In this document: positions 1-47,762 of the stretch, piece after piece | How the letters are laid out: each line of letters begins with the position of its first letter | How positions within the stretch are numbered: the first letter of the stretch is position 1 | Source: a virus | Virus record (IMG/VR): IMGVR_UViG_3300037042_003713 | Span: 1 to 47,762 of that record | Reading direction: 5' to 3' (one strand) | Length of the DNA: 47,762 bases | The notes under the pieces: generated by a model | What the model was told of the DNA's origin: nothing | Databases searched by the model: none | What the model saw: only the letters and a program-made list of their open reading frames with translations | Translations under genes and position numbers: made by a program

Positions 1-6
1 GGACAG

Positions 7-615
7 ATGACCGACGCCGGGATGCGCGTCGGCGGCGCGGGCCTCGAGGTGATGCGCGCGGCGAGCGCGGCCGCGTCGGTGCCGCCGCCTCCGCGCGTGC
101 AGCGCACGACCCGCGTGCGGTCGCTCGACGGCGGCGAGGTAGAGCAGCTGGGGACGTGGTCCGATCAGCAGACGTGGCTTGAGACGCTCGCGACGCGCAT
201 CGGAGAGCGCGTCGAGCTCGTGAACATGACCGAGCGCGGCGCGCTCATTCGCGGGTGGATGCGACGCCCGATTATGACGCGCCGTCAGCCGTGGCCGCGC
301 GTGACTCGCCAGGCGGTCGCGCTTGAGCGCGTGCGCGGCGCGGTCGAGGACGTGCGACGTCAGGCCGAGACGGTCGCGAGCATGGCCGACACCGTGCGCG
401 ACGCGGACGGGTGCGTCGTCGCGGTGCCGGGATACCTCGATGGATGCGACATCGTCGAGGCGGTCGCGGCGGGCGACATGATCACGGTGCGCGAGATGGG
501 ATACGCGCCAGGCCCCGGCGTGCGCCTGACGTGCATGGCGCTGTCCGACGCCGCTCGCGCGGTTCGTGACGCGTTGCCGAGCGTGGCAGTTGCCGCGCAT
601 ACTGCGGCATCATGA
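7..615 (+). CDS. hypothetical protein upstream of portal (start may lie outside window)
   Basis: I do not recognise this 202-residue protein. It is rich in Ala, Arg and Val with no clear membrane segment, and has a helical middle part (about residues 100-130). Its stop overlaps the portal start by the ATGA pattern used throughout this phage, so it is translated with the head operon. The frame is open to the left edge of the window, so ATG at 7 may not be the real start. GGACAG at 1-6 is only a weak ribosome site. Its position directly before the portal suggests a head or packaging accessory protein, but this is inference from place only. Confidence 0.6.
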   Translation: MTDAGMRVGGAGLEVMRAASAAASVPPPPRVQRTTRVRSLDGGEVEQLGTWSDQQTWLETLATRIGERVELVNMTERGALIRGWMRRPIMTRRQPWPRVTRQAVALERVRGAVEDVRRQAETVASMADTVRDADGCVVAVPGYLDGCDIVEAVAAGDMITVREMGYAPGPGVRLTCMALSDAARAVRDALPSVAVAAHTAAS

Positions 616-2159
616 GCAAGCTCGGCGCGAACAAGACCCGCGAGAAGACTCGCGCCCTGACCGACGCAAGCGGCGGTGATCTGTCGCCGTTCCAGCGGCT
701 CAGTCCGAAGCCCACGATCTCGCGCTGGTCGCCGAGCGTTGGATACGCGGAACTGACCTGGGGCCAGGTTCAGTCGATCCTGATGAACGCCGAGCGCGGC
801 TACATGGAGACGTGGGGCGATCTGACGCGTCGCATGATCGCGACCGACGATCACATCGCGGCCGTGTACGAGACGCGCGTTGCATCGGTGTCCGGCGCTC
901 GACGCGAGATCAAGCCCGCGTCCGTGCCGGTCGGATACGAGGCCGCGGCCGAGCGCGCGGCCGATGACTGCCGTGCGCTCCTCGACGGTCTGCCGTCGCC
1001 CGAGCGCATGATCGCGAGTCTGCTCGACGCCGACTTCACCGGATACGCCGCGTCGGAAATCATCTGGTCACCTCGCGGCGACATGGTGTGGGCGGACGAT
1101 GTCGTGTGGCTGTCGCCGCGCCGGTTCCGGTTCAGCGATCAGTTCGAGCTCTACCTGTACGACAACGGGATCGGAGCCGCCCGCGCGCGCGAACTCGACA
1201 TTCCCGTCGACGACACGGTCGTCAATGGCGTGCTCGGACTGCCGCTCACGCGGAACAAGTACATCGTGCACATTCCGCAGATCCTGCCGAACTACCCGAC
1301 GTCGAGCGGCCTTCTGCTCGCATGCGTTCGCGCGTGGTGGGTGAAGTCGTGGATCACGAAGTTCTGGTTGAGCGGCGCGGAGGTCGCGGGCAATCCGCGT
1401 CTCGTCGGTCGACTGCCCGATCAGGCCGCATCCGCCGACGTCGCCGACGCGCTCTACCAGGCGCTCAACGACCTGTCGGCTGACGGCGTCGGCGTGCTCA
1501 AGGGCGAGTCGAACATCGAGGTGCTGCGCGTCGAGGCACAGGGCAGCGGCTCCGTGTGGGAGACGCTGATCAAGCGATGCGACGCGGCCATCAGCAAGGC
1601 CGTGCTCGGCTCAACGATCAACGTCGAGGTCGGCGAGGGCGGCGGCAATCGCGCGCTGGCCGAGTCGCAGGGCGACATCACGATCACGCCGCGCCTGCAA
1701 CGGTCGGCGCGCCTCGTGTGCAACACGATCGAGCGCGACTTGTTCGGCCCGTTCCTCGAGTTCAATCGTCATCGATACGGCGGCCTCGTGCCCGTGCCGT
1801 CGATGAACCTGGTCCTGTACGAGGCGCAGGCCGAGATCGACCAGTTGGCCGTCGCGTCCGGCGTCGTGCGCGTCGACGAGCTCCGGCAATCGCGCGGCCT
1901 CGAGCCGCTCGGCGATAACGCGGGCGGCAACGAGATGATCCGTCCGGCCGCGCCCGCGCCTGCCGCGTTCACGGCACCTGTCGCGCCCGTGGCGGCCGGC
2001 ATCGCGGGCGGCTTGGCCGCCGAGTCATCTAACACCGAGTATCGCGCCGTGACCGTGGAGGCGGACGCGGCAGTCCCTTTCAAGACTGCGCCGTGGAGCC
2101 GCGCGCTGACGGCGGCGGTTCGCGCTGGCCTGGCGCGCACGGCGACCTCTGGGCGCTAG
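612..2159 (+). CDS. portal protein, phage Mu gp29-like (DUF935 family)
   Basis: Forms the dodecameric DNA gate at the capsid vertex. Family features seen: RMIATDDHIAAVYETR near residue 75-90, the DADFTGYAASEIIW block (about 135-150), VHIPQ (about 218), a long central part with KAVLGSTINVEVGEGG (about 330-345) and an ERDLFGPFLEFN block. These are the conserved blocks of Mu gp29-type portals. Starts at ATG 612 in an ATGA overlap with the preceding gene. At 515 aa it appears to lack the helical C-terminal domain that usually follows the Pro/Ala-rich linker. A sequence resembling that domain is found instead at the N-terminus of the next, overlapping gene in the -1 frame. The last 26 codons after the CCCTTTC heptamer at 2075 read like a non-conserved tail. 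Confidence 0.9.
   Translation: MSKLGANKTREKTRALTDASGGDLSPFQRLSPKPTISRWSPSVGYAELTWGQVQSILMNAERGYMETWGDLTRRMIATDDHIAAVYETRVASVSGARREIKPASVPVGYEAAAERAADDCRALLDGLPSPERMIASLLDADFTGYAASEIIWSPRGDMVWADDVVWLSPRRFRFSDQFELYLYDNGIGAARARELDIPVDDTVVNGVLGLPLTRNKYIVHIPQILPNYPTSSGLLLACVRAWWVKSWITKFWLSGAEVAGNPRLVGRLPDQAASADVADALYQALNDLSADGVGVLKGESNIEVLRVEAQGSGSVWETLIKRCDAAISKAVLGSTINVEVGEGGGNRALAESQGDITITPRLQRSARLVCNTIERDLFGPFLEFNRHRYGGLVPVPSMNLVLYEAQAEIDQLAVASGVVRVDELRQSRGLEPLGDNAGGNEMIRPAAPAPAAFTAPVAPVAAGIAGGLAAESSNTEYRAVTVEADAAVPFKTAPWSRALTAAVRAGLARTATSGR
2075..2114 (+). promoter_or_regulatory. candidate -1 programmed frameshift site (slippery heptamer plus hairpin)
   Basis: C CCT TTC at 2075-2081 is in the portal reading frame (GTC-CCT-TTC) and fits the X XXY YYZ rule. 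After a -1 slip both tRNAs re-pair as CCC and TTT. Seven bases later CGCCGT (2089-2094) can pair with ACGGCG (2109-2114), with an inner AGC/GCT stem. The shifted frame is open into the minor head protein gene to 3094, giving a product of about 827 aa. Hairpins are common in GC-rich DNA, so the heptamer in frame and the domain content are the stronger evidence. Confidence 0.5.
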
Positions 2160-3094
2160 CCGACGACGACGCACGCGACCAAGCGGTCGCGACCATCGGC
2201 ACGCCGCCGACGCTCATCGCATCGAGTCTGCTCGACGCGATGCCCGACTGGCAGCGATGGCAGGACGAGATCGCGACGACGATCGCGAACAGCACCACGA
2301 TCCAAGACGCGGCCGCGAACCTCGGACTGTGGGCGAAGCGCGCGGCCGAGGACGAGTCAATCGCGGGCGGCATCTACTCGGCCGCGATGCAGGCGGACCT
2401 CGCCGGCCAGCTTTTCGTGCGCCAGGTCGAGGTGCCCGAGTCGATGCCCGAGCGCGCGCTCGCGGACAAGAGCGCGGCCGCGTTCTTCTCGCTGCCGTTC
2501 GACGAGGCCGTGCAGGAGTTCCTCGGCAAGCGCATCGTCACGCCCGAGGAGTTCCGGCGACTGAGCGACGCGGCTCGCACGCGCGCGTTCACGGCGACCT
2601 ACCTCGCGAGCGATGGACTGCGCGAGCACGCGTTCGAACTGCTCGCCAAGGCGCTACAGGAGGGCTCGACGCTGCGAGACTTCGCCGCGCAGCTACAGGC
2701 CGGCGAGGTGTCGCTCGGCGTCACGCCGAGCTCGCCCGCGTACATCGAGACGGTCTATCGAACGAACATCCAGTCGGCGTACGGCGCGGGCCGATACCGT
2801 CAGATCACGAATCCGGTCGTGGTCGCGGCGCGGCCTTACATCGAGTACCGCACCGCGCAGGACTCGCGCGTGCGGCCGAGTCACGCGCTCCTCGACGGCG
2901 TCATCTTCGAGCAGTCCGATCCAACGTGGTCTAGATACGCGCCGCCGAACGGGTACGCGTGCCGCTGTTCGGTTATCACGCTGCGCGCGCGCGACGTTGA
3001 TCGCAGTCGAGTGGTTGCGTCGAGCGACTTGCCCGCTGATACTCTTCCGGATTCAGGGTTTGACACGGCACCGACTGTCACGCTGAATCCATGA
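2093..3094 (+). CDS. minor head protein, phage Mu F-like (SPP1 gp7 family), with portal-like N-terminal domain
   Basis: Head morphogenesis protein that acts with the portal. The C-terminal half is typical of the Mu F family: YRTNIQSAYGAGRYRQ (about 220-235), RPYIEYRTAQDSRVRPSHALL and the YAPPNGYACRCSV cysteine motif near 285-297. The usual F start (FSLPFDEAVQEFLGK) only begins near residue 137. The preceding 100 residues (DLWALADDDARDQ to AMQADLAGQLFVRQ) resemble the C-terminal domain of gp29-type portals. The nominal start GTG 2093 overlaps the portal by 67 bases and has no visible Shine-Dalgarno sequence, unlike most genes here. It may be made by -1 frameshifting from the portal, by translational coupling, or the split may be a sequencing indel. 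Confidence 0.85.
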   Translation: MEPRADGGGSRWPGAHGDLWALADDDARDQAVATIGTPPTLIASSLLDAMPDWQRWQDEIATTIANSTTIQDAAANLGLWAKRAAEDESIAGGIYSAAMQADLAGQLFVRQVEVPESMPERALADKSAAAFFSLPFDEAVQEFLGKRIVTPEEFRRLSDAARTRAFTATYLASDGLREHAFELLAKALQEGSTLRDFAAQLQAGEVSLGVTPSSPAYIETVYRTNIQSAYGAGRYRQITNPVVVAARPYIEYRTAQDSRVRPSHALLDGVIFEQSDPTWSRYAPPNGYACRCSVITLRARDVDRSRVVASSDLPADTLPDSGFDTAPTVTLNP

Positions 3095-4518
3095 CCATGG
3101 ACGCATACGCACTCTACTCCGGCCACGATCGCCTGTTCGCGCTGCGTGCGCTCGTCGGCCTGACCGGCGAGGGCGCACAGGCGCGCACGGGCTGGATCCA
3201 CGTCGCGCCCGAGGGTTCGTGGGAAGGTCATCCGGACGGCGCGTTCACGCTGACGCGCGCCGGATTTGAGTCTTGCATCTACGACGCCGAGCGACGCGCG
3301 ACGCCGCAGTCGGTCGACTACGAGCACGCGAGTCTGTACCCGACGGGCGAGCCGACGCCGGCCGCCGGTTACGTGCAGAAGCTCGAGCAGCGCGCGGACG
3401 GCCTGTGGGCTCTCGTCGAGTTCACCGAGCGCGCGGCGTCGATGATTCGCGCGGGCGAGTATCGGTTCTGCTCGGGCGTGTTCGCCTTCGAGCGGCGCGA
3501 CCGTCAGACCGGCGACGTGATCCCGTGCATGCTCGACAGCATCGCGCTGACGAACCGGCCGTTCATCGACGGCCAGGAGCCGATCGCGCTCTCGCAGAAT
3601 GCACGGGCGGCGACTGTCGTCGCCCTCAACGGAGGACGACAGGACATGAACATGATCAAGCGCGAGGCGCTGATGGCGGCGCTCGACTCGCTGGACGGTA
3701 CTGAGTTCGCACCCGAGCAGCTGCACGCGCTCGTCGAGGGCGTTGCCGCGCTCGAGGCCGCGAAGAATCCCGAGATGGCCGAGCACGCGGTCGAGGTCGA
3801 GGGCGAAGGCGAAGGCATGGCCGATCTCAAGTGCGGTCCCGGCTACAAGGCCAGCGAGGCCGCGCTCGCCGCGCCCGCGCCGTCGGCTCCGATGGCCGAG
3901 GCTGTGCCGCCAATGATCGGCGAGCCCGCGCCCGCCATCGACCAGGGCGCGCAGGACGCGGCCGAGATGATCATGGGCAAGCTCACTAGCGCGACCGGCA
4001 TGGACGCGGCCGCGATCATGGCCGCGCTCGACCAGAACCTCGACGCGGTGCTCGCGGCGCTCATGGGCGCGGCGGCTCCGAGCGCGGCCGACACGGCATC
4101 GAGCCTGTCGGTGCGTCTGCTCTCGCAGCAGCTGGGCGCGGTCAAGGAGCGCCTCGCCGGCTACGAGAAGGCCGAGCGCGCCGCCGCCGATCGTGCGCTC
4201 GACCTCGAGGTCGACGCGCTCGTGCAGGACGGCCGCATCCTGCCCGCGTCGCGCGAGCAGTGGCGCACGCTGGCGCGCACCGCGCGCGACCAGTTCCGCG
4301 CGCTGTCGGCGACGCTTCCGCGCGTCGTGCCGATGGGCCGCGAGGCGACCGCGACCGCGACCGCGTCGAGCAACGCGACCGCGCTCGGCGACACCATCCT
4401 CGACATGACTGACCCTCGCGTCGTCGCGCTGACCGCGGCGATGGACCGGGCCGGCGTGCAGGACTCGAAGATTCGCGCGACTCGCATCCGCGAGGCGCTC
4501 GGCAAGCGCGCCGGTTGA
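3091..4518 (+). CDS. prohead protease/scaffold, phage Mu I-like
   Basis: Matures the prohead. Residues about 1-170 match Mu I-like proteases: TGWIHVAPEGSWEGHPDGAF, VDYEHASLYPTGEPTPAAGY, a YRFCSGVFAFERR block and SIALTNRPFIDGQEPIAL. The rest is Ala/Glu-rich and helical (GEGEGMADL, then long Ala/Met and Arg/Glu stretches to the end), as expected of the scaffold part that in Mu is also made separately as gene Z from an internal start. A possible internal start is ATG 3646, which follows GGAGGACGACAGGAC and gives MNMIKREALMAALDS, so a separate scaffold may be made here too. Starts at ATG 3091 in an ATGA overlap with the minor head gene. Confidence 0.88.
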   Translation: MTMDAYALYSGHDRLFALRALVGLTGEGAQARTGWIHVAPEGSWEGHPDGAFTLTRAGFESCIYDAERRATPQSVDYEHASLYPTGEPTPAAGYVQKLEQRADGLWALVEFTERAASMIRAGEYRFCSGVFAFERRDRQTGDVIPCMLDSIALTNRPFIDGQEPIALSQNARAATVVALNGGRQDMNMIKREALMAALDSLDGTEFAPEQLHALVEGVAALEAAKNPEMAEHAVEVEGEGEGMADLKCGPGYKASEAALAAPAPSAPMAEAVPPMIGEPAPAIDQGAQDAAEMIMGKLTSATGMDAAAIMAALDQNLDAVLAALMGAAAPSAADTASSLSVRLLSQQLGAVKERLAGYEKAERAAADRALDLEVDALVQDGRILPASREQWRTLARTARDQFRALSATLPRVVPMGREATATATASSNATALGDTILDMTDPRVVALTAAMDRAGVQDSKIRATRIREALGKRAG

Positions 4519-4544
4519 TCCGGCCGAACTAGGAGGATCGAACC

Positions 4545-5027
4545 ATGGCAGCCGTTACCGCAGACCAGCTTTCCAGCATCCGCGCGACCAACGAAATCGT
4601 CGAAGAGACGGTCGCGATCACCACGTCCAACACCGTGTACCTCGGCACGCTCGCCGTGTTCCTGAACACCGGCCGCATCTCGAACGCGACCGCCGCGGCC
4701 TCGCGCCGATTCGCCGGCGAGGTCGTCGAGATCGTGAACGACTCGGGCGCGCTGATCTCGACCGGCACCGGCAACACCGCCGGAACGGTCAAGGCCAAGA
4801 TCCGCTACGGGCATCAGATGCTCCTCGGCGTGAAGACCTCGAGCCGCACGTTCACGAACCTCGGCAAGAACGCGCTCGTGTACACGAACGTCGACGTCGG
4901 CGGGACCAGCGTCGGCACGGCCGGCGTGCGGATCGTCGTCGGTCAGATCGCGCAGTTCAACGACTCCACGAAGGCTACTGCCTGGGTCTGGCTTCGCCAG
5001 TCCGGTGACGTCGCCGCGACGGCCTGA
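4545..5027 (+). CDS. head decoration-like protein
   Basis: A 160-residue beta-rich protein between the protease/scaffold and the major capsid, the usual position of a capsid decoration protein. Sequence blocks GEVVEIVNDSGALISTGTG and VYTNVDVGGTSVGTAGVRI suggest short beta strands with Gly/Thr turns. There is no cysteine and no membrane segment. It has a very strong ribosome site (AGGAGG at 4531-4536, eight bases before ATG), like the capsid gene and in contrast to the coupled genes around it, so high expression is likely. The decoration role is inferred from position, size and expected expression; no catalytic motif is seen. Confidence 0.6.
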   Translation: MAAVTADQLSSIRATNEIVEETVAITTSNTVYLGTLAVFLNTGRISNATAAASRRFAGEVVEIVNDSGALISTGTGNTAGTVKAKIRYGHQMLLGVKTSSRTFTNLGKNALVYTNVDVGGTSVGTAGVRIVVGQIAQFNDSTKATAWVWLRQSGDVAATA

Positions 5028-5063
5028 TCGCCAGTCGCTTAGAAGCAAGAAAGGCAATCAGAC

Positions 5064-6023
5064 ATGTCCGGAATCATTGCGGGTGGATTGGCTCAGTCGG
5101 CGGCGAACACCGCCTATCTGGCGAAGGGCGACGAGATCTTCCAGCGGCCGCCCGTCGGCGCGTGGGCGCTCTTCTCCGACGTCGTGCCGTGCGAGGGACA
5201 GTTCCTCGAGCTCGACACCATCGGCCCCTCGCCGATCGTGCGCGAGCTCGTCGGCAGCCGTCGCTTCGGCGCGCTCCGCGCGTACGCGAAGCGCACTCGC
5301 GTCGCCCCGTACTCGACCGACGCGCTCGAGCTCTCGCGCCTCCAGGTCGAGAAGGACGTCAACGGCTCGGTCACGCGCCGCCTGAACGACTACCTCTCGG
5401 CGAGCGCGAACTTCTGGGACAAGGCCACGACCGACGCGCTCCTCGCGAACCCGGTCGGGATCGACGGCGTCGCGCTCATCTCCTCGTCGCACCCGTACGG
5501 GTTCGGCGCGAACTGGTCGAACAACGCGGGCGCGGCTCTCTCGCCCTCGACGTTCGCGAGCGGGATCTCCGCGATGAGCGGCCTTCAGCTTGAGAACGGC
5601 GAGCCCGCCGGATTCTATCCGACGCACCTGATGGTCGGCCCCGCGCTCGAGAAGATGGCGCGCGACTTGTGCACGAACCCGCTGCGCCCGTTCCCGGTGT
5701 CGGCGTCCGGTGTCGAGGCGTACTCGACGGTCGTGGCCGCGACCGCGATCCAGAACGGCTGGTTCCAGGGTTCGATCGAGGTCGTCGTCAACAAGCGCAT
5801 GGTCGGCAGCAACGCGAACGGCTGGCTCCTGATGGACCTGTCGCGCCCCGGCGTGCGTCCGATGATCGTCGGCGAGGCGATGGCCCCGCGCGCGGTCGTC
5901 GTGGACGATCCCGGCTCGGAGCCGATGCTCCAGCGGTCCAACTACGCGTACTACGTCGAGGGCTACGCCGCGATCAGCGGCTACGCGCCGCACTGCATCT
6001 ACGGCACCATGACCGGCAGCTGA
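5064..6023 (+). CDS. major capsid protein, phage Mu T-like
   Basis: Main shell protein, 319 aa. It matches the Mu gpT-type major head subunit family: the ELVGSRRFGALRAYAKR region, YSTDALELSRLQVEKDVNG, the HPYGFGANWSNNAG block (about 151-164), PTHLMVGPALEKMARDL, and near the end VEGYAAISGYAPHCIYG. It follows the decoration-like gene after a 36-base gap. The start ATG 5064 is preceded by AAGAAAGGCAATCAGAC, a weaker ribosome site than that of gene 4545. A 65-base gap with an inverted repeat follows. The family assignment is from recognised blocks; the T=number and structure cannot be seen here. Confidence 0.9.
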   Translation: MSGIIAGGLAQSAANTAYLAKGDEIFQRPPVGAWALFSDVVPCEGQFLELDTIGPSPIVRELVGSRRFGALRAYAKRTRVAPYSTDALELSRLQVEKDVNGSVTRRLNDYLSASANFWDKATTDALLANPVGIDGVALISSSHPYGFGANWSNNAGAALSPSTFASGISAMSGLQLENGEPAGFYPTHLMVGPALEKMARDLCTNPLRPFPVSASGVEAYSTVVAATAIQNGWFQGSIEVVVNKRMVGSNANGWLLMDLSRPGVRPMIVGEAMAPRAVVVDDPGSEPMLQRSNYAYYVEGYAAISGYAPHCIYGTMTGS

Positions 6024-6035
6024 TCCGTGTGACTG

Positions 6036-6074
6036 GCCCGCTCGTGCATCGCAGTCCGCGGTGAACGAGCGGGC
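6036..6074. repeat. 10-bp perfect inverted repeat between capsid and downstream genes
   Basis: GCCCGCTCGT (6036-6045) pairs with ACGAGCGGGC (6065-6074) around a 19-base loop that contains CCGCGGTGA. No T-run follows, so it is not a classical intrinsic terminator. It could attenuate transcription or stabilise the capsid mRNA 3' end. Confidence 0.5.
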
Positions 6075-6088
6075 ATATCACGGAGACG

Positions 6089-6622
6089 ATGATGACCGAC
6101 AAGATCGAATGGCCGAGCATTGACAAGGTCTACAACGGCCTGATCCCGCGCAACGAGGCGCGGCTGATGGTGCGCGTCAAGGTTCGCCCGCAGAACGGGC
6201 ACCTCGTCGGCGGCGCGCTCGTGCCGCACGGCGTGCACTTCGCGCTCGTGTATGAGAGCGAGATGCGAGCCCTCGCCGGCCAGGTGTGGACGACGCGAAC
6301 GGCGACCGAGGTCGCGGGCGCGAGGGACCAGTACGAGCGCGAGCTCGCGGAGTGGACGCGCACGAGCAAGGCCGCGAACCGCGAGGCCGCCGAGGCCACG
6401 TTCGGTCGGTCGCTCGAGGCCGTGTACTACGACCGGACGCGCGAGCAGATCCCGCCGCTCGAGGCTGTCGACTGGGCACCCGATGTGCTGTCGCCGCCCG
6501 ACACGCCGGAGACGCGCGTGGACCGTTCGCAGAAGACCATCGAGGATGCGATCCTGTCGCTCGCTCGAGGGCAAGAGATGATCGCCGAGGCGCTCGGCAA
6601 GAGTCGCAATCCGACTCGCTGA
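6089..6622 (+). CDS. hypothetical head/neck region protein
   Basis: Not recognised. 177 aa. The N-terminal 70 residues look like a small beta fold (RLMVRVKVRPQNGHLVGG, FALVYESEM). From about 75 to 110 there is a charged, probably coiled-coil helix (GARDQYERELAEWTRTSKAA). It ends in a second helix (EDAILSLARGQEMIAEALGK). The start at ATG 6089 has GGAG four bases upstream of a short spacer; ATG 6092 directly follows and is equally possible. Its place between major capsid and the gp36-like connector suggests a structural or assembly role. Confidence 0.6.
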   Translation: MMTDKIEWPSIDKVYNGLIPRNEARLMVRVKVRPQNGHLVGGALVPHGVHFALVYESEMRALAGQVWTTRTATEVAGARDQYERELAEWTRTSKAANREAAEATFGRSLEAVYYDRTREQIPPLEAVDWAPDVLSPPDTPETRVDRSQKTIEDAILSLARGQEMIAEALGKSRNPTR

Positions 6623-6654
6623 CGACTGACAACCCTGTCCGGTGGAGGTGCGTG

Positions 6655-7104
6655 ATGGCCTGGGTGACGACCACGTACGTCGACGCGTTCATTGGACAGG
6701 GTCAGCGCGTCGCGCTGTTCGGCACGACCGCCGTCTTTGATCAGTTCGAAATCGGCGCGCGCGCGACCGTGCAGTCGGTGCTTCAGTACGCCGGATACGA
6801 GGCGCTCGGATCGACGCTGACGGCGGGCACGATCACCGAGGCGTTCCTACAGAAGCTCGTCGCCGCGATCATGGTCCGCGACGCGTATGCGATGCGGAAG
6901 GGCATCCAGCTGCCCCAGGCCGCGCAGGACGCGATTACGCAGTCGGCCGGACTGCTGGACGCTATCTACGCGAAGCGGCTGCCCGTGCCCGGTCTAGACC
7001 CTGCCGCGGCCGATGGGTACGGCGGCGTCCGGTTCACGCCGTCGAGCGTCTACTCGGTCGGCGGACGGCCCAAGCGATTCAACCTGCGAAACACCGGGTT
7101 CTGA
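6655..7104 (+). CDS. head-tail connector, phage Mu gp36-like (DUF1320 type)
   Basis: 149 aa. The opening WVTTTYVDAFIGQGQRVALFG, the following helices FDQFEIGARATVQSVLQYAGY and FLQKLVAAIMVRDAYAMRKG, and a short C-terminal tail are typical of the small helical gp36/gp6-like connectors that sit under the portal. The start chosen is ATG 6655, since GGTGGAGGTGCG immediately precedes it; the frame is open much further upstream but that part overlaps the previous gene. The next gene begins one base after its stop. Confidence 0.72.
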   Translation: MAWVTTTYVDAFIGQGQRVALFGTTAVFDQFEIGARATVQSVLQYAGYEALGSTLTAGTITEAFLQKLVAAIMVRDAYAMRKGIQLPQAAQDAITQSAGLLDAIYAKRLPVPGLDPAAADGYGGVRFTPSSVYSVGGRPKRFNLRNTGF

Positions 7105-7105
7105 C

Positions 7106-7594
7106 ATGGCGACCCGCACGACCGGACTGGTCGAGGCGATGGACGAGCTCGAGGCGATCGCGGCTCGCATCCGCGACCTGTCGCCCGTGCTGACGGTCGC
7201 CGCGCGGGACACGAAGACCCTGATCGATGACTCGTTCAGGCGCTCGCGCTCGCCTGACGGATCGCGATGGGAGCGGCTCGCGCCGTCGACCGTAAAGCGT
7301 CGCCGACAGGGCCGGAACCGCGAGGCTCGCAAGGCGACGATCCTCGTCGACACCGATGTCCTGAGGAAGTCGATGTACTCGACGTCGGACAAGAGCAGTT
7401 TGACGATGGGCACGATTACGCCCTACGCGGTCTATCACCAGTTCGGCAACGGCCGGATGCTGCGGCCGTTCATGCCGATCACAGGCTCGGTCACGTCGTA
7501 TCAGCTGATGACGGGCGGTCCCGCCGGTCGTCATTGGCGCGATGTCCGAGACATGGTGATCGAGTACATTCGGACCGGGCAGATCACAGGATAG
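7106..7594 (+). CDS. tail completion/virion morphogenesis protein, phage Mu G-like
   Basis: 162 aa. Matches the phage virion morphogenesis family (Mu gpG, P2 gpS): N-terminal helix LVEAMDELEAIAARIRDLSP, the conserved DDSFRRSRSPDGSRWERLAP block (about 46-65), KATILVDTDVLRKSMY, and AVYHQFGNGRMLRPFMPI. Such proteins help join or finish the tail at the neck. Start is ATG 7106, two bases after the preceding stop; the frame is open upstream but that stretch lies inside the gp36-like gene. Confidence 0.8.
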   Translation: MATRTTGLVEAMDELEAIAARIRDLSPVLTVAARDTKTLIDDSFRRSRSPDGSRWERLAPSTVKRRRQGRNREARKATILVDTDVLRKSMYSTSDKSSLTMGTITPYAVYHQFGNGRMLRPFMPITGSVTSYQLMTGGPAGRHWRDVRDMVIEYIRTGQITG

Positions 7595-7598
7595 GACG

Positions 7599-8024
7599 AT
7601 GGCCGACAATACGACGCTCAATCCAGGCACCGGCGGCGACGTGATCTCGACTGACGATCTCGGCGCGGTGAAGGTCCAGCGCGTCAAGGTCCAGGTCGGC
7701 GTCGACGGCGCGGCCGCGGACGTGAACGTCGGCAACGCGATGCCGGTGCGCACGGTCGCGTCGAGCTCGTCGGTCAACGCCGTCTCGACCAGCGGCACGT
7801 CGGCGACGCTTGCGAGCGCGAGCAGCGGGCGGCTGCGGATCGTCATCGTCAACGATTCGAGCGCGACCCTCTACGTCAAGTACGGCACGACCGCGTCGGC
7901 CGCCGACTGGACCATCAAGCTCGCGCCCGACTCGACGCTCGACGAGGACGCATACACCGGACGCATCGACGCGGTCCTGTCGACGGGCACGGGCACGGCG
8001 CGCGTGACGGAGTTGTCCGCGTGA
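7599..8024 (+). CDS. hypothetical virion protein, beta-rich
   Basis: 141 aa. The opening MADNTTLNPGTGGDVISTDD followed by a VQRVKVQVG strand is a phrase met in many phage structural proteins of unknown role. The rest is Thr/Ser/Ala-rich beta sequence with LRIVIVNDSSATLYVKYGT and RIDAVLSTGTGTARVTEL, which looks like a small jelly-roll or beta sandwich and resembles adapter domains in front of fibres. Its stop overlaps the start of the long repeat protein (GTGA), which supports a joint role, possibly as an attachment or chaperone protein for it. Confidence 0.65.
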   Translation: MADNTTLNPGTGGDVISTDDLGAVKVQRVKVQVGVDGAAADVNVGNAMPVRTVASSSSVNAVSTSGTSATLASASSGRLRIVIVNDSSATLYVKYGTTASAADWTIKLAPDSTLDEDAYTGRIDAVLSTGTGTARVTELSA

Positions 8025-10858
8025 CCCGCATCTTCTCGACGGCCATCGCGCAGATCAGCGCGGGGACGACCGCGGCGGCCGCGACGAACGTCGTGCTGTC
8101 GAACGCGAACGGCGTGTCGTTCGGCGCGAACGGCGCGACGATCACGGCAAGCGTCGCGGCCGCAACGCAGTCGACCGCGCCTGGCGCGTTCGCCGCGGGC
8201 ACGGTCACGATCACGAGCGGCACGGTCGTGCTGTCGAACGGCGGCGGCGTCTCGTTCGGCGCGAATGGGCAGACCGTCACGGGCAGCGTAGGAGCGGGCG
8301 CAACGGCCACTGGCAATCTCGGAGGGCTCGCGGTAGGGGCCTCGACGCTGACGAGCGGCACGGCCGTCCTGAGCGCCTCTAACGGGCTCTCTTTCGGCTT
8401 CAACGGCGCGACGATCACCGGCAGCTACTCGCAGTCGACCGCGCCGAGCGGCATCGCGGGCGCGGGCGTAACGGCGACGTCCGGCACCGTCCTGTTCTCG
8501 AGCGCGAACGGCGTCAGCTTCGGCCTGAACGGGCAGACGATGACGGCGTCGGTCGGCGCGGGCGCGACCGCGACCGGCAACGTCGGCGCGCTCGCCGGCG
8601 GCACGCAGACCGCGACATCTGGAACGATCGCGTTCAGCGACTCCAATGGCGTGTCCTTCGGCCTTTCGGGCTCGACCAGGATGACGGCATCGGTCGCGGC
8701 AGGCGCGACCGCCACGGGCAATCTGGGCGCGATCGTCGTCGGCACGGTCACGCAGTCGAGCGGGACCGTTGTGTTCTCGAACTCAAACGGCGTCACGTTT
8801 GGGATGAACGGCGGCACGATCACCGCGTCGGCATCGGGCGGCGGCGCGGCTGACGGCGGGATCTTCGCGAGCGCGGCGGGCTCGAGCGTCACGGCTGGGA
8901 CGGTCGTGTGGTCGAACTCTAATAACGTCAGCTTCGGCATGAACGGCTCGACGATCACGGCGAGCGCGAGCGCGTCGCAGTCGACCGCGCCGAGCGGCAT
9001 CGCGGCGGCGGGCGGCACCGCGACCAGCGGGACCGTGCTCTGGTCGAACGCGAACAACGTCTCGTTCGGGTTCAACGCGAACACGATCACGGCGTCGGCG
9101 TCGTACTCGCAGAGCACGGCACCTAGCGCGCTCGTGGCGGGCACGCAGACCGCGGCATCAGGCTCGGTGTCGTTCGCCGATTCCAACGGCGTCACGTTCG
9201 GCATGAGCGGCTCCTCGCGCATCACCGCGAGCGTCGCGGCCGGTGCGACGGCGACGGGCAATCTCGGCGCGTTCGCGGCGGGCACGGTCACGCAAACGAG
9301 CGGCACCGTGCTCGCGAGCAACGCGAACGGCGTGAGCTTCGGACTCAACGCGGGCACGCTGACGGGTTCGGTCGCGGCCGGTGCAACGGCGACCGGCAAC
9401 CTCGGCGGAATCGCCGCGAACGGCGCGACCGCGACGAGCGGCACCGTGATCTTCAGCGCGAGCAACGGCCTCGCGTTCGGCCTGAACGCCGGGACGATCA
9501 CCGCGAGCTACACGCAGTCGACCGCACCCGCCGCGATCAGCGCGGGCACCGCGAGCGTGGGCGCGGGAACGGTCGTGTTCAGCAACTCGGCGAACGTGAG
9601 CTTCGGCCTCAACGGCTCGACCGTGACCGCGAGCGCGAGCTACTCGCAGTCGACCGCGCCCGGTGCGATTGCGGCCGGGACGCAGACGGCCACGAGCGGA
9701 ACGATCGCGTTCAGCGATTCGAACGGCGTGTCGTTCGGACTGAGCGGCTCGACCAGGTTGACCGCAAGCGTCGCGGCAGGAGCGACCGCGACCGGGAACT
9801 TCGGCGCGATTGCGGCCGGGACGCAGACGCAGACCTCGGGCACGGTCATCTGGTCGAACAGCAACGGCGTCTCGTTCGGACTGAACGCGGGCACGTTGAC
9901 CGCGTCGGTCAACGCGGGCGGCGGCGGCGGCGTTGCGGTCAGCGCGGGCACCGCGAGTCAGAGCACCGGCACGGTGATCTTCAGCAACTCTAACGGGATC
10001 ACGTTCGGCCTGAACGCGGGCACGTTGACCGCGAGCGCGGCGGCGGGTCCGGCCGCGGGCATCGCGGCGGTGAGCGGCGGCACGACGCTCGCGACCTCGG
10101 GCACGCTCGTGTTCAGCAACGCGAACGGCGTGTCGTTCGGGATCGACGGCAACACGATCACCGCCTCGACGGCGATGGACACGTCGCCCTTCTACGACAA
10201 CCTCGACTTCGGCGCGACGAACAGCGCGGGCATCGGCGTGTTCGCGTTTACGAACTCGCATCGGTCGCTGTTCCTCGGGCCGCTCGACGGGAATCACATC
10301 GAGTTCCCCGACAACATCACCGCGTCGACGATGCACCTGAACTTGTCGCTGTCCGGCTCGACCGCGACCGCGTCGGCCGCGTTCACGTCGCGCTTCTATC
10401 TCGGGATCTACACCGAGAACGGCACGCAGTTGTCGCTGCTCAACAGCGTGCAGGCGAGCTTCGGGTTCGCCGCGGCGGCGACGAACAACTCGACCGGATT
10501 TGCGGGCGTGCGATTCCTGCCGATCGCGTCGTCGGCGTGGTCCTCGTCGCCCGTGTTCAGGGCGGGCGATCGCTACCATCTCGGATGGTTCTGGTCGTCG
10601 TCCGGCGGCACGGTGAATCAGACCGGCCAGTTGCTCGGATTCGGCCGGTACTCGTCCGGTCAGCGCAGCGGGTCAATCGGCGTCAGTCAGGTCACGGCCA
10701 CATCGGTCGGATACGCGCCGTTCTATGGCGTGTACACCGCGACCACCTCCGCGCTTCCGGTGAGCATCGCGAACTCGCAGCTGAACAAGCAGGCCGGCAC
10801 GGCCGCGTTCGTGCCGCACGTTCAGATCATCGCGGCGACGAACTACTCGGTGTTCTGA
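8021..10858 (+). CDS. long repetitive fibre-like protein with about 16 beta repeats
   Basis: 945 aa. Residues about 20-716 consist of about 16 modules of 42-47 residues. Each has a core like SNGVSFGLNGSTITAS, preceded by SGTVVFSN, and linkers of two types (QSTAPGAIAAGTQTAT or AGATATGNLGAIAAGT). Such alternating short strands suggest a beta-solenoid or stacked-strand shaft. The last 230 residues (from DTSPFYDNLDFGATNS on) are non-repetitive, contain many aromatic residues (RYHLGWFWSSS) and probably form a receptor-binding or trimerisation head. GTG start overlaps the preceding stop. It is encoded early in the structural block, before the tail genes, so it could be a head or neck fibre as well as a tail fibre. 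Confidence 0.75.
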   Translation: MTRIFSTAIAQISAGTTAAAATNVVLSNANGVSFGANGATITASVAAATQSTAPGAFAAGTVTITSGTVVLSNGGGVSFGANGQTVTGSVGAGATATGNLGGLAVGASTLTSGTAVLSASNGLSFGFNGATITGSYSQSTAPSGIAGAGVTATSGTVLFSSANGVSFGLNGQTMTASVGAGATATGNVGALAGGTQTATSGTIAFSDSNGVSFGLSGSTRMTASVAAGATATGNLGAIVVGTVTQSSGTVVFSNSNGVTFGMNGGTITASASGGGAADGGIFASAAGSSVTAGTVVWSNSNNVSFGMNGSTITASASASQSTAPSGIAAAGGTATSGTVLWSNANNVSFGFNANTITASASYSQSTAPSALVAGTQTAASGSVSFADSNGVTFGMSGSSRITASVAAGATATGNLGAFAAGTVTQTSGTVLASNANGVSFGLNAGTLTGSVAAGATATGNLGGIAANGATATSGTVIFSASNGLAFGLNAGTITASYTQSTAPAAISAGTASVGAGTVVFSNSANVSFGLNGSTVTASASYSQSTAPGAIAAGTQTATSGTIAFSDSNGVSFGLSGSTRLTASVAAGATATGNFGAIAAGTQTQTSGTVIWSNSNGVSFGLNAGTLTASVNAGGGGGVAVSAGTASQSTGTVIFSNSNGITFGLNAGTLTASAAAGPAAGIAAVSGGTTLATSGTLVFSNANGVSFGIDGNTITASTAMDTSPFYDNLDFGATNSAGIGVFAFTNSHRSLFLGPLDGNHIEFPDNITASTMHLNLSLSGSTATASAAFTSRFYLGIYTENGTQLSLLNSVQASFGFAAAATNNSTGFAGVRFLPIASSAWSSSPVFRAGDRYHLGWFWSSSGGTVNQTGQLLGFGRYSSGQRSGSIGVSQVTATSVGYAPFYGVYTATTSALPVSIANSQLNKQAGTAAFVPHVQIIAATNYSVF
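8081..10170 (+). repeat. about 16 tandem protein-coding repeats (42-47 codons each)
   Basis: DNA repeats underlying the fibre protein. Recurrent blocks include GCGACCGCGACCGGCAA-type linkers and GGCGTGTCGTTCGG-type cores. The long open minus-strand frames here (8425-9501 and 9158-10579) are by-products of this repetitive GC-rich composition. Confidence 0.8.
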
Positions 10859-10878
10859 TCCGCGGTGCGCGCAAGCGC

Positions 10879-11619
10879 ATGCAACCTGTCGAGGAGGTCG
10901 TCGAGGCGCTGCGCTCGCCTGGCCTTGGATACGAGCGCGTCGAGCTCCACCACGGCTCGACGTACAAGGATGTCAGCACGATCGTGATCGTGCCGACGCG
11001 CGGCATGATCCATCACCGCGTGGTCACGGCCTGGCAGAACCTGATCGCGCCGATGAACCAGAAGCGCGCGTTCTTGTTCGTGAGCGGCGACGAGGTCGGC
11101 AAGGCGTACGACCGCATGATCCAGCACGCGCTCGACCACGAGCAGCTGCGCCAGTTCAAGTACGTCTTTACCCTCGAGGACGACAACCTGTGCCCGCCCG
11201 ACGCGCACGTTCGTCTGCTCGAGAGCATCGAGCTCGGACCGTACGACGCGGTCAGCGGCCTGTACTGGACGAAGGGCGACGTCAACATGCCGATGGCATA
11301 CGGCGACCCGGACGAGTACGCGCGCACCGGCGTGCTCGACTTCCGCCCGCGCGACGTCCGCAAGGCGCTCGAGCGCGGCACCGTGATGCCGGTCAACGGG
11401 ATCGCGATGGGATGCTCGCTCTACCGCATGGACCTGTTCCGCCAGATCAAGGCCCCGTGGTTCGTGACGTGCGCGGACGTGATTCCGGACAAGGGTCCGA
11501 TCGGGTTCACGCAGGATCTCTACTTCTGCGAACAAGCCTGTCGCGCGGGCAAGCGGTTCGCGGTCGACATGCGCGTCCGCGTCGGCCACCTCGACGTCAA
11601 CACCGGAGTCGTTTACTGA
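10879..11619 (+). CDS. glycosyltransferase, GT-A type
   Basis: 246 aa. Nucleotide-binding style start STIVIVPTRGMIHHRVVTAW (about 35-54), FLFVSGDEVGKAYDRMIQHA, then the FTLEDDNLCPPDAHVRLL block in which EDDN is the likely DxD-type metal/nucleotide-sugar site (about residue 100), and AVSGLYWTKGD. This layout is typical of GT-A fold transferases. No membrane segment. Start ATG 10879 is chosen because the upstream part of the frame lies within the repeat protein. It is coupled by TGATG to a methyltransferase. Two sugar-type enzymes inside the structural operon suggest modification of a virion protein such as the Thr/Ser-rich fibre next door; this is inference. Confidence 0.75.
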   Translation: MQPVEEVVEALRSPGLGYERVELHHGSTYKDVSTIVIVPTRGMIHHRVVTAWQNLIAPMNQKRAFLFVSGDEVGKAYDRMIQHALDHEQLRQFKYVFTLEDDNLCPPDAHVRLLESIELGPYDAVSGLYWTKGDVNMPMAYGDPDEYARTGVLDFRPRDVRKALERGTVMPVNGIAMGCSLYRMDLFRQIKAPWFVTCADVIPDKGPIGFTQDLYFCEQACRAGKRFAVDMRVRVGHLDVNTGVVY

Positions 11620-12182
11620 TGGAAATCGAACTCAACAAGATGCCACTCAAGCTCGACCTGGGCGCGGGACAGAGTCCGCGCGAGGGCTTCGAGGGCGTCG
11701 ACCTGAACGCGCCGAATCCCGCTCACCGCGTCGACCTGTTCAGTTATCCGATGCCGTGGGATGACTCGTCGGTTGATGAGTTGCACTGCTCGCACTTCAT
11801 TGAGCATCTGCCCGCGACGACGACGCCCGATGGACGCGACTACCTGCTCGCGTTCTTCGACGAGTGCTGGCGCATCCTCAAGCCCGGCGGCGTGATGACG
11901 GTCATCGTGCCGAACGCACGGTCGAACCGAGCGTTTCAGGACCCGACGCACCGCCGCTTCATCGTCGCCGAGACGTTCCTGTATCTCTCGGCCGATTGGC
12001 GCGCATCGCAAAAGCTCGACCATTACCGCGTGTCCTGTAACTTCTCGGCGAACGTAGTGCCGATCATTCCGACCGAACTGTCGCTCCTGCACCCCGAGGC
12101 ACAGGCGCGTCGGTTCAATGAGTCCTGGAATACGATCCTGGACTGGCAAGCCACGCTGACGGCGGTCAAGATCGCTCCGTGA
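11619..12182 (+). CDS. SAM-dependent methyltransferase, class I
   Basis: 187 aa. Motif I LDLGAGQSPREGFEGVDL (about 11-28), post-motif DLFSYPMPWDDSSVDELHCS (38-57) with HFIEHLP, and WRILKPGGVMTVIVPN (about 85-100) are those of the small Methyltransf_11-like enzymes often found next to glycosyltransferases. It lacks NPPY-type DNA methylase motifs, so a sugar or protein substrate is more likely than DNA. TGATG coupling to the glycosyltransferase (11617-11621) indicates they act together. Confidence 0.78.
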   Translation: MEIELNKMPLKLDLGAGQSPREGFEGVDLNAPNPAHRVDLFSYPMPWDDSSVDELHCSHFIEHLPATTTPDGRDYLLAFFDECWRILKPGGVMTVIVPNARSNRAFQDPTHRRFIVAETFLYLSADWRASQKLDHYRVSCNFSANVVPIIPTELSLLHPEAQARRFNESWNTILDWQATLTAVKIAP

Positions 12183-12412
12183 TCCTGTTCATTCAGCAGC
12201 TGCTCCAGGCGATCACGGCCGGCACGTACCGCACGCGCGAGTCGGCCGTCATGCTGTCGGGCGGCTCCTGCGCGGCAGTCATGTTCGTCGGAGGTGCGGA
12301 GTCGGCGACTCTCGCGCTCGGCGGCGATGCGTCGGCCGTGGTGCTGACGGGCGGCGCGGACGCTGCTACCCTTACGACCGGCGGCGATTCGTCCGCCATC
12401 CTGAGGGCGTAG
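12179..12412 (+). CDS. small Gly-Gly repeat protein
   Basis: 77 aa, GTG start overlapping the methyltransferase stop. After a short helical start (ILFIQQLLQAITAG) it has five near repeats of 10-11 residues of the form SAVMLSGGS, AAVMFVGGA, SATLALGGD, SAVVLTGGA, AATLTTGGD. Regular hydrophobic-small alternation with GG turns suggests a tiny beta-solenoid. One Cys at the second repeat. Function unknown; it may cap or extend a fibre. Confidence 0.55.
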   Translation: MILFIQQLLQAITAGTYRTRESAVMLSGGSCAAVMFVGGAESATLALGGDASAVVLTGGADAATLTTGGDSSAILRA

Positions 12413-12413
12413 C

Positions 12414-12755
12414 ATGGCACTCGATCCGATCGTCAATGGCGCGACCTGGCGCGGCGTGATCACGGTCGAGCCGACCAGCGGTCAGACCAACGCGGACGTG
12501 ACAACCGCGCTGACGTCGGCGACCGTGACGGCGCTGATCATCGACCCGGCCGGCACGACCGTCGTGACCGCGTCGGCCGTCGTGACGAGCGCGGCGAACC
12601 GGACGGTCACGATCACGATCAGCACGGTCAACACGGCCTTGCTGACGGCCGGCGCGGTCTACGCGTGGAAGGTTCTCGTCGTTACGACGACGCCCGAGAC
12701 GTTCCCGCTCGCGGTGCCTGGACGGCCCATCGTCAGGACGACGGCGACGCCATGA
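12414..12755 (+). CDS. hypothetical virion protein, beta sandwich-like
   Basis: 113 aa, starting at ATG 12414 one base after the previous stop (TAGC ATG). The sequence alternates hydrophobic and Thr residues (TVTALIIDPAGTTVVTASAV, RTVTITISTVNTALLTAG, YAWKVLVVTTTPE), giving about seven strands, like immunoglobulin-type or tail-associated domains. It overlaps the next gene by ATGA. No enzymatic motif. Position suggests neck or tail. Confidence 0.6.
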   Translation: MALDPIVNGATWRGVITVEPTSGQTNADVTTALTSATVTALIIDPAGTTVVTASAVVTSAANRTVTITISTVNTALLTAGAVYAWKVLVVTTTPETFPLAVPGRPIVRTTATP

Positions 12756-13291
12756 GCTACGTCCGCGCCGAGGCCATCACGACGCGCCTGCGCGAAGTGC
12801 TCGAGCAGTCGAGCGGCGCGCTTCGGACCGTGCCCGCGTCGCGGTTCTTCGGCGACTTGCCCGAGGGGCTCGACATGGGCGAGGAGCTTCGCCGCGCGAT
12901 CGAGAATCCGCGCATCGCCGCCGACGTGACCGGCATTCGACGCTCGCCCGCGAGCCCGCCGATCAACGGCAACCTCACGATCTACGACTTCGAGGTCGAG
13001 GTCCGGATCGTCCGCATCATGTCGACGCTCGAGCAGCTTGACGACGCGTCGCTCGAGCTCCTGCGGTCGCGCGCCTTCGAGGACGTCGACGTCATCCGCC
13101 AGGCGCTCGAGTACCCCGGCAACTTGACGGCGACCGACGGCGGCGACGTGACCGATATCGCGAGCGGGATGCTGCGCTTCGTCAGCGGCACGGTCGGCGA
13201 GATCAAGCGCATGATCAACGACGGCGCGCAGCAGTGCGAGACGCGCGTGAGTTTCACCGGCGTGGCGATCGCCCGTCCGGCCACTTCGTGA
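12752..13291 (+). CDS. putative tail terminator/neck protein
   Basis: 179 aa. Begins with a helix typical of tail terminators (RAEAITTRLREVLEQSS), then a beta-rich middle (LTIYDFEVEVRIVRIM about 75-90), a helix (LEQLDDASLELLRSR) and closing strands (ETRVSFTGVAIARP). Order, size and position just before the tail tube-like gene fit the tail terminator that caps the tail and joins it to the head. Start at ATG 12752 (ATGA overlap). Family assignment rests on architecture and context more than on a sequence signature. Confidence 0.55.
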   Translation: MSYVRAEAITTRLREVLEQSSGALRTVPASRFFGDLPEGLDMGEELRRAIENPRIAADVTGIRRSPASPPINGNLTIYDFEVEVRIVRIMSTLEQLDDASLELLRSRAFEDVDVIRQALEYPGNLTATDGGDVTDIASGMLRFVSGTVGEIKRMINDGAQQCETRVSFTGVAIARPATS

Positions 13292-13300
13292 GGTGATGAC

Positions 13301-14545
13301 ATGACGATCGAGGTCCATTCAGTACAGCGCCTCCGCGTGTGGTCGGAGTCGTCGTTCGCAACCGACGGCACCGGCACGCTCAACAACTACACCGACGTGC
13401 CCGTGCGAGAGGGCACCGGCACCATGACGCTGACGCTCGACTCGCTCGACCCGATGCAGCAAGTGCAGTCGCGCGTCGAGTACCGCGAGGAGGTGCTCGG
13501 CAAGCGGTCTGCGACGCTTCAGTTCACGCTGAATCTCGCGCCGACGGGTACCGCCGCGGCGTCGGGCATCGCGGCCGTGCAGGGCGCGTTGGGCCTGCTG
13601 CTCAAGGCGACGTACGGCGGCGAGACGCTCGGTACCGGGACGACGTTCACGGGCGGCACGGCGACGATCCCGACCGTCACGAGCGCGGCCGGGTTCCTTG
13701 CGGGCGGCGCGATCGGATGGTCGAACGCGAGCGGCGTGCTCGAGGTGCGCGAGATCGAGTCGATCGCCGGCAACTCGATCACGCTCAAGCACGCGTTCAG
13801 CGCGGCTCCGACGAACGCGCAGGTGGCCTATGCGGCCGCTACGTACTCGTTCACCGAGGACCCGCAGGAGTCGTTGCAGTTCATCGTCGAGGGCGTCGAG
13901 GCTCAAGATCGATGGGTGCTGCTCGGCGGCCAAGCCGTCGGCGGCGTGACGGTCGCGATCGACCCGAGCGGCGCGGCCCTGCCGTCGATCCAGTTCTCGA
14001 TGACGTTCGCGAACTGGCTCGACTCGACCGAATGCGCGGGTTCGATCACCGGCACGATCGGGAACGCGACGTACAGCAACTACTCACCGATCGTCGGTCA
14101 GGCCGGCGAGCTCCGCGCGTTCGTCGTGGGCGCGTCGACGCTGACGACCTCGAGCATCGTGCACTGCTCGGCGCTCGCGTTCTCGCCCAAGGTCGTGTTT
14201 GTCCCGGTCACGTCACCGAGCGGCACGAACACGATCTACCGTTGGCGCGCGGGCCGCGCGATGCCGCCGGTCGAGGGTTCGTTCACGACGTTCTTCCAGG
14301 ATTACACCTGGTGGTCCGCGCGCGCGGCGAAGAGCGACTACGACATCGCGTATCAGATGGGTCAGGCCGCGGGCAGCACGGTCGTGATCACCGCGCCGAC
14401 GGTTCAGATCGTGAATCCGCAGCGCGTCGCCGACGGGAACCAACTCGCCGGCCAGGCCGTCGCGTTCAAGGGCCGTCGAGACACGGACACGGGCGCGAGC
14501 ACGACCGCGCTCGCCAAGTCGCCGACTCGCATCCACCTCGTGTGA
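13301..14545 (+). CDS. putative major tail tube protein
   Basis: 414 aa, strongly beta-rich (SATLQFTLNLAPTG, FTEDPQESLQFIVEGVEA, IQFSMTFANWL). It lies between the terminator-like gene and the chaperone/tape measure region, where siphoviruses encode the tail tube. GAGGTGATGAC before ATG 13301 is a fair ribosome site. It is longer than the usual 200-300 aa tube protein, which could mean an added surface domain. It has no sheath-like neighbour, so the tail is likely non-contractile. Confidence 0.6.
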   Translation: MTIEVHSVQRLRVWSESSFATDGTGTLNNYTDVPVREGTGTMTLTLDSLDPMQQVQSRVEYREEVLGKRSATLQFTLNLAPTGTAAASGIAAVQGALGLLLKATYGGETLGTGTTFTGGTATIPTVTSAAGFLAGGAIGWSNASGVLEVREIESIAGNSITLKHAFSAAPTNAQVAYAAATYSFTEDPQESLQFIVEGVEAQDRWVLLGGQAVGGVTVAIDPSGAALPSIQFSMTFANWLDSTECAGSITGTIGNATYSNYSPIVGQAGELRAFVVGASTLTTSSIVHCSALAFSPKVVFVPVTSPSGTNTIYRWRAGRAMPPVEGSFTTFFQDYTWWSARAAKSDYDIAYQMGQAAGSTVVITAPTVQIVNPQRVADGNQLAGQAVAFKGRRDTDTGASTTALAKSPTRIHLV

Positions 14546-14557
14546 TGCGTCCGCGGT

Positions 14558-14586
14558 GAGCCGGTGTGCATGAACGGCACCGGCTC
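14558..14586. repeat. 9-bp inverted repeat around the start of the tail chaperone gene
   Basis: GAGCCGGTG (14558-14566) and CACCGGCTC (14578-14586) flank an 11-base loop containing ATG 14570, followed by ATTTCAGG. It may end transcription of the abundant tube message partly, or hide the ATG in the loop. If so, GTG 14594 would be the alternative start. Confidence 0.45.
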
Positions 14587-15127
14587 ATTTCAGGTGATTC
14601 GGGTCTATGACCCGGCCATCGACTACGACGCGATCCCGCAGCAAGACTGGGACGCGTTCATCTCGAACCGCGACGTGTCGCTGCTCGGCGAGCATTGGAT
14701 CGAGGGCCGTCGCCCGGTCGTGTTCCACTGTCGACCGCTGACGCAGTCCGAGCGGCGCGACGTGCGCGGCAAGGCCGACGCGGACAAGGCCGAGCGCGCG
14801 TTCGCGTTCGCCGTGCAGCGCGTCGATCACCTGCCGACGCACGACGGCGGACGCATCTCGTGGATGCGGCCGAGCGACGGCGGCAAGCCGCGCGCGCTCG
14901 CGGACGACGCGCTCGAGCGGTTCGCCGAGGAGGACATCACGCACGTAGGACTGGTGATCATCGCCTCCAGTTTCTCAGCCCCCGACAGGCAGCTGTATGT
15001 GCCGCTGCAGGATACCTGTCGGGGCGCCCTGACCGCAGTGGCAGTCGAGTATCGCCGCCGCCCTGTGGCGCAGACGGTTCCATCGTCGAGCTCGGACGAA
15101 AGCAACGCGCCGCCCAAGGCACCCTGA
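14570..15127 (+). CDS. putative tail assembly chaperone, N-terminal reading frame
   Basis: 185 aa from ATG 14570 (other in-frame starts: GTG 14564, GTG 14594, the last giving MIRVYDPAIDYDAIPQQ). Contains CRPLTQSERRDVRGKADADK and an acidic helix ending near FAEEDITHVGLVIIA; the tail is Pro/Ser-rich (TVPSSSSDESNAPPKAP). Gene order (tube, this gene, overlapping second frame, tape measure) is that of the lambda G/T chaperones, which bind the tape measure protein. A CCC-AAG stretch precedes the stop, but I see no perfect X XXY YYZ heptamer. Confidence 0.6.
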   Translation: MNGTGSFQVIRVYDPAIDYDAIPQQDWDAFISNRDVSLLGEHWIEGRRPVVFHCRPLTQSERRDVRGKADADKAERAFAFAVQRVDHLPTHDGGRISWMRPSDGGKPRALADDALERFAEEDITHVGLVIIASSFSAPDRQLYVPLQDTCRGALTAVAVEYRRRPVAQTVPSSSSDESNAPPKAP

Positions 15128-15489
15128 GCCGCGACAAGGCCGCGCTCGCTCGATTGCGGGCGGCGTGGCGGTGCGACTGTTCGGGTGCGCCTGCGGCCGT
15201 CACAGGTGCCACAACGGAGCAACGCGCGGTCGAGTCGATGCGCGAGGCGATGGAGCGCATCACCGGACATCGGCCGGTGTCGTGTCCGTGGCGCGCGTAC
15301 TACGACCCGCTCGTGCGCGAGGTGATGGCGCTGTCGTGGGCGGTCGATGACGGCAATCTCGCGGCGGCGACTGGCGACGATCCGCCGGCCATCCTGCTCG
15401 ACGCGGTGGGCATGTACCGTCAGTCGCTAAGTGCTACTCTCGCCGAGGATCGGCGTCTGGCCGAGGAGGAGCGCAAGTCGCGTGGCTGA
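15124..15489 (+). CDS. putative tail chaperone second frame (-1 relative to upstream gene)
   Basis: This region holds no other gene and its frame (-1 to the preceding one) encodes a plausible protein with a conserved-looking PVSCPWRAYYDPLVREVMAL block and an acidic helical end (ATLAEDRRLAEEERKSRG). Small proteins with a CPW...DP motif are commonly found just before the tape measure gene. The start is unsure. It could be joined to the upstream gene by frameshifting (the span given begins at the CTG that overlaps the upstream stop), or begin at TTG 15154 or ATG 15238 (83 aa). Its stop overlaps the tape measure start. Confidence 0.55.
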   Translation: MSRDKAALARLRAAWRCDCSGAPAAVTGATTEQRAVESMREAMERITGHRPVSCPWRAYYDPLVREVMALSWAVDDGNLAAATGDDPPAILLDAVGMYRQSLSATLAEDRRLAEEERKSRG

Positions 15490-17011
15490 ACCGATCAGGA
15501 TCGCAGTCGAGTTCACCGGCACCGACGACGCGGTCCGCGGGACCACGCGCGTCAGCGACGGCCTCGAGAACATGTCCGATCGGTCGTCGGCCGCGGCGCG
15601 CGCGACCGAGCAGCTGGCCGCGCGTCAGACCGCGGCGGCGACGGCCGCGATCGCATTCGGCCAGCGAGTGGCGGCGGCCGGCGCGGCCGTTCAAGGGCTG
15701 ATGTCCGCGCTCGGCGTCGAGGGCCAGGCGGCCGGCCTCATCGGCAAGATCACGCAGACCTCGACCGCGATGGCGCAGCTGGGCGCGACGCTCGGCCCGC
15801 AAGGTGCGCTCGTCGGCGGCATTCTCGGCGCGGCCGTGCCGGCGATGGTCGAGCTATTCAACGCCACCGAGCGGCAAGCGGAGGCCGCGCGCGATGCGGC
15901 CCGAGCGGCCGAGGAGGAGCGCGTCGCGCAGGAGGCGTTGACCGATCGCATCCTCTCGCAGTTCGCCGCCCGTCGTCAGGTGCAGTCGTTGATGCGAGGC
16001 GAGGGATACGCGTCTCCAGAGTCGGCGAGACAGGCCGCCGCATCGGCCGCGACGACGATCTCCGATCTCGAAGGGATGGTCGAGCGCATCCGTAGGACCG
16101 GAGAGCAGCTTGGCGTCGACACGTCCGAGCGCGTCAGGGCGCTCGAGGACCGCATCGCGCGCGAGCGCGGACTACTCGCAGGAGCGACGCAAGCGGAGGA
16201 GCGTCTCGTGTCGGCCGCCGAGGTCGCGCCGGCACGCCGAGGAGGCGGCGGACGTCGTCGCGCCGAGACGCCGCAGGCCGCGGCCGTCGACGAGGGCGAC
16301 GCGATGGCCGTCGTGCGCGACATCATCGGCGAGCAGAACGCCGCGCTCGCCGAGCAGCTCGAACTCATGGAGGCGTTGAACCGGCAGAAGGCCGAGGCGC
16401 AGGACAAGGACGCGAGCATCGCCGCCGCGCGCGCCGAGCAGCACGAGGCCGAGCTCGAGCGTCAGACCGAACTCAAGGACTCGTTGATCGAGTCCGCCGA
16501 CAAGCAGCGCGAGGTCGCGGACCGTCAGCGTCAGGAATACATGGGCGTCACGAGCGTGATCGCGGGCGGTCTGAACGACGCGCTTCAAGCGATCATCGCG
16601 GGCAACAAGACGGCCGAGGAGGCGTTCACGGGACTGCTCGCGTCGTTCCTCAAGTACATCAGCGAGCAGAGCATGCTGAAGGCGATCTACGAGTACGCCG
16701 AGGCGATCGCGAGCTTCGCCTCGTACAAGTACGACCAGGGCGCGCAGCACCTCGCCGCGGGCATCGCGTACACGGCCGTCGCCGTTGCGGCCGGCGCGGG
16801 CGCGGCGGCGCTGTCTGCGCCTAGCGCGAAGGGGGCGAGCGAGGAGAAGCCCGCCTCGCCCGAGTCCGGCCGCGGTGACGGCGGCGGCGGCGGCGGCGAC
16901 ATCGTGATCAACTGGAACTCGCCGGTCGTCACGGCCGGCACGCGCGCGGAGCTCGGCCGCGATATGGCCGGGATGATCCGCGCCGGCACTCAACGATACG
17001 GGACGGTGTAA
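15482..17011 (+). CDS. tape measure protein
   Basis: 509 aa from GTG 15482 (GAGGAGGAG about ten bases upstream). Mostly helical and Ala-rich: hydrophobic central helices (GALVGGILGAAVPAMVELF, about 113-131), long coiled-coil stretches (about 135-160 and 290-350), then a TM-like segment AAGIAYTAVAVAAGAGAAAL (about 422-441) and a Gly-rich linker with a beta end (DIVINWNSPVV). This is the usual layout of a tape measure protein that sets tail length. By the usual ratio of about 0.15 nm per residue the tail would be about 75 nm, rather short. GTG at 15431 is also in frame but lacks a ribosome site. Confidence 0.8.
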   Translation: MAEPIRIAVEFTGTDDAVRGTTRVSDGLENMSDRSSAAARATEQLAARQTAAATAAIAFGQRVAAAGAAVQGLMSALGVEGQAAGLIGKITQTSTAMAQLGATLGPQGALVGGILGAAVPAMVELFNATERQAEAARDAARAAEEERVAQEALTDRILSQFAARRQVQSLMRGEGYASPESARQAAASAATTISDLEGMVERIRRTGEQLGVDTSERVRALEDRIARERGLLAGATQAEERLVSAAEVAPARRGGGGRRRAETPQAAAVDEGDAMAVVRDIIGEQNAALAEQLELMEALNRQKAEAQDKDASIAAARAEQHEAELERQTELKDSLIESADKQREVADRQRQEYMGVTSVIAGGLNDALQAIIAGNKTAEEAFTGLLASFLKYISEQSMLKAIYEYAEAIASFASYKYDQGAQHLAAGIAYTAVAVAAGAGAAALSAPSAKGASEEKPASPESGRGDGGGGGGDIVINWNSPVVTAGTRAELGRDMAGMIRAGTQRYGTV

Positions 17012-17014
17012 GCG

Positions 17015-17779
17015 ATGGCGACGTATTACCTCGCAGGATGGGACACGGCCGCGATCGGGACGTTCAGCGTCGTTGTCGGCGGCGCCGTCGGCAGCGGCAC
17101 GGCGACGGTCGCGGCCGACACGTACGCGCACACGGACCTTTCGGCGGTCATGGGCGCGGGCGAGTACACCGCGTTCGCGGCGGCCGTGCAGACCGCGTTG
17201 AACGCCGTCGCCGTGGGATGGACGGTCAGCTACTCGACGACGACGCACGAGTACACGATCGCGAACGCGACCGCGTTCACGCTCACCTGGACGGGCGACG
17301 CGGGCAAGAACCTTCAACGCGCGCTCGGGTTCGCCGCGAACGTCGGAAGCTCGACGACGACCACGAGCACGGTGCGGCCGTATTACGTGATCGTCCCGGC
17401 CATCACCGCGCGCTCGCAGGTGTCGGACGTGTACGAGCCCGACGACATCGTCAAGGAGGCCGTGTCCGACGGCGGCTCGAGCTTCGCGATTTCAAAGGAC
17501 ACGGTCGAGACGTGGAGCGATTGGGAGCAGCAGATGGAGAGCGCGTCCGCGACGCTCGCGCGCTCGGCCGTCGCGGCCGTCCCGTGGACCTGGGAGGCGT
17601 TTTTCAAGCACCTTCGAGGCGCGTACCCGTTCCGCCTCGTCGACGGCTCCACGAGCACCGTGCACACGCTGCGCGAGAAGGGCGCGGTTTTCAGCGGCTC
17701 GACGCGCCGCCGCGTCGCGGTCGACTACGACGACCTGTGGATCATCATGCTGATGACGCGTGATCTGGGGACCGTATGA
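17015..17779 (+). CDS. tail protein downstream of tape measure (distal tail-like)
   Basis: 254 aa. Beta-rich N-terminal part with many Thr/Ala/Val (GTFSVVVGGAVGSGTATVAA), a central AITARSQVSDVYEPDDIV stretch and a C-terminal part (WTWEAFFKHLRGAYPFRLVD, TRRRVAVDYDDLWIIMLM). First gene after the tape measure, where distal tail proteins that start the baseplate are encoded. No family signature recognised, so the role is inferred from position. Overlaps the next gene by ATGA. Confidence 0.55.
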   Translation: MATYYLAGWDTAAIGTFSVVVGGAVGSGTATVAADTYAHTDLSAVMGAGEYTAFAAAVQTALNAVAVGWTVSYSTTTHEYTIANATAFTLTWTGDAGKNLQRALGFAANVGSSTTTTSTVRPYYVIVPAITARSQVSDVYEPDDIVKEAVSDGGSSFAISKDTVETWSDWEQQMESASATLARSAVAAVPWTWEAFFKHLRGAYPFRLVDGSTSTVHTLREKGAVFSGSTRRRVAVDYDDLWIIMLMTRDLGTV

Positions 17780-20466
17780 CGTTCGCCCGCGTCTACGGCA
17801 CCGGCTCCGGTGCGCTGCGGTTCCGGCTCTCGATCGAGGGTCTTCCGGTCGAGTTCGTCACGAGCTCGAGCATGGCAACGACTGCGGCCGATGGACGGCG
17901 TCGCGTGGTCGGACTGAGCGTAGAAGGATTGAAGATCAGTCAGCGCGCCGACCTGGTGCGCGCGACCATCGAGGCGCAGGGAGTCAGCGTCAAGATCGCC
18001 GACGTCGCGGGCGAGGCGACGTCACTGTTCGCCAAGCGTCCGAGCGCCACGTCGTGGCTGTCCGACGCGGAGACGAGCACGACCGCGTCGATCCGAGTCA
18101 AGAGTACGGCCAACTTCGCATCGTCCGGATATATCCACGTCAATACCGAGGCGATCGCGTACACCGGCAAGACGAGCACGAGCTTCACCGGATGCACGCG
18201 CGGGCGATGGGACACGCTCGGCCAAGCGCACTACGTGCCCGACGGCGGGCAGCTGCGATTCCCAGAGGTCACGAGCGCGCCCGTCGTTTTCGAGGGCCGT
18301 CGTGCTCGCCTGTACATCTACGGCGCGGGAGACAGCGCGACAGGAGATGGAACGCAGGTCTTCCTCGGTATCGTGTCGGGCGAGCCGAGGATGCGCGGAC
18401 CGTCGTGGTCACTGAGCATGGATCCGATCTCGCGCATTCTTGCGCAGGAGTTCGGTGCGGACCTTGCCGAGCCGGTCACACCTCGCGGGATCTACTACCC
18501 CGGCGGCGATGGGTTCTGGTCGCTGCGCATTGGCATCGTCGGAGGAGCCGGCGGTACGCTGCTCGACACGTTCGGCCAAGTTCAGATCACGTTCCCGACG
18601 GCGTCCAAGGCGTTCTTCGAGACGCAGCAAGACTTCATCAACGAGATCAACGTCCAACTGACCGCGGCGTTGACCTCGTACAACGTCGACATTGAGTGCC
18701 GTCCGGCACCTGACGGCGGGTATTACTTCGCGATCGTTCAGAACAGCCCGGTCGATAGCGTCGGCATGCGGCTCGACACGCCTCGATTCGATTACTTTTT
18801 CCCAACCAACATCTTCTCGGCGAGCGAATCCGGCCCTCCTCTGACGGCCATCGACACGGTGTCTTCGTTCTCGTCGAATACGACCTATTACTGGTTCCCG
18901 ACGCCAAGCGAGACGAAGCTGCCTGGATGCGGGCTCGTGCCTCGAGGTCGCTTCAACTTCCGCATGTCGGAGACGCTGCCTCCGGAGTTCGCGTCAATCC
19001 AGTCGACGTTTCCTCCGCGCCGCGTCTACCTTGGAGGCGCGGTCGCGCTTCCATCGAACACGAGCGCGGTGCTCATCAACTGGAGCGACCCGGGCGGGCA
19101 GACGTCGCGCAACTACTCGGTCGGATCGCTCGACACGGCCAAGCGCGCGGTCGAGCTCCTGCGCGACTTCGGCGGATACAGGCTTACCGACGAGCACGAC
19201 TACACGCCGTCGAACCTGCCGCAGATCAGACTCGGCCGGTCGTTCACCAGCTACGGCGCGAGCAATATCGCGACGTTCCTGTCGACGCTCGCAAGCGGCA
19301 GCGCGGACGGCGTCAACAACGGTGCGCAGCCGATGGTCCGAACAACCGGCGGACCCGTCGCCGCGCCAGGCGATGTCGATCTCACGACGTGGTCGACTGA
19401 GATCGCGGCGTCCGATTCCAATCTCGTCGAGGGCCGCAGTTACAACAGTTTCGGCGCGATCTCGATTCAGGATATGGTCGCGCCAGAGCTACAGCTTGCC
19501 GGCCTCTATCTCGCGTTCGATTCGTTCGGCCGCATCATCCCCAAGCGGCTTCGGCTCGGAGCCGCGACCGAGCTCGGTACGTTTGCGATCACGAAGGCGA
19601 ACCTGCTCACGGATGACGGGTTCCCTCAGTACGAGCGCAGCGCGATCGGCAAATTCTCGACGCTTACGGTGCGTGATGGATACGACCCGATCGAGGACGA
19701 CTACACGCTGCCAAGCGTGACCGTGCGAGACGTCGCGGCGTTCGGGCAGACGCCGAACAGTCGCACGGTCACCATCGAACCCAAGAGCCGCTACGTGACC
19801 GGCGCGGCGATTCCCATGGACGCGGTCGTTCGATGCGCCTCGACGGTGCTCGGCATCTTTGGCGGACCGTACGCGTACATCACGATGTCGGTCCCGATCA
19901 CCGGGTACTACCTGGCCGAGCTTGGATCGACCGTGTCGATCTCGACCAAGCAGCTGCCCGACGTCATCACCGGCACGCGCGGCGTGACGTCGCTGCTCGG
20001 CGTGGTGACCTCGCGAGACGTCGACTTCTATGCCGCCCGCATCGAGATCACCGTGCTCGTCTCGCTCGCGAACATCGCCGGGTATGCGCCGAGTTCGAAG
20101 GTGTCGAGTCAGACGAACACGAGCGGCAACACCTGGGCGATCGTCCTGTCGTCGTCGTACTTTGCGGCGGGCGAGACGGCGGCCGATCACTTCGTCGCGG
20201 GAGACGTCGTGCGCGTGTTCCAGTACGACACCGCATCGTCGACCGAGATCGAAGGCACGGTCGTGTCGGCGAGCTCGTACACGGTCGCCGTGACGTTCAT
20301 ATCAACCTGGACGCCGAGCACGCTTGAATGGGTGCTTGGGTTCAGCAAGAGCACGGCCGTCGCGACGGGCTCTCGACAGCTGTCCTACGCGTTCGACGCT
20401 GGTCCGGCGGCCACATACGCGGACGCGTCGTCCGTGGCATATCCGGCGAGGGAGTTCGCACCATGA
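17776..20466 (+). CDS. tail hub/baseplate protein
   Basis: 896 aa. Residues about 110-155 contain NFASSGYIHVNTEAIAYTGK and SFTGCTRGRWDTLG, a segment I recognise from phage hub or tip proteins. The rest is beta-rich with repeated FxxLxIxxS-type strands, without a peptidase or lysozyme motif. Its large size and place right after the distal tail-like gene suggest it forms the central hub or tail tip to which fibres attach. ATG 17776 overlaps the previous stop (ATGA) and the next gene overlaps its end the same way. Confidence 0.65.
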   Translation: MTFARVYGTGSGALRFRLSIEGLPVEFVTSSSMATTAADGRRRVVGLSVEGLKISQRADLVRATIEAQGVSVKIADVAGEATSLFAKRPSATSWLSDAETSTTASIRVKSTANFASSGYIHVNTEAIAYTGKTSTSFTGCTRGRWDTLGQAHYVPDGGQLRFPEVTSAPVVFEGRRARLYIYGAGDSATGDGTQVFLGIVSGEPRMRGPSWSLSMDPISRILAQEFGADLAEPVTPRGIYYPGGDGFWSLRIGIVGGAGGTLLDTFGQVQITFPTASKAFFETQQDFINEINVQLTAALTSYNVDIECRPAPDGGYYFAIVQNSPVDSVGMRLDTPRFDYFFPTNIFSASESGPPLTAIDTVSSFSSNTTYYWFPTPSETKLPGCGLVPRGRFNFRMSETLPPEFASIQSTFPPRRVYLGGAVALPSNTSAVLINWSDPGGQTSRNYSVGSLDTAKRAVELLRDFGGYRLTDEHDYTPSNLPQIRLGRSFTSYGASNIATFLSTLASGSADGVNNGAQPMVRTTGGPVAAPGDVDLTTWSTEIAASDSNLVEGRSYNSFGAISIQDMVAPELQLAGLYLAFDSFGRIIPKRLRLGAATELGTFAITKANLLTDDGFPQYERSAIGKFSTLTVRDGYDPIEDDYTLPSVTVRDVAAFGQTPNSRTVTIEPKSRYVTGAAIPMDAVVRCASTVLGIFGGPYAYITMSVPITGYYLAELGSTVSISTKQLPDVITGTRGVTSLLGVVTSRDVDFYAARIEITVLVSLANIAGYAPSSKVSSQTNTSGNTWAIVLSSSYFAAGETAADHFVAGDVVRVFQYDTASSTEIEGTVVSASSYTVAVTFISTWTPSTLEWVLGFSKSTAVATGSRQLSYAFDAGPAATYADASSVAYPAREFAP

Positions 20467-21149
20467 GCACAAGCCCTCTCGGCGGTCGGCTTTTGACAGA
20501 CACCACGCTGTTCCAAGGCGGCAACGATCCGGTCGACACCGTGATCGTGCGTGATGTGGTGCTGAACAACCTCTGTCACTACGCCGACGAGTTCGCCCAG
20601 GTTCGCGTGAACTGGTCGGCCGGACAGACCGCATACACGAACGGCAGCGGGTACTTGACGACGCGCACGACCGGCCTGACCACGTCGCCGTGGTTCTACA
20701 TTGCGTCATTCGGGCCGTTCCCGATCACGCTTCGTCAGACGACAGGCATCGGAGGCGCGAGCTACCGTCTACGCGTGAGGCTCGCCGGGTCATCAAGCGC
20801 CGGTGCGGCTGTCACGTTCCGAGCGGTTGTCGCCTCATACTCGTCCGGTCAATCGTCGGTCACAGGCGCGCTCGACGATCACATCTTCGAGGCGACGACC
20901 TCGAGCACGACGATGGGATGGCTAACCGGCACGAGCCAAGGCGTGAACGCGTGGACGACGCAGGTTGTTCTGCCGAGCTCGTACGTCGGCCCGTGGATGG
21001 TTCCCGTTGGAACTCTGACCGACCTTGGAGGCGATCCGGCGGCGGTGACGCAGTGCCTTGTGTCGCTGCACGTCTTTGCGAACACGGCCAACGCGACCAG
21101 CGTGCCGCGGCTTGGAGCCGTGTATGCGGCGGAATGGATCGGTGACTGA
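20463..21149 (+). CDS. tail-associated structural protein
   Basis: 228 aa, start ATG 20463 in an ATGA overlap (the frame is open upstream, but that part lies in the hub gene). Thr/Ser/Gly-rich beta protein with WFYIASFGPFPITLRQT and YRLRVRLAGSSSAGAAVTF; aromatic and Gly residues are evenly spread, as in tip or fibre domains. It ends AVYAAEWIGD and is coupled by TGATG to the next gene. No enzymatic motif. Probably part of the tail tip. Confidence 0.55.
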   Translation: MSTSPLGGRLLTDTTLFQGGNDPVDTVIVRDVVLNNLCHYADEFAQVRVNWSAGQTAYTNGSGYLTTRTTGLTTSPWFYIASFGPFPITLRQTTGIGGASYRLRVRLAGSSSAGAAVTFRAVVASYSSGQSSVTGALDDHIFEATTSSTTMGWLTGTSQGVNAWTTQVVLPSSYVGPWMVPVGTLTDLGGDPAAVTQCLVSLHVFANTANATSVPRLGAVYAAEWIGD

Positions 21150-22162
21150 TGGCTCGCGTTCTACCCGAACGAAGGCCCGAGCCGAGCGCCGACCTGGTGC
21201 TCGTGTCGCAGCCCGTCTCAACGGTCACATGGCAGTCGCTCGGATACCTCGCGAACTTCCTCCGCGGCAAGGGCGCGCAACTCGTTCCGACGTGCTTCCC
21301 TGAACGCTCAATCGCGGTCGGAGTCACCGAGACGTTTCGCTTCCGCGTGAAGACGCGCTCCAGCGCGATCGAGCGGATCTGGATCGTCGGGCTTAGAACG
21401 GCGACATCGACGAGCGTGCATGCCGAAATCGCATCTCCAAGTGGAACAGGCACGGTGATGATCGTCCCTGTCAGCGACACGCTCGATTCGCGTGCGTCGG
21501 TCGCATACGTAGAGACGGTCGCATCGAAGACGGCAGCCGAGTCCGAGATCAATATCTCGATCAAGGCGGTTGATCACGTGTTCACCGTTGAGTCGATCAG
21601 CTGCTACGAGCAGGACCGGCCGGTGTTGAACGGAGACGCGACCGATTACGGTGTCGACGTATCCACGCTTTCGGCGAGACAGCCGATCTTTGAAGGATCG
21701 TACCAGTCAGCGGGAGGCGTGTACGACGCGCTCGCGAACGCTGACGCGAGGAGGACCGGCCTGTTCCACTGGTCCGTCGGCGGCTCCACGCTGGTCACGA
21801 GACTGAGCGCGACGCCGGCCGACATCTTCATCCTCGACTCGCCGATTTTGACTCGCAAGCTCGCGCGGTCGGCCGTGACGGGCACGGTCAAGTGGGCGAT
21901 CTACGCCTATCTAAGCGGGGCCGGGACTGGCACCGTGACCGCGTCGACCACGAGCGGCGCGAGCAACACGATCACGATCACGAACACGGTCGCGGCCTGG
22001 AGCACGCCGCAGACGTTCGCAGTAGACTGCGACGACATGGCTAGTGCGGACGGCCGGCAGACCGCCGGGACTCCGCGCTGGGACATGTTGAACTTCAAAT
22101 TCGCCGGCGACGGGACACGCTCGATCATCGTTCAGTCGATCAGCGTATGGGATGACACCTGA
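21149..22162 (+). CDS. tail-associated structural protein
   Basis: 337 aa. Opens with a Pro-rich leader (RVLPERRPEPSADLVLVSQP) and LGYLANFLRGKGAQLVPTCF. Then come beta strands (TFRFRVKTRSSAIERIWIVG), a central VYDALANADARRTGLFHWSV block, and a C-terminal Thr-rich strand region ending RSIIVQSISVWDDT. The same general design as gene 20463, to which it is coupled by TGATG, suggests both build one tip or fibre structure. No catalytic motif seen. Confidence 0.55.
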   Translation: MARVLPERRPEPSADLVLVSQPVSTVTWQSLGYLANFLRGKGAQLVPTCFPERSIAVGVTETFRFRVKTRSSAIERIWIVGLRTATSTSVHAEIASPSGTGTVMIVPVSDTLDSRASVAYVETVASKTAAESEINISIKAVDHVFTVESISCYEQDRPVLNGDATDYGVDVSTLSARQPIFEGSYQSAGGVYDALANADARRTGLFHWSVGGSTLVTRLSATPADIFILDSPILTRKLARSAVTGTVKWAIYAYLSGAGTGTVTASTTSGASNTITITNTVAAWSTPQTFAVDCDDMASADGRQTAGTPRWDMLNFKFAGDGTRSIIVQSISVWDDT

Positions 22163-22174
22163 AGGAGAGCAGTC

Positions 22175-22468
22175 ATGGTCGGAGCAGACGTCAAGATCTA
22201 CGGCCCCGGAGCCGGCACATCGGTCGCGTTCAGCGGCACCTCGACCGCCGCGCAAGACCTCGGCGACCAGACGCAGAAGGTCATGATCACCGTGACCGGC
22301 ACGGCGCGCATCCGCTTCGGCGATGCGAACGTCGGCGCGGCCGTCAGCACCGACCAGGCGCTCTACGCGTCGCAGAACTACGTGTTCGACGTCAGTCCAG
22401 GCACGCGGTACTTCCGCGTGATTCAGGACGCCGCGTCGGGCACGCTCATCTGGGCGAAGGTCGCCTGA
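22175..22468 (+). CDS. small beta-rich virion protein
   Basis: 97 aa. About eight short strands (VAFSGTSTAAQDLGDQTQKV, ARIRFGDANVGA, YVFDVSPGTRYFRVIQ, GTLIWAKVA) suggest a compact beta barrel or sandwich. Strong ribosome site AAGGAG (22163-22168) six bases before ATG, so it is expressed independently and probably at a high level. It may be a fibre adapter or a small tail decoration protein; the immediate neighbour is the tail spike. Confidence 0.58.
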   Translation: MVGADVKIYGPGAGTSVAFSGTSTAAQDLGDQTQKVMITVTGTARIRFGDANVGAAVSTDQALYASQNYVFDVSPGTRYFRVIQDAASGTLIWAKVA

Positions 22469-22469
22469 C

Positions 22470-24344
22470 ATGGCGCGCGGACTGACGGCGAATCGAGCGC
22501 CGATTCACGGGCGACGTGGACCGGGCAATCCGTCCGACGGCGGATCGTTTCCGACGACGCCGTCGGTCCCTGCCGCGCCGACGTTCTCGGGCACGCTGCG
22601 CGTTGTCGATGGCGTGACGTACTCGACGGTGACGGCCGCGCTCGCCGCGTCGACGGCGGGCGACCGCATCCGCCTGGACATCGACATCAGCGATACGATC
22701 ACGGTCGACAAGTCGATCGAGATTTTCTCGTCGAGCTCGAAGTCGGTTACCTCGAGTTCGTTCGGCACAACGCTGACGATCAGCGCGGGCGTGTCGAACG
22801 TCTACCTGCACGACTTCGAGGTCACGAACAGCAACGCGCCGGCCTCGTTCGCCAGCTGCATCACCGCGCTGACGCAGACGGTGTCCGTTCCAAACGGCTC
22901 GACCGGACTGCGCATGTCAGGACTGACCGTGACGTATCCACACGTCGGCGCGTACATCGCAGCCGACGGATGGGTCATCAACGGATGCACGTTTAAGTGC
23001 AACACCACGACGCCGGGACAGGCAATTTATCCTGTAGTCAACTACGGAAGCGCCAACACTTGTTATATCGCTTCTAATAACTGGCACTCGACGGCCGAGA
23101 ACGCGCGCGTGACGTGCGTCTATCAAGACAAGAATCTTGTCGGCGGTTACTACAGCGGACACAGCGGCACGATGGTCGTTAGCGGCAACGCGATCACGTA
23201 CAACGCGGCCGTCACGCTGTCGCAATTCTATTGGCAGTCGAGCGTGACGCCGCCTGGCGCGGCACCGACTCCCGTCGCGAACGCAATGAACCTGTATTTA
23301 ACGTCGAACGTAATCTCGACGTGGGCGAATGGCGGGATCTTTCGCATCGCCAATGACGCCGTTGAGGGCCTCGACCCGCTGTCGTTCTTCGCGACTCTCG
23401 TGCTCGACTCAAACACGCAGGGCGCGGGCACAACCGAGATCGGCATGCTCGCGATCGACAAGGACGCCGAGTCCGCGCCGTCCGTGCTGCGGCCGACCGG
23501 GCAGCCGACGACGTTCTACGCGCGCTCCAACACGTTCGTGACGCCGCTCGGTGGGACGTGGACGAACTGCTCAACCGTGAGCGGACTCGTCGGGTGTCTC
23601 GCCGCGCACTACTACGCAACGAACCCGCTGCTCGTGCCGGCGAACCTCGGCTCGCCCGGCACGTTCAATCCGAGCGCGACGCCGGGCCTGCTGCTCTGGT
23701 ATCGCGGCGACTCGGTCACGACGTCGGGCGGCGTCGTCGACTCGCTCGTCGACCTGTCGGGGTCGGCGATCAACGCGACGAGCTCGGGCGCGGCGCGGCC
23801 GACGTACTCGGCCACCGATGCGGCGTACAACAACCGCGCATCGCTCACGTTCGACGGGACCGACGACACCATCACGAGCGGCAACGTCAACTACTCGGAT
23901 CACACGATCTTTCAAGTCTGTCGGTCCGCCGGACAGGCCGGATATCGACCGTTCTACCGTCGCACCGGAGCAGTCACGAACGACATCGACTACTGCGGCC
24001 ACCGCACGGACGCGATCTTCGTGCGGAACAACGCGCTGACCGCGTCGTACAAAACGAACGCGGCCAACTGGGGCGTGACCGCGAGTCCGATCACGCTGCG
24101 CGTTCAGTACGGCGGGACGCATGCGACGCATCTGCTGTGGAAGAACGGCGCATCGGTCGCGCTGTCGACCGGCACGGCGGGCGATCCCGGCGCGTTGGCG
24201 ACCGGACCACTCAAGATCATGAGCGACGCGGCGACGTTCACTCAAGGGACGTGGGCCGAGTTCATCTGCTACTCGCGAGTCCTGACGGCGAGCGAATCAA
24301 CGCTCGTCGAGTCGTACCTCCAGAACCGCTACGCGCACTACTGA
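22470..24344 (+). CDS. tail spike: beta-helix plus lectin-like C-terminal domain
   Basis: 624 aa. Residues about 1-40 are a Pro/Gly attachment tail. Residues about 45-390 look like a right-handed parallel beta-helix (TISAGVSNVYLHDFEVTNSN, GLRMSGLTVTYPHVGAYIA, WVINGCTFKCN), with pectin-lyase-like turn spacing. From about 410 (TPGLLLWYRGDSVTTSGGVV, SLTFDGTDDTITSG, LQNRYAHY at the end) it resembles concanavalin A/LamG-like domains. Such spikes bind or cut surface polysaccharide, so this is the best candidate for host-range determinant or depolymerase; no catalytic residues can be named. The coding stretch 22981-23160 is about 50-57% GC, well below its flanks. Confidence 0.75.
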   Translation: MARGLTANRAPIHGRRGPGNPSDGGSFPTTPSVPAAPTFSGTLRVVDGVTYSTVTAALAASTAGDRIRLDIDISDTITVDKSIEIFSSSSKSVTSSSFGTTLTISAGVSNVYLHDFEVTNSNAPASFASCITALTQTVSVPNGSTGLRMSGLTVTYPHVGAYIAADGWVINGCTFKCNTTTPGQAIYPVVNYGSANTCYIASNNWHSTAENARVTCVYQDKNLVGGYYSGHSGTMVVSGNAITYNAAVTLSQFYWQSSVTPPGAAPTPVANAMNLYLTSNVISTWANGGIFRIANDAVEGLDPLSFFATLVLDSNTQGAGTTEIGMLAIDKDAESAPSVLRPTGQPTTFYARSNTFVTPLGGTWTNCSTVSGLVGCLAAHYYATNPLLVPANLGSPGTFNPSATPGLLLWYRGDSVTTSGGVVDSLVDLSGSAINATSSGAARPTYSATDAAYNNRASLTFDGTDDTITSGNVNYSDHTIFQVCRSAGQAGYRPFYRRTGAVTNDIDYCGHRTDAIFVRNNALTASYKTNAANWGVTASPITLRVQYGGTHATHLLWKNGASVALSTGTAGDPGALATGPLKIMSDAATFTQGTWAEFICYSRVLTASESTLVESYLQNRYAHY

Positions 24345-24351
24345 GGATCAC

Positions 24352-24720
24352 ATGACCGTCGAACTCTTCGAGTGCGCATACATCGAACTGCAACCTTCGG
24401 GCGACTACGTGCGACACGTCGCGTCGTTCACGCTGACCGCGCCGTTCGGCGACTTCGTCGTGCTGATGATGTCGCCGAGCAGCATGGCGACCGAGCGCCA
24501 GGCCGAGCAGGACTTCCGCGTCGTGCTCGACCTGACCGCCGGTGAGACGGCCGTTCCCGACGTCTACTCGGCCGGCTACACGGTCGCCTCGCCCATGTTC
24601 ATGTTCGGATTCGCCGGCACCATCGAGGAGCGCACGACCGCGCTCGCGGCCGTGTTCCGCGACGTCATCGATCCGGTCTACTCGTGCTCGGCGATCACGT
24701 ACTCGAGCGCGACCGTGTGA
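24352..24720 (+). CDS. hypothetical protein after tail spike
   Basis: 122 aa, not recognised. A beta-rich start (VELFECAYIELQPSGDYVRH) is followed by FTLTAPFGDFVVLMMSPSSM, a helix rich in Glu/Gln, and a second FMFGFAGTIEERTTALAAVF helix. No signal peptide or membrane segment. It overlaps the next gene by TGATG. Position between the tail spike and the lysis genes suggests a fibre chaperone or virion accessory protein, but nothing in the sequence proves it. Confidence 0.5.
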   Translation: MTVELFECAYIELQPSGDYVRHVASFTLTAPFGDFVVLMMSPSSMATERQAEQDFRVVLDLTAGETAVPDVYSAGYTVASPMFMFGFAGTIEERTTALAAVFRDVIDPVYSCSAITYSSATV

Positions 24721-24911
24721 TGCGATACAGGCTCGCGATGTCCTATCAGGGCGAGCGGCTCTACCTCGAGGGTATGACGGCCGCCGGCCGCGTATGCATG
24801 GTCGACGAGCCGGCCGAGGCGCTCACGTTCGATTGGGGCGCGGCGGTCGCGCTCGCATGGGTCGCCGAGTTCGGCGACGAGCTCGAGCTCGAGGAGGTTC
24901 GCGATGCCTAA
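24720..24911 (+). CDS. small hypothetical protein
   Basis: 63 aa from ATG 24720, coupled to the previous gene by TGATG. Mixed alpha/beta (RLAMSYQGERLYLEGMTAAG) with an acidic, helical C-terminus (WVAEFGDELELEEVRDA). Not recognised. It overlaps the following small membrane protein gene by 8 bases, so it is part of the same transcription unit. Confidence 0.5.
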   Translation: MRYRLAMSYQGERLYLEGMTAAGRVCMVDEPAEALTFDWGAAVALAWVAEFGDELELEEVRDA

Positions 24912-25062
24912 GATCGACTTGCCGCAGGCGCTCGTGATGATCGCACTCATCGCGGGCGTGGTGCTCGTGATGCTGTTCGCGCCGGCAGAGATGCACGCGC
25001 CGTTGGCCGCGCTCGTGACCGGCGCGGCCGCGCTCCTGCGCTCGCCCGTGAGGCCGTCGTGA
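24904..25062 (+). CDS. small membrane protein, holin candidate
   Basis: 52 aa. Hydrophobic segment ALVMIALIAGVVLVMLFA (residues 9-26) followed by a short polar turn (PAEMHAP) and a second weaker hydrophobic stretch (LAALVTGAAALL, 34-45), ending in basic RSPVRPS. One or two membrane passes, positive C-terminus, and the next gene, the amidase, starts inside its stop codon (GTGA). That is the typical position for a holin. Confidence 0.6.
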   Translation: MPKIDLPQALVMIALIAGVVLVMLFAPAEMHAPLAALVTGAAALLRSPVRPS

Positions 25063-25706
25063 TCACGTTCCTCGACCTGCGCTCGCAACAGGTCAATCCG
25101 TTCACGCCCAAGGGCTCGCCGCCCAAGTCGCCGTCAAAGGTCGTGAAGGGCAAGACGGTTGAGCGTCGCGCCATCGACGTGACCGGCGTCGTCATCCACC
25201 AGACCGCGTGCGTGTACGGTCCGAGCGCCGACCGCGCGAAGGCGTACCAACGCGCGCTCGGAATCCCGGCGCACGCGGTCGCGTTCCGCGATGGGTGCGT
25301 CGCGCTGCCCGCGCCGTTGAGCTGGTACCTGTACACGTCCAACGGCCTGAACTCGCGCACGCTCGGCCTCGAGGTCGAGGGCGTCTATCCGGGCAAGGCC
25401 GACGGCAAGGTCTGGGGCAGCGCGCCCGCGACGCCGCTCGACGAGCTCGCCCGCGACACCGCGCGCGCCGCGCTCAAGCGCCTCGTCGAAGAGGGCCGCG
25501 CGCTCGGCATGCCAATCGAGTGGATCTACGCGCACCGCCAGTCGAACGGACAGAAGCCATCCGACTGCGGATACGAACTCTGGCAACAGGTCGTGCTCGC
25601 GTACGGCGTCGCCGAACTCGGACTCAAGACGCGATGCATGGAGACGCTGGACGACGGGAAGCCGATCCCGCGCGACTGGGATCCGTCCTCGGCCGCGCCC
25701 TACTGA
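25059..25706 (+). CDS. endolysin, N-acetylmuramoyl-L-alanine amidase (Amidase_2/PGRP type)
   Basis: 215 aa. Cuts the amide bond between MurNAc and L-Ala of the peptidoglycan. The VVIHQTACVYG strand contains the first zinc histidine (His47); HAVAFRDG (73-80), LGLEVEGVYPG (104-114) and AHRQSNGQKPSDCG (159-172, His160 and Asp170/Cys171) are the other conserved blocks of the Amidase_2 fold. GTG start at 25059 is inside the stop of the holin candidate. No signal peptide, so it needs a holin for release. The N-terminal about 35 residues are basic and Pro-rich. Confidence 0.88.
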   Translation: MITFLDLRSQQVNPFTPKGSPPKSPSKVVKGKTVERRAIDVTGVVIHQTACVYGPSADRAKAYQRALGIPAHAVAFRDGCVALPAPLSWYLYTSNGLNSRTLGLEVEGVYPGKADGKVWGSAPATPLDELARDTARAALKRLVEEGRALGMPIEWIYAHRQSNGQKPSDCGYELWQQVVLAYGVAELGLKTRCMETLDDGKPIPRDWDPSSAAPY

Positions 25707-25735
25707 CGGTCGCCCGCGGTGCTAGGACTGGCACC

Positions 25736-26311
25736 ATGCGACACCTCATCCTGGCCGCTACGACGGCCCTCCTGCTCTCGCCCTCGCTCGTGTCGGGTCA
25801 GACCCGCCGCGAGTCCGATGCGCTCGTCCTGGCGCGCGTGTGCGCCCACGAGGCCGGGTGGGATGCGCTCGACGATTGCTCGGCGATCTACGACGTCTTG
25901 CGCGGCGGCGCGGAGCGGCACGGCATGACGCTGCGCGCGTTCGCGCATGCGTACTCGGGACGCGCCCTGCGCGGGCAGACGTCGCGGCCGTGGATGGCCG
26001 CGCTGCGCGAGGACGGCGCGGAGCCCGCGGGATGGCCGCGCACGCGCTACATCGTCCAGCGAGACGGCTCGGCACGCGCGTCCGCGCACCCGCCGTGGAG
26101 CGGCTATCGCGGGCAGTGGCTTGCGTTGCTGAATCACGCTCGCGCGCTGATTTCCGGTGCCGTACATTCGGCGTGTGAGGAGCCGCCGCACGACTGGGGT
26201 GGAGACATGGATCACGCTCGCGCCGAGCGGATCGGACTTATCCCCGTTGCGTGCGGCGACACGCGCAACACGTTCTATCAGCGGCCGAGTCTGGTCGCCG
26301 ACCAAGACTGA
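25736..26311 (+). CDS. secreted hydrolase-like protein of the lysis cassette
   Basis: 191 aa. Signal peptide RHLILAATTALLLSPSLVSG (residues 2-21), cleavable before QTRRES. The mature part starts ALVLARVCAHEAGWDALDDC (30-49) with Glu in CAHEAGW, then IYDVLRGGAERHGMTLRAF, YSGRALRGQTSRPWMAAL and WLALLNHARALISG. This layout recalls SleB-like or lysozyme-type cell-wall hydrolases, in which the helix with Glu provides the catalytic acid. Four Cys residues (39, 49, 149, 172) could form disulphides in the periplasm. Placed right after the amidase, so a second wall-acting protein is likely; I would not state the exact bond cut. Confidence 0.6.
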   Translation: MRHLILAATTALLLSPSLVSGQTRRESDALVLARVCAHEAGWDALDDCSAIYDVLRGGAERHGMTLRAFAHAYSGRALRGQTSRPWMAALREDGAEPAGWPRTRYIVQRDGSARASAHPPWSGYRGQWLALLNHARALISGAVHSACEEPPHDWGGDMDHARAERIGLIPVACGDTRNTFYQRPSLVADQD

Positions 26312-26320
26312 GGAGTTCGC

Positions 26321-26647
26321 ATGTTGTCCGACCTGATCACGCACGCCGGGTCATCTGCTTTCGGTGGCCTTGTCGTTGCGTTCACCGTGTGGTTGAACGC
26401 GCGAGCCAAGTCCGAGGAGAACGCGGGCGAGGCGGTCAAGGTCCGCGCGACGTCGGACGCGGCCATCGCGTCGCATCTGATCGCGACGGTTGAGCTACTC
26501 AAGGCCGAGAACGTCGAGTTCCGTCAGCGTCACGAGGAGTGCGAGAAGCAGAACGCCGATTGCGAGCGTCGCTACCGCGAGCTCCGCGCCGATGTCGACG
26601 CGCTTCGGCTGCGCTCGGATCCGAGCCTCCCAGCGGTGCGCGTGTGA
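26321..26647 (+). CDS. inner-membrane coiled-coil protein, i-spanin candidate
   Basis: 108 aa. N-terminal membrane segment SAFGGLVVAFTVWLNAR (about 12-28), then a long charged helix with heptads (ATVELLKAENVEFRQRHEEC, NADCERRYRELRADVDALRL). Its topology (short inside, long periplasmic coiled coil) fits the inner-membrane half of a two-component spanin. It overlaps the lipoprotein gene downstream. AGGAG precedes ATG 26321. A holin role is less likely with one membrane pass. Confidence 0.55.
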   Translation: MLSDLITHAGSSAFGGLVVAFTVWLNARAKSEENAGEAVKVRATSDAAIASHLIATVELLKAENVEFRQRHEECEKQNADCERRYRELRADVDALRLRSDPSLPAVRV

Positions 26648-27078
26648 GAGCCTTTGCGGTCGCTCTCGCGCTCGTGCTGACCGCGTGCGGGTCGAGCGCG
26701 CAGGATGTCGCGCGGCGGTCGCTGGCCGTGACCGCGCGCTCGCTGCGGGCGGTCGACGCGCAGCTTGCGCCCCGGTACTCGGCGGCGTCCGAGTACGCGC
26801 GCGACCAGTCGGCGACGTGGCAGGAGTACGACCAGCGCATGCAGCCGTGGAACGCGGCCGAGTCCGCCGAGCGCGGCGTCGCGCACGCGCTCATCTCGGC
26901 CGAGGTCGCGGTCGATGCGTTTGACGAGCGGCCGCGCGAGTTCTTCGACGTGATGCCGTGCCTCGTGCTCGCGGCCGACGAGCTCGTGCTCGCGCTCGAG
27001 GCCGTCGACCTGGGCGTCGATCTGCTGCGCGACGCGCTGCTCGTGATTCGACCCTACGCCGGGAGATGCGAACGATGA
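26644..27078 (+). CDS. lipoprotein, o-spanin candidate
   Basis: 144 aa from GTG 26644, overlapping the preceding stop (GTGA). Signal sequence with lipobox: RAFAVALALVLTACGSSAQD, where LTAC (about residues 12-15) would be processed by signal peptidase II, anchoring Cys15 to the outer membrane. The rest is helical (ARDQSATWQEYDQRMQ, acidic leucine-rich end to RCER). A lipoprotein next to the coiled-coil inner-membrane protein is the usual arrangement of the Rz1-like spanin partner and implies a Gram-negative host. It is longer than classical o-spanins. Confidence 0.6.
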   Translation: MRAFAVALALVLTACGSSAQDVARRSLAVTARSLRAVDAQLAPRYSAASEYARDQSATWQEYDQRMQPWNAAESAERGVAHALISAEVAVDAFDERPREFFDVMPCLVLAADELVLALEAVDLGVDLLRDALLVIRPYAGRCER

Positions 27079-27275
27079 ACCCGACCGAGATCATTCGAAC
27101 CACGATCGACATCGTCGGCGTGCTGCTCGAGGTCATCCGCGCGATCGAGGATGCCGTCAGCAACGACGATCCCGAGAAGGTCCGCGACATCCTGCGCGGC
27201 ACTCTCCTGACGTCGGCGCGTCGCCGCTACGCCGAGACGCTGGCCGCGATCAAGTTCGGGTCGCGCGAGCCCTGA
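27075..27275 (+). CDS. small helical protein at the end of the lysis cassette
   Basis: 66 aa from ATG 27075, which shares an ATGA with the lipoprotein stop; ATG 27066 is also in frame. GGGAG lies nine bases upstream. The N-terminal IIRTTIDIVGVLLEVIRAIE is a long amphipathic helix, followed by charged SNDDPEKVRDILRG. Not recognised. It could be a membrane-associated lysis regulator. It ends 15 bases before the convergent end of the leftward operon; there is no clear terminator hairpin between. Confidence 0.5.
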   Translation: MNPTEIIRTTIDIVGVLLEVIRAIEDAVSNDDPEKVRDILRGTLLTSARRRYAETLAAIKFGSREP

Positions 27276-27290
27276 CGGCCGCGCACGTCA

Positions 27291-27449
27291 TCACAGCTTC
27301 TCCAGTGCGGCAGTCTTGCGGCGGATGCCATCGGCCAGACTGACGCCGCCCGTCATCCACGCCTCTCCGAGCGCGGCGCGCGCCTCGCGCAGTTCGCGCT
27401 CCGCTTCCTCCAAGCGCACGCGAAGCGCCACCTCGATAATCGACGTCAC
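27291..27449 (-). CDS. small coiled-coil protein, last gene of the leftward operon
   Basis: 52 aa from GTG 27449, overlapping the upstream stop (GTGA), with GAGGTG in front. The middle is an obvious heptad helix (RVRLEEAERELREARAALGE) followed by AWMTGGVSLADGIRRKTAAL. Not recognised; probably a small oligomeric accessory protein. Confidence 0.5.
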   Translation of the reverse strand: MTSIIEVALRVRLEEAERELREARAALGEAWMTGGVSLADGIRRKTAALEKL

Positions 27450-27964
27450 GGCTTCACCTCTTCGAGCGTGTCGTCAGCGAGTTCACGAACCGCGATCAGT
27501 TCGTCGAACGCTGGCGTGTTCGGATACGGACAGCGTCCGGCCCACGCGCGGCACTCGACGAGCCGCGCTCGAAGCTGTCGACGCTCGTCGGTCAGCACTT
27601 GGATCTTCTGCTCCAGCGCATCGCGCGTCAGCGTTCCGTTGTCAGCGTTGACGCCGTACTCGTCGCGCAGAAACGCAAGCTGTTCGCGAAGTTCGTCGCG
27701 TTCGCGCTCGGCCTTTTCGCAGCGTTCCGTGAGCGCCTCGGCGTGTGCGCGATGCCGGTCTTCTGACAGGCGTGCGAAGTCGGTCGCGGCCTTCGCGACG
27801 ACCTCCGCGAGCAAAGCGCGTGTCCATCGTTCGTAGACCTCGCGCGCGGCGGTCTGCGCCTCCTGGCCCAGCTTCGTCGTGGCCTTGAACCAGCGGAGCA
27901 GCGCGCCGTGCGCGATCGAGTCGAGCGCGTCGCGGAGGTCGCGAAGATCGTCGGCGGTGCTCAT
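27446..27964 (-). CDS. coiled-coil protein of the early operon
   Basis: 172 aa from ATG 27964 (ATGA overlap). Acidic N-terminus (STADDLRDLRDALDSIAHGA), LLRWFKATTKLGQEAQ, then a long coiled coil (about residues 55-120, ALTERCEKAERERDELREQL). The C-terminal part has LVECRAWAGRCPYPNTPAFD and an acidic end. Not recognised; helical, cytoplasmic, no DNA-binding motif visible. Confidence 0.52.
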   Translation of the reverse strand: MSTADDLRDLRDALDSIAHGALLRWFKATTKLGQEAQTAAREVYERWTRALLAEVVAKAATDFARLSEDRHRAHAEALTERCEKAERERDELREQLAFLRDEYGVNADNGTLTRDALEQKIQVLTDERRQLRARLVECRAWAGRCPYPNTPAFDELIAVRELADDTLEEVKP

Positions 27965-28290
27965 TTTGCGGCCTTCTCCCAAAGGTCGATTGCATCGCGT
28001 AGCAGCGCGTCTCCATTCGTCGTCGCGGGACCGTCGAGCCATGCGCAAGTCTCGTTGCACAGCGATTTACCGACGACTTGTAGCCGCTCGACCTCGGCGC
28101 GAGCCTCGTCTCTCTGCTTTTGGTAGTCGAGCGCTACCCGTGTTTCTGTAGTCAGAGCGGCTTCCAGCGTTCGCACCTTCTCGCGTAGCTTCTCGGTTTC
28201 CATCATCACCTCGCGCACGCGTTCTGCCCAGTGCCGCGAGCATCCAGGAGCCTCGGCGCACACGCCGTCCTGTCCGCAATTGTCACTCAT
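27961..28290 (-). CDS. coiled-coil protein with Cys-containing ends
   Basis: 109 aa. N-terminus SDNCGQDGVCAEAPGCSRHW has three Cys and one His; a central heptad helix (VMMETEKLREKVRTLEAALT to ARAEVERLQVV) follows, then SLCNETCAWLDG with a second Cys pair. It looks like a coiled coil with metal-binding or disulphide ends. ATGA overlaps on both sides. Not recognised. Confidence 0.5.
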   Translation of the reverse strand: MSDNCGQDGVCAEAPGCSRHWAERVREVMMETEKLREKVRTLEAALTTETRVALDYQKQRDEARAEVERLQVVGKSLCNETCAWLDGPATTNGDALLRDAIDLWEKAAK

Positions 28291-28625
28291 CCGCCGTCAT
28301 CCTCTCCGCGCGCATCAATCGCGCCAACCCATCGCACCGCGACCGCGGCGACCTGGACGAGCTCCGCGCGAAGGCGCTCGACGTCGTCCTCGTGCATCGC
28401 CTCAAGCACCTCCTCGAGCAGCACGAGCGCCCACGAGCCGCGCCGCGCCCCGAACTCGGCGTCGGCGTACGCGCGCACGGTTCCGGGCGACGGCAGCGGC
28501 ACGGCGGCGTCTAGGTGCCGTCCCGTGCCGTCCGAGTAGTCGTGCGCGTCGAGGTGCCCGAGCGCTCGCTGACGGTCGCGCTCGGCGTAGACCAGCTGCA
28601 TCGCGTAGATGTCGCGCGAGTTCAT
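28287..28625 (-). CDS. MazG-like nucleotide pyrophosphohydrolase-related protein
   Basis: 112 aa from ATG 28625. The C-terminal LLEEVLEAMHEDDVERLRAE (71-90) and LVQVAAVAVRWVGAIDAR (91-108) show the EExxE-type metal-binding helix and the VQVAAVAVRW helix that I know from phage MazG-like NTP-PPases. The upstream part (DIYAMQLVYAERDRQRALGH) is the usual N-terminal helix. A role in cleaving (p)ppGpp or unusual nucleotides is plausible. Overlaps both neighbours by ATGA. Some residues of the usual EExxD block differ, so activity is uncertain. Confidence 0.62.
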   Translation of the reverse strand: MNSRDIYAMQLVYAERDRQRALGHLDAHDYSDGTGRHLDAAVPLPSPGTVRAYADAEFGARRGSWALVLLEEVLEAMHEDDVERLRAELVQVAAVAVRWVGAIDARGEDDGG

Positions 28626-28804
28626 GTCGGCCTCCGCTTGCGGAACAGCACCGCGCCTTGATTGCCGGCGAACCCGGTCGGCTTCTTCGGGACGCGCGGC
28701 ATCTCGCGAAGCTCGCGCAGCAACTGCTCGCAGTAGATGCACTTCGCGACCTTGCGCGGGAACAGGTGCAGCCCGCACGGACTGCGGCTCGGCTCTCGTC
28801 TCAT
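28622..28804 (-). CDS. small zinc-finger-like protein
   Basis: 60 aa from ATG 28804. Cys/His arrangement C-G-L-H (11-14) and C-I-Y-C (22-25) could bind one zinc; the ends are very basic (RREPSRSP, RKRRPT), which suits nucleic acid binding. PKKPTGFAGNQGAVLFRK follows the helix. Not recognised. Coupled to the DNA methyltransferase upstream and the MazG-like gene downstream by ATGA overlaps. Confidence 0.5.
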   Translation of the reverse strand: MRREPSRSPCGLHLFPRKVAKCIYCEQLLRELREMPRVPKKPTGFAGNQGAVLFRKRRPT

Positions 28805-29430
28805 GTCCACCACTCCGTGCGCGTCTTGCGCATCCTCGTGCCCTGAGTCAGCCGCACCGCGACGAAGTCCGACTTCGCGCCATCCGTTGCCGCGCCGGCC
28901 GCGAGGAACACCGGACGCCGCGCGAGATACGCGACCACGTCGAGGTGCCAACCGCGGCCGATGCGCGACCACACTCGCTCGTGTCGCTCCTGGCCGACGA
29001 GCGCGTTCAGACGCAGCAACGCGACCACGCGCGGCGCGAGCTCCATCGCGCGCTCGAGGAACGCGCCGTCGAGGCCGTTCTCATACGGCGGGTTCATCAC
29101 GACGACGTCGACCGGCGCGAGCGTCGCCGTCAGAAAGTCGGCCTCGACGACCCGCACCGTCTCGCGCACGTACGCGACCGTCAGGTGCCGCGCCCACGCC
29201 GGGTCGAGCTCGAGCGCCGTGACGCGCGCCAACGGACGAGCCGCGAGCACCGCGTCGACGAGCGCGCCCGCGCCCGCGGCGGGCTCCAGCACGCTCGGGA
29301 AGCGCGTCCCGTCGAGCGCCAGGTGCGCGACCCGCGCCGCAAGCTCGGGCGGCGTCCACCACTGCGACAGCGCCCGCTGACGAGCGTGCTCGACCGGCAG
29401 CACGTCGACGCCTGGGAGCGTCAGCGTCAC
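28801..29430 (-). CDS. DNA adenine-type (N6) methyltransferase
   Basis: 209 aa from GTG 29430 (GTGA overlap). ALSQWWTPPELAARVAHLAL near the start is the usual QWxTP lead of N6-adenine enzymes; motif I VLEPAAGAGALVDAV (47-61) binds SAM; NPPYENGLDG (113-122) is motif IV, the catalytic D/NPPY. ARVTALELDPAWARHL (69-84) is the acidic strand loop. It lacks a recognisable target domain and no restriction partner is seen nearby, so it is probably an orphan methylase that protects phage DNA. Product of Eco57I/HsdM-like fold; base specificity cannot be read. Confidence 0.82.
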   Translation of the reverse strand: MTLTLPGVDVLPVEHARQRALSQWWTPPELAARVAHLALDGTRFPSVLEPAAGAGALVDAVLAARPLARVTALELDPAWARHLTVAYVRETVRVVEADFLTATLAPVDVVVMNPPYENGLDGAFLERAMELAPRVVALLRLNALVGQERHERVWSRIGRGWHLDVVAYLARRPVFLAAGAATDGAKSDFVAVRLTQGTRMRKTRTEWWT

Positions 29431-29588
29431 GCGTCGGCCCGCGAGGCGCGGAGTCTGAGCGCGTACCACTCGACGACGTCCTCGAGCGCACGACAGGTGC
29501 CGTCGCCGTCGTCCGCCTCGATGCGCTGCGCGATGCGCTCGAGCAACTCGACCGCCTGGTCGAACTCCACCGTGATGTCCTCGATCAT
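29427..29588 (-). CDS. small acidic protein
   Basis: 53 aa from ATG 29588 (ATGA overlap). EDITVEFDQAVELLERIAQR followed by EADDGDGTCRALEDVVEWYA; two amphipathic, acidic helices, one Cys. Not recognised. Could mimic DNA or bind a partner such as the adjacent methylase, but this is speculation. Confidence 0.48.
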   Translation of the reverse strand: MIEDITVEFDQAVELLERIAQRIEADDGDGTCRALEDVVEWYALRLRASRADA

Positions 29589-30583
29589 GTCGCCCTCTTC
29601 CTGTCGTGATTCTTCGGCCATTCGCCGCGATACCGCGGCCACACTGCCATTCGCTCGCTGCGCGGCATGCCGTCGATCTTGTCGAGCAGCTTCCGCACCT
29701 TCGCGAGCACCTCGACGCGCATCTTCTGTCGTCGTTCAGGATTTCGGATGCGAAGCCCGACCCGCTCCTCAAGCCAGTCGACGCACATGCCGATCGCGAC
29801 GAGCTCGCGCAGCTGCTCCCACTCGTCGCGCGCGTCGACGTAGACGCGGCTCGGCGCGACCTCTTTCGCAACGACCTTGCGCCACAGGCGCTCGAGCTTC
29901 GCCTGGGTCTTCGCCTCGACGAACTTCGTATCGCCGATCTGCACGCACGGCGTCTTCATGCGCAGCAATCCGGCGATGTTCGCGTGCGTGAATCCGGCCT
30001 TGAACAGTCGCTTGACGATACCGCGACTCTTCGCCGCCGGCACAAGCGAGCCGTCCAGGCGGCACGACTCGTCGACCTCGAGCAGACGCCGCTCCGTGTC
30101 GGCGCGCATATGCACGGCGCGGCCATCCATGACGTGACCGATCAGGAGCGCGCTCACGCCGGACGCCTCCGCGATCGCGATCTTGCCGACGCGCTTCTTG
30201 CGCAGCGCGAGCAGATGCACGCGCGCGCGGTCGGCCGGGACGAGGCCGTTGAAGATCGTGACCCGCTCAAGGCACGCCGAGCAGTACCCGCGCCCGACGT
30301 TGCGTCGGCCCTTGAGCCACGCGCCGCCGACGACGCACGCGGTGCCGTTCAGGCCGGGGCATGTCGGCAGGCGATACGGCCGGCCGACGCGCAGGAACTC
30401 GCGGACGATCGGAGGACCGTTGACGACTGGCCGCTGCACGACCTCGAGCGCATCGCGCCGCGCCATGCGGTCGGCCTGATATGCCGCGTTCGACGCGGTG
30501 CACGGCGTGCATCGGCATCCGCGCACGTAGGCCCCGCGCGTGCCGCACGCGAACGTGCACCGCTCGATTGACGCGATAGCCAT
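29585..30583 (-). CDS. DNA-binding protein with Cys-rich N-terminus and two helix-turn-helix-like regions
   Basis: 332 aa from ATG 30583. N-terminus CGTRGAYVRGCRCTPC (13-28, Cys 13, 23, 25, 28) is the GCRCxPC block widely seen in phage and actinobacterial small regulators, likely zinc-binding. A second Cys group is around YCSACLERV. LLALRKKRVGKIAIAEASGV then SALLIGHVMDGRAV resembles a helix-turn-helix, and VKRLFKAGFTHANIAGLLRM a second one. The C-terminus is basic. Probably a transcriptional regulator or DNA-binding replication accessory. Coupled to both neighbours by one-base to four-base overlaps. Confidence 0.62.
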   Translation of the reverse strand: MAIASIERCTFACGTRGAYVRGCRCTPCTASNAAYQADRMARRDALEVVQRPVVNGPPIVREFLRVGRPYRLPTCPGLNGTACVVGGAWLKGRRNVGRGYCSACLERVTIFNGLVPADRARVHLLALRKKRVGKIAIAEASGVSALLIGHVMDGRAVHMRADTERRLLEVDESCRLDGSLVPAAKSRGIVKRLFKAGFTHANIAGLLRMKTPCVQIGDTKFVEAKTQAKLERLWRKVVAKEVAPSRVYVDARDEWEQLRELVAIGMCVDWLEERVGLRIRNPERRQKMRVEVLAKVRKLLDKIDGMPRSERMAVWPRYRGEWPKNHDRKRAT

Positions 30584-30969
30584 CAGCGACCCTCGAGGTA
30601 CTCGCGCGCGGCCTCGACGGCGGCGGTCAGCTGCCTCGCGGCCCAGTCGTACCGCGCCTGTCCCGAGTGAGGCGCGATCGCGTACTCGCCCGCGGCCTGA
30701 TAGCCGCTCTCGCCGTGCCAGCGCGTGACCTCGGCGAGATGGATGCGCGCCGTGTTCTCGTGCACCTGTTCGTCGCTGACGACCGCATAGGCCGCGCGGA
30801 GCTTCGCCAGGCGGGTCCGCGCGACCGTCGCCCGCTGGCGGGCCTGACTGCGCGACCCTCCGAGCGCGATGCTCGCGGTCGCGTCGGCCGATGCGGCGTC
30901 GGCCTTCGCCGAGCGCAGCGCGGCCGTCAGCGCGCCGAGGATGGCGGTGCGGTGCCCGCGGTCGATCAT
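30583..30969 (-). CDS. hypothetical helical protein
   Basis: 128 aa from ATG 30969. All-helical appearance, Ala/Arg-rich (RTAILGALTAALRSAKADAA, SRSQARQRATVARTRLAKLR), then VVSDEQVHENTARIHLAEVT and a Tyr/Trp-containing tail (PHSGQARYDWAARQLTAAVE). Not recognised. TGATG with the following gene and ATGA with the preceding one. Confidence 0.5.
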   Translation of the reverse strand: MIDRGHRTAILGALTAALRSAKADAASADATASIALGGSRSQARQRATVARTRLAKLRAAYAVVSDEQVHENTARIHLAEVTRWHGESGYQAAGEYAIAPHSGQARYDWAARQLTAAVEAAREYLEGR

Positions 30970-31379
30970 CGCGTCTCCGACTCGCGCATGAGCGCGTCGA
31001 GCGTGTTGCGCACCTCGGCCGCGATCTTCTCGATCTCGGGCAGCACCGGCTCGGCCGCGATGTCGGGCGAGCGAATCGCCGCGAGACGCTCGAGCATGCG
31101 CACCGACGCGACGGCCGCGGCCGCAAGGTCGACCGGCCGCCACGCCCACATGCGCCAACGGTCGATGGTGCCGCGCGCGCGGATAAGCTCGAGCTCGATG
31201 CGCTCGCGCTCGCGCATGAGGTGCCGCACGTTCGCGTCGTCGACGAGCGGCGTCATGCGCAGCAATCGCGTGCGCGTCTCGACGTGCTCGGCGCGCTCGG
31301 CCGCGAGCTCGGCCTCAAGCTCCTGCACGCGCGCCTTCAGCTGGATCGCCTCACCGAACATGATCTCGAACGTGTCCAT
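30966..31379 (-). CDS. coiled-coil protein
   Basis: 137 aa. Strong coiled coil in the first half (AIQLKARVQELEAELAAERA then EHVETRTRLLRM), IDRWRMWAWRPVDLAAAAVA in the middle, and a second helix (EIEKIAAEVRNTLDALMRES). Not recognised. It starts at ATG 31379, just after the resolvase stop, with AGGAGGTAGCG in front (strong site), so it is translated on its own as well as by coupling. Confidence 0.5.
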   Translation of the reverse strand: MDTFEIMFGEAIQLKARVQELEAELAAERAEHVETRTRLLRMTPLVDDANVRHLMRERERIELELIRARGTIDRWRMWAWRPVDLAAAAVASVRMLERLAAIRSPDIAAEPVLPEIEKIAAEVRNTLDALMRESETR

Positions 31380-31381
31380 CG

Positions 31382-31906
31382 CTACCTCCTGATCATCGTG
31401 GCCGACAGGCCAATGACTGCCGCGTCCCGCTCGTGCACGCTCGCGAGCGCCAGCTGCGGCCAGCGCGCGAGCACGACCGCATGCGCGTCCTCCTCGGGCA
31501 CGCGACCCGTGCGCGCGCCCGTGACGAGCCGCCGCGAGTCGAGCACCGTGATCTCGACCATCGGCAGACCGCGGCCGACCGCTCGGATGAGGCCGTGCGC
31601 GTACCCAAGCGCGCGCGCCTGACTCGCGCCTCGCGACCCGCTCGGCAGTTCGTACGCGAGCACGTCGGGCGCGTGCCGGCGGACGACGCCGACGAGCTCG
31701 TCGACGAGTACGTCGATGCGGCGCGCATCGTCGGACGACTGGTGCAGCATCAGTCGCTTTGTCTCGCGCTTGGTCGAGATAAGACGGTTCTCGAACAACT
31801 CAAGGTCGGCGTCGATCACGACGACGCCGCACGCCGCGAACCCGAGGTCGACGGCCATGACTCGTTGACGCATTCGCTTACCATTTATAGCTCTGCACGA
31901 ACTCAT
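31382..31906 (-). CDS. RuvC-like Holliday junction resolvase
   Basis: 174 aa from ATG 31906 (ATGA overlap; ATG 31873 is a shorter option). RNase H-like fold: MAVDLGFAACGVVVID (Asp20) is strand 1; LAYELPSGSRGASQARALGY (Glu86) the second acidic motif; EEDAHAVVLARW and ERDAAVIGLSATM (Asp161) the C-terminal acidic helix. These are the catalytic carboxylates of RuvC-type resolvases. It probably resolves branched replication or recombination intermediates before packaging and fits with RecT and the SSB-like protein further upstream in the operon. Confidence 0.82.
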   Translation of the reverse strand: MSSCRAINGKRMRQRVMAVDLGFAACGVVVIDADLELFENRLISTKRETKRLMLHQSSDDARRIDVLVDELVGVVRRHAPDVLAYELPSGSRGASQARALGYAHGLIRAVGRGLPMVEITVLDSRRLVTGARTGRVPEEDAHAVVLARWPQLALASVHERDAAVIGLSATMIRR

Positions 31907-32133
31907 GTTTGGTCACACGCGCACGGTGCCCACCCGCACGTCCCGCATCCGCCGCGTCCGCTCGCGGAGACTATCGCTCTGTCCGCCGATTCGCGGACCA
32001 TCGTCTGCCGAACGGCTCGCTCGACCCATCTGGAGAATTCCATGTTGGCGACCTTTGCGGCTTCGCGCGCATAGTCGCGCAACACCGGCTCGACCCATGC
32101 GGACAACACTACCCGCCCGTCCTTGTGGCTCAC
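31903..32133 (-). CDS. ribbon-helix-helix regulator with Cys-rich tail
   Basis: 76 aa from GTG 32133 (GTGA overlap). KDGRVVLSAWVEPVLRDYAR gives a short strand then helix; VANMEFSRWVERAVRQTMVR is a second helix: the strand-helix-helix pattern of Arc/MetJ-type DNA-binding dimers. The C-terminus CGTCGWAPCACDQ has four Cys, possibly metal-binding. A candidate for the repressor or activator of the GAAACTATTT sites, but the cognate site is not known. Directly upstream of the resolvase. Confidence 0.6.
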   Translation of the reverse strand: MSHKDGRVVLSAWVEPVLRDYAREAAKVANMEFSRWVERAVRQTMVRESADRAIVSASGRGGCGTCGWAPCACDQT

Positions 32134-32402
32134 AACAGCACCTCGACGTGCGACAGGTGAACACCGCCAGTTTTGCCGCAGACGAGCACGACCACGGACC
32201 CGTCTCCGAGAGTCCACGCCTCTGATCGTGTCGTCGTGTCCTCGGGCGGAAAGCCTTCGGATGGCGGATAGATCGGCCAATAGCGAACGGCGGTTCCAAC
32301 CGGATACGCGGCATTCCACGAAACGTCGGTGTGCGCTCCGCTGAGATTGCGCCGACGAGCACTGCGCTTTCGATCCATGGTTTTCCCGACGTACGGCATC
32401 AC
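32130..32402 (-). CDS. hypothetical protein (VGTAVRYWPI type)
   Basis: 90 aa. Basic N-terminus, then AAYPVGTAVRYWPIYPPSEG, TTTRSEAWTLGDGSVVVLVC and GGVHLSHVEVLL: an SH3-like small beta barrel often met in phage early operons. No catalytic residues are seen. ATGA overlaps on both sides. Function unknown. Confidence 0.55.
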   Translation of the reverse strand: MMPYVGKTMDRKRSARRRNLSGAHTDVSWNAAYPVGTAVRYWPIYPPSEGFPPEDTTTRSEAWTLGDGSVVVLVCGKTGGVHLSHVEVLL

Positions 32403-32809
32403 AGCACCGCCATTCTGTTGTCCATGCGGCGCTGTATCTCAGCCACGGCAGCGTCGCGGGCCGCCTCGTACGAGGGCGCGTCGCCCATCGAGCCCATCGC
32501 CCACCAGCACCATCCGACGTGCCCCGTCTCGGGCGACGACTCATCGGCGTATGTGATGACGGCCCATGGCTCGGGGCCGTCCGCTTTTTCAAAGTGCCAC
32601 TCGCCCTCGAAAAACTCCGTAGGCACCTCGCCCAAGATCGGCTGGCGATCGACGAGTCCAAGTCGGTGCCAGTCGTCAATGCGCAGACACGCGTTGCATA
32701 TGCGCAGCAGTCGCCCGGAGAACTCCCCCTTTGTGGTGCGCAACAGGAGCGCGCCAGGATCTCCACAGTCGAGGCACGCGCGGATACGGTTCGCTTCGCG
32801 GATGTTCAT
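32399..32809 (-). CDS. hypothetical zinc-finger-containing protein
   Basis: 136 aa from ATG 32809 with GGAGGATCAAGCG in front, a strong ribosome site after a 53-base gap. ACLDCGDPGALLLRT and RLLRICNACLRIDDWHRL show two CxxC pairs (one zinc ribbon). The second half (EWHFEKADGPEPWAVITYAD, GWCWWAMGSMG) is rich in Trp, with a C-terminal helix. Not recognised; nucleic acid binding is possible from the zinc ribbon. Confidence 0.55.
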   Translation of the reverse strand: MNIREANRIRACLDCGDPGALLLRTTKGEFSGRLLRICNACLRIDDWHRLGLVDRQPILGEVPTEFFEGEWHFEKADGPEPWAVITYADESSPETGHVGWCWWAMGSMGDAPSYEAARDAAVAEIQRRMDNRMAVL

Positions 32810-32862
32810 TCGCTTGATCCTCCGGCTCGACGCGCGAGCGTGTCGCGCGCCGAACCCGTCGA

Positions 32863-33213
32863 TCAGAACGGAATGTCGTCCGAGTAGCTCGACGACGTGC
32901 TCGACCCGCTCGCGGTCGTGGTGCCGGTCATCGCGGGCGCGCTCCTGGCCGTGCTCGCGCTGCTCTGTCCGCCGAACGTGCGCGAGTCGTAGACGTCGAC
33001 GAAATGCGACCAGCGGCCGCCGTCGTCGCGGCTAACGCGCGTGATCGTGCCGTCCTCCCACTGCACCGCCAGCTGCTTGATCTTGCGGTCGAGCGCGAGG
33101 CTCGACAGCTTGCCGTCGCGCTCCCACCCGGCGAACAGATAGAGCCTGTCCTCCTTGCTGCCGCCGACAGGCTTGAGGCTGATAGACATCGTCGGTCGCT
33201 TGTTCTCACTCAT
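32863..33213 (-). CDS. SSB-like protein with DDIPF C-terminal tip
   Basis: 116 aa. It ends in SSSYSDDIPF, the acidic-hydrophobic tip by which bacterial single-stranded DNA-binding proteins recruit partners, after a Ser/Thr/Gly-rich flexible linker (about 80-110). The core of about 75 residues (SISLKPVGGSKEDRLYLFAG, VQWEDGTITRVSRDDGG, HFVDVYDS) is beta-rich and smaller than a classic SSB OB fold (about 110 residues). It may be a compact non-classical ssDNA-binding protein. It lies in a tight RecT - helix-rich protein - SSB-like order. Confidence 0.55.
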   Translation of the reverse strand: MSENKRPTMSISLKPVGGSKEDRLYLFAGWERDGKLSSLALDRKIKQLAVQWEDGTITRVSRDDGGRWSHFVDVYDSRTFGGQSSASTARSAPAMTGTTTASGSSTSSSYSDDIPF

Positions 33214-33746
33214 CGCTTCTTCCCTTCGTTTCGAAGATCGTCCGGTGTTCTCTTGGTGCGCTTACTGGCGGCATCGGATGCGCGCGCGATGGTCCTCTCG
33301 GCCTTCGACCGACGCAGTCCGCACTCGCCTGCCACACGCATGGCCATGTCGACAAACTTGACCGACCACTGATCGTGGAACAGCGCGACCGTAAAGACGA
33401 TCCGGTTCAGTTCGTCTTGAATCTGCTCTTCGCTCATCGACCTGTGATGCGCGATCAGCGCGTTGAACTCACGCGTTGCCAAGTCCGTGACCGCTTTGAC
33501 GCCGCGCTCGTGCTGTTGCTTTTCGCTCTCTCGCTCTTCGTTGACCGTGAGCGGAAGAGTCTGCTGCGTGGCGGACTGACGCATCACGGCCACCGTCGCG
33601 AACATCGACGACAACGCGTGAGACGCGACGGCAGACATGCTCATCTTCGACCACGCGGCGAACTCGCGCAGCTGCGCGTGCAAGTCGTGTTCGATGTTGA
33701 TCGACGTCTGAACCAATGCGTTCGGCTCTCTCTTGTTCTCCATCAA
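33210..33746 (-). CDS. ribbon-helix-helix-like protein
   Basis: 178 aa from ATG 33746 (ATGA overlap with RecT stop). LVQTSINIEHDLHAQLREFA and AWSKMSMSAVASHALSSMFA give the strand-helix-helix look of a DNA-binding RHH domain in the first 55 residues. The remainder is helical (KAVTDLATREFNALIAHHRS, FTVALFHDQWSVKFVDMAMR), with a basic end (ERTIARASDAASKRTKRTPD). Might be a regulator of the operon or an accessory of the recombination genes next to it. Confidence 0.55.
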   Translation of the reverse strand: MMENKREPNALVQTSINIEHDLHAQLREFAAWSKMSMSAVASHALSSMFATVAVMRQSATQQTLPLTVNEERESEKQQHERGVKAVTDLATREFNALIAHHRSMSEEQIQDELNRIVFTVALFHDQWSVKFVDMAMRVAGECGLRRSKAERTIARASDAASKRTKRTPDDLRNEGKKR

Positions 33747-34462
33747 CTTCCTTCCGCCGCGATCACCGCGGCACTCGACACTCGCTGCGCGGCCTCGCGC
33801 CCGAGATCCACGAGCCGCGCGAACGCGGCATCACCCACGGTCCGACGCTGACGCGCCGCGACCAACTCGGCCTTCGCCGATGCAATCTCCGCGAGGCTCG
33901 TCGCGCCGCGCAGGAGGCTCGCCACGCGCTGCTCGTCGTCGTCGTCGGGCACGACCTGGGCGTCGATGGACTCGGCCTCCTCGGGCACGTACAGACCGCC
34001 GCCGCCGATGACGTCCGGCGCGAACGCGCGCACGGCCGCGCTGATACAACGCGCCCGGAGCATGGCCTTTGGGTACGTCTGCCAGGGTCCGCTCTTGCCC
34101 GCGAGGCCCGCCTTGCGCGCGCCTTCGATCGTCCACGTCTCCTCGTGCTGCACGTCGTCGCGGGTCAGGCGCAGCGTCGCGACCGAGTCGGTCGACTCGA
34201 GCCACTCGACGCGCACGCCGGCTCGAATGGCGCGAGCGAGCATCGCGCCCGACGACAGCGTCGGCCGGCCGTTCACCACGTGAATCTCGCGGAGGCTTTC
34301 CATCGGGCCCATGCCGAGCTCCGCGCCGGTCAGAATGCACGCGGCGATCGCGTGCGGCTGGCCGAGGTACGTTGACGGCACGAAGCCACGCGACTGGGCG
34401 AGGCTATCGGCGAGGCGGAAGACGTCGGGCATCGACGTCGGGATCAGTGCGAGTTTCGACAT
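33743..34462 (-). CDS. recT: RecT-family single-strand annealing recombinase
   Basis: 239 aa from ATG 34462, with AAGGAAGCTGC in front. PDVFRLADSLAQSRGFVPST, AIAACILTGAELGMGPMESL (about 38-57), REIHVVNGRPTLSSGAMLAR and the KSGPWQTYPKAMLRARCISA block followed by AVRAFAPDVIGGGGLYVPEE are the conserved RecT features. The acidic linker and helical tail follow. It pairs complementary strands. The usual partner exonuclease was not found in this window; SSB-like protein and resolvase are in the same operon. Confidence 0.88.
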   Translation of the reverse strand: MSKLALIPTSMPDVFRLADSLAQSRGFVPSTYLGQPHAIAACILTGAELGMGPMESLREIHVVNGRPTLSSGAMLARAIRAGVRVEWLESTDSVATLRLTRDDVQHEETWTIEGARKAGLAGKSGPWQTYPKAMLRARCISAAVRAFAPDVIGGGGLYVPEEAESIDAQVVPDDDDEQRVASLLRGATSLAEIASAKAELVAARQRRTVGDAAFARLVDLGREAAQRVSSAAVIAAEGS

Positions 34463-34473
34463 GCAGCTTCCTT

Positions 34474-34977
34474 TCAGGTGATCTTGAGGTAACGGGTTCC
34501 GGGTCGAATCCTCGCGCCCGCCGGCACGAGGCCGGTGCGCTTGTACTCGGCCATGATCGAGGTCTTCGAGGCGACGCGCTCGAGCCGAACGTGATCGTCG
34601 GGGACCTGGGCGACGTCCTCGATCTCGACCGCCTCGACGCCCTCGATCACCACGATCGTGTGCGTCGCGGTCGTCAACTTGCGCATCTTCGCGATGTCCA
34701 TGCACGCGATCGAGTGCTCGCGGATGCGGTCGGTCTTGGCCTGGAGCGCGCGTCGCCGTTCAGCGAGGCGCTTCTCCTCGACGCGAATCTCGTCCGCGTC
34801 GGCGCGCATTGACTCAAGCATCGCGACTAGGCCGCGCATGCGCTCGCCGAGCTCCATGTTCGTCGCGGCGAGCTCGTGGAACGCGGCATCGGCGGCCGCG
34901 TCGTCGTCGCCCTCCATCGCCTCGAGGAGCGCGCCGTGTTGGGCGGACAGTTGGTAGAGCGGTACGCGCGTCATCAT
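34474..34977 (-). CDS. siphovirus Gp157-family protein
   Basis: 167 aa. LYQLSAQHGALLEAMEGDDD then ELAATNMELGERMRGLVAML and a long basic coiled coil (ADEIRVEEKRLAERRRALQA), and the C-terminal VRLERVASKTSIMAEYKRTG with PAGARIRPGTRYLKIT are the Gp157 pattern. Such genes usually sit directly next to RecT- or ERF-type annealing genes in phage early operons, as here. Exact role not known; some family members are linked with phage resistance. Confidence 0.85.
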   Translation of the reverse strand: MMTRVPLYQLSAQHGALLEAMEGDDDAAADAAFHELAATNMELGERMRGLVAMLESMRADADEIRVEEKRLAERRRALQAKTDRIREHSIACMDIAKMRKLTTATHTIVVIEGVEAVEIEDVAQVPDDHVRLERVASKTSIMAEYKRTGLVPAGARIRPGTRYLKIT

Positions 34978-35507
34978 TCGTCCCCTTCCCAGTCGTTGAC
35001 AATTTCCCTCAAGGCATCGATCACGGGCGCATCGTGTCCGCGCTGCGTCTCGTATGCGTTTGAGTTGAGCATGTTGGACGAGAGCACGATCAGGATCATT
35101 CCGGCCGCCGTGTCGAGATCGCTTCGAAGTCGCTCGATCTCTTCGAGCGCGTCAGCCATCTGTTCGATCGGCTTTCGGATCGAATGACCTCCAAGCTTGC
35201 ACCAGCTGGACACGGTCAACGTGTCGCGGCTTAGCCTGAGTCGCATCGCCGCGTCCTTGGCATGTCGACCGTATGCGGCGACGTGCGCGTAGAGCGCCCA
35301 GTCCTTGACGCGCTCGTCGACCGGGAACCGCCGCCTCCATTCGGAAAGCACCTCGGCCGCGAGCGCCGGGTCCATGTCAAGCTCGAGCGCGCACGCGAGC
35401 GCGCCGTCGGTCGCATCCGCGACCTCGACAGACGTGCCGAACTCCTCCGTCCACTGCGGTCGATGCGAGTGGCGGCACAGGGTCATCGTCCCGGCGTCGA
35501 TTCTCAT
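34974..35507 (-). CDS. hypothetical protein of the early operon
   Basis: 177 aa. RIDAGTMTLCRHSHRPQWTE, then a helical body (LEEIERLRSDLDTAAGMILI), ending DALREIVNDWEGDE. A short TCRH-like Cys/His pair near the start is not enough for a zinc site. Not recognised. ATGA overlaps with both neighbours. Confidence 0.5.
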   Translation of the reverse strand: MRIDAGTMTLCRHSHRPQWTEEFGTSVEVADATDGALACALELDMDPALAAEVLSEWRRRFPVDERVKDWALYAHVAAYGRHAKDAAMRLRLSRDTLTVSSWCKLGGHSIRKPIEQMADALEEIERLRSDLDTAAGMILIVLSSNMLNSNAYETQRGHDAPVIDALREIVNDWEGDE

Positions 35508-35773
35508 GTCTCCTCCTGCGGCGTCCAGGGCCGGCGCGACGCGACGTACCAGCCCTCGGACGAGCGGTGCAGCGTCGCGCGCTGACCGCGCTCGCGGCTC
35601 GTCGCCAGCGCGACGTGGTAGGACGAGTCACGGCACTCCTCGTCGAGCCGGCGGATCAGCGCGCGCTCGGACGGGCACCAGTAGTGCGCGATCGCGACCG
35701 ACTGCGTGTCGCCGGGACGGGCGTAACCAAAAACAGACGCGGCCCACGGCGCGTCAGGCACGAGCGAGATCAC
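35504..35773 (-). CDS. small hypothetical protein
   Basis: 89 aa from GTG 35773 (GTGA overlap). ISLVPDAPWAASVFGYARPG, then HYWCPSERALIRRLDEECRD and RATLHRSSEGWYVASRRPWT. Mixed alpha/beta, several Trp and Tyr, two Cys. Not recognised. Confidence 0.5.
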   Translation of the reverse strand: MISLVPDAPWAASVFGYARPGDTQSVAIAHYWCPSERALIRRLDEECRDSSYHVALATSRERGQRATLHRSSEGWYVASRRPWTPQEET

Positions 35774-35946
35774 CAGCGCACCTCCGCGTCGCACGGTTCG
35801 TCCGTGTAGTCGTGCTGCTCGGCGTCGGCGTAGTCGTACCCGCTCACGCGCCGGACCTCGCCGGACCCGCCGCACGTCGGGCAGTGCATCGGGTAGTCGC
35901 CGCCGCCCGAACCTTCGCAGCGCGGGCACATGTTGTGGTCGGTCAT
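35770..35946 (-). CDS. small DnaJ-type zinc-finger protein (CxxCxGxG x2)
   Basis: 58 aa from ATG 35946, preceded by TAGGTAACGACG. Two CxxCxGxG motifs: C7PRCEGSG and C22PTCGGSG, as in half of a DnaJ central zinc domain. The tail is acidic and Tyr-rich (YDYADAEQHDYTDEP). It may act as a tiny chaperone-like zinc module. A second protein with the same motif pair starts the operon (37219-37602). Confidence 0.65.
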   Translation of the reverse strand: MTDHNMCPRCEGSGGGDYPMHCPTCGGSGEVRRVSGYDYADAEQHDYTDEPCDAEVRW

Positions 35947-35968
35947 CGTCGTTACCTATCCATATGAG

Positions 35969-36268
35969 TTAGTAGCCGTCGCCGGAGCCGGAGCCGTCGC
36001 CGTTGCCGTTGCCGTCGCCGTCGCCGTCGCCGTCGCCGGAGCCGTAGCCGTCGCCGGAGCCGTTGCCGGAACCGTAGCCGGAGCCGTTGCCGGAGCCGTC
36101 GCCGGAGCCGTAGCCGTAGCTGGAGCCGGAGCCGTAGCCGTAGCCGTAGCCGGAGCCGGAGCCGTCGCCGGAGCCGTAGCCGTAGCCGGAGCCGTTGCCG
36201 GAGCCGTCGCCGGATCCGTAGCCGTCGCCGGAGCCGTTGCCGGAACCGGAGCCGTTCACTTGCCCCAT
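35969..36268 (-). CDS. extreme low-complexity (S/D/N/Y)-Gly dipeptide repeat protein
   Basis: 99 aa from ATG 36268; GTG 36259, overlapping the upstream stop as GTGA, gives 96 aa and fits the operon style. After MGQV the protein is 47 dipeptides, 46 of them X-G with X = Ser (18), Asp (11), Tyr (10) or Asn (7), one S-S, and a final Tyr. Glycine makes up about half. Only five residue types are used. The sequence is expected to be disordered; the Tyr/Gly/Ser make-up resembles phase-separating FUS-type domains and the DG runs could bind calcium. Encoded by about 47 near-identical hexamers. Ends in TAA. No homologue known to me. Confidence 0.6.
   Translation of the reverse strand: MGQVNGSGSGNGSGDGYGSGDGSGNGSGYGYGSGDGSGSGYGYGYGSGSSYGYGSGDGSGNGSGYGSGNGSGDGYGSGDGDGDGDGNGNGDGSGSGDGY
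35972..36255. repeat. hexanucleotide tandem repeat (GCCGNN-type)
   Basis: About 47 copies of a 6-base unit, GCCGGA, GCCGTA, GCCGTC or GCCGTT on the + strand, in place of ordinary gene sequence. Only the first two bases of the X codon vary (TCC, TAC, GAC, AAC). Because all three minus frames are open, the region could mutate by slippage. Confidence 0.85.
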
Positions 36269-36564
36269 CCGCAGTCATCGATCCGCTGCGCCGCGAGAGC
36301 AGACACAGGGATGATCTCGATAGCTTCAAGGAGCAGAATCGTCGGCACCGAATCCGACACTCGCGAGCCACGCGACAGCCCCGAGATGGCGATCTCCGAG
36401 AGCGTGTTTGCGCCGACCCAGCTCCAGATCCTCCTCGCGTCGCTGAGGACGATCTCGCGACCATCCCTGGCCTGCATGCGGCCGACATGCACGCCGGCCG
36501 AATAGGTCCGGACCAACACGACATTACCGATCATCTCTGACTTTTCGTCCATCATCGCCTCCAT
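36256..36564 (-). CDS. DUF6948-like protein
   Basis: 102 aa from ATG 36564 (TGATG with the upstream gene). MIGNVVLVRTYSAGVHVGRM, SDARRIWSWVGANTLSEIAI and TILLLEAIEIIPVSALAAQR match a short phage family that I know as DUF6948, with a small beta fold around the VGANTLSEI block. Function is not established. The stop overlaps the start of the dipeptide-repeat gene. Confidence 0.75.
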   Translation of the reverse strand: MEAMMDEKSEMIGNVVLVRTYSAGVHVGRMQARDGREIVLSDARRIWSWVGANTLSEIAISGLSRGSRVSDSVPTILLLEAIEIIPVSALAAQRIDDCGWGK

Positions 36565-36734
36565 CACATCGCCATCCAGATCATCGAACAGACCAGAGTC
36601 AGCGCGAGCGTCGCGGCGAGCGCGAGGAGCTCGAGCACGTCGTCGCGCCGGACCAGCGGGCGCGGCCGCACGCGGCGGTTGCGGTGCCGCTCGTCGGGCA
36701 GCGACGGCACCCACGGGACGTGCCGCCGCCTCAC
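36564..36734 (-). CDS. small single-pass membrane protein
   Basis: 56 aa from GTG 36734 (GTGA overlap). Basic N-terminus RRRHVPWVPSLPDERHRNRR, then a C-terminal membrane segment DVLELLALAATLALTLVCSM ending IWMAM. Positive-inside rule gives N-in topology. An early membrane protein could disturb host membrane functions or serve in superinfection exclusion; this is inference. Confidence 0.55.
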   Translation of the reverse strand: MRRRHVPWVPSLPDERHRNRRVRPRPLVRRDDVLELLALAATLALTLVCSMIWMAM

Positions 36735-36910
36735 GACGCACCGCCCGTTGCGCGCCGGACGCGCCGGACGATGATGCGCTGGGCACGCTTGATCTCGCGT
36801 TCGGCCAGGTCGAGCAGACCGCGAGCCGTCTCGAGCTCGCCACGCTCGAGCGCATCGCGCGCGGCCAGTTCGTAGACTCCGGCTGCGTCGAGCACGCGCA
36901 CGCCGCTCAC
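36731..36910 (-). CDS. small helical protein
   Basis: 59 aa from GTG 36910 (GTGA overlap). SGVRVLDAAGVYELAARDAL followed by ETARGLLDLAEREIKRAQRI and a basic end (VRRVRRATGGAS). Two amphipathic helices with a basic tail. Not recognised. Confidence 0.5.
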   Translation of the reverse strand: MSGVRVLDAAGVYELAARDALERGELETARGLLDLAEREIKRAQRIIVRRVRRATGGAS

Positions 36911-37074
36911 GACGCCACCCCGGTCGCACGGGCGTACCAGCGATTGGCGCCGGCAAGCGTCTTGAAAGTCTTGGACTGCGTAAACGTGAGCGCGACGAAC
37001 GTGCCGTCGGCCTGCGGAAACACGCCGCGGACCATGGACTCTCCGTTACCCAGATCAATCTTTTCGCAGGTCAT
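36907..37074 (-). CDS. small hypothetical protein, first after the internal promoter
   Basis: 55 aa from ATG 37074, with AAGGAAGACGACG in front. TCEKIDLGNGESMVRGVFPQ, FVALTFTQSKTFKTLAGANR and WYARATGVAS form a small beta-beta-alpha protein of a kind common in phage early operons. Preceded by the promoter at 37119-37149. Confidence 0.55.
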   Translation of the reverse strand: MTCEKIDLGNGESMVRGVFPQADGTFVALTFTQSKTFKTLAGANRWYARATGVAS

Positions 37075-37118
37075 CGTCGTCTTCCTTGTTCGCGGCCAGC
37101 GACACGCTGACCACTCGA

Positions 37119-37149
37119 TGTATATGGATCGGACCGATCAGGATGTCAA
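37119..37149 (-). promoter_or_regulatory. leftward promoter candidate
   Basis: Minus strand: TTGACA (37149-37144, perfect -35) then TATACA (37124-37119) with a 19-base spacer, or CATATA (37126-37121) with 17. Located in the only gap over 100 bases within the operon (37075-37218). GAAACTATTT lies 12 bases upstream of the -35. Confidence 0.55.
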
Positions 37150-37157
37150 CAAAGTTT

Positions 37158-37174
37158 GTCGAAATAGTTTCGAC
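37158..37174. promoter_or_regulatory. perfect 7-bp palindrome, operator candidate 1
   Basis: GTCGAAA-TAG-TTTCGAC at 37158-37174, a perfect inverted repeat with a 3-base centre, 8 bases upstream of the -35 box of the leftward promoter. Its core AAATAGTTTC is repeated at 37692-37701. Confidence 0.55.
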
Positions 37175-37218
37175 GCTTGCAACGCGGGACCGTGATAGGC
37201 ACGGCCCCGCGCCCGCGT

Positions 37219-37602
37219 TCATGCCGCGTCGTGCATCATCGCCCACGCCGCACGCGCGAACGCCTGGCCGTCGTGGTACGCGTTGCGGCGACCGTCGAGC
37301 CAACCCTGCACGCCTCGCCCATCGCATCGAAAGCACGATCCGCCAGGCCCGGTCGGCTTTCCGTTGACCGTGCCGGTCACGAAGCTCCCGGTTCCGGCGC
37401 ATCGGCGACAGACAAACCGCACCGCGTCGGCGGCCTTGAGCCACTGCTCGGGAGTCGCTTCGCCGCGGACGAGCTTGCGCACCGCGGCATCAAACTCCGA
37501 GCGACTGGAGTTGTCGTACGAGGCGTGAGCGCGCCGCTCGGCGTACTCGCGTCGCATCTCGGAAATGTTCGCGCCGGCATCGATAGTCTTCGTCGTGTAC
37601 AT
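37219..37602 (-). CDS. DnaJ-type zinc-finger protein, first gene of the leftward operon
   Basis: 127 aa from ATG 37602, with AAGGAAGACGACG in front, the same leader as the gene at 36907-37074. C65RRCAGTG and C90FRCDGRG form the paired CxxCxGxG zinc motif, joined by SFVTGTVNGKPTGPGGS; the N-terminal part is helical with ERRAHASYDNSSRS. The C-terminal part is GVQGWLDGRRNAYHDGQAFA. It has no J domain, so it is a stand-alone zinc module. It is separated from the rest of the operon by a second promoter. Confidence 0.65.
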   Translation of the reverse strand: MYTTKTIDAGANISEMRREYAERRAHASYDNSSRSEFDAAVRKLVRGEATPEQWLKAADAVRFVCRRCAGTGSFVTGTVNGKPTGPGGSCFRCDGRGVQGWLDGRRNAYHDGQAFARAAWAMMHDAA

Positions 37603-37651
37603 CGTCGTCTTCCTTGTGCGTCGCGGCGTCCGTCGCTGCGTCGATGAGGTG

Positions 37652-37679
37652 ACTCTATCAGCGCTCGGCGAGTTGTCCA
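37652..37679 (-). promoter_or_regulatory. leftward promoter candidate (first)
   Basis: Minus strand: TGGACA (37679-37674), 16-base spacer, TAGAGT (37657-37652), each 4-5 of 6 to the consensus. It would drive the gene at 37219-37602. GAAACTATTT ends exactly 12 bases before it on the minus strand, as at the other promoter. Confidence 0.5.
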
Positions 37680-37687
37680 GCGCGGTT

Positions 37688-37702
37688 CGTAAAATAGTTT
37701 CA
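37688..37702. promoter_or_regulatory. operator candidate 2
   Basis: CGTAAAATAGTTTCA (37688-37702) shares the 10-base core AAATAGTTTC (37692-37701) with the palindrome at 37158-37174. The dyad is weaker, with A/T-rich arms AAAA-TAG-TTTC. Confidence 0.45.
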
Positions 37703-37726
37703 GAAAAGTTAGGATGACGATTCCGG

Positions 37727-37756
37727 TTGACGCGGTTGGCTCCCGTCGGGTATGCG
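37727..37756 (+). promoter_or_regulatory. rightward promoter candidate, possibly giving a leaderless transcript
   Basis: TTGACG (37727-37732), 18-base spacer, TATGCG (37751-37756). Transcription would begin about 37763, the ATG of the regulator gene, which has no ribosome site. Confidence 0.4.
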
Positions 37757-37762
37757 AACGCG

Positions 37763-38062
37763 ATGCACCACATCACCCTGATCGAGTACCTCGAGCGCGA
37801 CGGCCGAGGAGCCGTCGAGCGACTCGCCCGCGCCGCGGGCATTGCGCGCCCCACCGTCGAGGCCGCGCGCGCCGGACGCGCCATCTCGCTCGCGAAGGCG
37901 GTCGCGATCAGCGAGGCGACGGGCGGCGTCGTCTCGCGCTGGTCGCTGATGGGCATGTCGCCCGAGGCCGTCGCGGCGGTCGAGCGCGTCGAGCCGACCA
38001 AGGTCCGGCGCGCCCGTCGGCCCGTGCGTCGGCCCGTGCGCCGAGTCGGAGGCGCGACGTGA
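37763..38062 (+). CDS. Cro/CI-like helix-turn-helix regulator
   Basis: 99 aa from ATG 37763. HHITLIEYLERDGRGAVERL then ARAAGIARPTVEAARAGRAI and SLAKAVAISEATGGVVSRWS are the small Cro/YdaS-type helix-turn-helix (about residues 18-60). The C-terminus is very basic (KVRRARRPVRRPVRRVGG). Located at the divergent control region between the leftward early operon and the rightward replication genes, the classic place of Cro or CI. Probably it reads the AAATAGTTTC sites. No ribosome site and a -10 box just upstream suggest a leaderless start. Confidence 0.7.
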   Translation: MHHITLIEYLERDGRGAVERLARAAGIARPTVEAARAGRAISLAKAVAISEATGGVVSRWSLMGMSPEAVAAVERVEPTKVRRARRPVRRPVRRVGGAT

Positions 38063-38172
38063 TCGCGCTCGCATGCGTGCGCCTCGCGGGCCGAGCGGCT
38101 CGACGGGCGGCCGTCATCCTGGCGCGGCTCGAGCAGCGCCTCGACAGGAGGCGCGCGCCGTGGGCGGTGTGA
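38059..38172 (+). CDS. very small basic protein
   Basis: 37 aa from GTG 38059, overlapping the regulator stop (GTGA), with GGAGGCGCGAC in front. IALACVRLAGRAARRAAVIL then ARLEQRLDRRRAPWAV. One Arg-rich amphipathic helix. Too small to assign; the coupling supports that it is translated. Confidence 0.42.
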   Translation: MIALACVRLAGRAARRAAVILARLEQRLDRRRAPWAV

Positions 38173-38708
38173 GCGAACGGCGCGTGCGCGAGCTCGAGCG
38201 CGCGGCGACGGCGTGGCTGCTCGAGCACGACCCGCTCGCGCGGTCGCGACGCGAGGCCGACCGCGGCCCGCTGGTCGCGTGGCAGATGTCCCCCGTCGAG
38301 GTGCCGGACGTCGACGACGACCAGGACGACGCGGGCGAGATCGCGCGCACGTTCGCGGACCTGTCCGGCGGGCGGCTCATGCCCAGGTTCGCGGCGTGGA
38401 CGTGGATCCTCGACGACGGCTGCAACATGAAGCGCGCCGAGTACATGCGACAGACGCGTGCGGCCAAGCCCGAGCGCGCCGCGCAGTGGCGAGCGCAGGA
38501 ACGGGCACCTCGAGCAGCTGCGCGCGAGGCCGACCGCGCGCGCCTAGCCGTCGCGGACCTGTTCGACGGGCCGCACGCGGTCGCCGAGGGACGCGCGGCC
38601 GCGGGCGAACGACGACGCGCCAAGGACGCCGCCCGCAAGCGCGCGGCAAGAGAACGCAAGATCACCGAGTCGAGCGCGACGCTCGACCTACTCAGGAGGA
38701 TGGGATGA
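38160..38708 (+). CDS. hypothetical basic helical protein
   Basis: 182 aa from GTG 38160 (AGGAGG eight bases upstream; GTG 38169 also in frame). ERAATAWLLEHDPLARSRRE, an acidic PDVDDDQDDAGEIARTFADL stretch, FAAWTWILDDGCNMKRAEYM, then a long Ala/Arg helix (AERAAQWRAQERAPRAAARE-like). High charge and helical content suggest nucleic acid or protein binding. Not recognised. Overlaps next gene by ATGA. Confidence 0.5.
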   Translation: MGGVSERRVRELERAATAWLLEHDPLARSRREADRGPLVAWQMSPVEVPDVDDDQDDAGEIARTFADLSGGRLMPRFAAWTWILDDGCNMKRAEYMRQTRAAKPERAAQWRAQERAPRAAAREADRARLAVADLFDGPHAVAEGRAAAGERRRAKDAARKRAARERKITESSATLDLLRRMG

Positions 38709-38896
38709 CGACAGAGAAGTGGCTTCGACTCGCACGACACGCACAGGACCGTCAGATCCCGCTGCCCGACATCGCCCGCGCTCGACGCGCGCCGCTGTCT
38801 CACGAGCAGACCGAGCGCGCCGCGGCCGACATGCGCGAGCTCGTCGCCGGCCGCATGACGTTCGACGAGTACGTCGCGCGGCTGGTGCGCTCGTGA
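38705..38896 (+). CDS. small hypothetical protein
   Basis: 63 aa from ATG 38705, with AGGAGGATGGG in front. TTEKWLRLARHAQDRQIPLP, then DIARARRAPLSHEQTERAAA and LVAGRMTFDEYVARLVRS. Helical, cytoplasmic, not recognised. Lies in the run leading to the replication genes. Confidence 0.5.
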   Translation: MTTEKWLRLARHAQDRQIPLPDIARARRAPLSHEQTERAAADMRELVAGRMTFDEYVARLVRS

Positions 38897-39312
38897 CGCG
38901 CTCGGGTGCCATCGCGCGCGAGTTGCTCGGCGCGATCGAGGGCATATACATCGTCGACTCGCCGAAGCGAGAGCCGATGATCCAGTCGCTCTTCCCCGGC
39001 GTCGAGGTGCTTAGCCCGCGCAACTACGGATGGAGCGGGGCTGGCCAGCTGATCACGGTCGGCGAGTGGACGCGGATCATCCGCGACCGGACGGTGATCG
39101 TTTGGACGACGGCCGATCCCAAGATAGGCACGATCCATCAGATGCGCCGGGTCGGCCGCATCGCGCTCGAGCGAGGAGCCGCGCACGCGTTCGGGCAGAT
39201 CCACATCGCGACGCCTCGCCGCATCTACCTCGACCGCGAGCCGCACGACCCGCATCGACGCGCGAGCGCGGACCAGCTGGACCTCGACCTCGACCGACGA
39301 GGCCCACGATGA
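38893..39312 (+). CDS. hypothetical protein upstream of prim-pol
   Basis: 139 aa from GTG 38893 (GTGA overlap). ARELLGAIEGIYIVDSPKRE, then MIQSLFPGVEVLSPRNYGWS, GQLITVGEWTRIIRDRTVIV and AAHAFGQIHIATPRRIYLDR. Alpha/beta protein with several short strands; it ends in an acidic tail. Not recognised. Its coupling to the prim-pol gene suggests a replication accessory role. Confidence 0.5.
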   Translation: MTRSGAIARELLGAIEGIYIVDSPKREPMIQSLFPGVEVLSPRNYGWSGAGQLITVGEWTRIIRDRTVIVWTTADPKIGTIHQMRRVGRIALERGAAHAFGQIHIATPRRIYLDREPHDPHRRASADQLDLDLDRRGPR

Positions 39313-40178
39313 TGCTCGACGCCGCGCTCCGAATCGCCGCCGAGGGGCATCGGATCTTCCCATGCGACGAGAGCAAGCGGCCGCTCATCCCGTGGCGCAC
39401 GCCGCACGCGTCGCCGTTGTGGACGCACGACTATCTCAAGCAGATCACGGACTGGTGGCGCGAGTGGCCGGCCGCGCTCATCGGCCATCCGACGGGCATG
39501 CGGTCGTCGTCGAGCGGGCCGTGGTGTGAGGTCGTGATCGACGTCGACGTGAAGCGCGGCGCATACGGCCTCGAGACGCTCGCCGAGCTCGAACAGGATC
39601 ACGGCCCGCTGCCCGAGACGTGCACCTCAAGGACGCGCTCGGGCGGGCAGCATCGATGGTTCTGGACGCGCGCCGAGATTCGGAACAGCGCGGGCAAGGT
39701 CGGCCGACGCGAGGCCGTCGGGCTCGACGTGCGCGGCGAGGGCGGGTTCGTGATCGTGCCGCCGTCCGCCGGATACGAATGGATCGGCGATTCGTGGATG
39801 GTGCCGGACGGTGACGTGCAGCTGGCCGAGTTGCCGAACGCGTGGGCGGTCGCGCTCAGTCGCCGCGCCGAGCGCCAGGAGAACGACGCCGCGCGCGCGG
39901 CATGGGCCGCGGAGAGCGAGCGGTCGAGGGAGCGCACGGGCGACGTCGTGATGCGCCTGGCGCAGGAGATTGCGAGCGCGCCGAGAGGCACGCGGAACGA
40001 GACGCTGTCTCGCCACGCGTTCACGCTCGGCTGCATCGTCGCAGAGCGCCGGCTCGACGAGGCGCGCGCGGTGGCACTGATCGAGAGCGCCACGGCCTCG
40101 TGGCCGGCGGACGAACGAGACGAGCGCAAGGACCGGGACACCGCAGCGCGACAGCTGCGAGCAGGAATGGGGGCGTGA
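39309..40178 (+). CDS. primase/polymerase (bifunctional Prim-Pol domain)
   Basis: 289 aa from ATG 39309 (ATGA overlap). ALRIAAEGHRIFPCDESKRP then IPWRTPHASPLW and WPAALIGHPTG lead to VVIDVDVKRGAYGLETLAEL (about 74-93), where the DxD pair binds metal; TRSGGQHRWFWTRAEI (about 110-125) and VGLDVRGEGGFVIVPPSAGY complete the prim-pol core. The last 90 residues are helical. Makes primers and possibly extends DNA. Directly followed by the helicase gene. Confidence 0.85.
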   Translation: MMLDAALRIAAEGHRIFPCDESKRPLIPWRTPHASPLWTHDYLKQITDWWREWPAALIGHPTGMRSSSSGPWCEVVIDVDVKRGAYGLETLAELEQDHGPLPETCTSRTRSGGQHRWFWTRAEIRNSAGKVGRREAVGLDVRGEGGFVIVPPSAGYEWIGDSWMVPDGDVQLAELPNAWAVALSRRAERQENDAARAAWAAESERSRERTGDVVMRLAQEIASAPRGTRNETLSRHAFTLGCIVAERRLDEARAVALIESATASWPADERDERKDRDTAARQLRAGMGA

Positions 40179-41161
40179 TGGGCGAAGTCAACGAAGAGGC
40201 GATCAAGGCTAAGAAGCTCGAACTGGATCTGGCGATCGCGGCCGGTCTGTTCGACCGCGTGCCGGCCATCGCGGCCATGCTCGCGCTGCTCGCGAAGCCC
40301 AAGAAGGCCGGGTTCTTCGACGGGTGCCGATTCACCGCGCTGGAGTTGCTACAGGGCGATCGGCCGTTGCCGCGCCAATGGACGGCGCGGCTCATCGGTC
40401 CGAGCGGTCAGCCGGGAGTCGGATTACTGCCGCGCGGCGAGGTCGGGTTGTTCGCCGGATCGGCCGGCGGCGGCAAGTCGATGATCGCAATCGGCCTTGC
40501 GATCGGCATCGCCAGCGGCACGCCCGCGCTCGACGTCGTCGACTGCCTTCGAGGACGCGTGCTCTACGTCTCGACCGAGGACGACGCCGACGAGCTCTAC
40601 CGGCGGATCTACAGCTACCTCGAGCGCGCCGCCCAGGCGAACGGCGGCCTCGACTCGGCCGACGCATGCGGCCGCATCGACTGTCTCGTGCGGCCGAAGG
40701 GCACGGACTGGTCGCTGGTCGATTCGGCGGGCCGTCCGACGGCCGCCTTCGAGGCGCTGAACGAGATCGTCCAGGTCGGCGAGTACGCCCTCGTCGTGCT
40801 CGACACGCTCAGTCGACTCGGGAACGACGAGATCGAGAAGTCGCCCACGGCCTCGCGCAAGTTCGTCGAACTGCTCGAGCAGATGACGGCCTCGCCGAGC
40901 AAGCCCACGGTGCTGATGCTGCACCACATGCGAAAGGCCGAGAACGGCAACAAGCGCAAGGGCGAGGACGTCGAGGAGGATCTGACGGCCGACAGCATCC
41001 GCGGCACGAGCGGTCTGGTCGGCGGCGTTCGGTTCGCGATCATCGCGCAGCCGCAGGACGGGGCCGTCCGCGTCGTGCTGGCGAAATCGAACTACGGGCC
41101 GAGGACGACGATCAACCTACGCAAGGGCGACCACGGCGTGATCTGGGGGCGAGCGACATGA
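40178..41161 (+). CDS. RepA-like/AAA25 replicative helicase ATPase
   Basis: 327 aa from ATG 40178 (TGATG coupling). Walker A GSAGGGKSMIAIGLA with Lys100; VLYVSTEDDADELYRRIYSY; Walker B YALVVLDTLSRLGND (about 202-216); LMLHHMRKAEN (sensor, about 246-256); GTSGLVGGVRFAIIAQ near 278-293. This is the RecA-like core of RepA-type hexameric helicases, short as in plasmid RepA. Together with the upstream prim-pol it forms the replication motor. Confidence 0.85.
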   Translation: MGEVNEEAIKAKKLELDLAIAAGLFDRVPAIAAMLALLAKPKKAGFFDGCRFTALELLQGDRPLPRQWTARLIGPSGQPGVGLLPRGEVGLFAGSAGGGKSMIAIGLAIGIASGTPALDVVDCLRGRVLYVSTEDDADELYRRIYSYLERAAQANGGLDSADACGRIDCLVRPKGTDWSLVDSAGRPTAAFEALNEIVQVGEYALVVLDTLSRLGNDEIEKSPTASRKFVELLEQMTASPSKPTVLMLHHMRKAENGNKRKGEDVEEDLTADSIRGTSGLVGGVRFAIIAQPQDGAVRVVLAKSNYGPRTTINLRKGDHGVIWGRAT

Positions 41162-41937
41162 AGACGCGACTCAACCGCCGTGCGCTTCTCGAGGAGGCCA
41201 AGCGGGCCGGTCTGTCGCGCGCGTGCGTCGACGTGATGCTCGCGATCCGGCGGTACGAGCTCATGCCGGACGGCGCACGGCCGACGATTGCGACCATCGC
41301 CCGAGACGCGTCGGTCGCGACCAGAACGGCGAGCGCGTGCGTGGCGAAGCTTGAGTCGGCCGGATGGGTCGAGGTGGCTCGAAAGCACCGAGAACCGAGC
41401 CGGTATGTATCCCGGCTGAGCCTGATCGTTGATCATGATCAAACAGCACGCAAGAAGATCATGCCATCTGTTATCTCTAGTCTTAGTCCTATCCTGGATC
41501 CGATAACAGAAGCTGATTCCCTGTCTCCTCTCAAAGAGGAGACAGAGGGAATCAGCCTACGTGCGTTACGCGAACAGGCGCAGAGCGCCAGTCCGGCGGG
41601 CACGCCGCCGCCGCTGACGCTGCGGCAGCCCGCCGAACCGCAGCGACCCGCGTTCGTCAGCATCGCAGACCAAATCGAACAATTGCGTCGGACGCGTCCG
41701 GCCAAGGCCGAACCGCCGGCCGTCATCCAGGCGGTCGCGCCCGTGCCGGAACCGGCCCAGAATGCCGAGCGGTCCGCGGTTTCCGAGCGGTCGGAGCCGG
41801 TCGAGCCGGCCGCGGTCGAGAGCGTGAGGGACCGGTGGATGCGGGCGATGCGCGGACAGCACACGGGCGAGGATGCCCGTGGAGGCGCACAGGACGCGCC
41901 AGGACGCACGGAAACGGGTCAGGATGACCGCAGGTAG
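41158..41937 (+). CDS. winged-helix replication initiator-like protein carrying the candidate origin
   Basis: 259 aa from ATG 41158. LSRACVDVMLAIRRYELMPD, PTIATIARDASVATRTASAC and VAKLESAGWVEVARKHREPS form a winged helix (residues about 18-80). The remainder is a Pro/Ala-rich linker and an acidic end. Order prim-pol, helicase, wHTH protein, with palindromes inside this gene, resembles the lambda O protein and its internal origin: the N-terminal domain would bind the origin and the linker or C-terminus recruit the helicase. Direct evidence for binding is absent. Confidence 0.7.
   Translation: MKTRLNRRALLEEAKRAGLSRACVDVMLAIRRYELMPDGARPTIATIARDASVATRTASACVAKLESAGWVEVARKHREPSRYVSRLSLIVDHDQTARKKIMPSVISSLSPILDPITEADSLSPLKEETEGISLRALREQAQSASPAGTPPPLTLRQPAEPQRPAFVSIADQIEQLRRTRPAKAEPPAVIQAVAPVPEPAQNAERSAVSERSEPVEPAAVESVRDRWMRAMRGQHTGEDARGGAQDAPGRTETGQDDRR
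41423..41556. other. candidate replication origin within the initiator gene
   Basis: GC falls to about 50% (41401-41460) and 43% (41461-41520) against 65% before and 82% after. Contains a 14-bp perfect palindrome TTGATCATGATCAA (41429-41442), a 9-bp inverted repeat TCTGTTATC/GATAACAGA (41467-41475, 41502-41510), a hairpin of 11+9 paired bases with a 2-base bulge and CAA loop (41512-41556) and five GATC sites within 80 bases. Confidence 0.6.
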
Positions 41938-41990
41938 CGCAAAGGCGGTCGGCGAGCGTATAGAGGCGCACAGGTGCCGTGGAGGCGAAG

Positions 41991-42494
41991 GTGGCAGGAA
42001 CTCCGAAAAAGCGCGCCAGACGCGATCTTCAGGCGAAGCTGTCGATGCCGGTCCAAGCAGACACGGGCGACGAGGCCAGTCGCGCGCACGCGCCCGCGTC
42101 CGGTCGCTACTGCCCACCGCAGCTGTCGCCATCCCAGGTCGACGGCATGCTCCAAGCGCTGTCGAGCGGGTGCACGTTCGACGCGGCATGCGCGTCCGAG
42201 TCGGTCAATCGCTCGACCGCGTACACGCTCATGCGGATTGACGAGCGGTTCAAGGCGCTGATCGACGATGCCCGCGACGGCTGGTCGAGACAGCATGTCG
42301 ACTACATCGCCCAGACCGAGGACTGGCGTGCACGGTCGTGGCTCCTCGAGCGCAGGATGCCGAAGGAATACGCCGTCACGAACAAGGTCGCCGGACATGA
42401 CGGCGGCGCGCTCTTGGCGGACGCGGAACTGCTCGAGCTCGCGCGGCGTGCGCTCGGCGTGGTGCCGCCGGACGGCGATGCCGGCGAGGACTGA
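41991..42494 (+). CDS. terminase small subunit
   Basis: 167 aa from GTG 41991 (GGAGG five bases upstream; GTG 41979 also in frame). Basic N-terminus, then YCPPQLSPSQVDGMLQALSS and a helix-turn-helix (FDAACASESVNRSTAYTLMR, about 63-82), KALIDDARDGWSRQHVDYIA and WLLERRMPKEYAV. This is the usual DNA-recognition design of small terminases that mark the packaging site. Its end overlaps the large subunit gene by 17 bases. Confidence 0.8.
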   Translation: MAGTPKKRARRDLQAKLSMPVQADTGDEASRAHAPASGRYCPPQLSPSQVDGMLQALSSGCTFDAACASESVNRSTAYTLMRIDERFKALIDDARDGWSRQHVDYIAQTEDWRARSWLLERRMPKEYAVTNKVAGHDGGALLADAELLELARRALGVVPPDGDAGED

Positions 42495-43935
42495 ACTCGG
42501 CCCGCTGACGGTCGACCAGGCGCACGCGATCATTCGCGCGTCGATTCGGCGCGCGTCCATCCTCGATGCGATCCCGACGATCAGCCCGCACTTCCAACGA
42601 CCACAGCACATGCGGCCGCTCGCGCGCCTCCTGCGCCGCTGTCACGACGCCAGCATCGGCAAGGGTCCGCCCGTGTTCGCGTGCCTGTCCGCGCCTCCAC
42701 AGGTCGGCAAGACCGAGACGATCCAGCACGCGCTTGCGTGGTGGCTGGCGCGCAGTCCGGGCGACTTCCTCGGCTACGTCAGCTACGGAAGCGACCTCGC
42801 AGAGACGAAGTCCCGCCGCGTGCGCGACCTCGCGGCCGAGTGCGGCGTCGAGCTCCGCACGGACTCGCGCGCCGTCGACCTGTGGCAGACGACGGCCGGC
42901 GGCGGGCTCCTCGCGCGCGGCCTCGGCGCGGGCATCACCGGTCAGTCGGCGCTCAAGCTCATCGTCGTCGACGATCCGTATAAGAACCGCCTAGAGGCCG
43001 AGAGCAGACGATTCCGCGACCGCATCCGCGACGACTTCCGAGCGGTCATCTGGACGCGCCGTCACCCGACGACGTCGATCATCGTCTGCCACACGCGATT
43101 CCACGAGGATGACCTGACAGGCTCCCTCGTGCGCGAGGGATGGGAGCATCACGTCATCCGCGCCATCGACGACCAGGGCGCGCCGCTGTGGCCCGAGTCC
43201 GGTCGTGATCTCGCGTTCTGGGAAGCGACGAGGAAAGGCGCGAGCGAGTACAACTGGTGGAGCCTGTACCAAGGCGAGCCGCGACCGCGCGAGGGTCGGC
43301 TGTTCAGCGGCGTTCAGTACGGCGACGCGCCGCCGGACTGCACCGTCGCGCTCGGCCTCGACCTCGCGTACTCGGCGAGGACGTCGGCCGATTACTCGGT
43401 CGCCGTCGCCGTCGCGCATCACGCGCCGAGCGACCGGTACTTCGTGCTCGACGTCCTGCGCGAGCAGCTGCCCGCGCCCGAGTTCGCCGAGCGGCTCAAG
43501 CGATGGCGCTCGCGCTGGCCCGGTGCGCCGCTGCACGCGTACCTCGCCGGGACCGAGCGCGGCACGGCCGACTTCATGCGCGCGGCCGGCATCGTCGTGC
43601 GCGTCGACGCGCCGAAGGGCGACAAGTTCATGCGCGCGCAGTCGGCGAGCGCGGCATGGAACGACGGCCGCGTACTCGTGCCCGCGAGCGCGTCGTGGGT
43701 CGAGCACTTCGTCGGCGAGTTGCTGGACTTCTCCGGCGTCAACGACGCGCACGACGACCAGCTCGACGCGTTCGTGTCGGCGTTCGATCACGCCGCGCGC
43801 GTGTCGCTTGCGGTCGTGCCGTCCGGTGCACTGGCGACGTCGCGCGCGTGGGACCGCGAGCAGCGCGGCGCGACGGTCGGGTTCGCGCCGCCGTCGTCCG
43901 CGCCCACGCTCGCGCCTCGACGCCGCTACCAGTGA
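42478..43935 (+). CDS. terminase large subunit
   Basis: 485 aa from ATG 42478. ATPase: CLSAPPQVGKTETIQHALAW (Walker A with Lys78), LKLIVVDDPYKNRLEA (Walker B, about 160-170), TTSIIVCHTRFHEDDLTGSL (coupling motif). Nuclease: ALGLDLAYSARTSADYSVAV (about 290-310, first catalytic Asp), later DAHDDQLDAFVSAF (about 423-436). It pumps DNA into the Mu-like prohead and cuts it. The portal is not next to it but lies at the other end of the window, which suits a circularly permuted map. Confidence 0.92.
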   Translation: MPARTELGPLTVDQAHAIIRASIRRASILDAIPTISPHFQRPQHMRPLARLLRRCHDASIGKGPPVFACLSAPPQVGKTETIQHALAWWLARSPGDFLGYVSYGSDLAETKSRRVRDLAAECGVELRTDSRAVDLWQTTAGGGLLARGLGAGITGQSALKLIVVDDPYKNRLEAESRRFRDRIRDDFRAVIWTRRHPTTSIIVCHTRFHEDDLTGSLVREGWEHHVIRAIDDQGAPLWPESGRDLAFWEATRKGASEYNWWSLYQGEPRPREGRLFSGVQYGDAPPDCTVALGLDLAYSARTSADYSVAVAVAHHAPSDRYFVLDVLREQLPAPEFAERLKRWRSRWPGAPLHAYLAGTERGTADFMRAAGIVVRVDAPKGDKFMRAQSASAAWNDGRVLVPASASWVEHFVGELLDFSGVNDAHDDQLDAFVSAFDHAARVSLAVVPSGALATSRAWDREQRGATVGFAPPSSAPTLAPRRRYQ

Positions 43936-45024
43936 TCAGGTGCGCATCGGCATGATCACGCCGACAACCTGACGCGTCTCGTCGAGGTCGTACACCGCGA
44001 CCGGCTCAAGCGGCTGCCCGAGCGCGATATCGATGCGCTCGCCCGAGCACGCGCGCAGGAGGTCGGACAGGTACGTCGCGTTGATCCGCGACTCGCCCGC
44101 CCTCGCATCGGACGCGGGCACGTCCTCGCTCGACTCGCCCGAGTCCGGCGACTGAGCCGAGAGCCGCAGCGCGTCATCCGCGATCGAGATCAGCACGCTG
44201 CTCTCGCGGTCGGACACGAGCGACACGCGGTGCAGCGCGGCCATCAGGTCCGAGCGCAGGACGCTCGCGCGACCGCCCGTGCGGTTCGTGCTCGGCATGA
44301 TCTTGCGCCACGGCGGGAACGCGTCCTCGCCGAGCACGCATCGCAGCGACGTCTCGCCGCGTTCGACGACGAGGTGCCGGCCCTCGCGCAAGAGCACGAC
44401 GCCCTCGGCCTCCTCGCGTTCGAGGCACAGCCCGATCACGGACGACGCGACCGCGCTCGGCAGGAGCGTCGGGACGCCGAGCGCCTCGCACGGGATCGAC
44501 GCCATCGACAGGCGATGACCGTCGGTCGCGACGGCGGTCGCGGTGCCGCCGGCGAGCTCGAGTTGAATCCCGGCCAAGTGCGGGCGCGAGACGTCGTCGC
44601 CGGTCGCGTGCTGAACCGAGCGCAGGAGCTCGCCGAGCGCGAGCGCGGGCATGGTCGCAAGGAGGTCGCCGGTCGTCGTGTGCAGCGCGGGGAAGTCCTC
44701 GATCGACATCGTCGGCAGCTTGAAGCGCGCGCGGCCGGCGCGGACGGTCGCGACGCCCTTGGTCAGTTCGATCACGACGTCGCCCACGGGCAGGTTCGCG
44801 GCGACGCTGGCGAACGTGCGCGCGGGCACGGCGAACTCGCCGTCGCCGACGCACCGCACGTTGGTTCGGATCGACCGCTGCGCATCGGACGCGGCGAGGG
44901 TCGCGGTGCCGCCGAGCGCGCGGACGGCGATGCATCCAAGGATGGGCATCGGCGTCTTGCTCGGGACGATCGGCAGCACGCGGCGGATGGCTCGGTTCAG
45001 GTCGGACGAGTGGATCGTGATCAT
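43936..45024 (-). CDS. dnaN: DNA polymerase III sliding clamp (beta subunit)
   Basis: 362 aa from ATG 45024, close to the family length of about 366. MITIHSSDLNRAIRRVLPIV, PMPILGCIAVRALGGTATLA, FAVPARTFASVAANLPVGDV, RFKLPTMSIEDFPAL and the third-domain end (YLSDLLRACSGERIDIALGQ, QVVGVIMPMRT) follow the clamp pattern with three domains. It is the only gene on this strand between TerL and the sugar genes, and stops directly at the TerL stop (convergent). A phage-own clamp without its own C-family polymerase suggests it redirects or supplements the host polymerase. Confidence 0.9.
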   Translation of the reverse strand: MITIHSSDLNRAIRRVLPIVPSKTPMPILGCIAVRALGGTATLAASDAQRSIRTNVRCVGDGEFAVPARTFASVAANLPVGDVVIELTKGVATVRAGRARFKLPTMSIEDFPALHTTTGDLLATMPALALGELLRSVQHATGDDVSRPHLAGIQLELAGGTATAVATDGHRLSMASIPCEALGVPTLLPSAVASSVIGLCLEREEAEGVVLLREGRHLVVERGETSLRCVLGEDAFPPWRKIMPSTNRTGGRASVLRSDLMAALHRVSLVSDRESSVLISIADDALRLSAQSPDSGESSEDVPASDARAGESRINATYLSDLLRACSGERIDIALGQPLEPVAVYDLDETRQVVGVIMPMRT

Positions 45025-45066
45025 GTCCGCATGTCTCCGCGGACGGCCCGCGGTGCGCGCCTCGAC

Positions 45067-45759
45067 ATGAAGGTCGGGATCGTCCTCGCGCGCGGCGGAA
45101 GCAAGCGCGTTCCGCGTAAGAACATGCGCCAGGTCGGCGGGCGCACGCTCGTCGAGCGCGCCATCGCATCGGGTGCCGGCCTCGATCGCGTGTACGTCTC
45201 GACCGACGACGACGAGATCGCGCAGGAGGCCGAGTGGCACGGCGCGACCGTGCATCGTCGGCATGCAATCTGGGCGCGCGATACGACGACCAGCGAGGAC
45301 GCGATCGCGGACTGGTGGAGCAAGCTCGACCTCGCCGCGCTGCCCGACGTCGTCGTGCTCCTGCAACCGACGTCGCCGTTGCGCGAGCGCGTGCACGTCG
45401 ACGAGGCCGTGCAGCTGCTCGAGGCGACGGGCGCGGACTCGGTCGTGTCGGTCGTCGTTGACCCGCTGCATCACTTCGCCGGCCGTCTGCGACCGCGCGA
45501 GGGCGGCGCGGACTGGATGCCGTTCCGTCCGTGGGATCATCGCCCGCGCACGCAAGACCTGCGTCACCTGGGCACGGAGAACGGCGCGATCTTCGCGTGG
45601 ACGCGCGAGCATTGGACGCACACCAGGAGGCGCGACGGCGGGCACTGTCGGGCGTACGTCATGCGCGCGATCGACTCGGTCGACATCGACCACGAGGACG
45701 ACTTCGCATTCGCCGAGGCGTGTCTCGCGGCCCGGTCCGCGGTGAGCGGGCGAGCATGA
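45067..45759 (+). CDS. neuA: NeuA-like CMP-nonulosonic acid cytidylyltransferase
   Basis: 230 aa from ATG 45067. KVGIVLARGGSKRVPRKNMR (1-21) is the nucleotide-binding signature of acylneuraminate cytidylyltransferases; VYVSTDDDEIAQEAEWHGAT, then PDVVVLLQPTSPLRERVHVD and ADSVVSVVVDPLHHFAGRLR complete the core. It activates a sialic-acid-like sugar with CTP. Coupled (ATGA) to the NeuB-like gene. Divergent from dnaN with a 42-base gap. Confidence 0.87.
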   Translation: MKVGIVLARGGSKRVPRKNMRQVGGRTLVERAIASGAGLDRVYVSTDDDEIAQEAEWHGATVHRRHAIWARDTTTSEDAIADWWSKLDLAALPDVVVLLQPTSPLRERVHVDEAVQLLEATGADSVVSVVVDPLHHFAGRLRPREGGADWMPFRPWDHRPRTQDLRHLGTENGAIFAWTREHWTHTRRRDGGHCRAYVMRAIDSVDIDHEDDFAFAEACLAARSAVSGRA

Positions 45760-46643
45760 TCACGCACCTGGGCCAGCGGTCCATCACGCCGGACGCGCCG
45801 CCGTACTTCGTCGCGGAGCTTGGCCCGAACTTCGTCGTCTCGACGTCGCGCGCGGCGAACCTCGAGAGGCTCCACCGCATGGTCCGCGAGGCCGCGCGTG
45901 CGGGCGCGGACGCGGTCAAGATTCAGCTGAAGTCACTCGGCGGGTTCTACGCGGGCGACGACATGACGCGACCGCCGCACGACCCGTCGCGGTCGCCGTT
46001 CGCGACGCGCGGCGAGTACGTCGCGGCGCGCGAGCCGGACGCCGAGATCATGGCGCTCCTCGACGAGTGGTGCGCGGGATACGGCATCCACTGGACGGCG
46101 AGCGCGTGGGATGCCGAGAGCGTCGAGAAGCTGCGCGGCCGCGTGCCGTGGGTCAAGGTCGCGTCCGCGTGCGTGTCCGACCTCGCGCTGCTCGAGCGCG
46201 TGCGGTCGCTCGACGTCCCGGTCGTGCTATCGACCGGCATGTCGACGATCGAGGAGGTCGACCGCGCCGTGATGGCGATCGGCCAGGATCGACTTGTGCT
46301 CGCGCAGTGCACGGCCGCCTACCCGTGCGCGGTCGAGAACCTGAACCTCGACGTGATGCGGACGCTCCGCGATCGCTATCACGTCCCGGTTGGATGGTCG
46401 TCGCACTCGACGGTCGCCGACGCGGCCGGATGGGCGACGGCGATGGGCGCGCGCTGGATCGAGTATCACCTGACGCTCGACCGCGGCGCGTGGGGTCCGG
46501 ACCACTCGTCGAGTCTTGAGACGATCGAGTTCGCGCGCGCGGTGCATGCCTCGCGGCAGGCGCACGCCGCGGTCGGCGACGCGAGCAAGCGCGTCCTCGA
46601 CATCGAGGAGCCCGCGCGCGCTCGGCTCCGGAGGGTCGGATGA
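45756..46643 (+). CDS. neuB: NeuB-like nonulosonic acid synthase, without SAF domain
   Basis: 295 aa from ATG 45756. PPYFVAELGPNFVVSTSRAA, GADAVKIQLKSLGGFY, WTASAWDAESVEKLRG, WVKVASACVSDLALLERVRS, VVLSTGMSTIEEVDRAV, LAQCTAAYPCAVENLNLDVM and VGWSSHSTVADAAGWATAMG, WIEYHLTLDRGAWGPDHSSS follow the NeuB TIM barrel. It joins phosphoenolpyruvate to a hexosamine. The C-terminal SAF (antifreeze-like) domain of typical NeuB (about 345 aa) is missing, and EYH replaces the usual EKH, so the substrate or activity may differ. Confidence 0.87.
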   Translation: MITHLGQRSITPDAPPYFVAELGPNFVVSTSRAANLERLHRMVREAARAGADAVKIQLKSLGGFYAGDDMTRPPHDPSRSPFATRGEYVAAREPDAEIMALLDEWCAGYGIHWTASAWDAESVEKLRGRVPWVKVASACVSDLALLERVRSLDVPVVLSTGMSTIEEVDRAVMAIGQDRLVLAQCTAAYPCAVENLNLDVMRTLRDRYHVPVGWSSHSTVADAAGWATAMGARWIEYHLTLDRGAWGPDHSSSLETIEFARAVHASRQAHAAVGDASKRVLDIEEPARARLRRVG

Positions 46644-47762
46644 ACTGCCATCTCTGCGAACTCCCGCTCGACCAGGCGGTCGAGGTCGGAACGACGGCTC
46701 GGCACGGCGAGGTCGTTCGCAACGTCGCGTGCGGACGATGCGGTCTGGTGCAGGTCACGCCGCTTCCGAGCGAGGGCGAGCTCGCCGACTACTACGCGAC
46801 CGAGTACCGCCGCCTGTATCGGCCGATGCCGGTCGGCGGGCACGAGCCTGGGACGTCCGAGTACGAGGCCGCGCTCGACGCGGTCGCGGAGGCGTACGCC
46901 GACCTCCTCGTCGAGCAGCTGGGCCTCGGCCCGGCGTCGCGTGTCCTCGAGGTCGGATGCGGCGACGGCCGGCTCGCGCTCGCGCTGAGCAAGCGCGTCG
47001 GCGAGGTGCTCGCGTGCGAGCTCGACGTCGATGAGCGGCTCAAGGCGTGGGGCCGCGACGTCGACGTGCGCTGGCCGTCGCTCGCGCAGGCGGTCGAGTC
47101 CGGCGAGGTGTTCGACGCCGTGATCTCGTCGCACGTCCTCGAGCACTTGCGCGCGCCTATCGCCGCGCTCGAGACGATGGCGTCGATGCTGACGGTCGAC
47201 GGCGTGATCTGGGCCGAGGTGCCGAACGTACGCCGGCCCTACGGTGACCTCGCGACGCACTACTGGCAGCGCGCGCACCTGTACTCGTTCTCGCCCGAGA
47301 CGGCCGCGCTGACGGCCCTGCGCGCGGGCCTGACGGGGATCGCGTCACGCGCCGAGCAGGCCCACGGCCGCGTGCTGTTCCTGACGGCGCGGAACCCGCA
47401 GGCGCGCACGCCGCGCACGTACGCCGAGTCGGTGCAGCTGCTCGGCGGCGAGCCGCAGACCGGCGTCAAGGTCGCGACCGCGCTCGAGGCGTACCAGCGC
47501 GCGCGTCAAGCGAACGCGGGCCGACGCCTCGGCGAGTTCATGGCGTCGACTGGCGAGGCGGACAGGTGGCTCCGCGAGGAGGTGCAGCGCATGGCCGACG
47601 CGCTCGGCTCGACGATGCACGCGCTTGGCAAGCTCGCGCAGGATCTCGACGAGTACGGGTCGCGCGACTCGACGACCGACGACGAATGGGGCCGCGCGTA
47701 CGAGTGCGGCGAGCGCGCGATGGCCCAGCGCGTCAACGTCGTCGTCTCGCACCTCGCGAACC
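46640..47762 (+). CDS. zinc-ribbon SAM-dependent methyltransferase (3' end beyond window)
   Basis: At least 374 codons, open to the window end. N-terminal MNCHLCELPLDQAV and VACGRCGLVQVTPLPS are the paired CxxC zinc ribbon; ASRVLEVGCGDGRLALALS (about 102-120) is motif I; SSHVLEHLRAPIAALETMA and VIWAEVPNVRRPYGDL follow. Such enzymes occur in polysaccharide and sugar clusters. Coupled to NeuB by ATGA, so it may methylate the nonulosonic acid or a linked sugar. The last about 120 residues are helical and charged. Confidence 0.8.
   Translation, partial: MNCHLCELPLDQAVEVGTTARHGEVVRNVACGRCGLVQVTPLPSEGELADYYATEYRRLYRPMPVGGHEPGTSEYEAALDAVAEAYADLLVEQLGLGPASRVLEVGCGDGRLALALSKRVGEVLACELDVDERLKAWGRDVDVRWPSLAQAVESGEVFDAVISSHVLEHLRAPIAALETMASMLTVDGVIWAEVPNVRRPYGDLATHYWQRAHLYSFSPETAALTALRAGLTGIASRAEQAHGRVLFLTARNPQARTPRTYAESVQLLGGEPQTGVKVATALEAYQRARQANAGRRLGEFMASTGEADRWLREEVQRMADALGSTMHALGKLAQDLDEYGSRDSTTDDEWGRAYECGERAMAQRVNVVVSHLAN

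Follow-up and report, generated by a model that had tools for sequence, protein, structure and literature searches.

The window, meaning the whole stretch of DNA that was analysed, is a 47.8-kb IMG/VR virus record that carries a Mu-like head module of portal, Mu-F, Mu-like protease and gpT-like capsid genes. Portal and Mu-F do not form one uninterrupted ORF, as the portal frame is closed by a TAG at 2157-2159 and the F frame has a stop at 2030-2032, and the question that this locus raises is how Mu-F is expressed. A sequence-only reading had proposed a programmed -1 ribosomal frameshift that joins the two proteins. We put the probability of this explanation, for the window and for its relatives, at roughly 90%. 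The features concerned are the following.

Positions 612-2159, plus strand: Mu-type (gp29-like) portal gene, 515 aa in frame 0.
Positions 2057-2061, plus strand: GGAGG, a putative stimulator resembling a Shine-Dalgarno sequence; the heptamer follows after 13 nt.
Positions 2075-2081, plus strand: slippery heptamer C CCT TTC (X XXY YYZ) in the portal frame, conserved in every family member.
Positions 2075-3094, plus strand: ORF in the -1 frame, encoding a linker, a portal-type C-terminal helical domain and a Mu-F domain (from translation and PF04233).
Positions 2082-2159, plus strand: dual-coding stretch, holding the frame-0 portal tail and the beginning of the -1 frame.
Positions 2089-2144, plus strand: predicted stem-loops after the heptamer, indistinguishable from shuffled sequence.
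Positions 2093-2095, plus strand: nominal F start, GTG, without a ribosome site (ATG in the close relative L002, absent in other relatives).
Positions 3091-4518: Mu-like protease.
Positions 5064-6023: gpT-like capsid.

The portal ORF matched PF06074 (E 2.4e-55) over profile positions 2-329 of 336, that is, over the whole core, which lies at 819-1880; phrog_113 also matched this ORF. The -1 ORF comprises the C-terminal helical domain at about 2141-2431 and, at 2639-2977, a whole Mu-F domain (PF04233, E 3.4e-21, profile 6-112 of 112). The heptamer was located in the phase that had been described for it. From CCC TTT the -1 frame, previously given as open for about 337 codons, runs for 339 codons to 3094, or 337 residues past the shared Pro-Phe, and reads PFQDCAVEPR... 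onwards. The predicted frameshifted product has 827 residues.

Several other parts of the window and of a related locus were inspected. The 945-aa ORF at 8021-10858 contains imperfect repeats of the type 'SNxNGVSFGxNGxTxTAS', with a 132-138 nt period in part; it had no match in a Pfam search and probably encodes a fibre-like protein of the tail or head. Large ORFs, each of 337 to 896 aa, follow one another across 13301-29991, where a tail module is expected, and the six of them that were tested had no Pfam match at E 0.001. A Prim-Pol gene (bifunctional primase/polymerase N-terminal, PF09250, E 8e-25) lies at 39030-40178; such a replication gene is not typical of Mu itself. Upstream of the portal, L002:3559-5004 (its end corresponds to window 7-615) has a VGSGPSL motif and resembles proteins of the DUF115 type by eye only.

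Distant relatives of the window were obtained by alignment-based searches (L011, L012/L013/L121, L091-L099, L102, L197 and L213), and the family reaches down to approximately 31% portal identity. In every family member CCCTTT[A/C/T] was found in portal phase, inside the overlap and with F in the -1 frame. L002, with 88% portal identity, is identical to the window in heptamer, portal stop and -1 relation. The distant relatives include L197, from a Myxococcales MAG, and L213, from a single 10,327,335-base contig of the same phylum; Mu-like protease and gpT genes come next in L213, which identifies it as a Mu-like prophage head module. In the portal tree 13 rows formed one clade (SH-aLRT 99), all with the heptamer and mostly with terminal branches of 0.4-0.9 changes per site, while L098 (CCCTTTA) sat on a long branch outside this clade in an unsupported placement. 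The frame-0 tail past the heptamer measured 66-195 nt, and neither its length nor its sequence was kept among relatives. As the clade is deeply diverged and the tail unconserved, the heptamer is under constraint of its own.

The heptamer was also rare elsewhere in the same portal genes, where in-phase XXXYYYZ occurred at 7 of 6146 sites and CCCTTT at 2 of 6146. When codons were permuted, the probability of a productive heptamer within the overlap was 0.02 for the window and approximately 0.04 as a per-locus mean (approximately 0.009 for CCCTTT), figures that should not be multiplied naively across loci because the sequences are related. Of the loci that overlap in the -1 frame, 16/18 without a nearby F start had a heptamer in the correct phase, versus 10/30 with such a start (Fisher p 2.4e-4), and each control phase gave 4/18 in the loci without a nearby start. 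At the nucleotide level, the window and L002 are not exceptionally conserved near the heptamer, with equally high values in 18% of windows, and no argument was drawn from this. The motif C_CC.U_UU.C supports high-level -1 frameshifting in E. coli (PMC4066793).

A GGAGG sequence that the earlier reading had missed lies 7-18 nt 5' of the heptamer; it was present in 13 of the 14 distinct loci, L098 being the exception, and also in L213 (12 nt). By comparison, 1.35% of the 30-nt windows taken from these genes hold GGAGG. It occurs in two different codon phases among the loci, which argues for selection at the nucleotide level. No ATG, GTG, TTG or CTG in the F frame was found 4-14 nt past GGAGG in any family member, so this sequence is not the ribosome site of F. 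Shine-Dalgarno-like sequences 6-17 nt 5' of a slippery motif have been shown to stimulate frameshifting in E. coli (PMC4066793). From its position and conservation, we take GGAGG to be a conserved stimulatory element, like the internal Shine-Dalgarno of dnaX.

Substitution patterns between close pairs of relatives indicated which frame is in use on either side of the site. Between the window and L002, 79 of 118 substitutions in 2160-3094 fell at F third positions. For L012 and L094, upstream substitutions were at portal third positions in 49/77 cases and downstream ones at F third positions in 39/50. The dual-coding stretch itself showed mixed substitution phases. By this comparative evidence, the coding frame switches from portal to F across the heptamer site.

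If F were translated independently, either starting at GTG 2093 or through coupled re-initiation at the portal stop, the heptamer would be incidental. Canonical relatives, L027 and L029 among them, as a rule have coupled starts, and the window GTG occupies the same place as the L002 ATG, at +18 from the heptamer; in these two loci only, weak independent F initiation is possible. We nevertheless judged this explanation improbable. The F frame is open from 2033 only, its first start codon is 2093, and, as had been pointed out before, no Shine-Dalgarno precedes that codon. Nor is the start conserved: L092 has a GTG at +30, and the first F start past the heptamer was at +141 in L093, +168 in L095, +234 in L197, +273 in L011, +306 in L091 and +471 in L213, in all of the latter loci inside or beyond conserved domain sequence, so that several relatives have no start ahead of the conserved domain. 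A conserved start methionine, which the sequence-only reading had named as a finding that would refute it, was sought in the relatives and was absent. Independent initiation also leaves the conservation of the heptamer and of a GGAGG without a following F-frame start unexplained.

Two further explanations place the event outside translation. In-frame portal-F fusions occur in relatives, and such a gene could in principle have been split, either by an error of one base in sequencing or by a recent frameshift mutation; we consider this extremely improbable, as the same -1 layout and heptamer recur in independent contigs at portal identities down to approximately 31% and in a finished chromosome (L213), the frame-0 stop positions vary, and in-frame fusion was found in none of the clade members. 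Sequencing error, previously named as the main alternative, is excluded by the -1 arrangement that the window shares with its relatives. Transcriptional slippage, in which RNA polymerase stuttering would give mixed mRNAs, is plausible for loci with 8-10 A (L014, L018, L038, L040, L088, L154 and L214), but it is highly improbable as an account of the window: CCCTTTC has runs of at most three, GGAGG implicates the ribosome, and the process is inapplicable to the window's clade. Programmed frameshifting is instead supported because its signals, namely the heptamer, the frame relation and GGAGG, persist throughout, or almost throughout, a deep clade whose neighbouring sequence has diverged.

A downstream hairpin had been offered as part of the signal. 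It does begin 7 nt after the heptamer, with a predicted energy of -37 kcal/mol over 64 nt, but its z-score lay between +0.3 and -1.2 depending on length when compared with shuffles. Folding of 22 loci at three lengths gave no consistent excess of stability over shuffles in the CCCTTT clade, the stems differed between relatives, and clear stems were seen only in L193 and L194. The hairpin therefore lacks support as a stimulator and carries no weight here. Rfam had no match in region 1900-2400 of the window. A downstream hairpin or pseudoknot is optional for -1 frameshifting in bacteria; with downstream structure no better than chance, frameshift efficiency could be modest.

The first part of the F frame had been likened to the missing C-terminal domain of gp29-type portals. 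Direct profile comparison of the window F N-terminus with canonical portal C-termini was weak (E 0.003), and the likeness holds through intermediates: F N-termini of the window family matched those of relatives with A runs (profile comparison, E 2.3e-7), which in turn matched canonical Mu-type portal C-termini (hhalign E 1.5e-8). AlphaFold predicted a confident helical domain before Mu-F at residues 23-119 of the -1 product (helices 31-119, mean pLDDT 86.9). Foldseek found no match in the PDB, and its BFVD matches were Mu-F proteins, including the 881-aa HSTV-1 portal. In canonical relatives this domain closes the portal gene and F starts at its own ATG. Judged from these comparisons, the 515-residue frame-0 portal of the window has a complete core and is missing the canonical Mu-type C-terminal domain, which is reached only via the -1 frame. 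In L124, a sister of the frameshift locus L018, the gene for this domain plus Mu-F seems to start with GTG, a layout suggesting that the domain can also be expressed with F alone; a small gene (L124:3723-3992) lies between it and the portal.

Other Mu-like loci differed at the same junction. Runs of 8-10 A were present in L014, L018, L038, L088, L154 and L214, with L040/L041 doubtful. L193 has GGGAAAG, preceded at exactly 10 nt by GGAGG, and a stem of z -4.4, and L194 has TTTTTTC and a stem of z -2.5. Portal and Mu-F form a single ORF in L020, L028, L068, L085, L089, L140, L143, L155, L159, L217, L219 and L223, and L137, L138, L139, L145 and L192 were classed as having separate portal and F genes. 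Five candidates, L057 (CCCTTTT), L127, L134 (AAATTTG), L175 and L019, were not taken as frameshift loci, since each has a start codon at its portal stop and ordinary coupling is thus possible. On the portal tree, a quick tree with some long branches, the frameshift label required 7 changes, at least 5 of these forced by strongly supported branches, when L040/L041 were counted as frameshift loci despite their start codon at the portal stop. The Mu-F genes that would be reached by frameshifting in L193 (2807-4150) and L194 (3602-4939) have C-termini that match CdiA_C weakly, below Pfam's cut-off; in these loci a toxin-like domain may ride in on the portal by the same means.

Under the proposed mechanism, the majority of ribosomes would read the portal to TAG 2157 and release a 515-residue short portal. 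A minority, with tRNA-Pro in the P site and tRNA-Phe in the A site at C CCU UUC, would slip by -1 onto CCC UUU, aided by pairing of GGAGG with the anti-Shine-Dalgarno of 16S rRNA, and yield the 827-residue fusion of portal, C-terminal domain and Mu-F. The fusion shares the portal core and would thus enter the portal ring, and frameshift efficiency would therefore set the number of Mu-F copies held at the portal inside the procapsid. We infer slippage in vivo, its efficiency, ring incorporation and the dosage role from the arrangement described above. The chances are about even that frameshift efficiency breaks the twelve-fold symmetry of the ring and that this solution arose several times independently with different slippery sites. 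If so, translation alone would produce a mixed ring in which one to a few subunits bear Mu-F. The few copies of internal proteins at the portal vertex are usually ascribed to binding, and a genetically fixed portal:Mu-F ratio would be a direct, testable alternative. Gene callers would also be miscutting the portal and F genes in all such phages.

Phage proteins with known frameshifting are tail chaperones, the major capsid protein and the tail tube protein. In open-access literature on frameshifting with portal, minor head protein, MuF or DUF935, no report joined portal and Mu-F; the PRFect paper mentions MuF-like only beside a toxin fusion. The tail assembly chaperones gpG/gpGT resemble the arrangement proposed for the window, in that a conserved -1 frameshift within a structural operon of a phage gives two products in a fixed ratio, but they are other genes, beside the tape measure, with another purpose. 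Identity with gpG/gpGT was ruled out, as the genes concerned in the window encode portal and Mu-F, with Mu-like protease and gpT coming next. The E. coli dnaX signal likewise combines X XXY YYZ with a Shine-Dalgarno inside the gene, approximately 10 nt upstream. It differs in using A AAA AAG, a demonstrated hairpin and a shortened product, whereas the window has CCCUUUN, no supported hairpin and a predicted extension by a whole second gene.

Closer in outcome are the capsids of T7/T3 (gene 10), phage A2 and PSA, in which a minority of a ring or shell protein is extended at the C-terminus and is built into the virion. There the major capsid protein acquires a short or Ig-like domain, whereas in the window it is the portal that would acquire the internal protein Mu-F. 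In-frame portal-Mu-F fusions (L020, L068, HSTV-1) have core, linking domain and Mu-F in the same order as the predicted window product and carry Mu-F on every portal subunit, whereas in the window only frameshifted subunits would do so. Mu gp29/gpF and SPP1 gp6/gp7 are homologous portal and Mu-F pairs with separate genes and starts and non-covalent association. In SPP1, binding to gp6 brings a few copies of gp7, the Mu-F homologue, into the procapsid (PMC6316719). By analogy, a few fusion subunits per twelve-membered ring would mimic the dosage of SPP1 gp7, with the link made covalently.

Follow-up and report, generated by a model that had tools for sequence, protein, structure and literature searches.

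What is the small protein that is encoded in the recombination operon of this tailed phage and that ends in the C-terminal tip of a bacterial SSB? The window (the whole stretch of DNA analyzed, 47,762 nucleotides) is that of a tailed phage with its own replication and recombination genes. On its minus strand, an ORF at positions 32863-33213 runs from ATG to TGA and encodes 116 amino acids, ending in SYSDDIPF. This ORF is a real gene, since it was kept as a gene by a home-made codon model (score of 29.4), an SD-like GAAGGGAAG lies upstream of its ATG, its start codon overlaps the stop of the preceding ORF in a 4-nt ATGA, and homologues are present in two phage contigs (L002 and L003), between which dN is 0.083 and dS is 0.94 (dN/dS of 0.088). 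The protein comprises three parts:

32986..33213, minus strand: core domain of the SSB-like protein, residues 1-76, conserved in L002 and L003 (alignment of three)
32881..32985, minus strand: linker rich in Ser/Thr/Gly/Ala, residues 77-111, weakly aligned with that of L002
32866..32880, minus strand: DDIPF tip at the C terminus (DDLPF in each relative), for which a chance control is given below

The core is nearly neutral or slightly basic, with a pI of 8.1 and 13 Lys and Arg residues to 12 Asp and Glu residues. In the 34 residues that follow (77-110), S, T, G, A, P, N, and Q make up 85%, there is not a single acidic residue, and the protein then closes with SDDIPF. This composition suggests that the linker between core and tip is disordered. 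Two marks of the bacterial SSB family (PF00436) were found, namely, the acidic D-D-x-P-F tip at the C terminus (DDIPF here and DDLPF in both homologues) and a low-complexity linker, the length of which varies between homologues. An earlier note on this DNA had given the same coordinates exactly, with the strand unstated, and had described a DDIPF end behind a flexible Ser/Thr/Gly-type linker and a folded part of about 75 residues; translation and composition confirm the former, and the core of about 76 residues agrees with the latter.

The homologues came from RecT neighborhoods, five RecT loci in viral contigs (L002 to L006) having been inspected. L002 and L003 each encode a protein of 99 aa directly downstream of RecT, which is 40 to 43% identical to the window protein and ends in DDDLPF. 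No such ORF was found at the other three loci (L005, L006, and L004, the last of which is truncated by the end of its contig). Alignment of the window protein with that of L002 indicates conservation of the core and the tip but drift of the linker: 33 of 71 aligned residues are identical in the core (6 gap columns) and 4 of 6 at the C terminus, compared with 4 of 21 in linker residues 77-110 (13 gap columns). The core is under purifying selection in L002/L003; the ratio for the window and L002 (dN of 0.63, dS of 1.38, dN/dS of 0.46) says little, as dS is near saturation. Among the matches listed, the late genes (22.4 to 27 kb) and several early genes are shared between the window and L002/L003, and both have a coiled-coil ORF past the resolvase slot (27 of 65 residues identical). 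Because the three phages are related, the three cases of the family are not independent.

The family as found has three members. Neither tblastn of the window protein against phages nor a protein query of viral contigs and genome contigs with it returned a homologue, and since the scan of viral contigs missed L002 and L003, these scans are not exhaustive. Scans of contigs with the L002 protein or with the three-sequence profile returned L002 and L003 again or nothing, and no member was found in a plasmid search. Three degenerate DNA patterns run over all viral contigs gave, apart from L002 and L003, eight unrelated stretches (three plus five), which were rejected after translation. When the L002 protein was compared with phages by tblastn, six records were returned with E values of 1 to 9; five of these were inspected (the remaining one being another record of the same phage), and in none did the match fall in a small gene beside RecT. 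No paper on the family was found within the open-licence literature. As judged from these sequence searches, the family is undescribed, with the tip attached to an unrecognized core and the gene placed in a RecT operon.

The genes that surround the SSB-like gene in the window are as follows:

34474..34977, minus strand: Gp157 / Gam-like protein, upstream of RecT (PF05565, E = 3e-19; phrog_253, "Mu Gam-like end protection," E = 2e-22)
33743..34462, minus strand: RecT single-strand annealing protein (PF03837, E = 3e-9; phrog_561, E = 8e-40)
33210..33746, minus strand: ORF of 178 aa, or 177 aa when read from the ATG at 33743, which separates RecT from the SSB-like gene and overlaps each of them at start/stop codons
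31382..31906, minus strand: RuvC-like Holliday junction resolvase, downstream in the same operon (phrog_159, E = 5e-19; PF02075 below the cut-off)

With these successive start/stop overlaps, recT, the 178-aa ORF, and the SSB-like gene appear to be coupled in translation. The N terminus of the 178-aa ORF is perhaps a ribbon-helix-helix, for which all matches are subthreshold (E of 0.05 to 0.12 in Pfam and 0.02 to 0.2 in PHROGs), and in L002/L003 the ORF is not present at this place. The SSB-like gene had been described as lying next to RecT, which is accurate for L002 and L003, where it follows RecT directly, but in the window this one ORF intervenes. All three members are encoded after RecT, in the company of recombination nucleases (RecE-like, RuvC-like, and PDDEXK), which is the arrangement of an annealing-protein/SSB module. 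Such SSAP-SSB gene modules are described as common in phages, with Gp157- or Gam-like genes upstream in erf and sak4 modules, in the sections of PMC8093625 that deal with them. A RecE-like exonuclease (phrog_434) precedes RecT in both L002 and L003; none was found next to RecT in the window. The slot downstream of the SSB-like gene is occupied by the RuvC-like resolvase in the window (31382-31906, minus strand) and by a PDDEXK endonuclease (PF24608) at L002:7055-7402, a swap of unrelated nucleases.

In a survey of 22 other RecT loci, SSB-tip-like endings turned up only in the SSB of Synechococcus phage S-LBS1 and in a replication initiator (L026), and none of the loci matched the three-sequence family profile. 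An annotated SSB directly follows RecT in 1 of 15 annotated RecT loci, where many genes are unnamed, and lies within the inspected stretch in 3 of the 15 (L014, L015, and L016); the unannotated locus L017 was left out of this count. With 1 locus in 15, an SSB slot after RecT is not universal.

The usual SSB pattern, which the earlier note had found missing, was indeed not recovered. The SSB-like protein had no match above the cut-off in Pfam, PHROG, NCBIfam, or PDB. Its sole NCBIfam match, to the PRK06341 SSB (E = 0.061; 13.3 bits against a cut-off of 254 bits), covers residues 51-116, a region of which more than half is linker and tip. The same libraries readily find canonical phage SSBs (phrog_44, E values of 9e-26 and 9e-48). 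PF00436 matched neither the protein nor anything in four records (the window, L002, L003, and L004), its control being positive in 12 of 14 genomes; PF10991 and PF05037 (DUF669) likewise matched neither the protein nor anything in three records (the window, L002, and L003), their controls being nearly empty (positive in 1 and 2 of the 14 genomes, respectively). Since all four records may be fragments, the absence of these SSB families is provisional. Profile comparisons with the SSBs of HK620 and S-LBS1 and with Enc34 ORF6 gave probabilities of 0.1 to 0.3%, obtained with a weak profile of three sequences only. A Pfam match to CENP-O (E = 0.13, below the cut-off) and the subthreshold PHROG matches of the relatives (phrog_11606 and phrog_26647, both unknown families; E of 0.06 to 0.11) were set aside as noise.

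AlphaFold modeling of the window protein alone (pLDDT of 51.1) yielded six short strands and one 3-residue helix, and modeling of the L002 protein with three sequences (pLDDT of 48.6) yielded three longer strands and no helix. The core is predicted, at low confidence, to be all-beta, and neither of these low-confidence models has the helix of the classic OB fold. Foldseek searches with them against PDB and BFVD gave no significant match, as expected for such models, and VIA-align with the low-confidence model likewise gave none (best Z of 2.9, mostly beta-propeller rows). The proposal that this is a new small ssDNA-binding family was divided in its outcome: a conserved family without a library match, placed in a RecT module and retaining its tip, is borne out, whereas an OB fold and ssDNA binding remain putative, with models below a pLDDT of 52 and empty fold searches.

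What the phage otherwise encodes bears on the role of the protein. Its replication genes include the following:

39300..40178 (approximate start), plus strand: Prim-Pol primase/polymerase (PF09250, E = 5e-25)
40421..40942, plus strand: AAA_25 ATPase domain (PF13481, E = 4e-28; PHROG hits among phage primase/helicase and DnaB families)
43936..45030 (approximate start), minus strand: DnaN-like sliding clamp (phrog_947, "DNA polymerase processivity factor," E = 4e-68; PF00712, PF02767, and PF02768)

The AAA_25 ATPase is the probable replicative helicase; the DnaN-like clamp was not found in the L002, L003, and L004 records. Given these three replication proteins together with RecT and the RuvC-like resolvase, and no SSB of the families searched, an SSB is the obvious missing part.

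We therefore consider that the SSB-like protein is probably the phage's own small SSB, either highly diverged or nonhomologous, and that its tip recruits RecT and host SSB partners. This reading is favored by the phage's own replication genes, the recombination operon, the usual pairing of SSAP and SSB, the presence of an SSB after RecT in S-LBS1, and the known role of the tip. The core of about 76 residues, which leans basic and has conserved aromatic and basic residues, would bind the ssDNA that arises from end resection and at the phage replisome. The flexible linker would present the acidic-hydrophobic tip (D-D-I/L-P-F), and the tip, by analogy with bacterial SSB and the HK620 SSB, would recruit the RecT of the same operon and the host proteins that read SSB tips. 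Against this reading, homology to any SSB was not detected, the core is nearly neutral, and tips of this kind are not confined to SSBs; in addition, the host SSB could serve the phage.

Known SSB systems offer both likenesses and differences. The gene right after RecT in S-LBS1 encodes a canonical SSB ending in DDEEVPF, and the window protein resembles such bacterial-type SSBs (PF00436; phrog_44) in its position after RecT, its probably disordered linker, and its acidic end in P-F. Its core of about 76 aa differs from that of bacterial-type SSBs, which is about 110 aa, and it matches neither PF00436 nor phrog_44, the profile comparison with the S-LBS1 SSB reaching 0.3%. The HK620 SSB (HkaK), the cognate SSB of Sak4, also is encoded by a phage gene beside an annealing protein, and the pertinent sections of PMC5928155 report that loading and stimulation of Sak4 need the last six residues of this neighboring SSB; however, HkaK has 195 aa and the tip NDYPPF, and no sequence similarity to the window protein was detectable. 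For RecT itself, recognition of about seven C-terminal SSB residues, to which its activity and host range are tied, is described in part of PMC10711431. There is also precedent for phage SSBs that escape profile detection, as the relevant portions of the reports on Enc34 ORF6 (PMC5686142) and the Bam35 SSB (PMC8276246) indicate. SSBs of the Enc34 ORF6 / DUF2815 and T7 gp2.5 type (PF10991) have a disordered acidic C terminus (PMC5686142, in part) and resemble the window protein in this acidic end, but they are about 200 aa long, show no similarity to it, and carry an extended acidic tail (in Enc34, 16 of the final 29 residues are acidic) instead of a short tip after a neutral linker. The Bam35/phi29 group, whose families are hardly linked to OB folds by profiles according to a portion of PMC8276246, is set apart by its description, as these SSBs belong to protein-primed viruses, are longer, and have an N-terminal helical part.

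It is possible, although we are rather doubtful, that the family is a novel one of very small SSBs from outside the SSB/OB lineage, which gained the bacterial tip by convergence, so that it coats ssDNA yet stays readable to RecT and the host SSB-reading machinery. Should the protein bind ssDNA, it would represent an SSB of very small size that bears the tip and would demonstrate that the tip can be placed on a core not recognizable as SSB. When RecT is used to engineer genomes, its host range depends on the tip of the SSB (PMC10711431, in part), so that a compact pair of RecT and SSB taken from a single operon could serve as a portable unit for recombineering. A search by tip and gene slot, not by fold, might likewise uncover SSBs that are hidden in phages seemingly without one.

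An unlikely alternative to an SSB of the phage's own is that the protein serves as an adaptor of the RecT module, with a core that binds RecT (or the exonuclease or resolvase) in place of ssDNA and a tip that docks the complex onto host SSB-tip readers. Linkage to RecT in all three family members fits this model, as do the nearly neutral core and the lack of an SSB profile match. Moreover, an SSB-like tip does occur on a phage protein that is not an SSB: the initiator at L026:9893-11104 (plus strand), a member of the phrog_3926 replication initiation family, ends in DDDIPF after a linker. As this replication initiator is unrelated, the tip alone is weak evidence for an SSB. The adaptor model is countered by the finding that SSBs are ordinary companions of phage annealing proteins (PMC8093625, in the sections on these modules) and by the absence from this phage of an SSB assignable to PF00436, PF10991, or PF05037, the three families looked for.

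The earlier note had also raised the notion of a decoy that displaces host SSB partners, in which the free tip would titrate SSB-tip-reading host proteins away from the host SSB. ExoI, RecO, RecQ, and PriA are among such readers. The small size of the protein, its accessible tip, and the lack of a proven DNA-binding domain would suit this role, but no positive evidence for it was obtained, and we regard it as improbable: the core is conserved (33/71 with L002) and under purifying selection in L002/L003, and the gene is embedded in a conserved recombination operon, which points to a functional component. A monovalent peptide of micromolar affinity also is a poor decoy unless very abundant, which counts against this explanation.

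That the tip arose by chance on some unrelated small early protein, for which the shortness of the motif and the orphan status in all library searches might speak, is very improbable and is largely refuted by conservation of the tip in homologues of 40% identity despite change in the length and sequence of the linker. The tip also is rare: the window has 463 stop-to-stop ORFs that reach 60 aa or more, of which the SSB-like ORF alone ends in [DE][DE][IVLMA]PF, and none of 34,631 ORFs in 60 simulated windows (first-order Markov) does.

Several other observations were made along the way. With its SSB tip, the L026 initiator (9893-11104) may draw to the origin those host proteins that read SSB tips. 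In the window, a Mu-type portal (PF06074) and a Mu-like head protease (PF10123) at 612-6023 (plus strand) are combined with the RecT/Prim-Pol early region. The minus-strand ORF at 35969-36268 would, if coding, specify 99 aa that consist almost entirely of G-S-G-D/N/Y repeats, and the other strand also is open there, with a repetitive V-A-G pattern. Finally, genes for a cytidylyltransferase (CTP_transf_3) and a NeuB-like sialic acid synthase at 44230-46643 (plus strand) are followed by a methyltransferase at 46640-47762, and these genes possibly form a phage-borne sugar modification cassette.

Follow-up and report, generated by a model that had tools for sequence, protein, structure and literature searches.

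The locus described here raises the question of why the gene of a putative DNA-binding protein should contain a short, AT-rich and palindrome-dense island, and whether this island could be the site at which replication of the phage starts. The window analysed was a single IMG/VR virus record taken at its full length (IMGVR_UViG_3300037042_003713, 47,762 bp). A relative with a 94% identical terminase (L172) bridges the end of the window to its start across approximately 640 bp. This junction indicates that the record is nearly complete, and it is probably a circularly permuted version of the whole genome.

The original prediction, made from the sequence alone, placed a candidate origin within an initiator gene and assigned the two genes upstream to a Prim-Pol (primase-polymerase) and a RepA-like helicase. 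Profile searches bore out both assignments through matches to PF09250, AAA_25 and RSF1010 RepA. A Prim-Pol profile built from six sequences (the phage's own and five relatives) matched the structures of pRN1 ORF904 (1rni, 3m1m and 1ro0), and the helicase matched those of RSF1010 RepA (1g8y, 1nlf and 1olo) with E=1.5e-7. The island-bearing ORF (259 aa) is located 3′ of these two genes and 5′ of the terminase genes. Coordinates are collected in Table 1.

Table 1. Replication genes of the phage and elements of the structured island.
Feature	Coordinates	Strand	Basis
Prim-Pol (primase-polymerase) gene	39291..40178	+	PF09250, E=4.8e-25
RepA-type hexameric helicase gene	40166..41161	+	AAA_25, E=5.3e-26
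Candidate replication initiator gene: N-terminal winged helix, disordered linker, C-terminal tail	41158..41937	+	PHROG O-like profiles
Winged-helix domain, about residues 6-78	41173..41391	+	Helices H7-16 to H70-76 of the structure model
AT-rich structured island, candidate replication origin, linker residues 89-133	41423..41556	+	Lowest GC and GC3, fold z -6.1
Perfect 14-bp palindrome TTGATCATGATCAA, candidate initiator-dimer site	41429..41442	.	Sequence, copy search
9-bp inverted repeat TCTGTTATC/GATAACAGA, candidate stem-loop or melting element	41467..41510	.	26-nt AT-rich spacer
Bulged 20-bp hairpin with 2-nt bulge and 3-nt loop	41512..41556	.	Longest and strongest near-perfect hairpin in the record

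The product of the island-bearing gene showed weak matches to PHROG profiles of O-like initiators (678, 5.5e-5; 391, 6.6e-4; 270, 1.4e-3), which cover residues 10-139. All of its Pfam matches were below the cut-offs, and BLASTP detected no similarity to lambda O. A structure model based on the single sequence had pLDDT values mostly of 65-90 in the winged-helix region, the only part of the model that is reliable, followed by a low-confidence linker. As predicted, the island lies in this linker right behind the winged helix, a position that is read from the predicted structure. Foldseek searches with the model gave no significant match, and its structural neighbours were mostly of the MarR type. 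Phages, plasmids, viral contigs and seven selected genomes were searched for homologues of the protein; only its C-terminal part was matched, in the relative mentioned above. There (L172/L173) the last 80 residues are kept in frame with 46% identity, which supports the view that the gene is real; the L172 contig stops short of the island. Searches with the helicase or the Prim-Pol identified no close relatives, and among 70 loci with distant RepA relatives none encoded a protein recognisable as homologous to the winged helix studied here. Based on the profile matches, 41158-41937 is probably a replication initiator gene of a weakly O-like kind.

The sharp local drop of GC content that had been claimed for the island is present: positions 41419-41552 constitute the GC minimum among all 134-nt segments of the record (0.455 vs a mean of 0.684, sd 0.050). 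The perfect palindrome, the inverted repeat, with TCTGTTATC at 41467-41475 and GATAACAGA at 41502-41510, and the bulged hairpin were also recovered. Folding of a 171-nt segment at the island gave a z of -6.1, with none of 200 dinucleotide shuffles as good, and 41441-41580 ranked first in the record in a GC-corrected local folding scan. The palindrome had no further copy in the whole record with either 0 or 1 mismatch. Iterons were not detected either, the longest direct repeat in the island being 7 nt, with none of note across the gene. All five GATC sites of the original prediction exist (41424, 41431, 41437, 41457 and 41497), but the cluster by itself is within chance (P = 0.006 per 134-nt segment, a density reached by 2 segments in the record), and the idea of a Dam-related role was set aside.

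Codon usage provided a further line of evidence. GC3 in the island is 0.38-0.42 vs 0.87 +/- 0.08 in 6433 coding windows, the next lowest value in the record being 0.60. There is no stop in the gene frame of the island, and each of the other frames has 1-7. Such codons would be unneeded if only the protein were under constraint, which points to selection, or else a recent foreign insertion, at the DNA level. The reading frame of the gene has thus been kept and its codon bias dropped, and the DNA itself seems to be under selection.

In order to see whether this arrangement recurs, O-like initiators were gathered from 249 Pseudomonadota genomes, and 33 of their genes were compared with 57 neighbouring ORFs. 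A strong inverted repeat was defined as a perfect stem of at least 10 bp with a loop of up to 20. Such stems were present in 10 of the 33 initiator genes vs 1 of the 57 neighbours (Fisher p = 1.3e-4), and the excess persisted after correction for length (per base, p = 0.0016). Nine of the ten are at residues 99-162, just behind the winged helix. GC3 dips were also larger in the initiator genes than in the neighbouring ones (p = 6e-6), and the same part of the gene contains direct repeats of 13-50 nt in most of the 33. In lambda O, which served as a positive control, the GC minimum was at residues 129-158 and overlapped the annotated iterons and AT tract. Matches to PHROG 270 in Actinomycetota, mostly weak and many of them probably ordinary regulators, were left out of the comparison. 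In 15 of 44 RepA-type loci, the 500 bp that follow the helicase gene contain a strong inverted repeat. The density of inverted repeats is approximately 8-fold higher downstream of these helicase genes (15 loci in 22 kb) than inside them (4 in 47 kb), an excess that lends weak support because intergenic terminators contribute to it.

Two groups of repeats seen at such loci are worth recording separately. In one viral contig (L046:6178-6225), a RepA-type helicase gene is followed after approximately 170 bp by a hairpin with a 19-bp perfect stem, set in AT-rich DNA, which is another candidate for a stem-loop origin. Four loci (L012, L017, L019 and L053) have inverted and direct repeats of the TGGGAACGG type in AT-rich DNA just 3′ of a fused Prim-Pol/RepA gene; these are probably origins of the iteron kind that belong to a family of rhizobial prophages.

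The abrupt shift of GC and GC3 inside one gene could be explained if a palindromic mobile element, or AT-rich DNA of some other foreign kind, had been inserted in frame without a function for the phage, in the manner of Rickettsia palindromic elements. A disordered linker in frame would tolerate such an insert. However, the island has no second copy in the whole record, and an exact search for the hairpin core in 2.9 million other viral contigs found none. The island also consists of three unrelated dyads and not of a single element, and its position coincides with that of the origin repeats of the O-like genes. We therefore consider the insertion quite improbable.

It is also conceivable that the hairpins work in the mRNA, by slowing ribosomes, by protecting or processing the operon transcript, or by attenuation between the replication and terminase genes. 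The region does fold strongly as RNA (-53 kcal/mol), and it is situated between replication and packaging genes. An RNA hairpin, however, needs neither a perfect 14-bp palindrome nor AT-richness, and similar structures recur in initiator genes and not in the genes next to them. Terminator, promoter and Rfam readings of the island were searched with no result: no T-run follows the 41512-41556 hairpin, no terminator-like site was seen, and no Rfam family reached its gathering score, the weak matches being mostly to miRNA models, which any long hairpin resembles. A role in the mRNA is accordingly improbable. Sites of site-specific recombination, attachment or partition are likewise AT-rich and palindromic. 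Such a function is extremely improbable here, as the site falls within a replication gene and no integrase, resolvase or ParA/ParB was found among the genes examined. A single weak integrase match at 27446-28060 was discarded as a coiled-coil artefact.

Cumulative GC skew had been suggested as a check on the position of the origin, and its outcome did not favour the island. The minimum falls at position 37,498, which is 3.9 kb from the island and adjoins AT-rich non-coding DNA between divergent operons. Gene direction also switches near 37.5 kb, so that the skew does not discriminate between the two places. We nevertheless considered that the origin could be elsewhere, most likely in the AT-rich 37.0-37.7 kb region, with the island acting as a site of autoregulation or silencing where the winged-helix protein binds its own operon. 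Winged-helix and MarR-like proteins bind palindromes of such size, and the structural neighbours of this protein are of the MarR type, although none is significant. In short segments, AT-rich stretches at 37121 and 37690 match or exceed the island, position 37121 equalling it when 50-nt segments are compared. On the other hand, a search of 36900-37760 identified no direct or inverted repeats, low GC is expected in what is a promoter region, and skew in this record tracks the direction of transcription. For the island, no promoter-like site was found nearby, and a 20-bp hairpin would be superfluous in a simple operator. Taken together, an origin near 37 kb with an operator in the island appears unlikely.

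What we observed directly is the anatomy of the DNA and its constraint within an open frame, the families of the proteins, the order of the genes and the recurrence of inverted repeats in other initiator genes. On these grounds we regard it as rather likely that the island is the replication origin of the phage and lies within its own initiator gene. The claim of a candidate origin within the initiator gene is partly borne out: anatomy, position, the weak O-like profile matches, the upstream genes and recurrence agree with it, whereas the skew minimum is located elsewhere and iterons are missing.

The original prediction likened the island to the origin of lambda, which is in the middle of O (PMC7466680). 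The likeness extends to AT-rich, origin-like DNA in the linker of an initiator gene behind the DNA-binding domain, to a protein with weak matches to O-like profiles, and to an operon downstream of a repressor/Cro-like gene. It does not extend to the elements themselves: lambda has four 18-19-bp iterons and a best stem of 7 bp, whereas the phage has three dyads without iterons. Lambda recruits host DnaB via P, whereas helicase and primase are both phage-encoded here. The arrangement looks like a relative of lambda's with hairpins in place of repeated binding sites. O-like genes of Pseudomonadota prophages likewise have inverted repeats at about residues 97-190, where GC3 also dips, but most of them also carry the 13-50 nt direct repeats, of which the gene studied here has none. 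Two of these genes (L087 and L096), with hairpins and without clear iterons, are the closest to it.

Replication of the Sulfolobus plasmid pRN1 requires a stem-loop of approximately 100 nt beside its Prim-Pol/helicase/winged-helix gene, and a similar stem-loop origin arrangement has been proposed for Bordetella phages (PMC4234260). As in pRN1, and as proposed for Bordetella phage BIP-1, the order in our phage is Prim-Pol, helicase, winged helix and then an iteron-less structured segment of approximately 100 nt, and ORF904 is related to its Prim-Pol. In pRN1 one protein combines the three activities and has an SF3 helicase, whereas the phage has three genes and a RepA-type (SF4-like) helicase. 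The stem-loop of pRN1 is non-coding, whereas separate smaller stem-loops lie within the winged-helix coding sequence here. An origin built on a hairpin, as in pRN1 (PMC4234260), fits the island better than the lambda scheme does. In a control with the unannotated record of BIP-1, stems within 26-31 kb were of 9 bp at most, and the published large stem-loop was not reproduced by the perfect-stem criterion.

RSF1010 and other IncQ plasmids resemble the phage in having the primase, a RepA helicase (homologous to that of the phage by the 1g8y match) and a small initiator as separate genes. The two stem-loops of the island could, like the ssi hairpins of RSF1010, act as single-strand initiation sites. 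The IncQ plasmids differ in that RepC binds iterons, which the island lacks, in that their two ssi hairpins, one per strand, are outside genes, and in that the primase is RepB′ and not a Prim-Pol. Priming by RepB′ starts 3′ of a hairpin, such as ssiA, that the primase recognises (PMC4434180; PMC4234260).

We infer from these systems how initiation at the island might proceed. The winged-helix protein would bind the island as a dimer, most likely at the 14-bp palindrome. The AT-rich segment would then melt, and the RepA-type helicase would be loaded. Both stem-loops could fold on the exposed single strands and bring the Prim-Pol of the phage into position to make the initial primers, a step modelled on RSF1010 RepB′ at the ssi hairpins and on the stem-loop proposal for pRN1. 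We tentatively suggest an iteron-less origin made of dyads and stem-loops within an initiator coding sequence, where a separate Prim-Pol primes after winged-helix binding and RepA loading. It may perhaps represent a three-gene bacterial counterpart of pRN1 that bridges initiation of the lambda, RSF1010 and pRN1 types.

If this were true, three genes and about 134 bp would constitute a self-contained module for testing hairpins as sites of Prim-Pol priming or helicase assembly, and would address the role of a hairpin in double-stranded phage DNA, a question still open for pRN1. The data also suggest that a GC3 dip together with dyads just behind a winged helix may locate origins in uncultured phages.

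Several other genes of the record deserve mention. The phage encodes a DnaN-like sliding clamp on the minus strand (43936-45030; PHROG 947, E=1.7e-67), whose nearest phage relatives, from Sinorhizobium, Aurantimonas and Thermus phages, are approximately 29% identical. The product of a minus-strand gene at 28801-29871 is a DNA methyltransferase that carries an NPPY motif and probably methylates amino groups. On the same strand, the ORF at 35969-36268 is a low-complexity Gly-Ser-Tyr/Asp repeat, the remaining frames being Arg/Leu- and Ala/Val-rich. The plus-strand region 612-4518 encodes a Mu-type portal (PF06074) and a Mu-like I protease (PF10123), found in a record whose replication module is not of the Mu type and which also has a packaging terminase. 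Beside the terminase/portal block, at 45230-46640 on the plus strand, are genes resembling a CMP-sialic-acid-type synthetase and a NeuB-type synthase, as judged from their translations; this pair suggests that the phage may modify surface sugars.
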